The translations under genes and the position numbers were made by a program. A DNA stretch of 64,000 nt from Fragilaria crotonensis (lineage: Eukaryota; Bacillariophyta; Fragilariophyceae; Fragilariales; Fragilariaceae): positions 62,001 to 126,000 of the forward strand of contig JAKSYS010000052.1 of NCBI GenBank assembly GCA_022925895.1, written 5' to 3'. Below, in pieces: positions 1 to 64,000 of the stretch. Below the pieces are notes generated by a model. It did not search any database, had not been told where the DNA came from, and was given only the letters and a program-made list of their open reading frames with translations. The stretch's first letter is position 1. Every line of letters begins with the position of its first letter.

Positions 1-441
1 GTGACTGAGGGATTGCAGGAGGATGTGACACACTGTGCCTATCAACTCCACGAGCTTGGATACCACCTTTACGCCACCAAACAGACGGCCGAAATCTTGA
101 AGAAGAACCGCGTCCCTTGCACAATTGTTTCATATGCAACTGAGAAGGACAGCGAGCATCCGAACCCGTTGGACTTACTTCGCTCCAAGGAGATTGGACT
201 TGTCATTAACATTCCAAGTTATCAGTCCAAGAGACTCGAGGATAACTTCCAAATGAGAAGAACTGCCGTTGATTTCGGTGTGCCTCTTCTGACGAACATG
301 AATCTCGTCAAGGTCTTCACGGACGCTATCTACAAGCATAAGAGCGAGACGCTTCTTGGTCTTGAACCAGCTTCCTTGTTTGAACATTACAGCAAGGAAA
401 CCGATGCTGATGCCTGGACTAATCCATCTGAATTCCATTAA
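1..441 (+). CDS. Carbamoyl-phosphate synthase large subunit, C-terminal MGS-like domain (partial, 5' end outside window)
   Basis: The first 146 codons are the tail of a much larger protein. The reading frame is open from base 1, so the GTG at base 1 is not a start. The segment matches the MGS-like allosteric domain that ends carbamoyl-phosphate synthases: a GYxLYAT strand, a variable loop, DLVINIP-like GLVINIPS, then RRTAVDFGVPLLTN and a KVFTDAI helix. After the domain there is a short extension containing SLFEHYS, recalling the SLFHYRQYS tail of animal CPS I, the ammonia-using urea-cycle enzyme, rather than the pyrimidine-pathway CPS II, where aspartate transcarbamylase often follows. Diatoms are known to have a mitochondrial urea-cycle CPS; assigning this gene to that type is an inference from the tail. 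The stop is TAA at 439-441. The domain identity is secure; the paralogue is less so. Confidence 0.88.
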   Translation: MTEGLQEDVTHCAYQLHELGYHLYATKQTAEILKKNRVPCTIVSYATEKDSEHPNPLDLLRSKEIGLVINIPSYQSKRLEDNFQMRRTAVDFGVPLLTNMNLVKVFTDAIYKHKSETLLGLEPASLFEHYSKETDADAWTNPSEFH

Positions 442-795
442 GCTCTACGAGACGACGAGGCTGTCTTTTTCAGCTCCACTACTGACTCCGTATGCTCATT
501 CGCTCACCCCACGACATCGGAAAAAATGAGTACTCGGTGCTTAGAATATGCAATACATTTGAAACACTACATATATATAATAGATAAACTAAATAACGAT
601 CGGTTTACATCGCAATCAAGATCTGCTGTTAGCGCTCACTTTCTGCGCCAAGCTCGCCCGACGCTACGTAGGATGGGCGGCTCTTACACCGTACGACTGG
701 AAGGAATCGAGACAACCCGAGCTGTGAACCTCGCTTTCAACTTTCAGCACATAGTCATCTTGACCAGATCGCACCACCTGAAAAAGGAAAATCCA
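442..795. other. Convergent intergenic region
   Basis: This is the 3' flank of the carbamoyl-phosphate synthase gene and of the oppositely oriented exchanger gene. It contains a short AT-rich stretch with a TATATATAAT run near 570 but no convincing ORF or RNA gene. Confidence 0.5.
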
Positions 796-2892
796 TCAAT
801 CCAGTCCGAAGGCCTCCAAAGTGGCAACGAACAAGATACTCAAGGGGAAAATGGACAGAATGATGAACCCGTGCGATAAGTACATAACTTTTCTTTGGAC
901 CATCAATGCGATGATCAACTGAACAGAGACAATGGCAATCGTTTCGGCGGTGTACTGCCAAGCGAGCCCTCGAAAGAAGATGAGACCCATGAAGATCGAC
1001 AAGCAAAAAGTGTTGTTCATGGACGCAGCGCCCTCCAAGGCCGACAATGACACTGTAATGGTCTTTCTTGTCTTTTTCGCGGCATAGTATTGGGAGGCAA
1101 TCACTTCAGAAGCGTTACTGGCAAGTGGAGCGAGAATGAATGAAACATAAAATGGAGAAAGTCCAAGCCGATCTGCTATCTCCTGCATGACATCGACCAT
1201 AGGATCAGAGAACAAGATAACAAGGAGCGTTCCGACTGTCAGCATGCCCAATGCACGTTTCTTGATTGCTGTTTGCTGTTCTTCCGGTGATAAGTCTGTA
1301 AAATCTTCCGGAATGTCTTCGACTTCATCATCTTCGCCCTGCTCACCAAGAATGTTGGAGGCAATTTCTTCCTGTGCGCGATGGCCACCTTTCAGCTTGC
1401 GTATGCTCATCTTCGATAAAGTGTCATGCTCGTTGATGAAGACGTAACAAGCCCCGATGAACTCGTCGTACGAAATGAAGCCGTCGTTGTTGGTGTCAAA
1501 TCGGCCCATGAGTTCATTCATTTGCTCGTCAGCGATATCTTCGTGAAAATCTCGGAGGACTTGGGAACGGGAACGATGGTGTAAGCGACAATAAAGGACA
1601 AAAGTTGGTGACTACGCAAGAAAAAAGGAACTCACAAGTCTTAACTTCCTTGGCATCCAAGGTTCCGTTTTGATTCACGTCGTACTTGATGAAAGCTTCG
1701 CCCAAGACTTCTTTCAAGTAAGCCATAACCGATTCATCAGGAGCGCCGTTATCAGGAATAGATCCATACGCACCGCTTTGTGCCTTTTGTTCCAAGTTCT
1801 TCACATCAGCAGTGAGAGCTCCACTGAGAGAGACCCGGCCTTCCTGTAAAAGCTTCTTGACCACGGCAACACGTTTTCCCTTGTCTTCGCCGGCACGCGA
1901 GATTGAAACTTGCATGTACAAGTACGAAACAAAACCAATCAAGCAAATAACCAGACCAGCAAGTGCCCAAAATTTCTCTCCTTTAGCCAACACGTTGGAA
2001 GGTCCATGAATGAAGAATGCAGGCCCTTGGATGAGGAAATACGGAATCGTGGTCACCATCATGATCTTGGCTCCGTGGGAGACAGTGTCGGTGATTGCGA
2101 CGCCCGTGGATGAACGTTGAGCAATGACAGATCCCTTGGTCAGTTTTGGCTTCCCATTGTAGTTGAGGTTCCCATGGGAATCAATATCGACGCGACCGGC
2201 AACGACGGAAAGTCCCCACGGGATGGTGAGTAGCATAATAGTGGATCCAGCAAGGGCTCCTACGCCGACAGAAAGTGTTTCTTGCGCAGACTCGATATCA
2301 CCAAGACCGCTGAAAAGCATGATCGCTCCATCAGGAACAGCCCCAAGCAGGGGGAGGACCACCCCTCCAACCAATCCAGCCATCGAAGGAACGAGCATTA
2401 GGAGGTCAGAACCTTCAGAGATCAAATTGGATGCATAGTACAGAACGTATCCATAGGAAAGGAAGAGCCAGATCAGGCCAGTGGTTCCTACCTCGCTGGG
2501 ATCCTAATAAAGCAATGAAAGGCACAGAAGCATGCGAGTTAGTCACAGAGTAACGAACAAAGAATCGGTACAATCGGTTCCCCTTTGGTACAGTTGGTTG
2601 GAGGAAGACCGACGAAACCGCGATGCGGTCGTGACACGTTTTGACATTGATGCGCTTTCACAGCATCCTACCCCCGCACAATCTCAAATCCACGCAATTC
2701 ATATGCATAGGTGAACAATCTTCACAATAGTTGAAACTCACGATCTCAGGAAGGACCATTGTTTCAAAGGAAGGCAAAAAGTGATCCAAGATTCGCAACG
2801 CCAAATCCACAATCCACAACGGCAAAATGTTGTGCACACAGTTATTCACCACCTCGCAGCCAAGCCCTTGCAGCTTCGAGCATTGCCAGAAA
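796..2892 (-). CDS. EF-hand sodium/calcium exchanger-like cation antiporter (NCL type), 5' end uncertain
   Basis: A membrane cation/Ca2+ antiporter of the CaCA superfamily. Exons on the minus strand are about 2892-2742, 2503-1636 and 1550-796, joined by introns 2741-2504 (phase 0) and 1635-1551 (85 bp, phase 1), all GT-AG. Exon 2 carries the first alpha-repeat (GAVPDGAIMLFSGLG) and several membrane spans. A cytosolic loop follows with two canonical EF-hands, DVNQNGTLDAKE and DTNNDGFISYDE; the intron falls just after the first. The last exon holds the second alpha-repeat (APLASNASEVIAS) and the closing helices, ending in FGLD. Two EF-hands in the loop between alpha-repeats is the layout of plant NCL exchangers, which move Ca2+ against Na+ or H+ across endomembranes. 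The first listed exon (luminal, with paired cysteines and PLWIVDLALRILDHFLPSFE) is inferred from phase and lack of stops. The start codon and signal peptide exon were not found. Confidence 0.8.
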
Positions 2893-3546
2893 CTGTTATG
2901 TAGTATGGTATATCTGGTATGTGTACATATGCAATATGTAAAGGAGTGATAGGTATGATACTCTTCGTGGAATAGTTGGATACTCCGAGTACACATTACT
3001 CTACACTCTACACCGAAGAGAACTGAGAACTCTCTGAGTACACCTGCACGTGTAGTAGAGAAAACAGAGTATGACATACTCGAGAAATAGTACATTCTAC
3101 CAGACTTGTACCAGTAGAGCAGCTCTAATTCCACTTAGAGTCTACGGTATGACATTTATGTATGACATAAATGTCGCGTGTCTACGACTACATTTAGCCG
3201 TCTGTTTCTAGAAATGTAGTAGTATCATATTTGTGTCATTATTCCAGACAAAGTGAAGAAGATCGTAAAGATTCATCCATGACCGCATCATCGCCAATCT
3301 GCAGGTTCCTTGCATTTGCATTTTGCATGCTACTGCCGTACTCGGATCTACAGTACGTGTATATTCAGTACGTTTTGTGTTCAGTATACAGAGATTTACA
3401 TCCTACTACAGTACTACAGTATATAGTACATCACATCCCCTTCATTCAGGTTTTATACGGTCGATGTGTGGCAACTTTGGACTCCTACTTGTACTACACT
3501 CTAGAACGGTTACATTTCAGACTATGCTGATGGTATATGGTTATCA
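2893..3546. other. Intergenic or 5' region of the exchanger gene, with a perfect hairpin
   Basis: This must hold the missing 5' exon(s) and promoter of the exchanger gene, but I could not fix them. A perfect 10-bp inverted repeat, GACATTTATG / CATAAATGTC, with a 5-base loop lies at 3151-3175. The rest is rich in GTAC-type palindromes. Confidence 0.4.
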
Positions 3547-4410
3547 CTACAACAAAAGTGGAATTACCGCCTTTCTATTCCTCGGGTAGTCATCTTTGAA
3601 CTTCTCTTGATACCATTGGTGATGCGACAAACCACGCGGAATCAAATTGGATGCAGAGTAAATAACAAAGGCATATGCAGACAAATGGTTCACAGCAATA
3701 GCGAAGCCTAGCCACTCAACAATCTCACCAAAGTAGTGGGCGCCGGAAACCAATTCAAACGCTCCGCCATGAGGTATTTTGTATCCTGTTTCTCCGGGCT
3801 TTCGAAGGTTGCGCAAAATGGAATCAGAGTGGAAATTGACGCCAAAACCAACGAGGAAGATAGCTACACCAAAGACGAAGCGGAGCGAGGATGTATAGTG
3901 CGGAGGGTAAACTTGGAATTGACAAAGCCCCTGAGACTGTAAACTTCGGAACCAGTGAGACATTTCGACCACGAACTACTCATAGGTCGCAGTGAAAGGG
4001 ACTTACTACCCATTGAATGTGCAGAAAAGCATTGCACAGAATACGACAAGTAAAGGCATTGGTTTGCTTTTCTTCATTCGAAGCGGGTAGACAATAGCTC
4101 TGTTGATGTAATGTAGCACAAAAAGCGAAAGCAAGAACCCGTTTGCTCGCTTGAACGTTTTGCCATTCCGTTGTGACCAACAAATGGCTGCCCAGACAAC
4201 GTTTATGATCTCAAAAGTGAACCATGATAGCTGGGCAGGAAGAAGTGGACCGAGCCACCATTTGGATTTATCATTCTTGTCAGGAGCATGTTTTCCAAAA
4301 GGCGAATGGAATAAGAGGAGTGATATGAGTGTCGGAATTGAGCAAAGCATCATACCGTATGCGACCGACCTATGGAACACCCTCTCGTCATCAATCGAAT
4401 AACCGAACAT
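3547..4410 (-). CDS. 3-oxo-5-alpha-steroid 4-dehydrogenase-like reductase (SRD5A/DET2 family)
   Basis: A two-exon membrane reductase of 266 residues, the usual family length (about 255-270). Exon 1 is 4410-4007 and exon 2 is 3943-3547, with a 63-bp intron whose donor is GTAAGT. The splice creates FCTFNGYLQSQ, which lines up with FCTYNGYLQSR of mammalian SRD5A1, so the junction is well supported. The C-terminal half is diagnostic: FGVNFHSDSILRNLRKPGE, GYKIPHGG, YFGEIVEWLGFA, and the terminal HHQWYQEKFKDDYPRNRKAVIP, which in the family binds NADPH and closes the active site. Several hydrophobic spans indicate an ER membrane enzyme. The ATG at 4410 is chosen because an in-frame TGA lies shortly upstream. 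It probably reduces a sterol-type enone with NADPH; the natural substrate in diatoms is not shown by the sequence. Confidence 0.92.
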
Positions 4411-4877
4411 CCGCTTCAAACAGATTCAATCAATTTCACGAACAAATGACTTGAGATATGTCGAATACTACGAGAGGCGAGGCAAGGCTAGGCAAAGTTG
4501 GGAGATGGGAGTTAGAAGCGCCAATGCTTTTAATGACAACAATAGCGTTGCATTCGAGGTGAGGCATCGTCGCGGGATGATCGATCATCCCATCATCCCA
4601 CGTATCCAGAATCCCGAATCCCTCACGAATTGAGACGTAGCAGGGCACGAATCGGTGGAATTACCAGTACTGCAGTACCATTTACAAGTCGTACTTCAGT
4701 AGCGTGAGAGTTGAACCAAGTACTGTTACTGGTGATACAGTCGTGATGTCGTGACTTCGAGGACCCAGACACCCAGACCCGCCACACGCCCAGAGGATCT
4801 CTTCGATGGAAAGCGGAGAACACAGTTATTCGGTCTTGCTTTTGATTTGTTCAACAGTTAAGTGAAAGTGGCGCATC
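4411..4877. promoter_or_regulatory. Divergent promoter region between the 5-alpha-reductase and HEAT-repeat genes
   Basis: The two start codons face away from each other 467 bp apart, so both promoters must lie here. No TATA box stands out. The segment 4660-4735 contains several GTAC/AGTAC repeats and a CAGTACTGCAGTACC near-palindrome. The regulatory role is inferred from layout only. Confidence 0.4.
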
Positions 4878-7040
4878 ATGGACTTCTCCTCCCCTCAGCG
4901 CGCTCTCTCGTCACTGACTCGGCGACAACCTGTCATTGATGGCATGGTTGAGCTTTCTGATAAAATGAGGCAGAGTAACGAGGATTATGTCGAGGGCTGC
5001 CTCTCCTTGTTATCCCATTATACGTCTTCGGATCGATGGGAGCCTCTTGCTGTGGGTCTATATCTGGCTACCAATTTGTGCAACAAGAGCAATGGTGGAT
5101 CTGGAGTTTATACGTATGTGGAAGGTCCTCGTGTTCCTCTCATGGATGGAGAAGATGCATCGGATATGCTAGTTTCTCATGAAGAGTTGTTGCGCCTTGG
5201 GAAAGCATTGTTGGAGGCATCCACTACTCATTTAGAACATAAGGAGCCTCGTGTTCGGACTCTGGTTGCCAAGGCTGTTGGGGCTGTTATTGCTTTGAAG
5301 GAAGATTCACTCTTGGACGCAAAGAAACTCCTTCATGATTCAATCCTTAATTCTTTATACCACCACTTGGAAGCTGGTCGAGACGAAACAACTGCCAACT
5401 ACAGCAAGTCCTCGACTGGGGCTTTGGATGATACAACAGGGTGGAGAGCCTTGGAGACGAACTGGCAAGGCCTTGCCTCCTACGTGGCTGCTTCCGATTA
5501 CTTTGCTCACTTTACCCTGAGTCCTCAACTCCTCGAGGCTTGTGAATACTCTTGCATCAAGCACGTCAATCGCCACGTCCGCGCTGCCGGAATCGCTGTC
5601 TTGGAACAGTGGGTCACAGCCGCCAAGGACAACTACACCGATATGCTTCTCGATCCTTCCTCTCCTTTACGCCTTTCCATCGTCAAGGTTCTCAAGGTCA
5701 CACTCGCCGACAATTGGTCACAAGTTCGCATGGCTGCATCCGTCCTCTGTCGTGTCTTTTTCCAAGCCCTTCTCCAGCATCCACGGGAAGAATGGCACAC
5801 GGAAACCCTCTACCCTACACTGATTCCGCGCATGTGTTTGAATCGATTCTATCTCGCCCAGGGTGTCAAACTCTATTCACATGACACGTGGTTAATCTTG
5901 TTCGAGCACGGCGGCGGCGTCGATGCCGTAGCGCAGTGCGCTCCGGCGATCTGTCGCTACTACGTGCAAATGTGCGATGCCGACAACCACGCCGTTCGCG
6001 AAGCGGCATGCCAAGCGGTCGCAGAATTGGCGCTCAAACTCGGAACGTCTCCCAAACACGCTGATTCATTGGCACCCCACGTCCAGACCTTGTTGCAAGC
6101 GTTGCTCATGTGCTTTCACGATGAGAGTTGGCCCGTTCGAGATGAGGCCTGTTTGGCATGCGGTCGCTTTGTCCGAGCGTATCCTGAGGAGTCCTTGGCG
6201 GAATTGCCCATGCTCAAGGAAAAATGGTTTGAGCAATTAACCGATCAAATCTGGAGTGTCCGCGAGGATGCTGCAGTGGCGCTCGGGGATGCGATGCTGG
6301 CCTATCCAGATATGCAACGAGACGTATTGGATTTCTTGAAGTCAAACCTTTCGTCCGCGAAAGACCAGCCTGCCATGACCAAGGAGGACCACAAGAAGCA
6401 CCAGAATGACATTGATGCGCATTCCGAACAGCAGCTTTACTCTTGCGGTTCCCTCGCTCCCAAGTTGCGCAAGGGCGGTGCGGGTCGCATTGGCTGTGGC
6501 AATTGTGGGGTCTCCCGTCCCAAGGCACCGTGGGAAACAACTGATGGTTGCATTTATCTAATGCGCGAGCTGATTGGTACTACCGCAGAGGTGTCTCCCC
6601 CACCCGATGATATCTTGTTGCCTCTCATGCAACAAATGGCCGACGTGTGTCGCCTCAAGCATTTTCCGCATGCCGATGATATGCGCGCGACGCTTTTTCG
6701 TCAGTTACCAGTTATGGCGCGGGCTCTGGGCAAGCAGCGGTTCAAGACGTTGTATCTGCAAATGTTTATGGACGTATTGATGAATGCCATGGAATCGAAA
6801 ACTGAATCTGCACTCTCCCAGCATGCGGCGGGACAGTGCGCGGAAGAATTGGGCGAGCTTGTGGGGCCCAATATTTTCAGGGGACGATTGGATGAGTATC
6901 AGCAACGTGCCTATGACAAGGTCATGCAAGAGCGACGCAACCTGCCGCGTGGGCCTACCATGGCCCAGCCGTTTTTCGGTTCGCCCATGCCTGGTCCTGG
7001 AGGCATGATGCATCCTGGAGTCATGGGAGTTGGAGGATGA
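4878..7040 (+). CDS. HEAT/ARM-repeat protein of unknown function
   Basis: A single uninterrupted ORF of 720 residues. Most of it is amphipathic helix pairs of HEAT/ARM type, e.g. HVRAAGIAVLEQWV, WSQVRMAASVLCRVFF, HAVREAACQAVAELAL, WPVRDEACLACGRFV and WSVREDAAVALGDAML, spaced roughly 40-50 residues apart from about residue 110 to 490. A linker then contains GRIGCGNCGVSRPKAPWE, a small CxxC element. A further helical region follows, and the end is rich in Pro, Gly and Met (FFGSPMPGPGGMMHPG). No catalytic motif is visible, and no signal peptide or membrane span. HEAT proteins of this shape usually act as soluble scaffolds. The ATG at 4878 is the first in frame. I do not recognise an orthologue with a named function. 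Confidence 0.85.
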   Translation: MDFSSPQRALSSLTRRQPVIDGMVELSDKMRQSNEDYVEGCLSLLSHYTSSDRWEPLAVGLYLATNLCNKSNGGSGVYTYVEGPRVPLMDGEDASDMLVSHEELLRLGKALLEASTTHLEHKEPRVRTLVAKAVGAVIALKEDSLLDAKKLLHDSILNSLYHHLEAGRDETTANYSKSSTGALDDTTGWRALETNWQGLASYVAASDYFAHFTLSPQLLEACEYSCIKHVNRHVRAAGIAVLEQWVTAAKDNYTDMLLDPSSPLRLSIVKVLKVTLADNWSQVRMAASVLCRVFFQALLQHPREEWHTETLYPTLIPRMCLNRFYLAQGVKLYSHDTWLILFEHGGGVDAVAQCAPAICRYYVQMCDADNHAVREAACQAVAELALKLGTSPKHADSLAPHVQTLLQALLMCFHDESWPVRDEACLACGRFVRAYPEESLAELPMLKEKWFEQLTDQIWSVREDAAVALGDAMLAYPDMQRDVLDFLKSNLSSAKDQPAMTKEDHKKHQNDIDAHSEQQLYSCGSLAPKLRKGGAGRIGCGNCGVSRPKAPWETTDGCIYLMRELIGTTAEVSPPPDDILLPLMQQMADVCRLKHFPHADDMRATLFRQLPVMARALGKQRFKTLYLQMFMDVLMNAMESKTESALSQHAAGQCAEELGELVGPNIFRGRLDEYQQRAYDKVMQERRNLPRGPTMAQPFFGSPMPGPGGMMHPGVMGVGG

Positions 7041-7361
7041 TTGCAGCTAGGTTATTCGATGGGTGTTGTTGTTGGCGGCGTCCCGTGGGTTGGATTTAGC
7101 CATTCGTCACAACTACATAGTTTTTTTGAGGCGGACACAAATTTCAATCTAACACAAAACCAGAATCTGATTTGAGTATGAACGTATGAACGATACGGTG
7201 CGCAGTGCACTGTGTAGGATTGCAGTGATGGGGTGTCGCATTGGACAGAAACCAAGAATAATCTTGATTATACATGGACATCGAGTTTTTGGACTATTCG
7301 AAGGCAATTTTGATTCTACGAACTGTAAGCAATTTGGCCAAAAGCCACAGACGCCGCCCAC

Positions 7362-9926
7362 ATGCGTAACCCCCATAGGCGGCGTCCACGGCTCCACAGC
7401 ATTCACCAATCGAAATTCCTCAACCTGCCACCAACCACCGACAACCACTTGCTATCGTGCGATTCCGATGACCCATCGAAGATCTTGTTGCAACAGACAC
7501 ATTCATCTCATCACTACGTTCATCATCTTGCTCCATACAAGTGTCAGTTCCTTCGGTCTTGCTCCGCTCGAGCATTCCCTTCATTCCTTGTTGTTCCACG
7601 GAGTCCAGCCAGATACGCCTTCCGACACAGCTCAAGAGTCAGTCGTAGCGCTTCCATCCTTGCCATGTCAGCTGCAGCTCCGCGACCTCCAGTGGCTCAT
7701 CGAGAGGAAGATCGATTCGTGCTGGCGGGGAATGATCCAGCATCCAAGCTCCAACGTCAATCGGAGTCTTCGACAGAACCACTTTTGGATCCTCCAATAC
7801 CAGTTCACGATCCGTACGGTTGGATGAGAGACGAAAAGAGAGAAAACGAACAAGTTATCAATCACTTGCATGCCGAAAATGCTTACACCGAAGCCTTGAC
7901 CGGACACTTGAGCGGACTTCGCGAAACGCTCTACCAGGAAATGCTCGCTTCGATACAGGAAACCGACTACACCCTTCCTCGACCGCGCCAAGATTGGCTC
8001 TACTACTCTCGGACCTTTCAAGGAAAATCATACGCAGTCCACTGCCGTGCTCCTCGTTGCGATCATAAGACCTCACCAGTGGTCACCTGGGACAAGACTG
8101 CCGAGTCGCCTATTCTCGAGAACGAGCAAGTGCTCTTAGATATCAACCGACTTGCCGAAGGGAGATCGTACTGTTCGATGGGTACCATCAAGACATCACC
8201 CTCGCACAACCTGCTGGCCTATTCGGTAGACTTTACCGGCGGCGAAACCTGCGAAATGCACGTGATTGATCTAGTCTCCGGAGGGGTATCCGTCGACCAC
8301 GATCCCAAGTTGGAAATTTCGGATCAAATTGTCTGGGGTCGGGATGACACGACGCTCTTCTATTGCAAGATGGACGATGCGCATCGTCCCTTTCAAGTCT
8401 ACAAACGTGTTTTGGGCTCTGCCGAATCCGATGAATTGCTCTTTGAGGAACCCGATGATCTGTACTGGGTTGGAATTAGTAAATCCAGGGATGGTCGGTA
8501 CTTGTTCATTGAAACGTCCTCCAAGGAAACGTCCGAACATCACTACCTTGATTTGGACGACCCAACTGCCAAACTAGAGTGTGTTGCCAAAAAACGCAGT
8601 AAGGTTCTGTATGAAGTTGAGCATCGCTTAGGATACTGGTGGATTGCTACAAACGTTGGCCAGACACCTAATTTGCGACTCATGAAGGCACCTGCCAAAC
8701 CTAATTCGGAAGCCGACTGGGAGGATGTGACTCTTGCCAACAGTGCCGAAAAGCTCTTTGATGGAAGTTACGAGCGCTGTTTGGATGGGGTGGACGCCTT
8801 CAAAACTCATGTTGTTGCACAGGGTCGGGAGGGCGGTATTCCTCGAGTCTGGATCTTATCGATCGGGGACGACGATGAGGTAACGGGAATGGAGATGCTC
8901 CGATTTGAAGAGGAAGCTCACGATGTTGGTTTGGAAGGACACTATGAGTTTGAAACAGATTCGATTGTTGTGTCGTACGATTCCATGATCACCCCGCCGT
9001 CCAGCTTGGAGATTTCACTCGCGGATTCCTCGACTCGCAGGGTTCTCAAAACAAAAGCCGTGCCAGGCTATGACAAGGACATCTATGCATGTGAGCGCAC
9101 CACTGTGTTGGCACGTGATGGCGTTACCGAGATTCCAGTGTCGATGGTTTACCGCAAGGACTTAATGGAAAAGCATTTAGCGTCCGGTGATCCAGTTCAT
9201 ACCCATCTATATGGATATGGATCCTATGGAGCTTGTATGGAGGCTGATTTTGCCGCTACTCGCCTGACCTTGTTAAATCGGGGCATTGTCTTCGTGATTG
9301 CTCATGTACGAGGAGGAGCCGAAATGGGTCGCCAATGGTACGAGGAACCCAATGGCGCGAAGTACCTTTGCAAAAAGAATACTTTCAATGATTTTGTCGA
9401 CGTGGCGCGTTGGTTGATAGATGATAGGAAGATGACGTCTCCAGGCATGTTGTCATGCGAGGGTCGATCGGCCGGAGGACTTCTGATTGGAGCTTCTATC
9501 AATCAGGCACCTGAACTCTTTAAGATGGCTGTCTTGGGAGTCCCTTTTGTGGACGTTGTTCCAACCATGATCGATGCGTCGATTCCCCTTACCGCAGTTG
9601 AGTGGGAAGAATGGGGTTGTCCGAATGAAGCAAAATTCTTCAACTACATGATGGAATACTCTCCTATCAACAATGTCAAGAAAGGAGCCAAATATCCATC
9701 GTGCTTGCTCACCGGTGGTCTGCATGATCCACGCGTCCAGTTTTGGGAGCCATCCAAATTTGCTGCCGAGCTTCGTTACTCCCAAGGCGAGGGATCCGGT
9801 CCAGTGTGCGTCAAAATGGACATGGCTGCGGGTCATTTCTCTGCGAGCGATCGCTACAAGTATTACAAAGAATTGGCTTTTGATTATGCTTTCTTATTGG
9901 ATCAAGTTGGTCTCGCTGGCGAGTAG
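7362..9926 (+). CDS. Oligopeptidase B-like serine peptidase (prolyl oligopeptidase family S9A)
   Basis: The ORF is intron-free and encodes 854 residues from ATG 7362, or 753 from ATG 7665, the latter being near the usual length of oligopeptidase B. The core begins with the family's DPYGWMRDE motif, continues as a beta-propeller domain, and ends in an alpha/beta-hydrolase domain. The catalytic triad is visible: Ser in GRSAGG (codon at 9468), Asp in LHDPRVQFWEP (codon at 9726) and His in AAGHF (codon at 9834). The enzyme cleaves short peptides after basic residues in known members. The 101-residue leader before the second ATG is rich in Ser, Arg and His and poor in acidic residues, so it may be an organelle-targeting sequence or just 5' UTR; the sequence cannot decide. 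It is convergent with the gene at 10047-10490, with 120 bp between stops. Confidence 0.94.
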   Translation: MRNPHRRRPRLHSIHQSKFLNLPPTTDNHLLSCDSDDPSKILLQQTHSSHHYVHHLAPYKCQFLRSCSARAFPSFLVVPRSPARYAFRHSSRVSRSASILAMSAAAPRPPVAHREEDRFVLAGNDPASKLQRQSESSTEPLLDPPIPVHDPYGWMRDEKRENEQVINHLHAENAYTEALTGHLSGLRETLYQEMLASIQETDYTLPRPRQDWLYYSRTFQGKSYAVHCRAPRCDHKTSPVVTWDKTAESPILENEQVLLDINRLAEGRSYCSMGTIKTSPSHNLLAYSVDFTGGETCEMHVIDLVSGGVSVDHDPKLEISDQIVWGRDDTTLFYCKMDDAHRPFQVYKRVLGSAESDELLFEEPDDLYWVGISKSRDGRYLFIETSSKETSEHHYLDLDDPTAKLECVAKKRSKVLYEVEHRLGYWWIATNVGQTPNLRLMKAPAKPNSEADWEDVTLANSAEKLFDGSYERCLDGVDAFKTHVVAQGREGGIPRVWILSIGDDDEVTGMEMLRFEEEAHDVGLEGHYEFETDSIVVSYDSMITPPSSLEISLADSSTRRVLKTKAVPGYDKDIYACERTTVLARDGVTEIPVSMVYRKDLMEKHLASGDPVHTHLYGYGSYGACMEADFAATRLTLLNRGIVFVIAHVRGGAEMGRQWYEEPNGAKYLCKKNTFNDFVDVARWLIDDRKMTSPGMLSCEGRSAGGLLIGASINQAPELFKMAVLGVPFVDVVPTMIDASIPLTAVEWEEWGCPNEAKFFNYMMEYSPINNVKKGAKYPSCLLTGGLHDPRVQFWEPSKFAAELRYSQGEGSGPVCVKMDMAAGHFSASDRYKYYKELAFDYAFLLDQVGLAGE

Positions 9927-10046
9927 ATATGCTCTTCGCTATCTACGTCAAGCCACGGTGTAGGCGGCACAGTGAATATTGAATTCTAAAGCAGTGTAGG
10001 CTACACTAGATCGCTTCATCTGCTATACATTAGCTGCAAATTGATT

Positions 10047-10490
10047 TCATTCGTTGCAATCATCATTTCCAGTTTTCTGCTCGTTTGCCTCATGCTCCAG
10101 CAATGATGCTATCCTCAAACGTTCAGCAACTTTTTCTTCAAATTTGCGCACCGGACTCGCTCGACTAAAGAACGCCTCGGCCTCCAACATGGCTGAATCT
10201 TCCGCGGACAAGGCACCTGTGCCGTCCTTGTTCTTCATCTTTCCCTCACGCTTGAGTTTCGCAATTGTGGATCGAATTTCAGATTCTCGTTCCTGCTTGC
10301 GTCGTTCGTCTGACATTCCTGGTGCTGCGGATAGGGGATTCGTGTTCGATTTCGTTCGAACGGCGACGGAACTGGGAGAGAGAAAGGCAATTTGCGTGTG
10401 GAGGGATCTGGTACGACTCGCGTCAATCGCCGGAACGCCGAGCAAAAGGAATAGGACAATGCAGATGGCACGGGATTTGAGAGCTGTCAT
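10047..10490 (-). CDS. Small secreted or organelle-targeted hypothetical protein
   Basis: A 147-residue ORF starting at ATG 10490. The first about 25 residues form a textbook signal sequence (positive MTALKSR, hydrophobic CIVLFLLLGVPAI, then DAS), followed by an Arg/Ser-rich, acid-poor stretch (SRTRSLHTQIAFLSPSSVAV) that resembles a transit peptide. Signal plus transit peptide is how diatoms send nuclear proteins to the complex plastid, though the usual Phe directly after the cleavage site is not obvious. The mature part is highly charged and helical (DERRKQERESEIRSTIAKLKREG, then FFSRASPVRKFEEKVAERLRIASLLEHEA), likely coiled coil. No family recognised. Confidence 0.65.
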   Translation of the reverse strand: MTALKSRAICIVLFLLLGVPAIDASRTRSLHTQIAFLSPSSVAVRTKSNTNPLSAAPGMSDERRKQERESEIRSTIAKLKREGKMKNKDGTGALSAEDSAMLEAEAFFSRASPVRKFEEKVAERLRIASLLEHEANEQKTGNDDCNE

Positions 10491-11989
10491 GGTTGATGGT
10501 GCTAGTAGAGTACTACCGCTGCAAGTGGAACTTGTATGTACTACGAGTACTTGTGTGGGCAGGTAGGTCGACTTGTTTGCTCTTCACCAGGAATTGTCAG
10601 CAAAGATCTGACTGTCAACTGCCAAGTCCTCATCTAAGGAATTAGCAATGGAAGGGACATTTATCTGGTCCAAACATGAAGGCGAATGGAAAGGATTGAA
10701 GTCGGACTAGACAACTGGCACCAGGGGTATCAGTACCGTTCTCATCGTTTTTGACCAACATGAGAAATGATTCGACTCAATTTGGATATCCTGACGTACT
10801 GTATGTACATACAGTATGTCATAAGTAAAAGAAGATTCGAAGCGTATCCTATGTATACTGTGACTTGCGATCGATCTGCAAGATGCTTCTCACTTCTCAG
10901 TTGTGGGGTTGTGGAGAGATGGGGATGGCCTGGATTCTGGACAAGTGAGGGCCGTTTCTAAACAACTGCATACTGTCATTCAATACCAGGTACTGTAAAC
11001 CAGTTTACTACTACTCCTAGTACAAGGTAACTTGACATCAGAAAACCAGGACTTTGCAGGAGGCGCCGGGAGGCTAACGCCTCGCGCATACGACGGCTTC
11101 GCAACCGCGGCTCAGCGTTATGCAGTGTGAGTCTGATATAAAGTACAAGGTGATTGCATTGACGGCGTTCTTTACTAGGTGGCGTCAGCCTTTACCACCA
11201 GGATTCCTTGCACTGCTCCAATAAGAGTAAGGCATGGGATACCAAACCGCCCGCCCAATGGCCCAAAGGGGGAAAGTTAGTGAGGGGTCTCGGGGTGGGA
11301 TCATGCGCGGCTGGGTGAAGCAAAAATGGTCGCCGCACAGGATGGCAGTGGCAATGCCAGACATCACCGGTTGCACCTGAACATGCAGGTAGCGGTACAT
11401 CTCATCTGACCGCCATTGCCTAATAAGGCGGATGCACTTGCCATCAATACCCGTTTAGAGCATGGCCATGAGACCGCCAAAGCAGATGGAATGGGTCAAA
11501 AGTCCCGCGGAGGGGTGCCAAAGATTGGGTGAGCAGCGACGGTGATGCATATTTGGGTAGTAGCTAGTCAGGATGGTGGACTGAAATGTAGGAGGGCTGC
11601 AGGTTGGCAAAATATGGCCAACTGCATTAAGTGTCATGGGAAGGCCGCCCTGTGCTCATAGAGCTAGCGCATGGGAGACAATTCACAACACACAACAGAG
11701 AGTGGGGTGGCCAGAGCAAGCATCATGTGGCCCAGCATCTTGCCGCTGAGGGGGGTGGCAAAAAGTGGTGGCCTGGAGGTTGGCAGATGAACTCAGCATG
11801 AGATCCAAGCGGCAAGAACCTAGCCAGAAGTGGACATCATTGAGGTGGAACAAATTATCAGAGCCACATGGACAACTAGTGTATTTGCCAGGTTGGAGTA
11901 GGAAGGAAGCTAATGACATTGGCCGCTATTGAAAGGGGTAGAGGTTTAACCAGTTCAGGGGCCGGGCAGGACATATTCAAGTTGCCCAA
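10491..11989. other. Intergenic region, in part probable left part of a decayed transposon
   Basis: No intact gene. 10491-11040 is GTAC-rich spacer. At about 11060-11120 there is a GC-rich, self-complementary patch around GAGGCTAACGCCTC. From there to 11990 the sequence differs in texture (purine-rich, few stops in some frames) and leads into the MULE remnant, so it may be the decayed 5' part of that element, but I could not match it to transposase motifs. Confidence 0.35.
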
Positions 11990-12640
11990 ATGAGTTCAGG
12001 CAAGGGTCAGGGGACCCCAATGGTGCAGTGTATGCCTGCCCCACATTATGAAGCACATCCTCCACAGTCTGAGATTAGATAGGTTGGTGGCTTGGAGAGA
12101 GTTCTTTCCAGGTACAGTAGTATTGCTGTGCGAACAGTTGGAAAAGAGGTATGGGGTTGCCAGAAAGCAAGGAGTGGGGGTGGACCCACGCTGGTACATA
12201 AGGTGTCAGTGCAGCAGAGTATTCACTTTGTAAAGCCTGGTGTGCAATGGTGTTCAAGTGGGGCATGGCAAGATTGAATGTTTCCCTGCTGGCATGCCTG
12301 TGCAGTGCACAGAAAGTGGAAAGAAGTGGACTTGAAATATGTATTGACAAACTTGGTTGACAAGAATTACAGATTTGGGAATGTCAAAAGTACGTTCAAG
12401 AGAAATGTCTTCCCACCAGACACTTTGGATGGCATTATATATGATGGTGTTACAAAAGCGCCTCTTGTTGTGACACAGCAGTCAGGTTGGCTGCGGACCA
12501 GCAGAAGGATATGAAGAGGAAGCGAGTTCCTGGTGGCAGAGGATTCACCTGTTGTTTGTTCAAATTGTGCAGCAGGGGTATAACCGAAGAACATGCACTA
12601 TCCCAGCACAGCAAAGAACTGACTTGATCACAAATTCATA
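11990..12640 (+). mobile_element. Decayed Mutator-like (MULE) DNA transposon, transposase C-terminus with SWIM zinc finger
   Basis: Several frames on the plus strand together show the end of a MULE transposase. In order: a degraded SWIM motif (QWCSSGAWQD, then a stop, then MFPCWHACAVHRKWKEVDL); the family's C-terminal block YVLTNLVDKNYRFGNVKSTF, KRNVFPPDTLDGIIYDGVTK; then QSGWLRTSRR, RKRVPGGRG; and a final zinc-knuckle like VCSNC...YNRRTC near 12560-12595. An in-frame stop lies inside the SWIM finger, one SWIM cysteine reads as Ser, and the knuckle is frame-shifted, so the copy is dead. Terminal inverted repeats were not found. Family assignment rests on the SWIM plus knuckle order. Confidence 0.6.
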
Positions 12641-12734
12641 GTTTGTAGAAACTACCTACTACCTGCTAAGTTACGAAACAATATGTGTACTACTAGCTAG
12701 GCATTTACTCCAACATGTCATCTCCATTATTATT

Positions 12735-13117
12735 TGTTATGTCATTGTCAACTTCTCCAACTTTCTTGAAATGGCATTCAAATCAACAATGCCTCCATTT
12801 TCATCATAAGTGCGGTGGAAGTCTACCTCATTTTGAGGTACTTTGAGATGACAATCAACCAAAACAACTCTAACACCAGTGCTGTCTCTAAGCAAATGTA
12901 CTAGACGTACTTGATAGGGTTGTCATCAGTGTTTTGAAAAACCAAAGCCACCAGGTCAACCTTGCCACAGTCATCCAAAGCTTCATTATCATTGCTTGTT
13001 GATGTTGTTGGATTCTTCATCAGCATCATTGGCATCCTCATTCATATGTTCCTCAGTAACATCCTCAACATTGAGTTGATGGTAAACAATGTTATTCATT
13101 ATCATTGAGTGATCCAT
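12735..13117 (-). pseudogene. Decayed ORF facing the MULE remnant, probably the element's second gene
   Basis: From ATG 13117 the minus strand encodes an acidic peptide (MDHSMIMNNIVYHQLNVEDV, then EEHMNEDANDADEES) that stops after about 43 residues. Coding-like sequence continues in other frames, with ALDDCGKVDLVALVFQNTDD and then VVLVDCHLKVPQNEVDFHRT, to about 12735. At least two breaks are visible. It converges on the MULE transposase remnant with about 100 bp between them, so it may be an accessory gene of the same element. No family recognised. Confidence 0.4.
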
Positions 13118-13972
13118 AGTTGCTTTCTTTTGATTGTTTGCAATCGTGTGCTATTCAGCAAATAATGAAGTCAACAACACTACTGTGTACGAGGCAGAAC
13201 GTGGAACACTGTTGTCATGCGCACCTGAGCTTTGCTAGCAGTACAATGACATCTTGGATGGAGAGCCATTAATGCAACAGACCTCAACTGCAAAAATATT
13301 GACCACAGTCAAATGTGTTCATCAATGGATGGTTCTGAATAATTCAACTGAGATGTGAACACATTGGAAATGAAACGTTTGATGAAAATGTGATGGCAAT
13401 GTGGTATACCCAGGCTCATTTTGATGTCTTCTTCTACAGGATGGGATTCGTTTCATGGGACATTAAGATAGCAGGCGTGGGACTAAATTATTAAGTGTGG
13501 ACAAAAGAAAAAGAGACCAAATTGTAAGTGCAAATGTATTTGTACTTAATAGTAAAAAGTGACATTCTAATATAGTAAGTCATTGTTTTACTTTGAAAAA
13601 TCTTTTTAATAAAAGGACTAAATTGTAATTTCCCGAAGAATCTATTAAAATTGAGTACTCGAGTAGTGGAGATGTGGAGTACTCCGAGTACGAAAGAATT
13701 CTCATGGTTGAGTACCTTGTAGATGTGCATATGTCATACGTAGAAATAGAGTGCGATTGGAGAACAGTACTCCAGTACAACAGTGCGCTGGTGTTTTAAT
13801 GGGTTCGTTGTTCATTGTTCATGATTCCCGGATTGAAGTGAGTCATTTGGATCAGAAACTGTCCACCCGTCCTTTGGATGCCTGAAATCTGAAATCCAGC
13901 TGGGAAAAATGGAAGGTCACAAAACAAAGATTTTCACGCACATCAAAACCTTTTGATAGCACGCCGATCACG
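13118..13972. other. AT-rich intergenic region upstream of the Tudor-SN gene
   Basis: No ORF of merit. 13500-13620 is strongly A/T-biased with a poly-A-like texture. 13650-13770 has GAGTACTC-type palindromes. The Tudor-SN promoter should lie in the last few hundred bases; no clear TATA box. Confidence 0.45.
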
Positions 13973-16900
13973 ATGAATTCCGTTGCCCCAGTTGCCCCTC
14001 TGCGCCCCATTCTTCCAAGCCATGGTGTTGCCAAAGTCAAGAGCGTGTTGAGCGGCGATACGGTTGTTCTTCTCGGCAAAGCTGCGACTCCTGGTGGCCG
14101 TGCTCCCGAGGTGGTCTTCACGTTCGAGAAAGTGTCTGCTCCAAGGTACGTTAGTGATTCTCATATTCCAGTTATTAATTTCTGTATTTAATCGTGTCAC
14201 TCACCTCTCGTTTTTTCGAATCAATCGTGCAGGATTGCATCGAAAGGCAATGGCAACATTGACGAAGGTGGAGCATTTCCAGCTCGCGAATGGCTGAGAA
14301 ATCAAGTTATTGGTAAGAGCGTCACTTTCGAAACTCGGTAAGTTATTTGGGTGCATCTTGTCTTTCACCCCCGAAACCCGAACGTACGTGCCAACTGCTT
14401 ACTCTCAACCATAGAAAGCAAGGTGCTACTGCTGGAGATCGCGTGTACGGCTTACTTTTCATCACTGATGAAACCGGAACGCAAAAAAATCTTGCTGTCG
14501 AATGTATTCGCAACGGGTTCGCTACTCCGAAGGTTTATCCGAACACGAAATCCTCCGAAGGCGACGACGACAATGAAAACCCTGATGATCCTGCCAAGAT
14601 TTACGATCGTGACCTGCTTGAGGCCTTCGATCAAGCGACAAAGGCAAAAGTTGGAATTCATGCTGACGTTCCCCTTGTTCGATCTATTAAGAACGCTGGC
14701 GAAGAATTTCAAATTCTTGACTTAGTAGAGAAGGCCAAGAAGCTGACTGCTAAGGGTTCACTCAAGTGTGTGATTGAGTATGTCTTCGATGGATCGAGAT
14801 TTCGCTGCCACGTAACTGACCCTGAACTTCGAGATCTACAATACGCAAACTTTACACTCCTCTTAGGAGGCGTCTCTGCCCCTCGCACGGGAAACCCTCG
14901 ACTCGACCCCCCGACTGAATCCGAACCCTACGCTGAGGAAGCCCGTCAATTTGTCGAACTCCGCTTGCTGCAACGAGAATTGGAGATTACTCTGCACGGA
15001 ACCGATAAGTCAGGAACATGTGCCGTGGGTACCATTCATCATCCGAGAGGTAACATTGCTGTGGAGCTTCTTAAATGCGGGTTGGCCAAAATGTCAGAAT
15101 GGAGTGTGCGTCTGCTAAACACAGCAGATGTCCCTGCGCTGCGTATAGCCGAAAACGGTGCAAAGCGAACCAACCTAAAAGTGTGGGCAGACTATGCCGC
15201 TCCCCAGCTAGCTGGTGCATCAGAAATTATTGGAACTGTCGTTGAGGTTTTGACTGGAGACACTGTCAGCATTCTTCCATCTGGTGAAGCCTATGACAGC
15301 GAGGAGAAGCTGAAAAAGGTTTCACTAGCATCGCTTCGAGCGCCACGAATTGGCAATGAGAAGATGGGACGACCTGACGAACCATATTCGTTCGAATGCA
15401 AAGATCGTCTTCGTGTCCTGTGTAGTGGCAAGGTAGTGAAAGTACATATCGATTATGAGAGAGATATCCCGCTAGGGCCCGAGGTAAGTCGGAATCCGTT
15501 TTTGCTATTACTTACGCCTGCCCAAGTGTTCTGACTTAAGCGTGTCCCGTGTACAGAATACGGAAAGGCGTCAATTCGGAACCATCTCAGTCGGAAAGCG
15601 TGATGACATTGGAGAAACACTCATCGCGGAGGGCCTTGCCACCGCTCAAAGACATCGAGATGACGACGAGAAGTCATCTCGATACGACGAGTTGATTGCT
15701 GCCGAAGCAGCCGCGAAGGAGACCAAAAAGGGTGTTCATTCTGAAAAAGAATACAAGAGAGGTGCGATCAACGACCTCGCCGACCCTAGAAAAGCTAAGG
15801 CTTATTCTGGAGCTCTCATGCGCGCTAAGATGTTGAAGGCGGTTGTGGAGTTTGTGTTCAATGGTGCTCGCTTCCGCATGTTCATTCCTTCTGAGAATTG
15901 CCACATAACCTTCTCTCCGAACTATCTTCGTTGCCCCCAACCATCAGCCACCGGGGGAAGCCGCGTCGCAAAGCCTGCTGAACCCTTCGGTGACGAATCA
16001 AAGAGGCACGCTCGCATGACAGTTCTGCAACGAACGGTCGAAATCGTGTGTTCTGGAGTTACACCAGGTGGTGTCATAACAGGAACTATGTGGGTTGGAC
16101 AAGGTGGACAACGTAGAGACTACGGAGTCGAGCTCGTTGCAGCTGGCCTTTCTACTGTCGACCAACGCAAGATTGACTATGGTGAAGCACCGAAGAACCT
16201 CGTGGATGCTCAGCTGGCTGCTCAGAGCAACAAGGTCGGTATCTGGTCGGTTGTGGAACCTGAAACAAACGCACCTGTGGAGAAGTCGGTTGCAAAAACC
16301 AAGGAGCAAACTCTTACGGTGCGACTCAGCGAGATAGTCTTGGGCAATCAATTTTTCTTCCGTGTTGTTGGTGATGCATCAGCTGCGGCAATAGATGAAA
16401 GTATGAGGATCTACACTAAAAACAATGGGATCAAGGCAACGCAATGCGATGCGCGACCTGGAAAAGCTGTTGCTGCGTTGTTTGACGATGGCAGCGGAAA
16501 GGCTTGGTACCGAGCCAAGATTCTGGGACGCCCTGAACGTGGATGCGTGCCTGTGCTATTCATTGATCATGGAAACACCGCGTCCGTCCCAGTCGCCACT
16601 CACCTCCGTCCGTTGGATATGACTCTCGGAACTGACCGTGTACCTGCCGTTGCGAAGGAAGCACAGCTTGCCCTGACTGTCACTCGCTCCTTGAAAGAAG
16701 ACGACGGTTTGGAGGCAGCGGAGACTTTGCAATCCGTGGCGTGGGGCAAGGACATGACTCTCATAGTGCATTGCGAAATCGATGGCAAGCTCCAAGTGTC
16801 ACTCATGGACGGTGACACGAGCGTGAACGAGACACTTGTTTCGAATGGCTTGGCCCGCGTTGCCATGCCGGCTGCTGTGGAGATAATGAAGACCAGAATG

Positions 16901-17023
16901 ATTGATGGCAACTCCGTCGTGAAACTTGCCGCCGATTTGCAAGTTTCGCAAGAATTTGCTCGCAAATCCCGGACTGGCATCTGGCGCTATGGTGATATTG
17001 GAGATGATGATGATGAAGAATAA
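13973..17023 (+). CDS. SND1: Tudor-SN (staphylococcal nuclease domain-containing protein 1, SND1/p100)
   Basis: Four exons, 13973-14145, 14233-14337, 14415-15483 and 15557-17023, joined by GT-AG introns of 87, 77 and 73 bp; phases fit exactly and give 937 residues, close to the roughly 900 of the family. The product has four tandem staphylococcal-nuclease-like folds (first around VAKVKSVLSGDTVVLLG; others around LKCVIEYVFDGSRFR, GTVVEVLTGDTVSIL and LKAVVEFVFNGARFRMFIP). A Tudor domain follows (GKAVAALFDDGSGKAWYRAK ... VLFIDHGNTASVP), inserted in a split fifth SN fold that resumes near the end (GIWRYGDIGDDDDEE). SND1 is a conserved cytosolic and nuclear protein that binds methylated proteins and RNA, acting in RNA processing and stress granules. 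The start is the first ATG, followed by an N-terminus of typical length. Convergent with the next gene, 147 bp apart. Confidence 0.95.
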
Positions 17024-17170
17024 ATCAAGTTGACTAGGCTAGGATATAAAATCTGAGTAAAACGATATCAGCTCCATCGCGACACTGTTTCCAAAGCGTT
17101 TCAAGTTCAGATTGTGACGTGTTTTGAAACCTTATGTAGAGTACTTCACTCACTTTGTTAATCACAGAAT

Positions 17171-18764
17171 CTATGTAAGGACCAAGGGTCGCTTCAACGG
17201 AAAGCGAGGGGCGGACGTTCTTCGGACTCTTCGAACCCAAAGAAGACTGACCATCAATATAAAACATGAAAACGAGAAAAACACAAGCGTGAAGGCACTC
17301 CCGACTTTACTCATGGCATTGCTTCCCGATGCAGCGAATGACGAAACTGAGCTACCAGTTCCTGCCAAGGGGTTGTCCACCAAGACAGCTTGGTCCATGG
17401 CGAGAGAGAGATCTCGCCACGTGGCGGCGTACATGGTTGTTTTGGCCATGAATTTCATGCACTGAAGTACAAAGTTTCGGGTGGGAATGAGAAAGAGAGT
17501 ATTGCGCGGCACCAACACGCAATGGTTTCCAAAGTGTTATTCGGAGTTCGACTTACCTGGTTCACATTCGTGTAGCCAGCATCATCGTAGCAATCAAAAT
17601 CATCACCGCCGCCACCTCCTCCATCGTTTCCATAGTAACTGTAGTATCCGGATCCCTTGACACTGTCGTCGTCGGCATTGTGACCAACGTTTGTGAGGTC
17701 ATGGGCAATGCATGGTTGGCAAATCTTGAAAATGTCGAAAGCGCTGTCCCACGCTGCCTGCGCCTCTGCCAGAGTGGTGCTGCTGCTGCTGCTACCACCG
17801 TTATTATCTCTAGATTTTCCAGAACCACCGTTCAAAATGATGTTTCCAACAACGTTCTCAACAGTTATAGGATCGTCACGGCCTTGACTGACGTATTCCA
17901 CAGTGCAGCGTGTGTCGGTGTAGAGTCCGACAGTAATATCGCCTTTCGACGCTGGCTTCAGATCGTAGTAAAGGGGTTTGTCTCCATCATAGTAGCTTCC
18001 AGAGACCATGCATCCATTTGGCCAGGCCTTTCTCGCATCCTTCATGAAGGAATACTCATCGCTGGTCCAGATGCACATTCCTTCGTGTTTGAAGAGTTGT
18101 CCCATCCACTCATCATAGTCCTTGTGCTTGAAGAAGCCCAGCGGGGTGAAATGGGTATCCTCCAAATGGCAATCCATCTTTGCACACCTTGCTTCGCCAT
18201 TTGAATTCTGGTTGTTGTTGTTGTTGTTACCATTTCGATCTCCCGAATTCTGCTGAGAAGCAAAGTTGCAACTCGTGGTGTCCCAAGAGTTGGTCCAACG
18301 ATCCCAATATTGATACTCGCCGATTCCTCCACCCTGATAATCCAAATCAACATATGCTGCCCACAATACAAACCGCGAACATCCTTCCCCAGTTCCGTCT
18401 CCCGAGTTATCGTCTTGTCCTGACACGTTGCTGTCGCAATCGATTACGAATCCAAGGTATCGCCAGGCTTGTTGATATCCATTGTATTCGTATTGACCAT
18501 CGGCAAATGGTTGCGAGGAGTAGGGATTGTACGACGACGTGGAGGACGCAAGTCGACGCGCCACTTCGGACGAGAAGGCGGCACCTGACACGTCGGCGGG
18601 GAGAAACTGAGTGTCAGGGTCAAGGCTGACCCAGTTGTTCTCTTGATATTGGGAATGACTTTCGACAAGTCCGATTTACGAATGAAATCTCGATGTGCGC
18701 AACTCAAATGAATGGCATCTAGAAACAGCAGCAGAGCTACGGCGGCTCGTGCAATTAGAGGCAT
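17171..18764 (-). CDS. Secreted or type I membrane protein of unknown function, diatom-type
   Basis: The minus-strand gene begins with a signal peptide (MPLIARAAVALLLFLDAIHLSCA, ATG 18764). A long cysteine-containing luminal domain rich in Tyr, Trp, Asn and Gly follows, including low-complexity NNNNNNQNSN and SGSSSSST runs. It then splices through a 95-bp intron (17556-17462, donor GTAAGT, phase 0) into a last exon with one membrane span (TLVFFSFSCFILMVSLLW) and a short basic tail. The signal-peptide ORF and the main domain ORF lie in different frames that overlap near 18590-18680. No intron of normal size fits, so either one base is wrong or lost there, or the true start is elsewhere. It is head-to-head with a protein of the same build at 19735. 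Function unknown; surface or vesicle localisation is inferred. Confidence 0.65.
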
Positions 18765-19734
18765 GGTCGTGTCGAATGCTCTGATGTATTACCAGGTAAT
18801 CTAATAGAAGTCCTTTTCAATGGGAAGTTTCTCGTACGTATGGTCCAGCAACAAAGGTGTTGCAAGATGTTTCGTTGGAGACGGTTGTACGCGAAAACGC
18901 ATTGTTGTACTAGCTAGTACTACTACCACACCAGGTTTCGTATGAACTCCAAGACATACCGCCGCACTAATATCTGGTATGACATACACGGTAACGAACA
19001 AGTAGCATACGTACCATGGTCTAGTTGGAAACCTCCCAACTGTCGCATGTAAGTACTTTACTTGAGCCAACACAATTTATAGCGATCAAAATATACATTC
19101 ACATGTATATGAATAAGAAAAGAAGCCGTACAATATGTACGAAAATCAACTCAAACTCATCAGTTCCCGCCAGCATGGTTGAAACGGGGATACAAACTTG
19201 GCAAAGCTGGTCCCAAAGTTCTGATTGGAGTATTTGATTGGAGTTCCCGCCTAAATGCTCCATTATTTGAACCCTGGAAAAGGTGCGTTGAGCGCCGGCA
19301 TGCATCGCTCGCGCAGAGTTGGAAACGCCGAACCAACTCACACACTAAACGTGGCCGCCTCCGGAAATGATCGAGTACTTGTACTTCCAATACTCTAGTA
19401 GTACGGCTAAATTATGAGTTGACCAATGAGATCGGTTTCAACTTTCAACGCATTGTCCCTCCGGTGACGAGTTCGGGTATGCATACACATGTATTATTAC
19501 GAATCAAGCACTCTGAGTACAATTTTTTTGACGTTACTCTACTGTATTGAAAATTGAAACAATAGCAACTCATCGCAAACATTACTACCAGCGTCCCGCT
19601 CAAGGACCACCAGCTGCCATTCCCTATAACCAATAAGCCTATAACTGAGAAGGAACAGGAGAACTTGAGAACAGAGTATCATACTCCAGAATCCAGAGAA
19701 GACCATCAAGACAGGATCGATCACGCAACCCGCC
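18765..19734. promoter_or_regulatory. Shared upstream region of two divergent secreted-protein genes
   Basis: 970 bp separate the two ATGs. It contains many GTAC palindromes (around 18900-18930 and 19370-19400) but no ORF I would support. A bidirectional promoter role is inferred from orientation. Confidence 0.4.
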
Positions 19735-21255
19735 ATGATGCTGTCACTGACGCTACCGATAGCTCTCCTCGTATCATCTCTGTTCAGGAGATGCGGAGCT
19801 GAGAAGGACTCGAATGCGTATCCATGGGGATCGAATCCAAACGTTAAGAACAAGATGTATTGGAAGGACTCACCAAACGTCCTCGAAGATCTGACCAAGT
19901 TCTCTGCTCTCTATATCAAAGTACACGGCTGTGTCTGGTCGGAATTTGGACTCGGAACGAGCTATGACGACGATGGTGAGAACCATGATGGAGATGGAAA
20001 TTGGTACATGAGCCGCACTCAGCCCTTTCGGGCGAATGCCGCCTTTAGCTTGTACGGGACACTTAGGGATGACGTACACTTTGTTGGCGGTTGCAAGAAG
20101 GGGACCTACATCAATTCATTCTTCACCTATTTGGGTGCCGATACCATTGTCAAGTTGTTTGGATTGGGCGTTTCCGCATTTCCGGATGCTTCCTATGGAT
20201 CGAACTACTGCTATGAGTACCAGGACAATTCCGGCAGTAATAACAAAAACGGAAAGGACCGACGCGATCTCAAGAGCGGGGACAATAACAAGAATGCGGA
20301 TACAATGTCCACCACAATGGGCTGCGCCGCGGACGGGTCATTTGCAAATGCAAAATTCCTGGGGGATGATTGCGACGGCAAGTATTTCCTCAACATTACT
20401 GACTCGTTGAAAAAATACAATTCCGCCATGAAGAAAGTCGGTTGCCAACAAATTTGGAACTACCACAAGGACCACACTGGCAGTCGTGCCCTTGGTCAAA
20501 ACTACAACGACGATCAAATCACCACAACCTACGGGTCGATTGCGGAAAAGCTCCTCCTCACGTCCTTCGCGTGCGACTTGAATCTGTATCCCGAGGCATG
20601 TCCCAATCCATATGGGCTGAAGGCCAAGTACACAAAGAAAATGAATTCGGCCGCCGCCGCAAGTAGAAGAGCTTCCAGTCGCTCCTTTGCCAACGGCTTT
20701 GTTGCAGGTGCTTGGCAGAATCCACTCCTTTTCTTCTCCTGGTTCTTTTTGGTGATTGCTATGTTGCTCGGTGTCTATGCGTATGGAGTGAAGAACCGAC
20801 GATATGTTCAGAAAGAAGGAGGGGGCGTCCGCGGGTTGACCAAGGTTGCATGGAGCGATATGAGAGGCAAGGTGGTGAAGGGCACTGCCAAAGCCCTCTC
20901 TTGCGACGGACCGGAGTCTCGAAAATCAAGAACATCCACGAGGACAAAGGGTCAGAAAAAGGCGAGCAAGAAGTCCAAGAGTGGTAGCCAAATCAGCAGC
21001 AAAAAGGAGAGAGATGTCGAGAGCAACGTTGATGGCGGGGCCACGGATTTTGTTATCATGCCGTCCGAACGAAATCAAGCGACTGGCTCCTCTTCAAAAC
21101 GTCCTGAAAAAACCCAGAAAATGGGTTTTTTGCAATCGATTCGCAGACCGAGGAGCCAGAGTGAGAATGACGATTATTCCGACGCGGGGGGTGCGGAAGA
21201 ACGATATAGTCCTGCGAAAGCGAGACAAGACAAAGACGGCTTAATGAGGGGCTGA
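19735..21255 (+). CDS. Type I membrane protein with signal peptide and basic cytosolic tail, unknown function
   Basis: A single ORF of 506 residues. It opens with a signal peptide (MMLSLTLPIALLVSSLF, then RRCGAE), followed by a luminal domain of about 310 residues with paired cysteines, Tyr/Trp-rich blocks and Asn/Lys/Asp low-complexity inserts (SGSNNKNGKDRR, KSGDNNKNAD). One membrane span (LLFFSWFFLVIAMLLGVYAYGV) comes next. The last about 140 residues are strongly basic and Ser-rich with likely phosphorylation patches (SRKSRTSTRTKGQKKASKKS). The layout matches the divergent neighbour on the minus strand, so the pair may have come from an inverted duplication, although sequence similarity is low by eye. 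Two in-frame ATGs begin the ORF. No known catalytic motif; role unknown. Confidence 0.78.
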   Translation: MMLSLTLPIALLVSSLFRRCGAEKDSNAYPWGSNPNVKNKMYWKDSPNVLEDLTKFSALYIKVHGCVWSEFGLGTSYDDDGENHDGDGNWYMSRTQPFRANAAFSLYGTLRDDVHFVGGCKKGTYINSFFTYLGADTIVKLFGLGVSAFPDASYGSNYCYEYQDNSGSNNKNGKDRRDLKSGDNNKNADTMSTTMGCAADGSFANAKFLGDDCDGKYFLNITDSLKKYNSAMKKVGCQQIWNYHKDHTGSRALGQNYNDDQITTTYGSIAEKLLLTSFACDLNLYPEACPNPYGLKAKYTKKMNSAAAASRRASSRSFANGFVAGAWQNPLLFFSWFFLVIAMLLGVYAYGVKNRRYVQKEGGGVRGLTKVAWSDMRGKVVKGTAKALSCDGPESRKSRTSTRTKGQKKASKKSKSGSQISSKKERDVESNVDGGATDFVIMPSERNQATGSSSKRPEKTQKMGFLQSIRRPRSQSENDDYSDAGGAEERYSPAKARQDKDGLMRG

Positions 21256-21688
21256 ACAGCTCTCTATGTCAAACCCAACCCCGAACGTACTTTAGCAGTA
21301 CCAGTACCTGGTACCAGTAGTAGATTTCCCTGTATTCTGTGGATTCATCATTCATTACAGTACCTAATCCTACCATGCACTGTACACTACAAACTACAAC
21401 ACGTACCGGTGCTCGTACAATAGTACTCGAGCACTCGACTACCGGAAGTAGCTACTGTTGTTATTTGTCATAGCTCCAAACGGGTTCTGCAAGTGCGAAC
21501 CTCCGATAAAAATAGACAGCATCCAAAAACTCTGTGTCTCAGCCCGTATGCATACAAACCTCGTATGTGACATACCCCAGTCCACTCAGACAATTCTCAT
21601 GCACAAAACGCACTGCGAGTTGTATCCTTGTATGTGCGTGCATCACGTACGTCCTGGTACATGCATAAACATTGGCAGCGCAACAGCA
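21256..21688. other. GTAC-rich intergenic spacer
   Basis: The stretch 21285-21440 is dominated by GTACC/GGTAC and AGTAC words. The rest carries no convincing ORF. Confidence 0.4.
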
Positions 21689-22640
21689 ATGACAACACAA
21701 CAACATCGACAACAATTTCTTTTGGCCCAAGTTGCATCCTTTGGGGACAAGTCATCGCTCATCAACCATTCTAAGAGCATCCCCACCCCTGGCTCTATAT
21801 TTACTGTTTCTCCGGAAATCTTATATTTGTAAGGGGACAATTTTGTCCAAAATGCTGTCACCGGTTGGGCCAATATCCTTATAAATAGCTCCCGATGGGC
21901 TCTATATTTAAGTTAGGGAGCGATTTTTCACCAATTTTGCTGAAGAATAGCTCCCCACCGTAAATTTAGCTCCCCTCCCTTTTCCCTGTTTGATTCATTG
22001 GATTCATGATTCGACCCATTGGATTCAATACTTTGTAACATGGATTCCAACGACGATTTCAGCGTGACTGACGCAATTTGGTGTTCCATCTATGTCTTCG
22101 TTTTCTTGCAGATACGCTTGCACCAATAGAGTTTGACAGTGTTGGCATTGACGCTCGCCTACTACCAGTTGCTTTCCTCATGGGAATGACCATGGTTCTG
22201 TCTTTCAGTATGTACTTTTTGAGGCAATAGAGGCGACCAATAGAGGGTAAATGTAGAGGTTGACATCGATTGATTCCGTGTTGCCAACAAAAAAAACAGC
22301 TCGTGCTAGAAAAATTGAATTGAACGTGCAATCGAAGGGGCGCGGCGCTATTTCAAAATGAGATCTGCAAGAAAATCTCCCTCTAGCGGTGCAAGAAAGA
22401 CACCTCAATATGACCTAAAATAGGTTTCTAAAGGCTCTATACCAAAATGTCCATCTTAGAAATAGAGCCAGCGGTGGGGATGCTCACATGTACAATTCTG
22501 ATTTTGTGATGCTGGTGTATCCGATGGACGAATCACCGGAGGCAGCTGTCACATCGATGGCGACTCGAATTCCACATTACTTGGAGGTCTTGCGAAAGGA
22601 GTTTTTTGGAACCTCAACTTCTCAACTCATGTGGTCGTGA
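21689..22640 (+). pseudogene. Possible short host ORF split by a MITE
   Basis: From ATG 21689 the plus strand reads MTTQQHRQQFLLAQVASFGD, then KSSLINHS, right up to the left end of the MITE at 21775. Directly after the MITE, from ATG 22488, another coding-like ORF runs 50 codons (VMLVYPMDESPEAAV ... PHYLEVLRKEFFG) to a TGA at 22638-22640, where transposase sequence begins. The two pieces have the composition of ordinary protein and flank the insertion exactly, suggesting one small gene interrupted by the MITE and cut off by the next transposon. No family recognised; that they were once joined is inference. Confidence 0.35.
21775..22485. mobile_element. 711-bp MITE with about 24-bp terminal inverted repeats
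   Basis: The left end starts GAGCATCCCCACC and continues CTGGCTCTAT. The right end (22462-22485) is its reverse complement with one mismatch. Inside there is no coding sequence, several GGCTCTATAT-like copies of the terminal word, and an A/T-rich middle. This is a non-autonomous DNA transposon. Flanking target duplications could not be recognised (left flank CATTCTAA, right flank ACATGTAC), so the superfamily is open. Confidence 0.75.
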
Positions 22641-25600
22641 GGTCAAGGCCGGACAGATGTCACGTCATTTTTCCCATTACCCCCAGTGTTCTGTTGATAT
22701 TGAAGGCTCACGAAAACGTCCAGCCAGTAACCACGCCAGACGCAAGAAGCGTAGAAAGCGATTACAGGATACAACAGCAGACCCCACAGATATCGACTCC
22801 GATGGTGTTGACTCTGATCATCACCCTAGGCAGTTGCATCATCGGCGTTCTTCTCGCCGCTACGTTTTCCCAGTTTCGAGGAATGACAGTCATGGCCTCA
22901 CCATCACCACGCCTGAACAACATGGTGAGGTTACCGACTGGTGTGGTACCGCATCAGAGAACCCATGTGAAGACTTCCCTGTCCTGGATGACGAAGCGAC
23001 ACCCACTGTCTTAGGCGAAGTCCACCAAGAAGATGCTCCTGATTCCTCGATTCGCGAGTATGAAACAACATCCTCCACGGAAGAATCTGAGGACGAAGAT
23101 GCTCCTGACTCTTCCATGCTGGTTGCTTATCAGGAGCACATCGATTCCGTCAACGACAATGGTCTCAATCTTTCTCTATTTTCCCGTGAGGAGAAGGTTC
23201 AGATTGATCTTCTTCAAACACTTAGCACCCTCGGTGCCCCAATGAAGGCATACGAGGCTATTATGCAATGGACCAATCGTTCTGTTCGCAGCGGTCACGT
23301 TTTCCGTGACACTGCAATCACGTCTCGAAAGACAGTATTGTCAAGGGTAACAAAGCGTCTCAACAGAGATAGGCTGATCCCAGTATGGGAGACACTTTAC
23401 CTTCCTTATTCTGACGTGTCAGTTAGAGTTGCTTATTTCAGCGCATCAGCTCTTTTTGCTGACCTTTTGTCCTGTCGTCATCTTAATGCTGACACAAACT
23501 ACATATTTGACGGTGATTGGAATCCCGACCACGATCCATATGCAGTTCCCAATGGTAGTGTAATCGGAGATTTAAACACTGGTCGATCGTATCTCAAAAC
23601 CCCCAGCTCCCTTTGCAAGAACCCACATGATATGTTGATTGCATGTCCTTTGGCAATCGACAAGACAATATGTGATGTTGGTGGAAGCGGCCGTTTGCCA
23701 ATGGAACCCATTACAATGCAGTATGGGCTCATGCAACATGATGTTCGGAAGAAACCTGAGGCAATGTGTGTTTTGGGGTATATCCATCCCTTAAAAAAAG
23801 GATCTTCAGCCAGCAGAACCTGGTGTTGCTGTGGAACTCGCCCCAAATGCTCCTCTTCCCATGTACAAGAGATGTACCAACGCAACATGGAAAGTTAATG
23901 AGTATCACATGCAAATTGACTTCATCCTCCAACAATCAGGCTTTCTTTCACTGCAAGAGCGGGGCATCAAGTGGAACATACAGTACAGGGGGAAGTCGTA
24001 CCCCACAGTTCTCCACCCCTTTATTCCTTTAATAATAGGGGACACAGAGGGTCACAATGCACTTTGTGGTCATTACAAGTCTCGCACCGGTGGTGTCGCA
24101 CAGTTATGCCGAGCTTGCGAGTGTCCCACAATGAAAAGCGGGTGGTCAAAGGGTCGGCAGTTTGCAAAGAGGAAGCCCCTGGCGATCAACAGACTTGTCC
24201 ACGCCAAGAGTTTTGATGTTCTGCAATCAAAATCTCAGCACATGCTTGTAAATGCGTTTGACAAGGTCCGATTTGGAGCGCATTCTGATCGTGGTATCTT
24301 CGGTGCCTGTCCTGGCGAGATCTTACATCTTGTGTTACTTGGTTGGTTTAAGTATGTTGTCAAATCCTTTTTCAAACAAATTGGCCAGACTAGTGTGTCT
24401 GGCAGGAAGTACAGTCGACTCTGTCAAGACATAGCATCACAGCTGGTAAGACAGAGTGACCGCAACATTCCACGTACAACAACAAATGACTTTTCCTCGG
24501 CTTCCAACATCCCAGGCCACGAATATGCTGGCATTCTCCTGATCATGCTCCTCGCTTTTGAAACCACCCGCTATGGAGAGGTTTTTGATAGGGCAAGGGC
24601 ATCAGCTGTCCAAGGTGGTCAGGTAGACAAGCATCCCGGTCATGACAACTTCATTGCCGATTGGAAGCTTCTCCTTTCCTCCCTGTTGGAGTGGTGGGCA
24701 TGGATGAAGCAACCACAGATTGACCGTCGTTGCGTGAAGAGGTCAATTTATGCAACATCATATCTATTGCGATTGCTAAAGACTGTAGCACCTCGACATG
24801 ATGGCATGAAGAACAATACTGTGAAGATGCACTTGTTCTTCACATGGCAGAGGACATCGAAAACTTTGGGGTTCCTGAGATATTCAATAGTGCGTATGCT
24901 GAATCTGCACACATCCCAATCGCCAAGAAGACCGTCAAGAACACACAGAAGCGTAATGAAACTTATGAGATTCAGGCCGCACACCGCTATGCCGAGAACT
25001 TGGCCATCTCACATGCCAATCGACAGGTTGCCACCGAAGTTACCATACAGAAAGACTTCATCGGTGAAGGAAACAGCGTTCGCCGACCATGGATTGGAAA
25101 GTCCTATTCCATTTCCACAACTCCCCTTGGCGTTCCCCAATGTTCATGGCGATCCAATGACAGGAAGAAAGCAAACGAAGTTCCGCCTCAGCTTATAATC
25201 GATAAGCATGTTCTGCAAACCATGGTCGACTACTTGCTCCCGTCTGTGGAACCTCCTACCCTTGCATGTCAGACTGAGTATACCTGCCCGAAAGGTGTAC
25301 TGTACCGTGCTCACCCCAAGTATGATGACAAGCCCTGGTACGATCATGCCCTTGTGGACTGGGATGATGTTGCCACCCCAGCTAGAATTCTCTCCATTGT
25401 CAACCTTCATAACCTGAAACCAAACTGCCAAATCAAGTTCCCCCATCAATCTGCATTCATCCCAGAACCAGGATTGTACATCATCATGCAATCTTATGAT
25501 GCCATTGACACTGTGGCGGAGAAGGCAGCCAAGTTGGCTGCAAAGGAGCTTTCCATGCATGTTTCTCCAAGGAAGCGCCGTCGCAAGAAGCAACTACGCA

Positions 25601-25953
25601 ACCAAGTTGCAGCCAGAGTCACACAAGCAGCAGATGCAGCTGAAGTCATGGAGGAGAAAGATCCTCCCATTTTCAAGTCATATAGGCTATCGCTGGTTCC
25701 TGAGTCATGGCACTTGCCAAAACTGTATATCATCCAAGTGGATTCCATAGTGGGACCAACTGTTGTCATCACCGACTTATCACGTAATTATGGGATGCAC
25801 AATGCATGGAGCATCACTCATCCTTTTTGCCCATACATCTTCATGACCCGCCGCCGTGATCAATGGGCAGACAATTGGACATCTTTCATCGACTGGCAGT
25901 CTGAGAAAACGATTCTCGATCAAGTAGCTGAGAGCTCCGAAGAGGAAGACTGA
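22606..25953 (+). mobile_element. Large DNA-transposon transposase, frame-broken
   Basis: The protein runs through three frames: 22606-23898, then 23831-25198, then 24844-25953. The N-terminus has a C2HC-like finger (CGREVKAGQMSRHFSHYPQC) with no ATG upstream, so the 5' end may be truncated. Acidic linkers follow, then a core with IIGDTEGHNALCGHYKSRTG, the paired-cysteine CRACECPT, and RGIFGACPGEILHLVLLGW. These blocks are ones I associate with large transposases in diatoms, roughly CMC/Plavaka-like; the superfamily is not certain. The second shift lies near 24835, where the conserved HLVLHMAEDI reading needs one more base in CACTTGTTCTT. The last frame adds VNSAYAESAH-like NSAYAESAHI, a basic KRRRKKQLRN patch and an acidic tail. 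This copy cannot encode one continuous transposase. It is convergent with the accessory genes on the other strand. Confidence 0.7.
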
Positions 25954-26165
25954 CCAATCAGTGCCAGACCCAATGGACTCTGTTGATGTGTCAATGTGAT
26001 CAGCTTGGTAGAATTCCTATGCATCAATTTGTCTCGTACAAAATAAATTTGTTATACGAATCATCTCTACTACCAACCATCATCAGAATCCACATCGTCA
26101 GAATCATCTTCACTCAATTGCACCCGTCCAGTGACTCAACATGCGTACATCTGTTGGAGTACATG

Positions 26166-27104
26166 TTATTGCATGTTATCACCCATCCGTTGCCCACAAT
26201 CATGAGCAATGATGCCATCCCCCCTGGTGACAACACGATCACCATGACTCCCTTGCCAATCACCATGCCAGCCCCTCTTCCTATCATTTGGAGAATCATG
26301 GTGTGTAGAACGATGTTCTTGTCCTCCACGGAAGTAACCATCATTCGAAGGACGACGACGTTCATGTCCTTGTTGGAAGCCATCAGTGTGAGGATAATGG
26401 GAAACCCTGTCAGTGCAAAAGTCATTCCATCCTCTCTTCCCATCATTCGGAGAGGGATATTCCTGGCCTCTGTTCTGCAAGTTATCATACCAATCATTTG
26501 GGGGATAACGACGTTCATGTCCATGTTGAAAGCCGCCGTTGTGAGGATAACCGGAAACCCTGTCAGTGCAAAAGTCATTCCACCCTCTCTTCCCATCATT
26601 CAGAGAGGGATATTCCTGGCCTCTGTTCTGCAAGTTATCATACCAATCATTTGCGGGACGACGACGTTCATGTCCATGCTGGAAGCCACCGTTGTGAGGA
26701 TAACGGGAAACCCTGTCAGTGCAAAAGTCATTCCATCGTCTCTTCCCATCATTCGGAGAGGGATATTCCTGGCCTCTGTTCTGCAAGTTATCATACCGAT
26801 CATTATTCGGAGGACGACGACGTTCATGTCCTTGTTGGAAGCCGTCAGTGTGATGATAACGTGAAACCCTGTCAGTGCAAAAGTCATTCCATCCTCTCTT
26901 CCCATCATTTGGAGAGGGATATTCCTTGCCTCTGTTCTGCAAGTTATCATACCTATCATTTGCGGGACGACGACGTTCATGTCCTTGGTGAAAGCCGTCA
27001 TCGCGAGCGTCACTCTCAATAGAACTGTCATCATCTGGAACATCGATCACGAGCCGCCCTCCCATCAATTCATGTCCACGTCCTGGTGTCAAGTCAAGTA
27101 TCAT
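26166..27104 (-). CDS. Tandem-repeat protein (51-residue repeats) within the transposon block
   Basis: A 312-residue ORF from ATG 27104. After an acidic leader (VIDVPDDDSSIESDARDD) it consists of about 4.5 repeats of 51 residues with the pattern GFQQGHERRRP-NDRYDNLQNRGQEY-PSPNDGKRGWNDFCTD-RVSRYPHTD. The DNA repeat is 153 bp, with one unit of 156 bp, so every unit keeps the frame; substitutions between units are mostly single residues. The composition is Arg, Asp, Asn, Gly and His, polar and without hydrophobic core, suggesting a disordered nucleic-acid-binding or condensate-type protein; that is inference. Its ATG overlaps the stop of the preceding ORF in the same direction as ATGA. No known family. 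It sits between the transposase and the other accessory ORFs. Confidence 0.65.
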   Translation of the reverse strand: MILDLTPGRGHELMGGRLVIDVPDDDSSIESDARDDGFHQGHERRRPANDRYDNLQNRGKEYPSPNDGKRGWNDFCTDRVSRYHHTDGFQQGHERRRPPNNDRYDNLQNRGQEYPSPNDGKRRWNDFCTDRVSRYPHNGGFQHGHERRRPANDWYDNLQNRGQEYPSLNDGKRGWNDFCTDRVSGYPHNGGFQHGHERRYPPNDWYDNLQNRGQEYPSPNDGKRGWNDFCTDRVSHYPHTDGFQQGHERRRPSNDGYFRGGQEHRSTHHDSPNDRKRGWHGDWQGSHGDRVVTRGDGIIAHDCGQRMGDNMQ

Positions 27105-27478
27105 GCCTCATCATCAGTATAGCTGTGGTTACTCCATGATGAATCGTCATCCCCCAGAATGCCGTTGCCACAGATGACATCGTCGCCCACAGCCTCATCC
27201 ATATCATCGTTTCCCAGCGCATTGGCGTGAAACAGAGAAGAATCCCCGAAAGCCTTACTCTTCCTGGCGATGGGGATCGAAAACAAATCCACAACATCTT
27301 CCTTGTCACGACATCCACCGATCGCGGGAGAAGTCAACAAGCCACCAGGCCCATCATGTCGTTGTTGTCGTTGTCGCCGCTTCGATCGCCTTCGCCTGAT
27401 GGCTTCCTTCCTGAAAGCCATACGCGCGCCATATGCAACAACAGAACCTTTTTGCCGCAAAAAATGATCCATACACAT
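27101..27478 (-). CDS. Basic/acidic tail ORF of the transposon accessory gene
   Basis: This ORF overlaps the end of the 27354-28340 ORF in another frame and looks like its natural continuation. It begins with a strongly basic stretch (FRKEAIRRRRSKRRQRQQRH), possibly a nuclear signal, then an acidic end (ALGNDDMDEAVGDD ... GDDDSSWSNHSYTDDEA). The switch between frames lies near an A-run at about 27445. The stop overlaps the ATG of the repeat protein. It may not be a separate gene. Confidence 0.4.
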   Translation of the reverse strand: MCMDHFLRQKGSVVAYGARMAFRKEAIRRRRSKRRQRQQRHDGPGGLLTSPAIGGCRDKEDVVDLFSIPIARKSKAFGDSSLFHANALGNDDMDEAVGDDVICGNGILGDDDSSWSNHSYTDDEA

Positions 27479-28340
27479 GTTTAGTCCGCTCCATCACCGA
27501 TGTGCCATGACGAATCACCCGACCATCCCAACTGATAAGAACTCCATGGGTCAGCCTAATAGCAACTCCATGGAACATCGCACCCTTCTCCCCACCCATA
27601 CCGTCAGGCCTCTTGCCGTAAACGTTAGGGAGAATAAAGAACCAATTGCGAGTACTTCCAGGTTCATCCTCAGTCCAAATGGAAAAACCTTGGGACGCAT
27701 CGTTGACATCATAGTGAGTTGAATTCGAAAGGTCAACACTGACATCCATTGTATGGGAGATTCGACAAAACATGCAAACGCCGTTCATTCCCCCCTGAGG
27801 GGGAGGAATGTCACCATCTTCTTCAGCATCCTGCATAATCCGAAGAATTCCTGGGATGGTTACAGCTGCTAGCCTGGAGCATGCAACGACAGCCCCTTTC
27901 AATAACCGCTGCTCCCGCTTTGACCTCGTGGAAGTCACATACTGCTTTCTTGTGATGTTGTCCTTCATGATGCGTGAACCCAAAGGAAACATGGAACCAT
28001 GATCACCAAGCCCGTTCCTCGCAGAGTGCTTGTTTCGGCCTTGCACAGTACTTGCGTGATCCCTGATATTGGATAATAGCTTCTCGGCACCGCTTCCCAA
28101 GTGTGGCAAGTAACGGACCAGCACCACAGACTCACGAGATAGAGCAACGCAATGCTTAGTGGGATCTTTAGCGTCTGCCTTCGAAGGTGGACGTCTTATC
28201 TGGATGGCCACCCGGATGTCAATATCACCATCCTCGGGATCTATGATCAAGGTTTCATTTGGGTCAATTTTGCGGTGAAGATAGCCATGAGCATAGTGAC
28301 GGCACCCGCGTCTCGCAGATTTCGAACTCATGAGAGCCAT
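27354..28340 (-). CDS. Transposon accessory protein with HxD...H pattern (possible Fe(II)/2OG dioxygenase-like fold)
   Basis: A 328-residue ORF from ATG 28340; the last about 33 residues are probably out of frame. The middle contains CMFCRISHTMD, then STHYDVNDASQGFSIWTEDE, NWFFILPNV, and a second strand block GVAIRLTHGVLISWDGRVIR followed by HGTSVMER. Residues H209, D211 and H278 make an HxD...H triad spaced as in double-stranded beta-helix oxygenases that use Fe(II) and 2-oxoglutarate, with an Arg or Lys after the last His. In fungi, TET/JBP oxygenases of that fold ride on KDZ transposons, so a transposon-borne DNA-modifying oxygenase is plausible here. That is inference: the fold is not proven, and other members of the cupin class or none remain possible. 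The preceding ORF (28355-29173) seems to lead into it across an A-rich slip site near 28365. Confidence 0.5.
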   Translation of the reverse strand: MALMSSKSARRGCRHYAHGYLHRKIDPNETLIIDPEDGDIDIRVAIQIRRPPSKADAKDPTKHCVALSRESVVLVRYLPHLGSGAEKLLSNIRDHASTVQGRNKHSARNGLGDHGSMFPLGSRIMKDNITRKQYVTSTRSKREQRLLKGAVVACSRLAAVTIPGILRIMQDAEEDGDIPPPQGGMNGVCMFCRISHTMDVSVDLSNSTHYDVNDASQGFSIWTEDEPGSTRNWFFILPNVYGKRPDGMGGEKGAMFHGVAIRLTHGVLISWDGRVIRHGTSVMERTKHVYGSFFAAKRFCCCIWRAYGFQEGSHQAKAIEAATTTTTT

Positions 28341-28354
28341 CCTGTAAACACGCC

Positions 28355-29173
28355 TCAGGTGTGCCTTTTTTTGGCACCATCATGTTGTTCTCCATTGATG
28401 AAATCGGGGGGTAGACATGGACCCAATTCATCAGGACACTGATATGCTGACATGACTCGCAGCGTCGGAAGGGTTCCATTCCAGGACAAATTCATGACAG
28501 GTTCTTCTGGAATGGGATTCAACTGGAAATTCCCTTCACCTCGCGAGATCTTGAATTTCCAGAATGGTTGCCCATCCCAGAGTCGAGAAACATATCCGCC
28601 ATCAGCAAACCGACTGTCACGATCACCATTCTTCACTACCCGTAGCCACGATGTGTCCATGGGAATAACCTCATTTGCTTTCCCAATACTCCGGTTCCGC
28701 CGATCACGGTGGCAATAATATGTTGCACCATCAGGAACCACAGCAAGAAAGGCACAAAACCTCCAGTCAAATTCTGCATCCAAATATTCTGCTCTTTCAG
28801 CTCTGAACTTGACCGGTGTGTCAACAGTCTCCTTACCAGTGACACGCCTTGGGGCATTCAAGACACGGGACAACACAGCGTCCATCATCACTATCTCAAG
28901 ATAGTCACGTTTCAAGAAAACCTTGCCATCCCGGTGGTCACTGTTGATTTGATCACACATCTCACAATCCACATTCCCCACACCGTTTAGTCGCTGAAGT
29001 GCCCAGAGTATTGATACAACTCTTGTCTTGATTATGAATGCATTGACATCAGTTCCACAATTGTCACATCCAGACGGACACTCCGTAACACCTTGAAATG
29101 TTTTGAAAAGGAGTTCAAATTGTTCTACATCCTGCTTTGGTAGACACTTCGAAATCGTGCGTGCCATCTGCAT
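28355..29173 (-). CDS. Cysteine-containing accessory protein of the transposon block
   Basis: An ORF of 272 residues from ATG 29173. Near the N-terminus it has two clustered Cys groups (CPSGCDNCGTD and CEMCDQINSDH) that could bind a metal. A central region DAEFDWRFCAFLAVVPDGAT and a C-terminal part rich in Trp and Pro follow (SWLRVVKNGDRDS, RLWDGQPFWKFKISRGEG, NPIPEEPVMNLSWNGTLP). The stop is only 14 bases before the next ATG, and the frames differ by one base across an A7 run, so this and the next ORF may once have formed one protein of about 600 residues. Its start lies 175 bp from that of a divergent gene. No family recognised. Confidence 0.5.
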   Translation of the reverse strand: MQMARTISKCLPKQDVEQFELLFKTFQGVTECPSGCDNCGTDVNAFIIKTRVVSILWALQRLNGVGNVDCEMCDQINSDHRDGKVFLKRDYLEIVMMDAVLSRVLNAPRRVTGKETVDTPVKFRAERAEYLDAEFDWRFCAFLAVVPDGATYYCHRDRRNRSIGKANEVIPMDTSWLRVVKNGDRDSRFADGGYVSRLWDGQPFWKFKISRGEGNFQLNPIPEEPVMNLSWNGTLPTLRVMSAYQCPDELGPCLPPDFINGEQHDGAKKRHT

Positions 29174-29348
29174 CTTTGACGGATGGAACTAGTATTGTAT
29201 ATACAATATATTGAAATTTGGTTGTGGATGTGTTTGAAAACATGGCGCAGCAACACAAATTTAATAAGGAGCACGAGTGCAGCATGTAGCAGGAGAGCAT
29301 TATAAAATCACTTTTGTGCAACACCGAATCACACAGCAGAGTGAGAAA
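29174..29348. promoter_or_regulatory. Compact bidirectional promoter region between divergent transposon genes
   Basis: The 175 bp between ATG 29173 (minus) and ATG 29349 (plus) include the AT-rich GTATTGTATATACAATATAT around 29193-29212, a near-palindrome that could serve as a two-way TATA element. Regulatory role inferred from layout. Confidence 0.4.
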
Positions 29349-31040
29349 ATGGCAGGGAGGAAGAGGAGATCGCGCAAAGACAATGAAGGAAATGAAGAGA
29401 ATGAAGACCCAAATGAGGATAGGAGGGACAAGAGGCAAGAATGGCAAGAGAAACAAGGAGATCAGGTAGGCACAGCACAAGGAAGAAATGAGCAAGAGCC
29501 AAACGCACCAAATCAAGACCAGGCAGATCATTCGAGAAGCCAATCTCCCGGTAGTGGAAATGCAGCTGATCACCACTCTCCATTTAGAGGTGGTCATCAT
29601 GCTTGGCACCGCTCTCCATCTAGAGGTGGTAATGAAGGATCTCACCAACATCAGCAAGGAATACAAGAGAGACAGCGGAACCAGCAAAATCAAGGGCGGA
29701 CTGATCACTCAAGAAGCCGATCTCCCACTGGAGCTAGTGGTAGCGCAACTGATCACCACTCTCCATTTAGAGGTGGTCTTCATGATCGGCACCGCTCTCA
29801 ATCTAGAGGTGGCAACCCAGGATCTCGACAATATCGACACAATCCTCATGATTGGCATCGACATAATTGTCAACCTGATCATCGCTCCTCTCCATTTAGA
29901 GGTGATGATCAGGTGCAGGACGACACTCCATTTAGAGGTTGTCCTGCTGACAGATTGTGGCAACGTCAACGTGAGCATGAATACCACCGTCGTCATCGGC
30001 GGGAAGGTGGTAACGCCAAATCTCTAGGACAATGGAAAAGTCGGAGGGATGAGGCTTCTTTGTCTGGAAGTGAATCCAGTTATGATTCAGGATGTTCCTT
30101 AACTGACGATGACAGTCCTCCATCTCGTCAATCAAGAGGACAAACTGGTGTGTATGATATAAAAAAGGCAATGTCATACAGAACTGCCCATGATAGCCAG
30201 AAGAAGCACATTGTTGAGAGAATTCAAGTTGTCATAAAGGGAATGATATCCAGGAAGATGAAGTTCATTACGAGTGAGGCAATGTTCAATAGAGCGATGA
30301 AGATTGTTTTGGAAACTGAAGAAACGGATGACGAGGAGGAATTTGTGAGGATATACAAGACATGTGTTGTTGGCAGCATCAATGGCAAGAGAAGTACCTG
30401 TGAGCAGGCAGGAGGGAGGATTGTCAAGGAACTACTTCGTCAACTTGATTATGCCGACGCAGATGATCTTAACCCACCTTACTCTATGCAGACACTTGTA
30501 AAATTGAGGCAAGGCAAACATGAACTTGACAAGAAAGCATTTTGGTGGTTCATTGGAGAGTTTCTGGCATGTGTGTTGGGAAAGAAAGTTTGGGGGAGAA
30601 AAAAGTACTTTTACAGGGTATCTGAAGCTGTCGTGGACAAGGGAAGTCAAGAACTTGTGGTAACAGTGTCTGATGAGGCTTTTGCTCTCCTCCTTTACGA
30701 GAATTACATTGAAAAATGGATTAGACGGTATCACGCAGAACGACGTGCCAAGAAGGCTGATACAAAGATCACGGGCAAATACACATCATCGGTAATGGAT
30801 CACTGCCTGTATGGAGGGTGGAGTGCGGAGGGAGTTGCGAGATTCAATGACTTGTCGATGCTTGTTGATAGGGACAGAAAGAGTGCTAACGCAAAGAAAG
30901 CTGAAGAAGAAGTGCTCCTTGCATTGAGGAGACAAAAGTTTGGATATCGTGTGGACAATGCCACTCTGAGAGACCCCGAGGAAGAAAGAGGGAGACGGCG
31001 TGCTATGCCTGAAGCAGTAGAGGCATTTTGTGAATTGTAA
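29349..31040 (+). CDS. Arg/Ser/His-rich repeat protein with helical C-terminal domain, transposon-associated
   Basis: An unbroken ORF of 563 residues from ATG 29349 (the frame is open further upstream but without ATG). The N-terminus is basic and acidic by turns (MAGRKRRSRKDNEGNEENED). Residues about 65-215 hold degenerate repeats around HHSPFRGG and HRSPSRGG with RSRSP motifs, like SR/RS domains. The C-terminal 270 residues are helical (DIKKAMSYRTAHDSQKKHIV ... FLACVLGKKVWGRKKYF) and end with YGGWSAEGVARFNDL, followed by LVDRDRKS, a block I associate with accessory ORFs of diatom transposons. It is likely a DNA- or RNA-binding partner of the mobile element; no catalytic motif. It is the only long ORF of the block without a break, so it may still be functional. 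Confidence 0.65.
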   Translation: MAGRKRRSRKDNEGNEENEDPNEDRRDKRQEWQEKQGDQVGTAQGRNEQEPNAPNQDQADHSRSQSPGSGNAADHHSPFRGGHHAWHRSPSRGGNEGSHQHQQGIQERQRNQQNQGRTDHSRSRSPTGASGSATDHHSPFRGGLHDRHRSQSRGGNPGSRQYRHNPHDWHRHNCQPDHRSSPFRGDDQVQDDTPFRGCPADRLWQRQREHEYHRRHRREGGNAKSLGQWKSRRDEASLSGSESSYDSGCSLTDDDSPPSRQSRGQTGVYDIKKAMSYRTAHDSQKKHIVERIQVVIKGMISRKMKFITSEAMFNRAMKIVLETEETDDEEEFVRIYKTCVVGSINGKRSTCEQAGGRIVKELLRQLDYADADDLNPPYSMQTLVKLRQGKHELDKKAFWWFIGEFLACVLGKKVWGRKKYFYRVSEAVVDKGSQELVVTVSDEAFALLLYENYIEKWIRRYHAERRAKKADTKITGKYTSSVMDHCLYGGWSAEGVARFNDLSMLVDRDRKSANAKKAEEEVLLALRRQKFGYRVDNATLRDPEEERGRRRAMPEAVEAFCEL

Positions 31041-31455
31041 TTGTAACAAGAACAATGACATGCTCACGATGTAGAATTTTGACATTAAAGGGACACATTG
31101 CACAGAGACAGCACTACTGGGAGTACATCAGTACAATCAGATGGTGTGTTGTACGGTGAATGTGACAGATGGAATACGAAGAAGAGAGCGTAACATAGAT
31201 AACACATGATCAAAGATGTGACATACTGTACAGTCAGTGTGACAGAGCTGTACCACAATCGAAAAATATTAGTCCTTTGTACCATTTTGTGATACGTAAT
31301 TTGTAGGGGAGTACTATTATGTTCAGGTGTACCAAAAATTGATACACAAAAAAACCATGGTACAAAAATGTACCGGACTCAAAAAAATATTTTACAGGTA
31401 CCACCATATGGTAGGTGTACAACCCGGAACCCTCTGAGGTGGTACGCTCAAGGGA
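31041..31455. repeat. Cluster of GTACC/GGTAC words, possible subterminal repeats of the transposon
   Basis: Between about 31245 and 31445 the word TGTACC or its complement GGTAC(A) occurs about eight times in both orientations, several next to A/T runs (TTTGTACCATTTTG, TGTACCAAAAA, TGGTACAAAAA). CACTA-like elements carry such subterminal repeats as transposase-binding sites. The motif is also common in intergenic DNA of this genome, which weakens the reading. Confidence 0.35.
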
Positions 31456-31761
31456 ATGACTGACTACGACAGTAAGCGAGGAATACTGGTGGACCCGATG
31501 GAACATCTGATGGAGTGTCAGATGGCGTACTGGATCTTAGTTCAGGTTGGAATGCTGTCAACAAAGGGAATTTGGAGTAGGGATGGAATTGAAAAGGAAA
31601 CATTGCTGGGTGTAGCAGATGTCCAATTAATCCACAAACACAGTGAGACTGATAGCCAGATTGAATTCCTTACGGTGTCCGTGCTGATGGAATCATTGAA
31701 GGCACACTCAATGACATATCCGACTGAAGAACACTTGGGGAAGGAGTTGTGTCTGGCGTGA
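31456..31761 (+). CDS. Short ORF of unknown nature
   Basis: 101 residues beginning MTDYDSKRGILVDPMEHLME, soluble, balanced in charge, no motif. The base texture matches the transposon block to its left. It could be a fragment of an accessory gene or chance; no relatives come to mind. Confidence 0.25.
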   Translation: MTDYDSKRGILVDPMEHLMECQMAYWILVQVGMLSTKGIWSRDGIEKETLLGVADVQLIHKHSETDSQIEFLTVSVLMESLKAHSMTYPTEEHLGKELCLA

Positions 31762-32470
31762 TGTTGTAAATCTCAACTTCTCGATTCGCTATTGGTTGGA
31801 GAGTTGGTTTGATCACCACCTGCCTGTGCCTGCCATAACGTTCGTACTTGGATGATCAAATGGAGTTCTTTCGATGCCAGACTTGATAGAATCCCGGAGG
31901 CGACAAGAAGGCTTCATGGAAGCCTTGACTGTACCAATGATGCAATGCCCAATGAATTACCTGAGAGTGCGTCGGCAATGCCCTGGTGCGGGAACAAATG
32001 AACTGATGTTGAGTTGTCCTGGCTCCATTAAGCCTATCAGTGGCGAGTGACTCAAGTCATAAACTTCAGTTCGAAGATGCTAAGCGAGCTCTGTTGGGTG
32101 GAGTCTGTGGTAATTTATTACGCCGTGAATCAGTTATTGTGAGTATCATTGAGTTCTTAGTTGCATGATCTGTTTCAGGATAACCAGGTCTTTCTAAGAA
32201 CAGAAAGAATGAGTAGGGAGTCAGGCGAGACCTACTACGCCTGTACGTATCACTGGTACTACAGTACTGGTATCTAGTACTGAGCGAGTACGTCGATCAA
32301 AGAGCGTTGGCGGCGAAAAAAGACCTGCATTCGCAGTGGTCTTGACACTTATTTCTGTCACGCACAAAATGTACACGCATGTACGACAAATTTTTTTGTT
32401 TTTCGAAGGTACACTTGCAACCCGCGTTTGGAGGTCGTACATGTAAAGTGTTAAAGTGTGAAGTTCTCCG
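31762..32470. other. Spacer between transposon block and retroelement
   Basis: No gene seen. GTAC palindromes cluster at 32240-32290 (TACTACAGTACTGGTA-like). Confidence 0.35.
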
Positions 32471-32714
32471 AGAATCCTATGGATTCCCAGAAGTCGCCTC
32501 AGCTGTACTGCACTGTCGAACGGTATGGCTGTGCACTACGGTAGTGTAACCACATAGCAACTACGTATAGGGCCGTAATGGTACTGTCGTATGTGTACTT
32601 CTACGAGTATGACGTAGTGACAGTAGCATATTGGGCGAAAAACGTAGTGACTATGACGTTTTTAGAGTATCCGAGGAGTCCAACGGATTCCCGGATGGTT
32701 CACTAAAGCACTGG
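32471..32714 (-). repeat. Split direct repeat B2
   Basis: Outer copy of the B repeat and 3' end of the element on the minus strand. It is nearly identical to B1; the main difference is a short indel near CACTACGGTAGTG. Confidence 0.85.
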
Positions 32715-32764
32715 CCTGAGGCTGTTGGGGACGGCGGACGGCGGGTGGGTTAGCAAAAAAAAAA

Positions 32765-33001
32765 ATCGGCAGATATCGCATCACCGATGTATTCAAATTG
32801 CTTTTTTGCAAAACAAGTGAGTGATTTCCATCAGGGAACAAGTTGTTTGCCCTCAACCGCGCTGCGGTCGAATGTCCTAGGGCCGTCAGTATGTCATTTA
32901 CGTAGCGACGAATGTTAGATAGACACTTGGGTACAAGTACTGCAATAGAAAGGAGTAGCATACTCGTCTACTGCTGCATTGGCTTAGAGTCTTATCTGCA
33001 A
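32765..33001 (-). repeat. Split direct repeat A2
   Basis: Second copy of the A repeat, lying between B1 and B2. It differs from A1 by a few substitutions and a 6-bp indel (ACAAGT present here). A 50-bp GC-rich spacer ending in a poly-A run separates it from B2. Confidence 0.85.
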
Positions 33002-33243
33002 GAATCCTATGGATTCCCAGACGTCGCCTCAGCTGTACTGCACTGTCGAACGGTATGGCTGTGGACTAGTGTAACCACATAGCAACTACGTATAGGGCCG
33101 TAATGGTACTGTCGTATGTGTACTTCTACGAGTATGACGTAGTGACAGTAGCATATTGGGCAAAAAACGTAGTGACTATGACGATTTTAGAGTATCCGAG
33201 GAGTCCAACGGATTCACGGATGGTTCACTAAAGCACTGGCCTG
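33000..33243 (-). repeat. Split direct repeat B1
   Basis: About 244 bp matching 32471-32714, with shared landmarks ATCCTATGGATTCCCAGA and GGATGGTTCACTAAAGCAC. It abuts A2 directly at 33000/33001. Confidence 0.85.
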
Positions 33244-33405
33244 CCCGTGTTGTCTGCTGACGCTGGTATACGCAGTGTAGCAGGGTTGGGGGCCATATCG
33301 TGCGGCGGCAGACAGCCGGAAAAAAGACAAAAAGAAAAATTTCTGTGTTTCAGTCGGGTTGTTATAATTGCGTTTCGCACGACAACGTAACAAGCAGCTG
33401 ACATG

Positions 33406-34047
33406 GTTTAAACCAGGGGTCGGTGAAGTTAAACTTTAACTATACTGGACTTACGCTGCCTTCAGCAGTTGCAACTTAGTACTGCGAAGTACGTATGGTG
33501 GGTTACTGGTACTGCAATACGCAATTCTCAGTAACTAGTCACCGGAAATACTTATGTTTTTTAGCCTCCAGTATTCAGTTATTTGTGAATTTCGTAGTTA
33601 ATTGCAGTTATACTGCAGACGGTACCAGTGGTGTAGTAGCATAGTAATCATTGCTATACATACGTACAGTACCCGAGTTTTGAGGGATTCTGGTGAGTTC
33701 CAACAGAAATCAGGGCATACGTCATCAATATCCACTTAAACTATGTTGCGAACACCAATCATTTCCTACGCATTTCTCTACGTATCCCTAGTACATAATT
33801 ACTCGGACCCACGACCAGCCAGTTACCCTTTAACTTAGTTAACCCCGCACTGTCTCAGTAGTATCCTACTGGACGTTGCAGTTTTTAGTTAAGTAAGCAA
33901 CAAGTTTCAGTAGTTAGTTAAGTCACTCGAGGAGTCACAGTAGTTGGTTAGTTAACTGTCGTGATTTCTTTAAAAGTTGGTCACTGCAGTTAACTAACTG
34001 CAGTTAACTGGTGGTCCAGTAACTTATTACCGACCCCTGGTTTAAAC
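33406..34047. mobile_element. hAT-type MITE (626 bp) with 8-bp target duplication, nested in the retroelement
   Basis: The element itself is 33414-34039. It begins CAGGGGTCGGT and ends ACCGACCCCTG, a hAT-style terminal inverted repeat, and is flanked on both sides by the identical 8-mer GTTTAAAC (33406-33413 and 34040-34047). Inside there is no ORF; near the right end a run of GTTAACTAACTGCAGTTAAC-like palindromes forms subterminal repeats. Eight-base duplications and the CAGGGG terminus are hallmarks of the hAT superfamily. It must be younger than the retroelement it sits in. Confidence 0.88.
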
Positions 34048-34391
34048 AGTTGGGTTGCTAAAACTCGTTTTAGTAAGACAACAAGACAGACATGTAAAAT
34101 GATAATGTGTGTCGGTACACTGGCACGTTTGCACGCTCGTCGTCGTCTTAGGCGTATGTACCGTTTTGATGGGCATGCGTTTTATTGTATGACATGCGTT
34201 TTCATATGCGTGATATTCGCAGCTCAATTCGATAATTTAGCGTAGTATACTAACGCTGGACCTTGCGGCATGCAGGCGAGACGAATGCGCTCGTCGGGCT
34301 AATTACAACACATGGTGTGGGCACCGAGGCGGCTCTGCTTGCTCGGGAATGCTAATACACATGCGAACGCTACCCGAAAGGGTGAATCTGA

Positions 34392-35633
34392 TTACACAAA
34401 ATTAGGTATTTCGCTTGTGTCGTTCACCGCGTCGTTTTGACGGCGGGAGGTGACGGCCAAATTGCGCAGGTAAGTCATGAATGCATTGCTTTTCCACCGC
34501 AACAAATACTTGATTTCCATCTCACTAAACCCTTTTGAATACAATAGGGTACACGCACCGACGCGTAGTGAGTGACTTGACCATAGACTAAGAGTAGCAT
34601 GGTGGGTGACAGGGTCAAGTTTGTACACGGAAGCGGCTGCGTGTCGGAGCGTCGCGTCGATGTCGACTGTTGTGATATTATAGACTGTTCCGTCCGTGCC
34701 TCGGTAGACACTCAAAGGTTGGATTGGCGATGCATTGGTCAGGCGTTTATGCCTCGCAAGTATGCGCATGAAATGCATGACAAAACAGAGGTGGATTGCT
34801 GTGGTTTTGGTGAATAATTTCCACTCTCCGTTTTGGCCATTTTTTTGTTCTTCGAATCGGAGTTTGAGTTTCCCGACTGTGAGCGGGTGAGCCAGTGCTT
34901 GCGCGAATGTTAGGGGGCCTGAATTTTCTGTGAAACATAGAACGTCGGACAGCGTGAACGCGTATGCGTTTTTGAAACGATTCATGTGGAACTTGTTGAC
35001 GGGCTTGTGGATGAGCTGTGTCTGTGCCCATTCAATGCCTCGGCAACCCGCATAAAGGTTACACAGTGTCCAGTTTACCATGGCGGCATTCAGACAACAA
35101 TCATCCTCATGGGAACTTGACAGGTTGGCGATGGCGAGATGCATTTCGACCGTAAATGGTTCACGTCGATTTGGGACCATTTCCCATCGTCGTTGTTCGG
35201 CGAGTACCTTTGCGATAGCAGGTGCCAAAGTTGTGTCGGCCGCTGAAACAAACCTGGGGTCAATTGGTCGGAAACGTCCCAAGAACGTTGCAATATCGTG
35301 TACGTAACTTGCAATCGTGCTCGACTTGATAGCACGGCAGTGCAACGTTGATCCCGTCGCCAGGTGAGTTGCATACATTCTTGCCAGTTGGAAATTTGCC
35401 CTTTCTTGCGGCTGGTTTTCGAGAAGCCAATCGTCCGTCATCTTCATATGATAACAGAACAAGAGGTAATGGAGTCGGCGGTTTCGAATCGTCCGAGCGA
35501 CTTTGGGAGAGGCGGGCTTGCTTGCCAGTGTACGGTGGACAGCCTGGACACCAGGCATGATAAGAGCTTGGGATGGGGCCGGAAAAAGCAGTAAGACTGC
35601 AGCCTCGGCTCCTTTAGAAAAATCTGTTGGCAT
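34392..35633 (-). mobile_element. Tyrosine recombinase region of the retroelement
   Basis: 413 codons with the family signature: a CRGIEW block, HSLRVGA, and a C-terminal RWKSNAFMTYLRN. This part looks whole. It distinguishes the element from LTR retrotransposons, which use a DDE integrase. Confidence 0.82.
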
Positions 35634-38318
35634 CGGGCAATGTGAGTGATGGGATCGGGGAAGGGTCGCGAGATAAAATCAGCGAGGTCGTTATCGGTTC
35701 CCGCGATGTGGGTACAATCAACTGTGAGCTCGGTTCGCTCGATCATGTCAGCATATATACTGACGAAAAGTTGCCCTCTCTCTGATTTTGCCGACGCTTT
35801 GTGTGCCCAGTTACACGATGGCGAGTTGTCAGACCGAATCAAAAGCTTGTGGAGGGGGCGGATATATTGTCCGTCAAATTGGAATCCGTTTTCGTGCCTC
35901 GTGATCGCTGCAGCGAGTTGGATTAAGGCAACAATAAACTCGAGGACGTTGATATGGACCTGTCCGCTTTGGAATCGTTGGCGGGTTTGTTCCGAACACA
36001 CTATATCGAACCAATAACAGAGTTCGTGGCAGTACGCTCCGCCTCCGATCCCACACGCATCGCCAAGGCTAGTGAACTGCGCGTCGCGAGGGATTACGTG
36101 CCCGATATTAATGGACCATGGCCGGTTCTTGTCAGCTAAAAGGGATCGAAGGTTTTGGAGTTTGAAGCGGGCTGACGCAGGAACTGGGAGAATTGTTTTC
36201 GTTTGCCATATGAGTGCAGCCATGTCTCGAGCAATCAGTGAGTCCAGGCGATGATGCAAGTGCTGTGGGAGTTGTTGGGACAGGTACTTGCGTTTGGATT
36301 GGCGCGAGTAGTACCCCTTTACTTTGTGGTATTGTTCCCGAATGGTTCGGCGCAATGCGTTTTGAAATCCAAAGAACATTGCACGACCTTTTCTGTTTGC
36401 TCGAGATGCATCGGCAAGTGTCCCATGCAATTTGGCAGCTTCGACTAGAGTGCATGATGTTTTTGTGCTCCAATCCTCGAGTGTTACCAGAATTGCTTCC
36501 CTCTTGTCATCGGGAAGTGCAAATGTGAGGTCGCGGTATTGAAATCCCACCTGACCACTCTCCTTATGTGCCCATGAACAGTTGCAAATTTGTCCCACGA
36601 TATTGGGTCGGGGATTCTTCCATCGGGATATCCCAGGATTTCATACAAGGCTATAACGCTTGCTGCTGCCGCGAGAGGCATGAAGTCAGATATGTCACCG
36701 TACATATTGTCATCAACGTGGTGGTCGTATGTTGGCGCCCGACGGCCCCCATTCTCGTCCATAACTCCTGTATTTATGGAGTCTGGGATTGCTATAGCAA
36801 ATGCGGCTTTCTCGGCCTCGGTTGCTGGGGGGGGCAAACTTGAATGTTGGGAGGTACTTCCTTGCTTGTTCTTGGGCCATGTCCGGCTGGTGGAGCCAGT
36901 AGTGTTGCGCGAGTTGTTGGCGGGCCCTCGCAATTGGTTCCCAGTTGGAGGGGCTTGTGTTGTCACCGAAGGTAAGTCCTGTGTTCATGACCAATGTGTG
37001 ATTGGAAATGGAACTGTGCATTGCAACTAACTGGGGGTGATATTTTAGACGTGGGAATGCACATTGAACGTCGTCATCACCAGTATGGCGGTCATGAGTT
37101 GGATAAGTGATGGCAAGATTCCATTGCCACACGCAGAAGTTCAAAAATGACTTGGCAAAATGGAGTTGCGGCTCATTCTTTTTGCTCGTCCAATCATTAA
37201 TGGCCATTGCTCCTGGCCAAGGTCGGAAGCTGCTGTCGGACAACGGTCTAGGCTTTCGTCTGGGATGAAGGACGTCGACGAGACCTTGTGGCGACAAGTG
37301 AGCATCTAATGCGAAGTGGATGAGTTGCGGGTCCATAATTAGGTGAGTCCCCGTTTGTTTTGCTTCACAATCGTTGAGGCATACACTTGTTGGTTATTCG
37401 TCACGGATTTATGATTGCCGTATTGCAGATACGCTTGGAAGTTCTCTTCCGTCGCTGACGAATTACACCGTGCTGGTGCTCCCAGCAAAAGTATACGACT
37501 TACGTCAGCATAGATGTCAGGGTCGACAATCAACTTAAGTTTTGCGAGGATTGCGGGGATGTCAAGGTGTGCGTTAACATGTGGCCCTCCGATCCATCGC
37601 ACCATTGTCGCTACATCTCCGTTAAAGTGAAGTAGACATGCCGACGTCATTGACTTCCAATCGGTACGAATGGTTGTTGTTGATTCCCAATCCTCTTGGA
37701 ATCCTTGCAAAGGTAAGAAGTCGACGGCGTCGTATTTCTTTCGCATCATCTGGAGCTGTCGCACTCGCCGAGATGCCTTTTCGAGGTACTTTGTGGCACG
37801 GCACGATAAAAACCACTTTTTAAAACAGGTAGCAAGACATGACGAAAACATTTTTGCGCGTAAAAGGAATGAGTGAGGGAGTCCTTACCAAAGGGTTGGG
37901 CGAGTTGAATTTGCACATTTGACGGAAGGGCAACTTTGGCAAAGGTGTCCAAACGTTTTGACGTCAGCTTGCCTTGCGTCCAGTTGTCGCTTAAGTTTGT
38001 GAGGCACAGAGCCTCGTTAACAATGCCTGTTGAATCGAGAGTCGGTGTCATAGTCTGCAAATATTCGGACGTGACCGGTACTGCGTCTTCGCTGGCAGTA
38101 TTGGTCGCGGCGCTTCGATCCGAATGGGGCATTGTGTTCGAGCCGGTGGAGCTTGGATCTGGGCCAATTTTCGTCACATTTTGGTGGATTGGGGGTTTTC
38201 CCCCCGCATCCGACCATAACATGGTGGTGAGTGGACAATCCTTTCGTACAGCACGTTCGTCGGCAAGGGAGTTCTGTGGTGTGCGATTGTATGTTCTTGA
38301 TGTTGGTGGTATCTGCAA
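35444..38318 (-). mobile_element. Reverse transcriptase and RNase H region of the retroelement (broken)
   Basis: Shows an RT active-site block of the HVDDN type and, downstream, an RNase H domain with GDACGIGGGAYC, INVLEFIVAL and RSDNSPSCNWAHK, as in DIRS-order elements. The region is broken in a few places. Confidence 0.75.
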
Positions 38319-38754
38319 GCGGAAATTAGGGACGAAGAAAACAGGTACTATATAATTGCGGTTAGTTATACTTGGAGGAGGCAGTTAAGCAGGGAGATTG
38401 GTTGCTGCGCGAGGGCCCGAACGGACATTACCTGGTGGGTTGGCCCAGTTGGCCGCGTCTGCGTGCCATGAAACAAGATTGTGGTTGGACACCCATTCTT
38501 TCAATTTATCTTTCAAGTCTCGGGAACTTGGGTTAGTTGGTTGGGGAAGTGATAGAAGGCGCATGTTGGAATGGTGCAGCTGCGACCTTCAAAAGCACTT
38601 CTGCAACAGAGGATTGTGAATTGGTTTGCACGAGTCGGGTGAGGGAAAATTGCACCCGGGTGGGGTAACTTTGTGGTGCCGGCGATGTATGAACGAAGAC
38701 AGTTTTCCCGGCAGAGAGGCTGCTGCGGTTGGACTTCCGTTCGGGGTCACGCGG

Positions 38755-40833
38755 TTAGTCGGCTGAGGAAGATCCTGAGTTATGATTGCCTCCACCTGTT
38801 GTGGCAAACGGACGGTTACGTGCGGATGACGAGGAATTCGAATAAGCATCCTGTCCTGCTTCTCGTTTCTTCTTGTCCTTTTCATCTTTTGTCGGTTCCG
38901 GCAGAAAAAGCTTGTAGATGACGGATACATCTTTGTACGTTCCTGCGGATGCTGCCAGCACGGTCAACGTGAATCTGCTTCGAAGTTCGTTTGCTTGGTT
39001 CTGTGCCATGGAAAAAATAAGTGGGGATATGTCATTTCCTGCTTTCACGGCTGCCTTGTAACTTGTCTTTCTTGCTTCTGAAACAAAACCAGCGATGATT
39101 GATTGGACGTCCTGACCGATATTGAACATAACTTCTTTGATGTTGCGGTGGCGACTGGTGAACCCTTTGCCGTCGCCTGACCATAGTATCTGGACGTATT
39201 GGGCAATCTCTGTCCAAATTAAGGGCGGGTTGGCACGGTCAAAGTCGATGATTACACTCATGAGACCATAAAAATTGCCAATCATCTCGTGTATATCCGA
39301 TATGGATCCCATACATCCCGAGTGGTAAAGCTCTGTGGTCTTTGCTTGGAGGCGGCTTCTGTCTTCTTCGACTTGCTCTTGTTGGGTCAATTGGAGTTCT
39401 CCTTGCTGGCGCGTGATATATGCTGTCGTCCATGTTCGTGGCGGAGCAAGATGGTGGATGCCGAAGTTTGTTTTGATACCTTCTGGGTTCAGCACTGTGT
39501 GCTGGTACTCCCACTGACCGGTTCGAGTGCCGCGGTGAGAGGCTGGTCGAACATGCGGAATAAGTTGCTCGCGGATGCGAAATGATTGTCTTGCATGCTG
39601 AGTTCCGCCGCCATGGTTTCGACAGCTTCATGCATAGCTTTTGTCGCCTTGGAATTTTTGTTCGCCGCCACGACAGGCACAAACAAGGGGTGGAGGGTTG
39701 CATGGACAAACATTTTAGATGCGGTGCCATCTTCTCCGAAAACGTCGCGAACGGAGCCAAACAAGATCCCGTAGAAACGTTTTGCATCTTCGGCTTCTGA
39801 CGCTTTTTCACGCTCCGTTCCAGTGAGTGTCTTAGAAGATGAATCGCTGATAGCCTTCGCCAATCCTTCGAGCAATACATTCATTTCCGACTGCGGTGGG
39901 TTCATTACTCCTGTGGGAATTGCTGCGAGGTACTGGTTGGCGGGGTTTGTTTGGAATGGGAGTTGCGGTGGTGCCGCATTAGCAGGTGGGTTTGCCACAA
40001 TGATCTTTGCCCCATACATAAGCAACAGTTTCTCTTTTCTTCAAGAAAATGCTTAGTGACTGTATGGTACAGTTCGTCTTCTGGTTGAGGTAAGTAACGA
40101 TCGTTGTAAAATGCGACACCAATTTGCAATTCTCGTTGGTGAATTCTGCTTTCTCAAGGCTTTCATAGTGAAAAAGGACATCCCGGGCTTGGAGAGAACA
40201 GTTGTCGAGCTTTCTGATGCCATACCTCATCGCTTCATACCAGATGGCTGTCATACTAGCGACGGGGACGGATGGAATGGCTTCTGTGTCATCGATAGAC
40301 GTGCTAGAGCTAAACTCCGCGCATGCCTTCGCACCGCTTGGTACTGGGAGGACTTTTGGAACCGCGACGAAGCATGGTTCCTTGGTAGGGACGTTCAGTT
40401 CGATACCGATACGCTCAGGGCCGGTTGCCAATACAACGAAGTCTTGCTCGTCGCCTGGAGGCGCGTCTTCCTCGAGTGGGTTTGACTCTGACGTTGGGAG
40501 CTGGAAAGCATTGGCTTCGGCGCGAGTCTCGCAGATACTCAATACGTCACCCCGCACATCTTTCATCCGAATAGTGACTGGGCATGGGAAATCCATAGAG
40601 TCGCCGAGACTCCCAGCAAATACCTCCTCGCCGTTTCGACCTTGGGCTGGGAAAGGGCAAGACAAGACGGCCATCTTTTTGGAAGCATGCAAGATAAAAG
40701 CAAATTGCTTCACAACACCAGTGTCGCATAGGGTTGCGAAACGGGTGAGAGTTGGGCAGGTTTTAGCAAAGGTTGCGTTGACCCTGTCTGCATGCGCCTG
40801 GTTTAGCGTGGTTGCGTTGGCAAAGCTGACCAT
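38755..40833 (-). mobile_element. Gag-like region of the retroelement (broken)
   Basis: Helical, low-complexity protein sequence with the position and composition of Gag in this order (first coding region after the leader, Gln/Ala/Pro-rich middle, Ser/Asn/Gly-rich end). Identification is from position rather than from a conserved motif. Broken. Confidence 0.55.
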
Positions 40834-42246
40834 CTTGGCTGAGTTGGCTGCTTGGAGTGCGAGGTCACGGAACGAAGGGTCCGTAGATGGGGTTGTAGAG
40901 GCATCGTGGAGTTGAGAGTTACTGTGTAAAGGCTTATCGATGAATTCGACGGATTGTAATCCTTAAATTAAAATGTTAGAAATAAGGAAGTCAGTCCCTC
41001 TAGTACACCACAAGCTAAGCTGTACAGCTTAATAAATGCTCATTTGAGTAACACTTTGGGAAAGGCCAATAAATTCGTTGTTGTGAATGACTGACAGGTT
41101 TTGTGTTGCATCTACTGTCAGACACATTTCATGTCTATGTACCATCATACAGTTCATACCCATAAGTTCTTGAAAAGGGTAATTAGTTTTTAGTCACACG
41201 ATCGGCATCTTTCAGATGCAAGTAGGGATAACTTTGTATTGGGTAAAATTGGTTATTGATTTAACTTACGATATACGGTACTGTGTTTTATAAAGACGCG
41301 GTCTGACACGAAAGTGTGACCAAGGTTTTTATGATTTTAGTGATTCGGAATTTTATATACCGGTTCCGAGTTATGACAAATTAGGCGCGTTGATTTCTCT
41401 AAACAGTGAGATTGAGTGATAAGGTGGTTCTACTGGGTCATTGCAAATTACTTAGAGATCCTGAGGCAATATAAATATCGGTATCTTTACATGCATTACA
41501 TGGCAAATGGTACGTAGTTAGAGTTGGATAGGTAAGTCATATCAAATATGGGAAAGATCGGCGTCGACATCACGCAATACGAACGATGAGCGACAAGTGT
41601 ATGGTTGTTTATCGCTTTTTGGGATTGTTAATCAAACATCGTTCTCTTGCAGTTCGTTCGGCTGCGTTTGTTTACTGCCTCTCGACAAATCTCTAGTGGT
41701 TAGAAGAGATTGGTGTAGTGCGTGCATTCATTAGTAATCATTGGTCAAAAAAGGGGCGCGCGCCGTTGAACAGAGATGTGAATGCGATAGCCACCAAATG
41801 AATTCCGGATTATTCGTAGTACAAGGCATTCGTTAGGGTAATTGCTAGCATCGGATCATGATAATGAAGATTATCTGATTTGCTTGATTAGTAGCCATGA
41901 TCATTGAAAAGAAAGGGAAATAGCCGCGCTCCATTGACCGTACATGATGGGTACAATGGTTTGCGAATGGGTGCTGGTCCTCTCGAGGTACCAGACATCC
42001 AAAAAAGGTAATCGCCAATTATTGGATCGTAAAAGATCTCAATTATTGGAGTCGAATGGTTAACGCGATTCACGGTTATCATTGACATGGGGTAGAACTG
42101 CACGCGCGCCATTGGCCAAAAGTGACAGGCACAATGGTTTGCGAAATTAGAGATGTTGGACCACTCTTAGTCTCAAACATCTGGATAACAGGGTATTACA
42201 AATGACGTTGGCGTCATGACATTGTTGTGAAACTAGCAAAAAGTAC
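40834..42246 (-). other. Untranslated leader of the retroelement
   Basis: About 1.4 kb between repeat A1 and the Gag-like region with no ORF of merit. Two imperfect copies of a segment containing GGTACAATGGTTTGCGAA-like sequence occur near 41930-41970 and 42100-42145. Confidence 0.5.
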
Positions 42247-42477
42247 ATCGGCAGATATCGCATCACCGATGTATTCAAATCGCTCATTTGCAAAACAAGT
42301 GAGTGATTTCCATCAGGGAACAAGTTGTTTGCCCTCGACCGCGCTGCGGTCGAATGTCCTAGGGCCGTCAGTATGTCATTTACGTAACGACGAATGTTAG
42401 ATAGACACTTGGGTACTGCAATAGAAGGGAGTAGCTTACTCGTCTACTGTTGCATTGGCTTAGTGTCTTATCTGCAA
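42247..42477 (-). repeat. Split direct repeat A1 of the tyrosine-recombinase element
   Basis: About 230 bp matching 32765-33001 in the same orientation, with shared landmarks CGGCAGATATCGCATCACC and CCGCGCTGCGGTCGAATG. It forms the 5' end of the element on the minus strand. Confidence 0.85.
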
Positions 42478-43005
42478 TTAACCGGTGTCGTCAACTGTAC
42501 GACGTGTATCATAGGCATGTACAACGTGTATCAAGTGGAATAGATACCACACTTCTCACACTTATCTGATTCGCACACACAGGGGGCACGAGCGCTGAGT
42601 CATGCATTTTGTCTCACTGCTGATGTGAACATCTGTGTACAGGTACCAGGTACTGCCCTCGTCTGCGCTGTTCACAACCACTCAGCATAACAGTTATATA
42701 TACTCGAATATTTCTATATTTCTGTGTTTATCACGAACATCACGATGATTCGAGGTGTTTTTTAGAGAGCTCATGTTTTAAGTTTCTCCCAAACTGCACT
42801 CCTATATGGGTTCGATAAAGTGACGCTATATTGAATCACTCAAATCAACAAGTGAAGGTTTGCAATCAATCTTGCAATATGACCGAAGGCAAAGAAGCTA
42901 CGAGAACCGAAAAGAGAAGCAACTACGTTGGCATTGCAGCTTTCTGTGGCTTGCTGTCCATTGCAGTGTCCAGAATCTCGCTGCTGACGGTTGTCGATTC
43001 CGTCG
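42478..43005. other. Intergenic region upstream of the carotenoid oxygenase
   Basis: GTAC words near 42500-42530 and 42635-42655, then an AT-rich stretch with TTATATATACTC around 42693 that could be a TATA-type element. A short upstream ORF with a hydrophobic segment (GIAAFCGLLSIAV) overlaps the gene start in another frame. Confidence 0.4.
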
Positions 43006-44493
43006 ATGATTTCAACTCTGCTGCAGCGTCCGAAGGAGCATTTGGCGACAAACCCCTACCTGAATGGCAATTTTGCACCAGTCGCCGAGGAGTACATTGG
43101 TGTCCCCGTTGATGTGGCCGAAGGCGCCATCCCTGTCGACTTGGAAGGCATGTTCGTGCGCACAGGACCCAATCCTTTGCCAGGCTGGACCAAGCGATAT
43201 CACTGGTTCGATGGTCATGGCATGCTCCACAACCTTCGGTTCAAAGGTGGCAAGGCCACGTACTCCAATCAATTCATCCACACGCCTCGCTATGTCACTG
43301 AAAAGAATTACTCCAAAGACTACTTACGTTTCGGAGAATTGATCGGAATCACTGGGCTCCTCAAGGCTGTTCTTGTCGAACCAGTCAAGACGAAGGCTCA
43401 TGGGATGAACGCACTGACAAGTGGCCCTGCCAATACCGATACTGTCATGTTCAACAATCGTTTCTACTTGCTGAACGAAGGGAATCTTCCATTCGAAGCC
43501 AACCTGAATGACGATGGGAGCATTGAGAGTCTCGTTCTCAACGTTTGGGGTGTCCTCGACTACCCCGTGTCGGCACACCCCAAGGTGGACTTTGCAACGA
43601 ACTCATTGCTTTTTCATTCGTATGCTGCCGATCCTCAGCTGATGAAGGAACACGGTGCGTTTAAGGTTGGCGAACTGTTGGCGAATGGGACCGTACGGAA
43701 CTATCGGGGCATCCAGAAGAACCACACGAGCTTTGCTCACGACATGATGATTACGGAGAATTGGATGGTACTGTACGACTCATCTGTCCACTTCGATATC
43801 ACCAAGATATTTGAAGGCAAGAATGTTTTTACTTGGAAGGAGCATTCCAACTTGGAGATCCTTCTTGTGAGTCGCCTCACGGGTGAAATCACGACCTTTG
43901 ATGTGGGATCACCGCACGTAATGATCCACCCTGTCAATGCATGGGAGGAAAGTGATGGAACAGTCGTGATGTGGGCTCCGCTAGGCGATCATATGGAGCT
44001 GGAGCTGGATTCAGGTACGAACTTTTACTTCATGAGCGAACTGAGAATGAACCCAACAACAGGATCAGTCAGCGTCGAACGTATCGATACGGAGCATAAT
44101 CAAGAGTTTTGCAACGTCCGCAGGGATTTCTACGGAAGATTCGCACGATACGGAGTCGCTGGTATCTTGGATGCCGAGACCCAAGATGGAGTGTTCCGAG
44201 GGTTCATAATTTGGGATATGCTTGAAAGAAGGCCATCAAGATAGTTAATTATGCCAAGGATGAGTTTGGCGGCGAGCCCGTATTGCTCGCCAAGCCAAAT
44301 ACAACCGATTCTCGCGATTTCTACGTTGAAACTTCCTTTACAACAATGCAAACGGGAAGAGCTCGTTCGTATTGTATGATGAAGAAGCACTTGTGTTGAG
44401 GTTGGATATGCCGCATCGTGTCCCGTTTGGATTCCACGGAAAGTGGATTCCTGAAGAAGTGCTCCAAAGTCATATTGCAAGCAGAATGCATTA
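43006..44493 (+). CDS. Carotenoid cleavage oxygenase (RPE65/CCD family), 3' part frame-shifted
   Basis: A nonheme-iron dioxygenase that splits carotenoid or apocarotenoid double bonds. From ATG 43006 the frame is open for 412 codons to 44244. Family landmarks: NPYLNGNFAPV, GMFVRTGPNP, YHWFDGHGMLH, and the iron ligands His in AHPKVDF, AHDMMIT and IHPVNAW. The fourth ligand, in PFGFHGKW, lies beyond the stop in a different frame (about 44430). Sequence up to the stop at 44491-44493 is coding-like in two successive frames (IVNYAKDEFGGEPVLLAKP, then SSFVLYDEEALVLRLDMPHR). Two single-base changes, near 44230 (GAAAGAAGG) and 44325 (ACTTCCTTT), account for this. Without the fourth His the enzyme would be inactive, so the gene is either recently dead or carries assembly errors. 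A true start in the overlapping upstream ORF cannot be excluded. Confidence 0.82.
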
Positions 44494-45558
44494 AAAGAGG
44501 AAACGAATGATATTATCTTGTAGAGACAATCCACCGAACTGGTTATTGCTCGGCTGACTATGATCTCTCATTGAGTAGACCAGCGGCATGTATTAAGACT
44601 ATGAAGCCATTGCTATTCTAGATTGAACTAACATAGCCAGGTTTCCTTCACACCAGAATGAACACGTAGTTTAGTTCATCGTCGAAATGTGGATGCTTGA
44701 TGTCTCATGTCAAATAGGGACAGTCGGCAGTTGGCAGCTGGCAGCTGGCCTTTGGACTTGACCTGCGTCCAAGAGTCCACGAAACAAAAGAATGTAGTGC
44801 AGTACTTTAGTATATCCTGTTCGTTTGTCGAGCTGTTTTAGTGAAATACATCAACCTACTGGTAGTTGCTTTCATGTATAATGATCAATGATACACAGTA
44901 ATAGTCCGCGCAGTCCGTCCGTGCGTGCACGATAGTGCTCCCATGGTGCCATGTGCCATACCTTTCAAGGCGAAAATGTGAGGAGACAGAGATGCGATGG
45001 GAGGTTATAGTGTCTGTCTGTTGGAATGTGCGCCTATATCGTGGCACGTGGCATACGCTATACTCCGCATATCCGTATATTGTATAGAGTGTACGACGGT
45101 ATGCAATTCAGAGACGAGAAATTCTGAAAACATCAAACCCATGGGTACAAGTACTATGTACCCACGTCCTACTTGTACCCAAACCCACCCAAACCCAGTT
45201 GGCAGTACTGGACTACATGGTTCTACTACTACCGGTAGCAAACATCTACTGTCATTTTTTGCTATGATTTGCCGGCCCACCCAGACCCCCAACCATGAAA
45301 TCCTGAGCTCACCCAAAACCCACCCTTAACCCAATGGGTTTGGGTGGGCCATGGGTTTGGGTGGGCTGGGTTTGCAATTCCCGTCTCTATGCAATATATA
45401 TATACTGCGTACTGCGTACTGCGTGCAATACCTTGGATGCGGATCGGAGAGATCGGCGTTCGCGGAAGTGTGGGCAAACGTCAATCCAAAGTCATCATCA
45501 AATTATCGAATACACAAGATTCAACCTGCACGTATTCTGATAGCTATAGTCTGTGAAC
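44494..45558. other. Intergenic region with a G/C-rich foldback
   Basis: No gene. It includes CAGTTGGCAGCTGGCAGCTGG-like short repeats at 44733-44750, the inverted repeat at 45173-45370, and a TACTGCG triplet repeat at about 45404-45424. Confidence 0.45.
45173..45370. repeat. Inverted repeat of CCCAAACCCACC units (possible foldback MITE)
   Basis: The left arm has ACCCAAACCCACCCAAACCC (about 45178-45198). The right arm has the complement GGGTTTGGGTGGG twice (about 45333-45366). Weaker similarity extends outward (GAGACGAGAAATT versus the complement of AATTCCCGTCTC). It could be a small foldback element; no target duplication recognised. Confidence 0.4.
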
Positions 45559-46919
45559 ATGGCGCCCAGCCCTCTTTTCATGTCCAGTTCGGACGAAAAG
45601 CCATCAGTCCTTACAATCTCCTTCGCTGACGATCCAGCTGGTTCGCTAGGAGCACAGCTTACAAAATATGATTCGGTATGTGAAGAACACGACTTCCTCG
45701 GACTTGGACTCCTTTCTATTGTTACCATCTCTGGTACTTGTGATTGCACTCACAGTGATTCTTAAAGTGGATCAGACAATCCAATCTTGTACATTGCTAG
45801 TTTTCCTCATCTGATACGGCCTACTACTAGACACGTATCACCGTTTGCAGATGCTTCTCGATGTGTTCTAACACTGGAGCTCGTCTTCCTCCATAATTTC
45901 ATCGACACAGGGCTCAACTGCTGAAATGTTCAACCCAGCGTACGCTCTGATTGGAAAGCTTCTGGATGGCGATACAGTCGCCAAAAAGGCAGGCGTCAAA
46001 GTGAGCGATTGCATCGTGGCCATTAACCAAGAAGGATTTCGTAGATTCGCACCCGACTTTTCGGACGACGAATTGGTGGATCTAAATCAAACCTTGGCCA
46101 ATCTGGAACTCAGCGCCGACCAAAGAAAATCTAAGTATGCCGTTGTGTCAGGAAAAGAGCCCGGCCATGTCTACAACACCTTACTGTCCAGAATCAAAAC
46201 TATCAAGTCGGCTGCTGATCCCTCAAATCCTCTCATTCTGCATCTCGAGCGTTACGGATGGGATGCCCCACCAAACTCGTGGGGCCGATTCTTGACGGCC
46301 CGCGACGGCAATGTGCCTGCCGCCATGCAGATGCAACAGGCTCATGAAGCTTGGAAGGCAGCGACATTTCCCATTGACTTGACTGACCCGGCAGTGCAGT
46401 CGATTTTGAAATTGAGGGCCATTTCGGAAATTGATACGGGCAAGGTCCCGACGGTCTACGTGAATTACGCGAAACTGCAGTCATTAGAGAATGAACAGAC
46501 ACCAGAAAATGTCGTGACAGCATTTGTCATTTCGACGGAGATTGTCCTTGCAACTGTAGCGACCCTCGGAGCCCAAAGTCTTGCCAGTTGATTGACTTAT
46601 CTGGAGTTGGCGTCACCTCTGGTTTCCGAGTAGACATTCTAAAAGGTGGGTAGTAGCATATGGGCATCATTGTTGCTTGATGGTTCTCACATAACTTATT
46701 TCGTTTCAGATTTATGGCTCCTTCGAACCCAATTACCCCGAAACCCTTGATAAGATGATCATGTACCCCGTTTCTAAGACCGTCGCCTATATGGCCAAGA
46801 CCTTACTCAGCTTTGTAAACGAGCGGACGCAAAAGAAATTCATCATTACCGATAGCCTTGATACAGTGTGCGAGGAGCTGGGTTGGGACAAGGCCCAAGT
46901 GGAAGCCGCGGGTGGCTGA
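45559..46919 (+). pseudogene. PDZ plus CRAL-TRIO (Sec14-like) domain protein, frame-broken
   Basis: Exon 1 is 45559-45675 and exon 2 starts at 45911 (235-bp GT-AG intron, phase 0). Exon 3 is 46710-46919. The N-terminal part is PDZ-like (GSLGAQLTKYD ... AKKAGVKVSDCIVAINQEG). A CRAL-TRIO helical lead (WGRFLTARDGNVPAAMQMQQ) and lipid-binding domain follow (TVYVNYAKLQSLE, LIDLSGVGVTSGFRVDIL, YGSFEPNYPETLDKMIMYPV). The family binds and transfers lipids such as phosphoinositides or tocopherol. The frame of exon 2 stops at 46591, but the expected sequence goes on one frame over (SPKSCQLIDLSG), and the end of exon 2 (CTAAAAG before GTGGGT) has one base too many to join exon 3. Two single-base changes are thus implied. 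It could be a recent pseudogene or an assembly artefact. Confidence 0.68.
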
Positions 46920-47283
46920 GCGCCTATGCGACCCAGCAGGACTCGTCTGGAAACGACCTGATTTTCTAACAACACGGAGGCGCAGTAGCTACAATTAGTT
47001 GGACTCTAACGTGAGCTCAATAGATCGCCACCCTCCATCGTATCCAACCCTGCAGCTATACATTTATCAGCCTAGTCGTCGTGCGCCACCGGCGCTTGTG
47101 GGATTCGGAAGCGAGCATGATTCATGTGAGATATCACGAGCGATTATCGGCACGAAATCTCGGTGCAAAAACTGAAAGTCAATGAAACTAAACGTTACTG
47201 TCTGACATACTCCGAGAATGATACATAAACTATTGTACTGAATTATACTTCCGTCCAGCGCAAACCGCCACTTTTGATGCGCA
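46920..47283. other. Convergent intergenic region
   Basis: 3' flanks of the CRAL-TRIO gene and of the membrane-protein gene; nothing further seen. Confidence 0.45.
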
Positions 47284-48560
47284 TCACGCACTTACACCTT
47301 CTTTAACGACGGATTCCTGTGCAGCATGCTCACTTTCACCTTCATATTTGGGTAGAAGTTCGAGCGCTTTATCTTCCGTGTTCGCCAACGTTGGATTAGC
47401 AAGATAGTAGTATGTGTTCCTTGCCATAGCCAAACTGACTAGAGCAACCATCAGCAAGCGAAAGGCCTCTATTTCAAAAATATCACCAGCATTGTCAGCG
47501 CGTTTCCAATACTTCGCCTGAATATAGTCATGAAGGTCCTCGTCAGAGTAGAGTGAAGATTGCATGTTGAAAGGCAGTGCATCAATACTAACGGGGCACT
47601 CATTACTGCTTGTGCACATGCCGTGCACGTACAAATATGGATTTCCACTTGATTTGAGGTCTTCATCAGGGCTGTATTCGCCGATCTCCTGAAGATCATC
47701 TCCGCAAGGACTATATCCGTTGTTAATGTGGTATTTGGTTTGGTACGTCGTGTCTGCTAGTATCTCCGAATCTCCAAGGTAGTCGGCATTGCCCATGTTG
47801 CTACAATAGAAAGTTGAAGTATTCAGGCACACAAAATCGCCACAATTCCAAGCAAGCTGCATGGTTCCTTCGATGAAGGATTCTCCTTGGTCTGCGTTGC
47901 CCCATCAGCCGCATTCTCAAACTCGTATCCAGGATGGCGGCAACACCATGGTAAGCCAAACGGTTTTGAAGCTTCAGAGAGGCACCCTTGCCACATGCCA
48001 ATGAGAACAACAAAGACCGATGCGACGAAAACCAACATGACAGACCATGCCTTCCAGTCCCTGGGTTCGCCCTCCTTCGTTTGCCTATGAAGAGAATATA
48101 CCCAAATGTGACGATCGCTATGGAATACATAACGGTAGTGCTCGTTGGAGGAGGGTACCTGTCCAACCAAATCATAGCCAAGAAGGACGCGAAAGTCAGG
48201 GACCAAATAGAACAATGAGGATAAATTTGGCGATCTTGTTCTTGCCGTCCCAATCTGGATTGAAAGCATCGTCCTCATGACATTCAAACTCCATACGGTT
48301 ATAAACACTGCAAGGACCACACCAAGCATGGAAGAAAGGATCAGAAGTGTACCCCAGCAAGCTGTAAAAGAACTCATGGTGAAGCGTTGCGGGATGGACG
48401 CCTTGGTCAATACCTTGTGGTCCGGTGGTATTGTGACAGATGAATTAGAAAGATACCATCGAGATTGGATCCAGCTGTCCTCCAACAGTTCAACGGCCCG
48501 AAACGGCGCGCCGTGCGAGTGTGAGTCCTCCAAAATGTGATGTTGGCGCATCGGCGGCAT
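47284..48560 (-). pseudogene. Multi-pass membrane protein of unknown function, frame-broken
   Basis: Coding-like sequence passes through at least three frames on the minus strand. In order: an N-terminal part with a span FTACWGTLLILSSMLGVVLA; two further spans, LTFASFLAMIWL and VMYSIAIVTFGYILFI; then a span WSVMLVFVASVFVVLIGMW leading to CLSEASKPFGLPWCC. A Cys-, Tyr- and Asp-rich external domain follows (CGDFVCLNTSTFYCSNMG ... GYSPCGDDLQEIGEYSPDED ... VHGMCTSSNECPVSIDALPF), then a last span, LLMVALVSLAMA, and an acidic tail. Paired cysteines and membrane spans suggest a surface or endomembrane protein. No intron of normal form explains the frame changes I can see. Family not recognised. Confidence 0.5.
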
Positions 48561-49444
48561 CGTCGGAGCGTTGGTGCATAGATTTTAGTATGCATATGCA
48601 CATGTTTCTCTATGTAGATTGGAGTACTTTACTAAAGACAGTACTCCGTATAATACAACTATACGTACGTGCTACATGGTACAAGTACAATGAACTCCAG
48701 ACTCCAGAGTATCACAGATCACAGCATGTATTGATACATTGATACCAGATACCAGCATCCGAAATCCGAACTTGAATCAAGAATTCCGCCGAACAACAGT
48801 CGTACATGCAGTTCAATCAGTTCCATGCCTGGGTCTACAGTCCACAACTCTCTCATAGACTAAATAATATAAGAGAGTATGACGAATGACGAGTACTAAA
48901 CCACTCAATAATGTAATACCAGGTACTGTATGACATACAACTCTACGCATATGGCATATGATACTTTCCTACTTTCAATGGCAGCACTTGTACTACCAGG
49001 TACTGTACATGTACAATAATGGACCTTGTATTACATACTGTAATTGCTCGTTCAAGTACTTCAGTACTACTACGCTCTACTGCTGCGCTCCGGGTTGTAT
49101 GCAGAGGCATCTGTGTTTAAACTTCCGGAGTTTATCAGGACGCTACTGCCCCATATTGCACTGCTTTCGGTATTATTCGAAGAAGCTAAAATGGAGGTTG
49201 CCATCCCATTAATTTAAGTAGAGATCGTGAGCTCACGTGGCCCAATATCCAACCTTACTCTGTCGGGCACATCGTAAGTCAAGGTCGGGAAGTTCGTGAG
49301 ACTCGAGTGTATTGTACGTGTGTGATTTGTACATCATCGCGTATTCGGATGACATATTCCTTTTACCGAAGTGCCGACACATGTTGGTCACACCCTTTAT
49401 TGAGATCGTCAGAATCCATTCCGAAGTATCACAACAAACGTAAA
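48561..49444. other. GTAC-rich intergenic region
   Basis: Dense GTAC words at 48615-48690 and 48915-49070 (CCAGGTACTGTACATGTAC-like). No ORF of merit. Contains the promoter of the NTAN1 gene, not delimited. Confidence 0.4.
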
Positions 49445-50610
49445 ATGGTTATCGCCACCTCAAATTCCACCAGTACTCTTGAGAGCCTTGATGATGTTAG
49501 AAAGTTTGATCTGGAGCTGAACTCGTACGAGAAAGAATCGACATACGTCCGTACACACCTTCTGCTTCCGGAAGACAGCTGCAGTGACGGCGAGGGCGAT
49601 TCCTGCTTTTTCCTCAGCGGCGCAGAGAGAAAACCATCTCTATCTCCCTGCTTCTTTCGATGCTGTTGACATCCACTTGAGATCGATCCCTCAGTTGATG
49701 GAAACTGCTGATGAATTGCTGGCTAACACTCCTCGGCACTTCACTGCTGCTTCAAGTGATCGGCTCCTGTATGTTGGCCAAGGCGAGGCAGCGTACGCCA
49801 CCTCACAACAATGTGATGTCATCGCTTCTGATAAGGCTACTACCTGTCATATTCTTGCATTTCGAAGCTCGTCAGAGAAGGGGCCCATGGTCAGCTTGAC
49901 ACACATTGATGCAGCTGGATATGAGTCCTGCATTCGGAACATGATTACCAAGCATGTAGTTTTCCACAGCGATGGCGAAGAAAAGAAGTCGGAATGCGGA
50001 TCTGGCCTTGTGAACATCGATGTTTACGTGATGGGCGGCTTCGAAGACCATGACGATTCGTCGCGCGCCATTGCCAACTTTATGATGCGCCTGCTGGTGG
50101 ACGTTGCTGCAGAGCAGTCGCAAGTGCTGACACTTACATTAAAGCTCTGCGCTGTATCCTCCATGAACGACGACGGTCGTGCGTGTCCAATCGGGCGTGG
50201 GCTGGGTATCTCGATCCAGACGGGAGATGCATTTTTAGCAACTGTCGATGTGGCGGTAGCCGGCCCGGCGCCCCCTACTTCGTTCGGCTCGTCTCTGGTC
50301 TGGCAATGGCGGCAAGAAGCTTTCTGTCATCCATATGTTCAACTCCAACAAGATGGTGGTTCTGCCATTTCGCTACGCACCACTCAAGCAGCTAGATGAG
50401 TTGCTGTCACTTCCGGATTCAGTGCTGATCAAGTATACCTCGACGTCACCGGATGTTGAAGAGGTCGATTTTTGTGCTTCGGTGCGCGCCACTCTCTTGT
50501 TCATGAAGCACGTCGATTGTGAGCGCGCGTTTGGGGCTGGGTGTCGTCAACCAGCCATCTTTCGTCGAATTAAGATGACAAATCAGTGGAAAGTATCCAA
50601 ACAATTTTGA
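49445..50610 (+). pseudogene. NTAN1: Protein N-terminal asparagine amidohydrolase (NTAN1), one frame break
   Basis: This enzyme deamidates N-terminal asparagine to aspartate in the Arg/N-degron pathway. Exon 1, 49445-49550, joins exon 2 at 49618 through a 67-bp intron (donor GTACAC, acceptor after TTTTTCCTCAG), phase 1, giving STYV-P-AQRENHLYLP. The core follows the family: LLYVGQGEAAYATSQQCDVI, then ASDKATTCHILAF, where the Cys in ATTCH is the catalytic nucleophile. SLTHIDAAGY, DVYVMGGFEDHD and LGISIQTGDAFLATVDV come next. The expected continuation (LLRSARLWSGNGGKKLSVIH, MFNSNKMVVLPFRY ... VRATLLFMKH) is in a different frame, explained by one extra C in the C5 run at 50271-50275. Length and motifs are otherwise normal, so a sequencing or assembly error is as likely as a real mutation. 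Confidence 0.8.
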
Positions 50611-51294
50611 ACATTTTTGAATTTTACGCAGTGTGGAGCCTCGAGTCGTCTACCAGCCACCATTTACTGAGTCGACGCGACAATCCAATTTTACGCTATT
50701 TTTGCAGGAGAGGCGCGTTTGGCGTCTCCCACATTTTAGAACGCTACCATGAAGCTAAGTTTTCTGTATTAATATAATGACATTATATATCTTTCATCTT
50801 TATGATTCATGTATGCGGCTTCGTGGCTGCCCTCTAGACATGTCAAGTTACACCATTCCAGACGGTCTTGGCCATAGTTTTGAGAAGATCTCGTTAGCTA
50901 TCGCTGTGCATTCTTGTGTTGAGCTGGTTTTGGCTTATATCTTAACACCCATCACCCCTGGCAAAGTCATGCTCAATGGAAGTACAAGTACTTGTACTCG
51001 ACCACGACGCAATTGCATACAACTGCGAGACGCAGAAAATTTACTTATTGAGGCACTGTAGGATCATACTTGGGCTTACTGTACTATCTTTTGTACCGGT
51101 ACGCCCATCAGGACAAAACATCACTCTATAACGCACTCATAGATTTAGCAGCGGTTATTGTACGATTCCACCTTAGATCCACAATCGGATATTGCCTGCC
51201 TGACTTGACATCTCCATTTACCAAAAGTGTATGATACATGCTCCCGATTGAACTCATTTCCACCTACCGGTAGGGCCTTTGTCAGTACTGCGTC
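50611..51294. other. Intergenic region between NTAN1 and the SPX gene
   Basis: Same-direction spacer with A/T-rich and GTAC-rich parts. A small GC-rich stem (GGAGAGGCGC / GGCGTCTCC) at about 50709-50731 follows the NTAN1 stop. No gene seen. Confidence 0.4.
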
Positions 51295-54200
51295 ATGGTT
51301 GGATTCGGAAGCTCGCTGCGAATGGCTCGCCGGACAGGTTGGGAGCGGGCTTACCTGGACTACGAGACGCTAAAGATGCTTCTGAGTCAAATCGAGGCCG
51401 TCTACGAGGAAGAGGGCCATCGTCAGCGTAGTTCGAACGTGGAAGATACGAACGCGAACGAGAAGACTGACTATCGTGACGAACTATTTCTTGAGTTAGA
51501 CTCGGACCTTGCCTTCGCATCGTCGGATGACGAACAAGAGATGGCAGAATTGCTCTCGAGTGACGATGAACGACGACTGATGCAACCTGCACACCAAGTC
51601 ACCAGGCCATTCTCCCTTGCGTATTCTCACGAAGCCGAGTCCGATGCCGAGAGCGTGGATCTAGATTCCAATTGTGGAAGCGCTAGTTTAGTGAGTTTGG
51701 GATGGAAGTCAAGCGCTGCATCCAATACCAAACTGGCAGGCGAAAGGAAGAAAAAGCGCAGGGTGATGTCGACGCCTGCCAAACAAGAGTCGGAATACTT
51801 TGTCGGAGGCGGCATGGCGGCGTATTCTGGAGGTCCTACGAACTTTATTCTACAAAATCAGGAGGGCGTTGCAACTGAGACGGTTGTTGCCTCCTCATCG
51901 CTTTTGCAACGAAACTTCAGCAGCGAAACTTCCTCCTTCCTGCAGGCGGGCGGGCACAATCATTCAACATCGGGTGGCTTGTTCTTTCCATCGACTCCTC
52001 CGCGAGACTTGTATGACACCTCACATGCTCCTTGGACACCCCAGATCGAAAACCTTAACACTTTGCAGGCGACTGTGGCCCCTCCATCGACAAGTCGTCG
52101 TCCCAGTACGAAGGAGGAGTTGGTCAAGAACGACTCAAGGAGGAACGACGTCGTCAGCGTCGCAAACGACGACGATGGTTGGCCCGGGAACACCGGCGGC
52201 GCGATAAGAAAGTTCCTCGTCATCTTCGCATTGCTCATGCAAAGGCGAGAGCTATCACAGAACGCTTTCTGGGACTACTCAGAGCCGAAGTTGAGAAAGT
52301 TACTTTGTTCACTCAGGCGAGGCTGGGAGAACTGGCAGATACAGCAGGCAGTCTTCGATTTCCTTCCTACGACGATAGTGATTATGGGGGGAGCAACTCG
52401 TCTGTGAAGCGGCGTAATCCCCGAACGCCAAGGTTCGAAAATCCGTTGAGTGACAGCGGCCGACATCCTTCTGCGTCTTCCTCCGATGACGAGGACACAG
52501 GGCGGCGAGGGCGGCGCACACGTGCTTGGTCTGACTCATCTGATGGCGATGCAGATAGTTATGATGGCAGCAGGCCTGAAACAAATCGCCAAGTTTTGTC
52601 AGCCCGATTGGGAAGACGAGCTCTGGCGGTACATTATCTGCGGAAGGAACCGAGCACCGCAGTAATAAATCACAGGTTAACAAGACCACCGATAGACTGA
52701 GTCAAGGAAATCGCCGCACAAAAGCAAGTCCTACGATGTTGCGCAGCGACAGATATCTCACTTTGCTGACCTTCGATTGAGTCGGCCCCTCTTTCAACGC
52801 ATTGATCACATTCTCGGTGAAGATCTACTGTTATTATTTGCTGTCGACGAAGCCGATGGATACACCGCTGTAGGTGTTGAATTGATGCATCTTCTTCGCT
52901 TCATTTGCGTCAACGTGATTGCTGTGAGGAAGATCTGTCGCAAGCACGACCGTCTGCTCATGAACAGAATGCTTGGTGGATATTATCATCGCAAGCGTCA
53001 ACAGAACCAAATGCAGACTGAGATGAACGACGTTGAGAAACAAGGTGAAACACCGAATACCTTCACGTTGGGAGGCATTGTCTCCCGTTCGCTTGGCGAC
53101 AGTAATGCTCGTCAAGTGTTCGTGACCGGAATAAACCAAAACAAGCTCACTGGGTTGTACGACACAAAAATTCAGCAGCTGGCTAATTCAAACACTGTGC
53201 AGGATATTTCTTCGTCGATTGCGCTTGCACTCTCTGAGTACGAAGTCTCACACTCTCGTGCTGATGCTCTCGCCAAGTTAAATTCAGCATCGTCTGTGAA
53301 GAAGACTCCTAAGCGAGTTGCTGGGGGCAGCACCGATGAATTCTCGTGGTCGTTTGGGCTTTCTCCCTCACGTTGGGCGAAGGCGAAAAGAACAAGATTT
53401 TCGGAAGGTGTCGTAGGCGGACCAAGCCCAATCGCTGAATCGGAACGATCTGACGACTCAATGGGCGAAGATGGGCCTCCATCCACAGCTTCGACAGTCT
53501 CATTAACGAGACTCAGATTCACTGTTGTGTCGATCTTTGCACTCAGAGAAGTGGCCAGGCGAAAGAAGGACAACTATAAAGCCTTTATTTCTAGATCTTC
53601 CTTGGTGTTTTCTGGGGCGAACGTGATCGGCGAAGGATTGGACGGATGCTCTCGTGAGGTCCTTGACTTTTTCGTGCTGTACAGTCCCGACGCTGCATTA
53701 TTACTCGATTCGTCCGCCCTTTACGAGGGTTTGCAGAAGGGTCAGTGGAAGGAAAGCCCTATCGGCACTGTCATGCTCTCGACGCTGGCGATGGGTGTTA
53801 TGCCAGTGAAAGGCATCTCAGGTGCAATTGAAGGTAGTGATGATGTTGTTGCCGCTGTTTCCGTCATGCCAATATCAGGAGACCTAACATACCTGGACGG
53901 TAAGCACAAGAAAACACGGCAGTTATTCATGAGCAACATTCCGGATTTGCTCGGTCAAGGTATCAATCCAGCGACCCTACGCCTCAACGGCACGGGGATG
54001 TTTCTTTCCACTGTAAGTTAGTCGTTGCATGCATTTTATGTTGGCTGCACCGCGTTTCTCACCCCGTTTCTCACCCCGGCGTAGATGAATTACTACATTA
54101 CACACTCAACTGCTACCGCGTTCGTGCAAGGTGTTGGAGCCCATTCTGCTCATTCGGCTTTAATTATCGGCGCTGCAAGTTTTGGGGCGCTCGTTGCAGC

Positions 54201-55654
54201 GCTGGTTCAGCTACACGGCATATCCCGAGAAGTAGAGGGATCAGGGCCGGGCATGCTGACCACTGGTTACTTCCGTCACCGTTTCCTTCTCTTTAGCGCG
54301 TTCCCAATAATCGGCAACATTTTGCATGCCCTTGCTGTTTCCGAGGGGTCAGTTGTCCTCGCAGTTTTCGGTCGCTTTCTTATTGGCTTCGGTTCGGCAG
54401 AATTGCTCCACAGGCAACTTCTTTCCAGCTGCCTCCCTGCACCACACGTAGTGTTTGAGTCCGCAAACTTGGTTCACTCCCACGTGTTCGGCGTATTCTG
54501 TGGCCTTGCGATCGGAGGGTTCCTTGCTCTGTTTGATGTGAACGTCAACGTTGCGACTATCAGTTCGCTACACAGTGGCAGTTATTTCATGGCCTGCTGC
54601 TTTTTTCATTGGGTTCAGCTCTTTCGATTGTTTCAGGAATCCAACGTTACAGAGGCAGGTCGATGTAGTCCTAATTATGACGACCTCGATGAGGAGTACG
54701 AAGCCAGTATCGACGAGAGCTCGGACACGGGGAGCCCAGACAGCCTATTCTTCGGATCAGGAATCAAAGCTCGAGACGACTCAAAGTCGATCCAGATAGA
54801 ACAACTAGAGGCAGCATACACGTCACCGAGGACTGCTGGGAAGAAAGAAAAGTTCCAGAAGGAGAAGCCCCGAGAAACGGATTCTTTGATTCCCAAGCAA
54901 GAAAAGAATCCTAGTGAGACAATGGCCAAGGCAAAAGCGAAGTCCTTCAGTTCGTTCAAGACATTCGCTCGACTTCGCAGGATACTCCTCTACAATGTGG
55001 GAAGTCCTGTTACACTCGCAGTGATAGTGTTTGTGCGAATCAGCCATGAAATGCTCTTCACGTCGTGCGCAATAATTACGAATCGGTACTTCCTTTGGAA
55101 TGGAAGTCAAGCCTGCCTTTGTTGGGAACCTTGGCAGCCGCTGTTCTCCTATAAACCACGCTGTAGAACGCATTTCCCGGAGCTATGACGAGCGAACTGT
55201 CATCAAGCGATCCGTGGTCATCACATTGATCGGACTCTGCATAATGGTGAACTACGTAAGCTTCATCAATTTGGTGATCCACCTTCGCGGTGTCTTCGAC
55301 CGAGCATCCGATAAAGGCTATTATTATCCGTACGATTGGATGATAGGTGCAGCTCAGTATCTCTGCGGGGTGTCGATCGCTTTCACAGGTATCACTGCAC
55401 TCGAGCCAACGACGCTGTCACTAATGTCCAAGTTGGCCCCCTCGCGAACAAAGAGCATCGCGATCAACTGCGGAACTGTCGTAACGATTCTGAGTCTAGC
55501 TGCTCGATGTATCGGAGATCTTCAAATCCTTGCCGTTGGGCTTTCGCATCGACTCATCAATACCGACATTGTGAACTCTCTGATTGTACCGTTGATTATC
55601 GCTTGCCTCGCAGCTGCCTACATTGTTCGACGCCACTTTTTCTTCTTAATTTAA
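51295..55654 (+). pseudogene. SPX-MFS transporter (vacuolar phosphate type), frame-broken
   Basis: An N-terminal SPX domain starts at ATG 51295 (MVGFGSSLRMARRTGWERAY, LDYETLKMLL), split by long acidic/Ser-rich loops. It resumes with AKARAITERFLGLLRAEVEK and ends with SRPLFQRIDHILGEDLLLLF and VNVIAVRKICRKHDRLLMNR. After a linker, MFS membrane spans begin (MNYYITHSTATAFVQGVGAH at 54085) and run to 55654. SPX domains sense inositol pyrophosphates, and SPX-MFS proteins load phosphate into vacuoles. One clear intron is 54013-54084 (GTAAGT). A second, about 52678-52748, is plausible. Other frame changes (near 52080-52130, 52580-52600 and 55110-55130) have no obvious intron. The last is in the sequence following NRYFLWNGSQA. 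The gene ends 26 bp from the stop of the convergent primase gene. Family certain; whether it is functional is doubtful. Confidence 0.75.
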
Positions 55655-55680
55655 GTAGAGAGCACTACATTTGTTTCACA

Positions 55681-57125
55681 TCAAAAATCCCCAGCTCTGG
55701 CAGCTCGTTCTTCCGCAATCTCTCGTTGTTGTTTTCGTAGGTCTTTCAGCATGGGTTCGAGAAAGTTTCGAATGAACGGCTCAAAGCTTTCCTTGAGACG
55801 AGTTTTCTGCCAGTCATGAGTGATTTTGCAATCTGGGTCCGCCTTGTTGTGTGAATCAAGCTCATCCATAAGTTCGGGTAAAGTAGGAACGCTGAACGGG
55901 TCGAAAGAATCGATCTTATCCGCTTGAATTGGAATACAGACACGACCAGTCTTGGGATGTACACAGAAAGGAGATTTCAACAAGTGATTCTGCATTTTTG
56001 ACACATTGATATCCAACCGAGGGTAGGTATGGCGAAAAACTGTCTCAGCTGCCCACGATTCCAACTTGTTCTTCTCCATGGTTGACATAGTCTTCGCTGC
56101 CTTGCCTCCGCCCTTGGCTTTGGAGACAAACACCTCAAGGTGCTGTTTCAGCTCCTCCCACTTTTCTACAGGCGTCGAGTCTGTCTTTCTCCACTTTTCC
56201 TCAAGATTTTCTCGAACGGCGTCCGCAGTGCTAGGAAGTGTCTTAAGCAAAGCCGTCCACTGCTGTTCGGTCGCCAAAACGCCGTGTCCCGACTTTGGAA
56301 TGATGTGCTTGATGAACATTGGTTCCAGTATGGATAAGGCACGCTGCATCATTGGATGCAGTGGCTGTGGAAGAGTGATATTTTTATTCTTGTCAGTGCC
56401 TAGGTTGACCTGAAAGAAAGCATTGATACAGGTGAGGAAAACGTACTTTGCATGGCGTTCTTCATTGACGAAACACTCACCTCAAAATAAGAAGCCACGG
56501 CACTTCTCGCTTCGTTGCTGAGCGTACGAGCCTTCTCGTCACACACCCAAGCGTGAACACCACGACGTCCACTGTAGAACCATGCAATATGCTTGAACCC
56601 AAAATCCTCGCGGAGACCCTTCTCCATAACCTTGACAGCCATTGTCATCATTTGCCAGCACCTTGTGCAAATGTTTGCCCCAGCGCACCCGCATTGACGA
56701 ACTTCGTCGTAGTCCGTGAGATCGATATCAAAGACTAGCTCACGTTGCTCTGTCTGAAACCCGTGTGCGATCGCTTTGTGATCTTTGGGAGGGTGTGAGA
56801 AAACGGCCCCAATATCAATCTTCATAGGTTTTCGTTGTAGAATAGCCGCCTGAAAGTCAGCTTGCTTGCTGTAAGATTGATAGCGAATATAGATTTCCTC
56901 ACCCCCAACATCAATTGTAAATGAGAATTCTCTCCTTGCGAATAGCTTCTCTGAGCTGGTGCCTGCGGGATCGTAGCTTAGCCAGTCAAACATGAGGTGG
57001 AACGGGAAAAGACGTGAATAATACATGGCGAGAAGCTCTGGCGAGAATACAACCGCGTTTTTCTTCACTTCGGTGCCTCTCTCCGTCACAGCGGACTCCA
57101 TTGGAGTAGCGTCGGCGGCTGTCAT
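55681..57125 (-). CDS. PRIM1: DNA primase catalytic (small) subunit, PRIM1/Pri1
   Basis: The primase of the DNA polymerase alpha-primase complex, which makes RNA primers in the nucleus. Exon 1 is 57125-56481 and exon 2 is 56409-55681, with a 71-bp GT-AG intron in phase 0, giving 457 residues, a normal length. Residues 128-140 hold the catalytic acidic motif RELVFDIDLTDYD (Asp133 and Asp135). A zinc motif follows (CGCAGANICTRCW, residues 145-157), then the conserved IAWFYSGRRGVHAWVCDEKA with the nucleotide-binding SGRRGVH. Exon 2 carries the helical C-terminus, including HTYPRLDINVSKMQNHLLKS and PFCVHPKTGRVCIP, typical of the family. The ATG at 57125 was chosen because it gives the usual N-terminal length; the frame is open further upstream but unlike the family. 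This gene has no frame problem, in contrast to its neighbours to the left. Confidence 0.95.
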
Positions 57126-57952
57126 GATACCTGATACTAGAACACTTTCGGTTTGTTCTCGATCGCTCGTGGTGTCGAAAATGACAAAGATCAAGGTTCT
57201 TGTACCTTGACTGCAATGTGGTGAGGACCCTGCCGGTACAATAAGGATCCCCTCTTGGTATAGGAGGTACCATAGTAGAGTTTGAATCAACGAAGATATT
57301 TGGCGCGAAAAATGTTTTATCCCATATCCCTAACATAAGTGAGGAATGTCATGATGTCATCCTTCGTACGTCACAAGTCACAACTGGTCGTCGGTCGTCG
57401 AATTTGAACCAGCGTCGGTTTTTCAGTAATTCTTGAATAAGCATATATATTAAAATATTTATATTGAAACGAACTTTCAAAAAATCGACTCCGCCCCTCC
57501 CTGCCTGCGATCATCTTAATTGCAGTACAACAATACTGTATAATAATATACACTCGGAGTAGAACAGCATTACATCATACATGTAGAACCTATTAAATAG
57601 TCGGAGTACGCACTAATCGCCAAAACAGATCCAATAATTGGTGACCCGCGTGCTCGCCCAGAAGGAGCGCCCTGACCCTATGCATGCATCATACTCGGCG
57701 TACAGCATGCGGTATGCACAGATCCAATTTTTTCTTCGTTCTCCGAGGCAGTAATTACTGGTCACTCATCCGACCGCTGCTGGTGAATTCGGAGTAGGTC
57801 TCTAGTAGTAGAGTAGAGAAAGTGGAAAAAGCTAGCTTTCAACAACTCCAACCACAATTGTTACAACTTGCACTCGACCGGGGTGCTGGAAGTTGTAACC
57901 CCCCTGAAGGCGAAGTACGGCGCTCGTCGCTGCACCAACGATCCCTAGCGTC
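57126..57952. other. Intergenic region upstream of primase
   Basis: Primase promoter expected at its left end. AT-rich stretch at 57440-57560 with TATATATTAAAATATTTATA. GTAC words near 57600. No gene seen. Confidence 0.45.
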
Positions 57953-58216
57953 ATGGATCATCGCTACGATGAAGATTTTGAAGGTATACAAAAAATGACC
58001 AAGCAAATGAAACTGTCATCGAGTCCAACGACAGTTGCCACAGTCCCTCCCTCTGCTATGCAAGTCCCTTCGCTAATCCAGATTCCTATATCATCGCTTG
58101 AGTCAGAGTCTATGTTGGTATCATCAATGTCATCTACTTCGTTGACACCGGTGGCTGACTCAAGGGATACCAAAAGAAAGCGACATCGAAGGTCAAACTT
58201 CGTCCTTGTTGGATAA
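57953..58216 (+). CDS. Small hypothetical protein
   Basis: An 87-residue ORF from ATG 57953: an acidic start (MDHRYDEDFEGIQKMTKQMK), a Ser/Thr/Pro/Val-rich middle (SSSPTTVATVPPSAMQVPSL) and a basic end (SRDTKRKRHRRSNFVLVG). Coding-like sequence seems to continue in another frame (DQLFERRLNTRVDFLM, then LNPLNQDLSTLNPDEWE) to about 58350, so it may be the front of a longer, broken or spliced gene. No family recognised. Confidence 0.35.
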   Translation: MDHRYDEDFEGIQKMTKQMKLSSSPTTVATVPPSAMQVPSLIQIPISSLESESMLVSSMSSTSLTPVADSRDTKRKRHRRSNFVLVG

Positions 58217-59799
58217 GGGGAGCCTATCATGATGGAACACGATCGGACCAACTTTTTGAAAGAAGATTGAATACAAGAGTTGATTTCTTGATGTGTCAAC
58301 TCAACCCGCTAAACCAAGATTTGTCTACGTTGAACCCCGACGAATGGGAGCATGGCATTTCATAACCGAAAAAGTGACTGCATGCAAAATAGATAGATTC
58401 ACGGCTCATATGTAATATGTACCAATAGACGACCTACATTTCTTTTTGTTTGTCAAAACAAACATCTCGTCTTATAAGTTAATGTGTGTACTGTTTCAAA
58501 GGGGGTGGTCGCCTTTCTGCTTACGGATAATTTTCTTAGCTTCTCCCCGGCGATCAAGACGCTCTGCGGAGTTGGACCTCTGGGGACTATAGAAGGTTGG
58601 GGATCCACATGAAAGAGAGTTCCTATCGAAACAATGAGGCCCATTCCTAGTGTTCGTATTGTTCCTATTCCCAACTCCGCATTGGTACTTGTACTTTGAG
58701 GATCGAGTCCCTGCCTTTCCAATCGCTCCATAATCAACATTGGACCATCTTCATGGGTCATGAAGATACCAGCTGGAGTGGTATGCGTGTTCTGAGCATG
58801 CACACGTTACGCACCTTTGATATTCAATGGAGAAGGGAGGACCTTCCCTCGATGTTTGCACTTCTCTGAGGGCACATTGTGTTTGATCGAGACTCCGCGT
58901 AGTTGTTGACTTTCGGTAGCTGATACCACCGGTCGCCGGAAGCGGGTATCGTTCTGGGTACTTCGAGTGCTGCATTGTTCAGAGTCGGACCGTGCGTACG
59001 GACTCTGGACAATATTCTGGAAGCACTCTGTGAACGGAGTACCTGGTACATGTTGTTAGCTGTTACTCCTTCAGCTCAACAACTTTCAACGGTTCGCCAT
59101 CATTCAGTTAGAGGAGTTGGAGCGGAGTATCATCTATATCGTGTTTCCTTAGAGGAGTTGGAGCGGAGTATCATCTATATCGTGTTCCCTTGCCGATCGG
59201 AAGCCAATATCCTTGTCGTAGGGAAATTCATCGACATCGCGGAAAAAGCTATGCAAGACTTGTGGCTAAATATGATGTGACTATATATGACTTGTCACTT
59301 CTACCATACTGCGATCTTGGCAGTGCGATGTAGTAGGGCGTACTCCGTACATGTACAGTTCGTTATATCAAACTCCGAGTACACTCTCTAGAGTAGTATT
59401 TGTTTTCGCCTGGTCATGGTACTTGTATCATACTAGGTAGGTTGTAGTAGTCTCAAGGCTCAAATAATAATTCTGTGCATTTCTGCTTGCCAAACCACCA
59501 CAAGGAGTTTTTATTATTATATACAGTATTATGTCATACGTACCAGCTGAAAGTTGAGAAACAGCAACCAACTACAGTACCAGGTAGCAGTACCTTGTGC
59601 TTGGTACTACTACAAGAGTAACTAGGAAATATAATAACGCAGGATGTTACCGTAGGGTTTGGTACAGAATGTACGCACGGGAAAATCTACTGCAAGACAT
59701 CCGACAAGACTGTCCTATTTTATGCCAAGTGCCAAGTGCCAAGTGCGCAGTAGACATGATGCACGCAAAATGTATATTCATGTCACTATTTCTAACCAA
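58217..59799. other. Gene-poor region with a short tandem duplication
   Basis: Several short ORFs on both strands but none with recognisable motifs. Contains the 41-bp duplication at 59108-59189. 59330-59600 is GTAC-rich spacer. Confidence 0.35.
59108..59189. repeat. 41-bp direct tandem duplication
   Basis: Two adjacent copies of a unit starting TTAGAGGAGTTGGAGCGGAG, 59108-59148 and 59149-59189, nearly identical. 41 is not a multiple of three, so it shifts any reading frame across it. Confidence 0.85.
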
Positions 59800-60799
59800 C
59801 ATATTCCACCACAAGTCAATCAATTCTCGTCCAATTGCTGAATTTGAAGCAGATCCAAGACCACGGAAGTACCTCGAAACTTACTGCGTACTCAGATTGT
59901 TCCCAAGTCCATTTTTCCGAAATTCCAACTTCAACAGGCAACGACATCCATGGCATCCGGACTCTACATCTTGATGACATATTCGACCACAAGTCGATCA
60001 ATTCTCGTCCAATTGCTGAATTTGAAGCAGATCCAAGACCACGGAAGCACCTCAAAACTTACTGCGTACTCAGATTGTTCCCAAGTCCATTTTTCCGAAA
60101 TTCCAACTTCAACAGGCGACGACATCCATGGCATCCGGACTCTACATCTTGATGACATATTCGACCACAAGTCGATCAATTCTCGTTCAATTGCAGAATT
60201 TGAAGCAGATCCAAGACCACGGAAGCACCTCGAAACTTACTGCGTACTCAGATTGTTCCCAAGTCCATTTTTCCGAAATTCCAACTTCAACAGGCGACGA
60301 CATCCATGGCATCCGGACTCTACAACTTGACAACAGATTCAACCACAAGTCAATCAATTCTCGTCCGATTGCAGAATTTGAAGCAGATCCAAGACCACGG
60401 AAGCACCTCAAAACTTACTGCGTACTCAGATTGTTCCCAAGTCCATTTTTCCGAAATTCCAACTTCAACAGGCGACGACATCCATGGCATCCGGACTCTA
60501 CATCTTGATGACATATTCGACCACAAGTCGACCAATTCTCGTCCAATTGCAGAATTTGAAGCAGATCCAAGACCACAGAAGTACCTCAAAACTTACTGCG
60601 TACTCAGATTGTTCCCAAGTCCATTTTTTCCGAAATTCCAACTTCAACAGGCGACGACATCCATGGCATCCGGACTCTACAACTTGACAACAGATTCGAC
60701 CACAAGTCAATCAATTCTCGTCCGATTGCAGAATTTGAAGCAGATCCAAGACCAGGGAAGTACCTCAAAACTTACTGCGTACTCAGATTGTTCCCAAGC
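59800..60799. repeat. 178-bp tandem repeat array, about 5.6 copies
   Basis: The word TCCATGGCATCCGGACTCTA recurs at 59947, 60125, 60303, 60481 and 60660, giving a period of 178 bp (179 once). Copies differ at only a few positions. The left edge grades out near 59800 and the right edge breaks off after TTGTTCCCAAG near 60799. Because 178 is not divisible by three, the long overlapping ORFs on both strands are by-products of the repeat, each changing frame from copy to copy. A local minisatellite or satellite-like array; no function evident. Confidence 0.88.
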
Positions 60800-61485
60800 A
60801 AAACCAGCCATCAGCATGATTGCCAAATGTAGTTGTTGTGACTGTCGCTGGTATGTGAGAACTACGATACAAAGTACCACCGAGAAAGTGTCTTCAAGTA
60901 ACGTTTTACTTACGGCAGAAGTAACATTTCTGCACCATTTTTGAGTACCCACAGCGTTACGGAATCATTGAAAATACCATTCAATTCAGTAGGAATTACG
61001 CGCAAGAATACTGCTGCCTTCAGAGGGGTATTTCAGATTTACGTAGAGCGCCTCGTAGCATATAGTATCGATGAGGAAAGATCTACTACCGTAACGTTAC
61101 TTTAGTAACGTTTACGATCTAATACTCCAGTATATGCAAAAATGGTACTACCGTGTCGCGGACTTCGCATTCCATTAAATTACCAAAAAGTTGGTATCCA
61201 TGGCACACTCACAGAGTATCTCCAAGAACTTGGTGGTACTAGTACCTTGTACTAGTAGTCCCTTGGTCATGGAGGCTCCCATATGGCTGGGTGCAAATAA
61301 AAAGTACTTTGGATAGCCATCGTAGCTCTCGTACAATATATTTTTAGTTATCAATTTGTCTATGATGAACACCAGAAAGATTTCTGTATAAAGAAGCTAC
61401 GATATTGAATATTTTGAAAGCACGCTCTTCTGAATTCGCAGACGAGAGAAGTGTCTCATTCTTCCCAAAAAAAGCACATCATCAC
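60800..61485. other. Spacer between tandem array and DDE transposon
   Basis: No gene seen. Near 61080-61120 there is a TAACGTTACTTTAGTAACGTT-like palindromic stretch; GTAC words near 61230-61250. The right terminal repeat of the transposon could lie here but was not recognised. Confidence 0.35.
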
Positions 61486-63984
61486 TCATCCATTCATTGC
61501 CTCCATGATGAACTTGTAGTCAAAGTCAAATGCGCAACGGTGGGTTTTGAAGTTGTTGATCAACTTGTCAACAGCCACCGGGCCATACTTGAGGCAATCA
61601 TGGCGAGTTTGAGCATCGACTTGTCCTGAATCAATAGCATGGTAAGCCATCAAGTATTGTCGTGCCCGACGTGCGTATTTTCTGACTCTCTCAATGGTTA
61701 TTACTTCTTCTGACAGGCAATGATGTAGACTGGATTTGAAGTTGTCCTTCCCTCTCTTTTCAGCAAGGCTAAACCGTCGATATTCGCCCTTTGCCCCGCC
61801 CCAGATGTACTCCACACCCTCTCCTGCGAGTTCGGCGTGGCACTTTGGTGTCAGGAGAACCTCGGTACCGAGACGCTTTGCAATGTGCTGAAGCATTCTC
61901 TTCGTTGACAAAGTCGTGACATAAACCCATGATATGCCGTAAGTTTGTACTGTAGTCAACAACAGTCCCAAAGTCGCCCTTCTTTCCGGTAAGTGAGTAC
62001 TGCTTGACCCTTGTGCTGTCAATTTTCCTCGCTCCACAACACTTGTAATAACCCCTTCGCTTTCCCCATCCAACCCTCCTTGATTTTTCAGCTGTTCTTG
62101 TGCATGCAATGTCATTAGCTCTGCAAAGGTCAACCAGTTCTCGTTTGTTTTTACCTTTTGTCAATATGCCTCGGCTTCGAAGTTCAAGCTCAAGTTCCGC
62201 TCGATTGCGTTCGATAACGTTCTCGACAGGTCTCGAGATTGGAATCTGATGTTGTCGACAGAGATCCCTCAACTGTCTTGTAGTTCTTTGTGAAGTGGCA
62301 TCCTCCTCCGCAATGCCTTTCTTTCCAAGCTCTTCCTTCATTTCGGTGTTTGTGAGTTTCACGTTGTTAAACGTGCCGTATCGCTTGTCGCGACGGCATT
62401 CATCTCTCTGAGAATCCGAAAGCCAGAACGGACCACTATCTGATTCGCTGAAGACAAGCGACTGTGTATCTCCAGGCTCCAAGGTTCGGGGGAAGCTGCC
62501 GAGGTATCCCTCTTCTTGTTCGATAAGCGTTGTTCGCATGTGCGTTGCCTTCCCTCCGTAAGAACGATTCATCCGAAGATGGTTGAGACCATCGGGTCTT
62601 TGTTTTGCATGCCCTGAACTGTGATCAAAAAGAAAAATGAAGTCGTATTGTGGATGCATGACTCGTAGTACATCAACTGCATCCTCGAATTGGATAACCA
62701 TGTTGTTGTAATTCCAATAGCCCTCCCGATTCTCACCATACTCGAAGAATAAGAGGAATGGAGACTTGGATTTTGTAAGTGGCATTTTTTTCGAGCATCC
62801 GTGTACTTCGATTGCTGCTTCTTCATCTGCATATACTTGTCCTGACCGTTGCTCATTCACTTCGTCCAGAACCATATCGCTTATCTCGCGAATAATCCCA
62901 TGCTCTCTTGTTACAAATGCAGAGACCATTATTCCTGAGCCTTCGTCCTTCGGTAGAAGGGCTCGTTGGCCACCTGGAGCGACCCACATCTTGTGGGAGA
63001 AGAGGAACTGCTTAAAGATGGCCTCATCTTGGCCAACATAGATCACAGGTTTTGCGGCAATCGGCTTTCGAATGCTTAGGTTTCCGCCAAAGGGATACCC
63101 AGCTAATTTTTCTTCAAAATGATACGAGACGTCAACATGATACTCAATCATGTCTATCCCGTCATCATCAACATAGATGTAACCGCAATTAGTTGGAATT
63201 TGTTCAAGACTTTCCATTCTTTTCGATTCTTCCAATGTCATCTGTATCCATCGGTGTGCTTGCACTTCACTTGCTAGGTACTTCCTCGTGAACACTGGGC
63301 GGTACGCAAGGGTCTCGGGTCTCTCGTGACCGTCGACGAAGTAGTGCTTTTCCCGCTTCTTAAATCGGAAGCCAACAGCATACATCCATCTTGCGATTGT
63401 AGTGATTCCTAGGGTCTTGAGGCCATATCTTTGGAGAAACAAATCCTTTAGAGTGTTAGGAGGAACCTCTACTGTATCAAGGACTAGACTTGGGGTCGGT
63501 GCGTTGTCGTTTGCACAAGTACTAGCATTGGTATCTTGTCGCTCCGTACCATCATCATCAAACAAACCATTCAGTACTGCTTTTGACAAAAGCTTCGGAA
63601 GGAGGTCTTGATGCACAAAGTTGTACATTAATTCAACGCAAAGATCTTGAATGTGCGCCACCCCATGTTTCTTGAATGCCTCCAACGCATCCGGATTGTC
63701 GCGAAAGAACGGTGGAATCAGCAGCTTCGCCTCCGGAGTCGAACAAAGAAATGTCGGTGTTTCGCCAGTTTCCTATGCCATCTTGCTAATGTTCTAAAGT
63801 TTGTATAGTACTCAATTCCAACATCATTCATTCGCTCAATTGCAAACACGAGGCATTTCTTCCATGTCCATTGTGTCTTCATGTCACCGGTAACGTGGCA
63901 TACAAATTGCCGTAAGGCCAAGGCAATGTACATACTCCGCAATCGCAGTGTGTATGTCTGATTCGAGTAGGGGCATGTCTCCAT
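61486..63984 (-). mobile_element. DDE transposase (IS630/Tc1-mariner-like) with SAP-like inserts, frame-broken, runs toward the right window edge
   Basis: The main ORF (63685-61769, 638 codons) has a helical N-terminal part, then the first catalytic Asp in VYVGQDEAIFKQF (D220), a block WVAPGGQRALLPKDEGSGIM, and the second Asp in FIFLFDHSSGHAK (D354). Residues about 444-477 and 495-524 resemble SAP DNA-binding motifs (LELELRSRGILTKGKNKREL). The closing part is in another frame (61486-62133) and has AGEGVEYIWGGAKGEYRRF, whose Glu matches the third acidic residue of the IS630/mariner class (as in NPIEYVW). The switch is near 61900 (GAAGAGAATGC). A second break near 63745 separates the N-terminal ORF (63718-63984). 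So the copy has at least two breaks. Its start may lie beyond base 64000. Superfamily inferred from motif order. Confidence 0.68.
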
Positions 63985-64000
63985 GCTCCAAGACCCTGGC

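Follow-up and report, generated by a model that had tools for sequence, protein, structure and literature searches.

The window analysed here is a 64,000-nucleotide stretch of Fragilaria crotonensis DNA. It holds a frame-broken transposase gene on the plus strand and, facing it, a series of minus-strand reading frames, one of which, ORF2, encodes the protein under study (Table 1). The two sets of frames lie tail to tail, with the end of the transposase ~210 nt from the end of ORF3. A first-pass annotation of this DNA had placed H209, D211 and H278 in the 328-aa product of ORF2, and all three residues are found there; the Asp-to-His spacing is 67 residues, as it had counted, and the motifs STHYDVNDASQGFSIWTE and VIRHGTSV are both present.

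Table 1 Features of the transposase and oxygenase-like genes and of the adjoining reading frame. Residue numbers refer to ORF2.
Feature	Coordinates	Strand	Basis or remark
Broken DDE transposase, putatively CMCT-type (CACTA/EnSpm/Plavaka-like), three frames	22606..25953	+	motif order by eye
ORF3, tandem repeats of ~51 aa (153-nt units)	26166..27107	-	reading frames, repeat scan
Probable native continuation past the core, basic then acidic, in a different frame	27101..27446	-	codon usage
ORF2, protein under study	27354..28340	-	328 aa; stop-to-stop open to 28379
Putative double-stranded beta-helix core, residues 164-297	27450..27851	-	two-anchor CcTET similarity; no Pfam match up to E 10
K287 codon, proposed 2-oxoglutarate-binding basic residue, H278+9	27480..27482	-	Arg in CcTET
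H278 codon, proposed distal iron ligand	27507..27509	-	pairs with CcTET distal His (chain residue 376, counted); PF13640 distal-His column
D211 codon, proposed iron ligand	27708..27710	-	pairs with CcTET D328
H209 codon, proposed iron ligand	27714..27716	-	pairs with CcTET H326
ORF1, probable N-terminal part of the ORF2 gene	28355..29173	-	272 aa; reaches ORF2 across an A7 run by frame break or intron
Divergent ORF, no family, RS/RGG-rich N-terminus	29277..31040	+	587 aa; GTG start set mechanically

Codon usage, trained on 3686 codons from eight presumed host stretches, scores ORF2 at 0.01 in its own frame and at -0.22 to -0.36 in the other five, and by this measure ORF2 looks like a real coding frame. 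The frames of ORF1 and of the 27101-27446 block are favoured as well, and these two and ORF2 look like one gene in shifting frames. The final ~30 residues of ORF2 (27357-27446) are probably misframed, because codon usage there shifts to the frame of the ORF at 27101-27478. For ORF3, codon usage does not decide between two frames. Within it, at 26350-26997 (minus strand), a 153-nt tandem repeat is present in 4.2 copies, whose ~51-aa units are rich in R, H, D, N and Y.

Candidate GT..AG introns at the first two joints of this gene, at about 28370 and 27450, are weak. A better candidate, GTAAGG..CACCAG at 27258-27083, could link ORF3 to the 27101-27446 block. Programmed frameshifting was weighed as a cause of the breaks at the A7 runs, but the transposase shift is +1 and the ORF1-ORF2 shift is -1 with no good slippery pair; mutation, assembly indels or introns are preferred. 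Other presumed host genes in the window are also split over frames (14317-17023, 55681-57329), and introns or assembly indels are therefore possible causes of the breaks. Since both the transposase and the oxygenase-like gene are broken, the present copy of the element is probably dead.

The transposase occupies three frames, 22606-23898, 23795-25198 and 24802-25953, and its TTG start at 22606 was assigned mechanically by the ORF tool. Across these frames PLAIDKT, IIGDTEG, CRAC and AESAH follow in order, as read by eye and without statistical control. The first frame break, at about 23796, falls at an A7 run and the second, at about 24835, inside the H(3)H motif, which is visible only if that break is read across. 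In the available text of PMC12730594, CMCT transposases (CACTA/EnSpm, Plavaka, ESTA) carry D, D, C(2)C, H(3-4)H and E in this order, and the series found here, which has H(3)H, fits the CMCT clade. This class is supported rather than demonstrated; a Pfam search of the transposase, joined pieces included, returned no match.

The first-pass annotation had set ORF2 within a transposon block. The broken transposase does adjoin it, but no terminal inverted repeats above background enclose both genes: a search of 20901-22606 against 31040-34390 gave 28 pairs of 14-nt arms with at most 2 mismatches, compared with 11-38 in five shuffled controls, and none of the 28 pairs is flanked by a target duplication of length at least 3. 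As these searches found no element ends, the status of the oxygenase-like gene as a passenger rests on adjacency.

Several other features surround the pair. Directly before the transposase, at 21775-22485, lies a 711-bp MITE-like stretch with 29-nt inverted repeats that are 90% complementary and with no clear target duplication. Beyond ORF1, the divergent ORF at 29277-31040 points away from it; its first ATG lies near 29349, ~175 nt from the ATG of ORF1, and its first half contains SR/FRGG repeats. Further on, 32465-42416 (minus strand) contains a tyrosine recombinase ORF (Phage_integrase E 0.0082, below cut-off). Inspection by eye adds an ORF resembling RNase H and a DD-like stretch. Direct repeats 96% identical lie 9482 nt apart in this region, which may be a DIRS-like block. 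Towards the end of the window are a 178-nt tandem repeat (59799-60798; 5.6 copies, 95% matches) and, at 61486-63772 (minus strand), large ORFs in two frames with a weak SAP match below cut-off, which by eye resemble another DDE element.

The triad alone is uninformative, because it occurs in ORF2 at chance level. The loose pattern H-x-[DE]-x(40-80)-H appears in 66.2% of 2000 ORF2 shuffles and in 28 of the 59 window ORFs (stop-to-stop, at least 150 aa), and the strict pattern H-x-D-x(45-75)-H-x(8-10)-[RK] in 23.6% (23.55) of 2000 shuffles and 8 of the same 59 ORFs. By alignment counts, a basic residue follows the distal His at +9 in ORF2 (K287), at +9 in CcTET (Arg), at +10 in NgTET (Arg) and at +10 in P4H (Lys), a basic residue at one given position being not rare by chance. 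What rises above chance, as far as sequence comparison can tell, is the sequence surrounding the triad when set against CcTET of Coprinopsis cinerea.

For this comparison the CcTET core sequence was taken from PDB alignments (7vpn/8jkk). With two anchors and no gaps, at residues that the first-pass annotation had named beforehand and over block ranges chosen after the alignment had been viewed, ORF2 scores 44 against CcTET. This was reached by 1 of 20,000 shuffles, by none of 406 decoy ORFs (best 35) and by none of 45 bacterial P4H/AlkB oxygenases (best 30). Smith-Waterman alignment without anchors picks GVLISWDGRVIRHGTSVMERTKHVYGSFF, which pairs H278 with the distal His and K287 with the Arg; its score was equalled or beaten by 159 of 5000 shuffles and by 10 of the 406 decoy ORFs. 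Anchoring on H278 alone was repeated over seven ranges; depending on the range, the score was reached by 0 to 26 of 3605 His sites in decoys and by 0 to 151 of 2000 shuffles, the shortest range being the weakest. The distal block taken separately was matched by none of the 3605 decoy sites and by 3 of 3000 shuffles, while the proximal H209 block is weak by itself: across four ranges it was matched by 137 to 449 of 2000 shuffles and by 6 to 15 of 217 decoys with HxD.

When gaps are allowed, the residues that pair with CcTET are H209 and D211, then the Gly at His+9, followed by a Pro and by the distal HG. The two proteins (CcTET: PDB 7vpn, 8jkk) share H, D, G at His+9, the distal HG and, nine residues past the distal His, a basic residue. 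They differ in Asp-to-His spacing, 67 residues in ORF2 and 48 in CcTET (counted), and in the basic residue itself, Lys in ORF2 where CcTET has Arg. Gly331 and Asp337 of CcTET correspond to D214 and S220, so that these AG-type residues are not kept; the ORF2 motif, HYD, is HxD and not the HxE of the TET/JBP PE type. Other references add little. NgTET supports H278 weakly: it puts this residue first among the 15 histidines of ORF2, yet 61 of 3605 decoys and 877 of 3000 shuffles do equally well. PiuC and P4H (prolyl hydroxylase) do not favour H278, and in the mean over 20 PF13640 references it ranks fourth among the ORF2 histidines. Most of the signal is thus carried by one reference, CcTET.

Searches of Pfam, PHROGs and NCBIfam with ORF2 returned no match, though Tet_JBP, PF20515 and PF13640 are all present in Pfam, and the Tet_JBP profile PF12851 set against ORF2 gave none up to E 10. 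In a PDB sequence search the sole match over the core was an unrelated p-aminobenzoate synthetase component (E 0.8 and 0.16), and CcTET was absent from the matches up to E 10. Structure prediction, one of the checks that had been proposed for the fold, gave no usable model: AlphaFold2 run without homologues gave pLDDT 30.2 for ORF2 and 30.8 for the trimmed core.

Among four bacterial oxygenase profiles, three fail to align the ORF2 triad, PF13640 being the only exception. In the unfiltered PF13640 HMM, H278 falls in the His column and K287 in the Arg column, an outcome shared by 34 of 2000 shuffles with at least that score. ORF2 scores 0.6 bits with this profile; as good a score was obtained for 102 of 1000 shuffles, for 3 of 58 window ORFs and for 57 of 348 ORFs from bacterial loci. 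With hhalign against the PF13640 family, 356 of 400 shuffles score at least as high as ORF2, and 10 of 11 AlkB controls also miss E 0.01. Because known AlkB proteins are mostly missed by this profile too, the bacterial-oxygenase profile tests have little power.

The first-pass proposal of a beta-helix oxygenase thus stands in part. It gains a specific CcTET likeness at the very residues it predicted, and profile libraries and structure prediction lend it no support. Taken together, the ORF2 core probably adopts a double-stranded beta-helix oxygenase fold, which we regard as supported, short of demonstrated.

The collections searched for homologues consist of viral or prokaryotic sequences, and a lack of matches in them is poor evidence for absence from algae. 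Protein and degenerate-pattern searches of viral contigs found no genuine homologue, and the 6 pattern loci examined were judged chance; pattern searches of prokaryotic genome contigs gave 2 loci, both chance. ORF2 found nothing genuine in a phage collection, where two weak tail-protein places appeared, and the transposase found no real homologue in a plasmid collection. PF12851 was found in 0 of 299 bacterial genomes and PF20515 in 0 of 398, the control genomes being silent as well; a TET-like probe run against phages picked up one phage oxygenase. Unannotated proteins of a similar kind, bearing a string such as ISWDGRxIRHCTS, presumably occur in diatom genomes, and the string ISWDGR had no match in the open-access literature.

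The nearest precedents are fungal. As far as the available text of PMC12730594 goes, TET/JBP genes occur in fungal DNA transposons of 11 lineages, among them Plavaka and EnSpm; the PU, AG and PE types are spread over KDZ, EnSpm, Plavaka, ESTA, hAT, Harbinger, IS3EU and Helitron elements (Kojima 2025, PMC12730594). The same text describes CcTET as a close relative of transposon-borne AG-type TETs, with Asp337 essential for 5mC activity and Gly331 and Asp337 aiding 6mA recognition, gives HHpred E values of 1.4 and 19 for PE-type proteins, and proposes methylation escape by transposon-borne TET/JBP, without experimental validation (PMC12730594). Judged from that text, the present locus shares with the fungal elements a transposase, here putatively of CMCT type, that adjoins a gene whose proposed core has the TET-like HxD...H motif, and a likeness too low for ordinary profile searches; it differs in that both genes are broken and that element ends and target duplications were not found (PMC12730594). 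From the portion of PMC11244446 available, the Plavaka giant repeats of Amoebidium also resemble it, with a Plavaka-type transposase beside other genes and tyrosine recombinases near; here, in contrast, the tyrosine recombinase seems part of a separate DIRS-like block, and no repeated-gene cluster is seen in the window. Among the matches listed in the open-access literature, no report of a TET-carrying DNA transposon in diatoms or other stramenopiles appeared.

We consider the best explanation, which has perhaps an even chance of being correct, to be a decayed element of CACTA/Plavaka-like type that carries a TET-like oxygenase with a proposed anti-silencing role. The decayed DNA transposon would span about 22.6-31 kb and carry the oxygenase-like gene tail to tail with the transposase, the TET-like core being encoded by the middle part of that gene (27450-27851, minus strand). 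In such a core H209, D211 and H278 would bind iron and K287 would bind 2-oxoglutarate; in this superfamily both kinds of binding follow from the beta-helix fold, if that fold is right. The enzyme of an intact copy may oxidise methyl groups on the DNA of the element, or on chromatin or the transposase, and this oxidation would loosen host silencing. An anti-silencing role is suggested because of the fungal TET precedent and because, in the accessible parts of two reports, transposons are methylated in a diatom (PMC12344493; also PMC9998398). The available text of the second adds that in Phaeodactylum the loss of DNMT5a is correlated with a depletion of methylation and with overexpression of young transposable elements (PMC9998398). 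A DNA- or histone-modifying role for the ORF2 protein is one that we infer, and it lacks conserved counterparts of the residues linked in CcTET to 5mC and 6mA; DNA as the substrate of an ORF2-type enzyme is conceivable, leaning towards doubtful.

The substrate question bears directly on a reading that we rate as quite improbable, namely that ORF2 is a real beta-helix 2OG oxygenase that modifies a protein or metabolite and was carried by the element or is merely adjacent to it. PF13640, which we take to be the family holding prolyl-hydroxylase-like enzymes, is the only one of the four profiles to align H278 and K287 correctly, which would suit such an enzyme; the PiuC and P4H references give nothing, however, and the two-anchor CcTET score of ORF2 lies above those of all 45 bacterial P4H/AlkB proteins. 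The lack of conservation at the 5mC and 6mA residues (roles as given in the available text of PMC12730594) speaks for this reading too. A more radical alternative is that ORF2 is an unrelated transposon-borne protein and no oxygenase, with both the triad and the CcTET likeness arising by chance. The triad alone is indeed at chance, there is no library match and no model, and most of the signal comes from one reference; yet the likeness falls exactly on three residues named beforehand and is rare in shuffles and decoys, and we regard this alternative as unlikely.

Whether the two genes belong together is a separate matter. The oxygenase-like gene may be a host gene, or that of a second mobile element, which never travelled with the transposase. 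The genes are on opposite strands, no terminal repeats enclosing both rose above background in the ranges compared, and the DIRS-like block follows at about 32.5-42.4 kb, all of which agree with this. Against it, the gene ends are only ~210 nt apart, codon usage is alike, and both genes are frame-broken while some presumed host ORFs are open (7329-9926, 865 codons). Co-mobility of the oxygenase-like gene with the transposase is what we infer, and separate histories seem to us rather unlikely.

Returning to the decayed element with a TET-like passenger, a wider proposal can be made tentatively, with the chances rather against it: the window may hold a dead copy from a non-fungal, algal CACTA/Plavaka-type family that has its own highly diverged TET/JBP-like counter-silencing oxygenase, acquired by independent capture or by spread between kingdoms. 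TET-carrying DNA transposons are already known from fungi, and what would be new, if our reading holds, is such an element outside fungi. Should the fold claim fail, an unnamed gene beside a transposase remains. If the reading is true, the use of TET-like enzymes by transposons is not confined to fungi; the pairing of transposase and TET in a second, unrelated host group would argue for a repeatable transposon strategy, and a diatom host would allow the anti-silencing idea to be tested.
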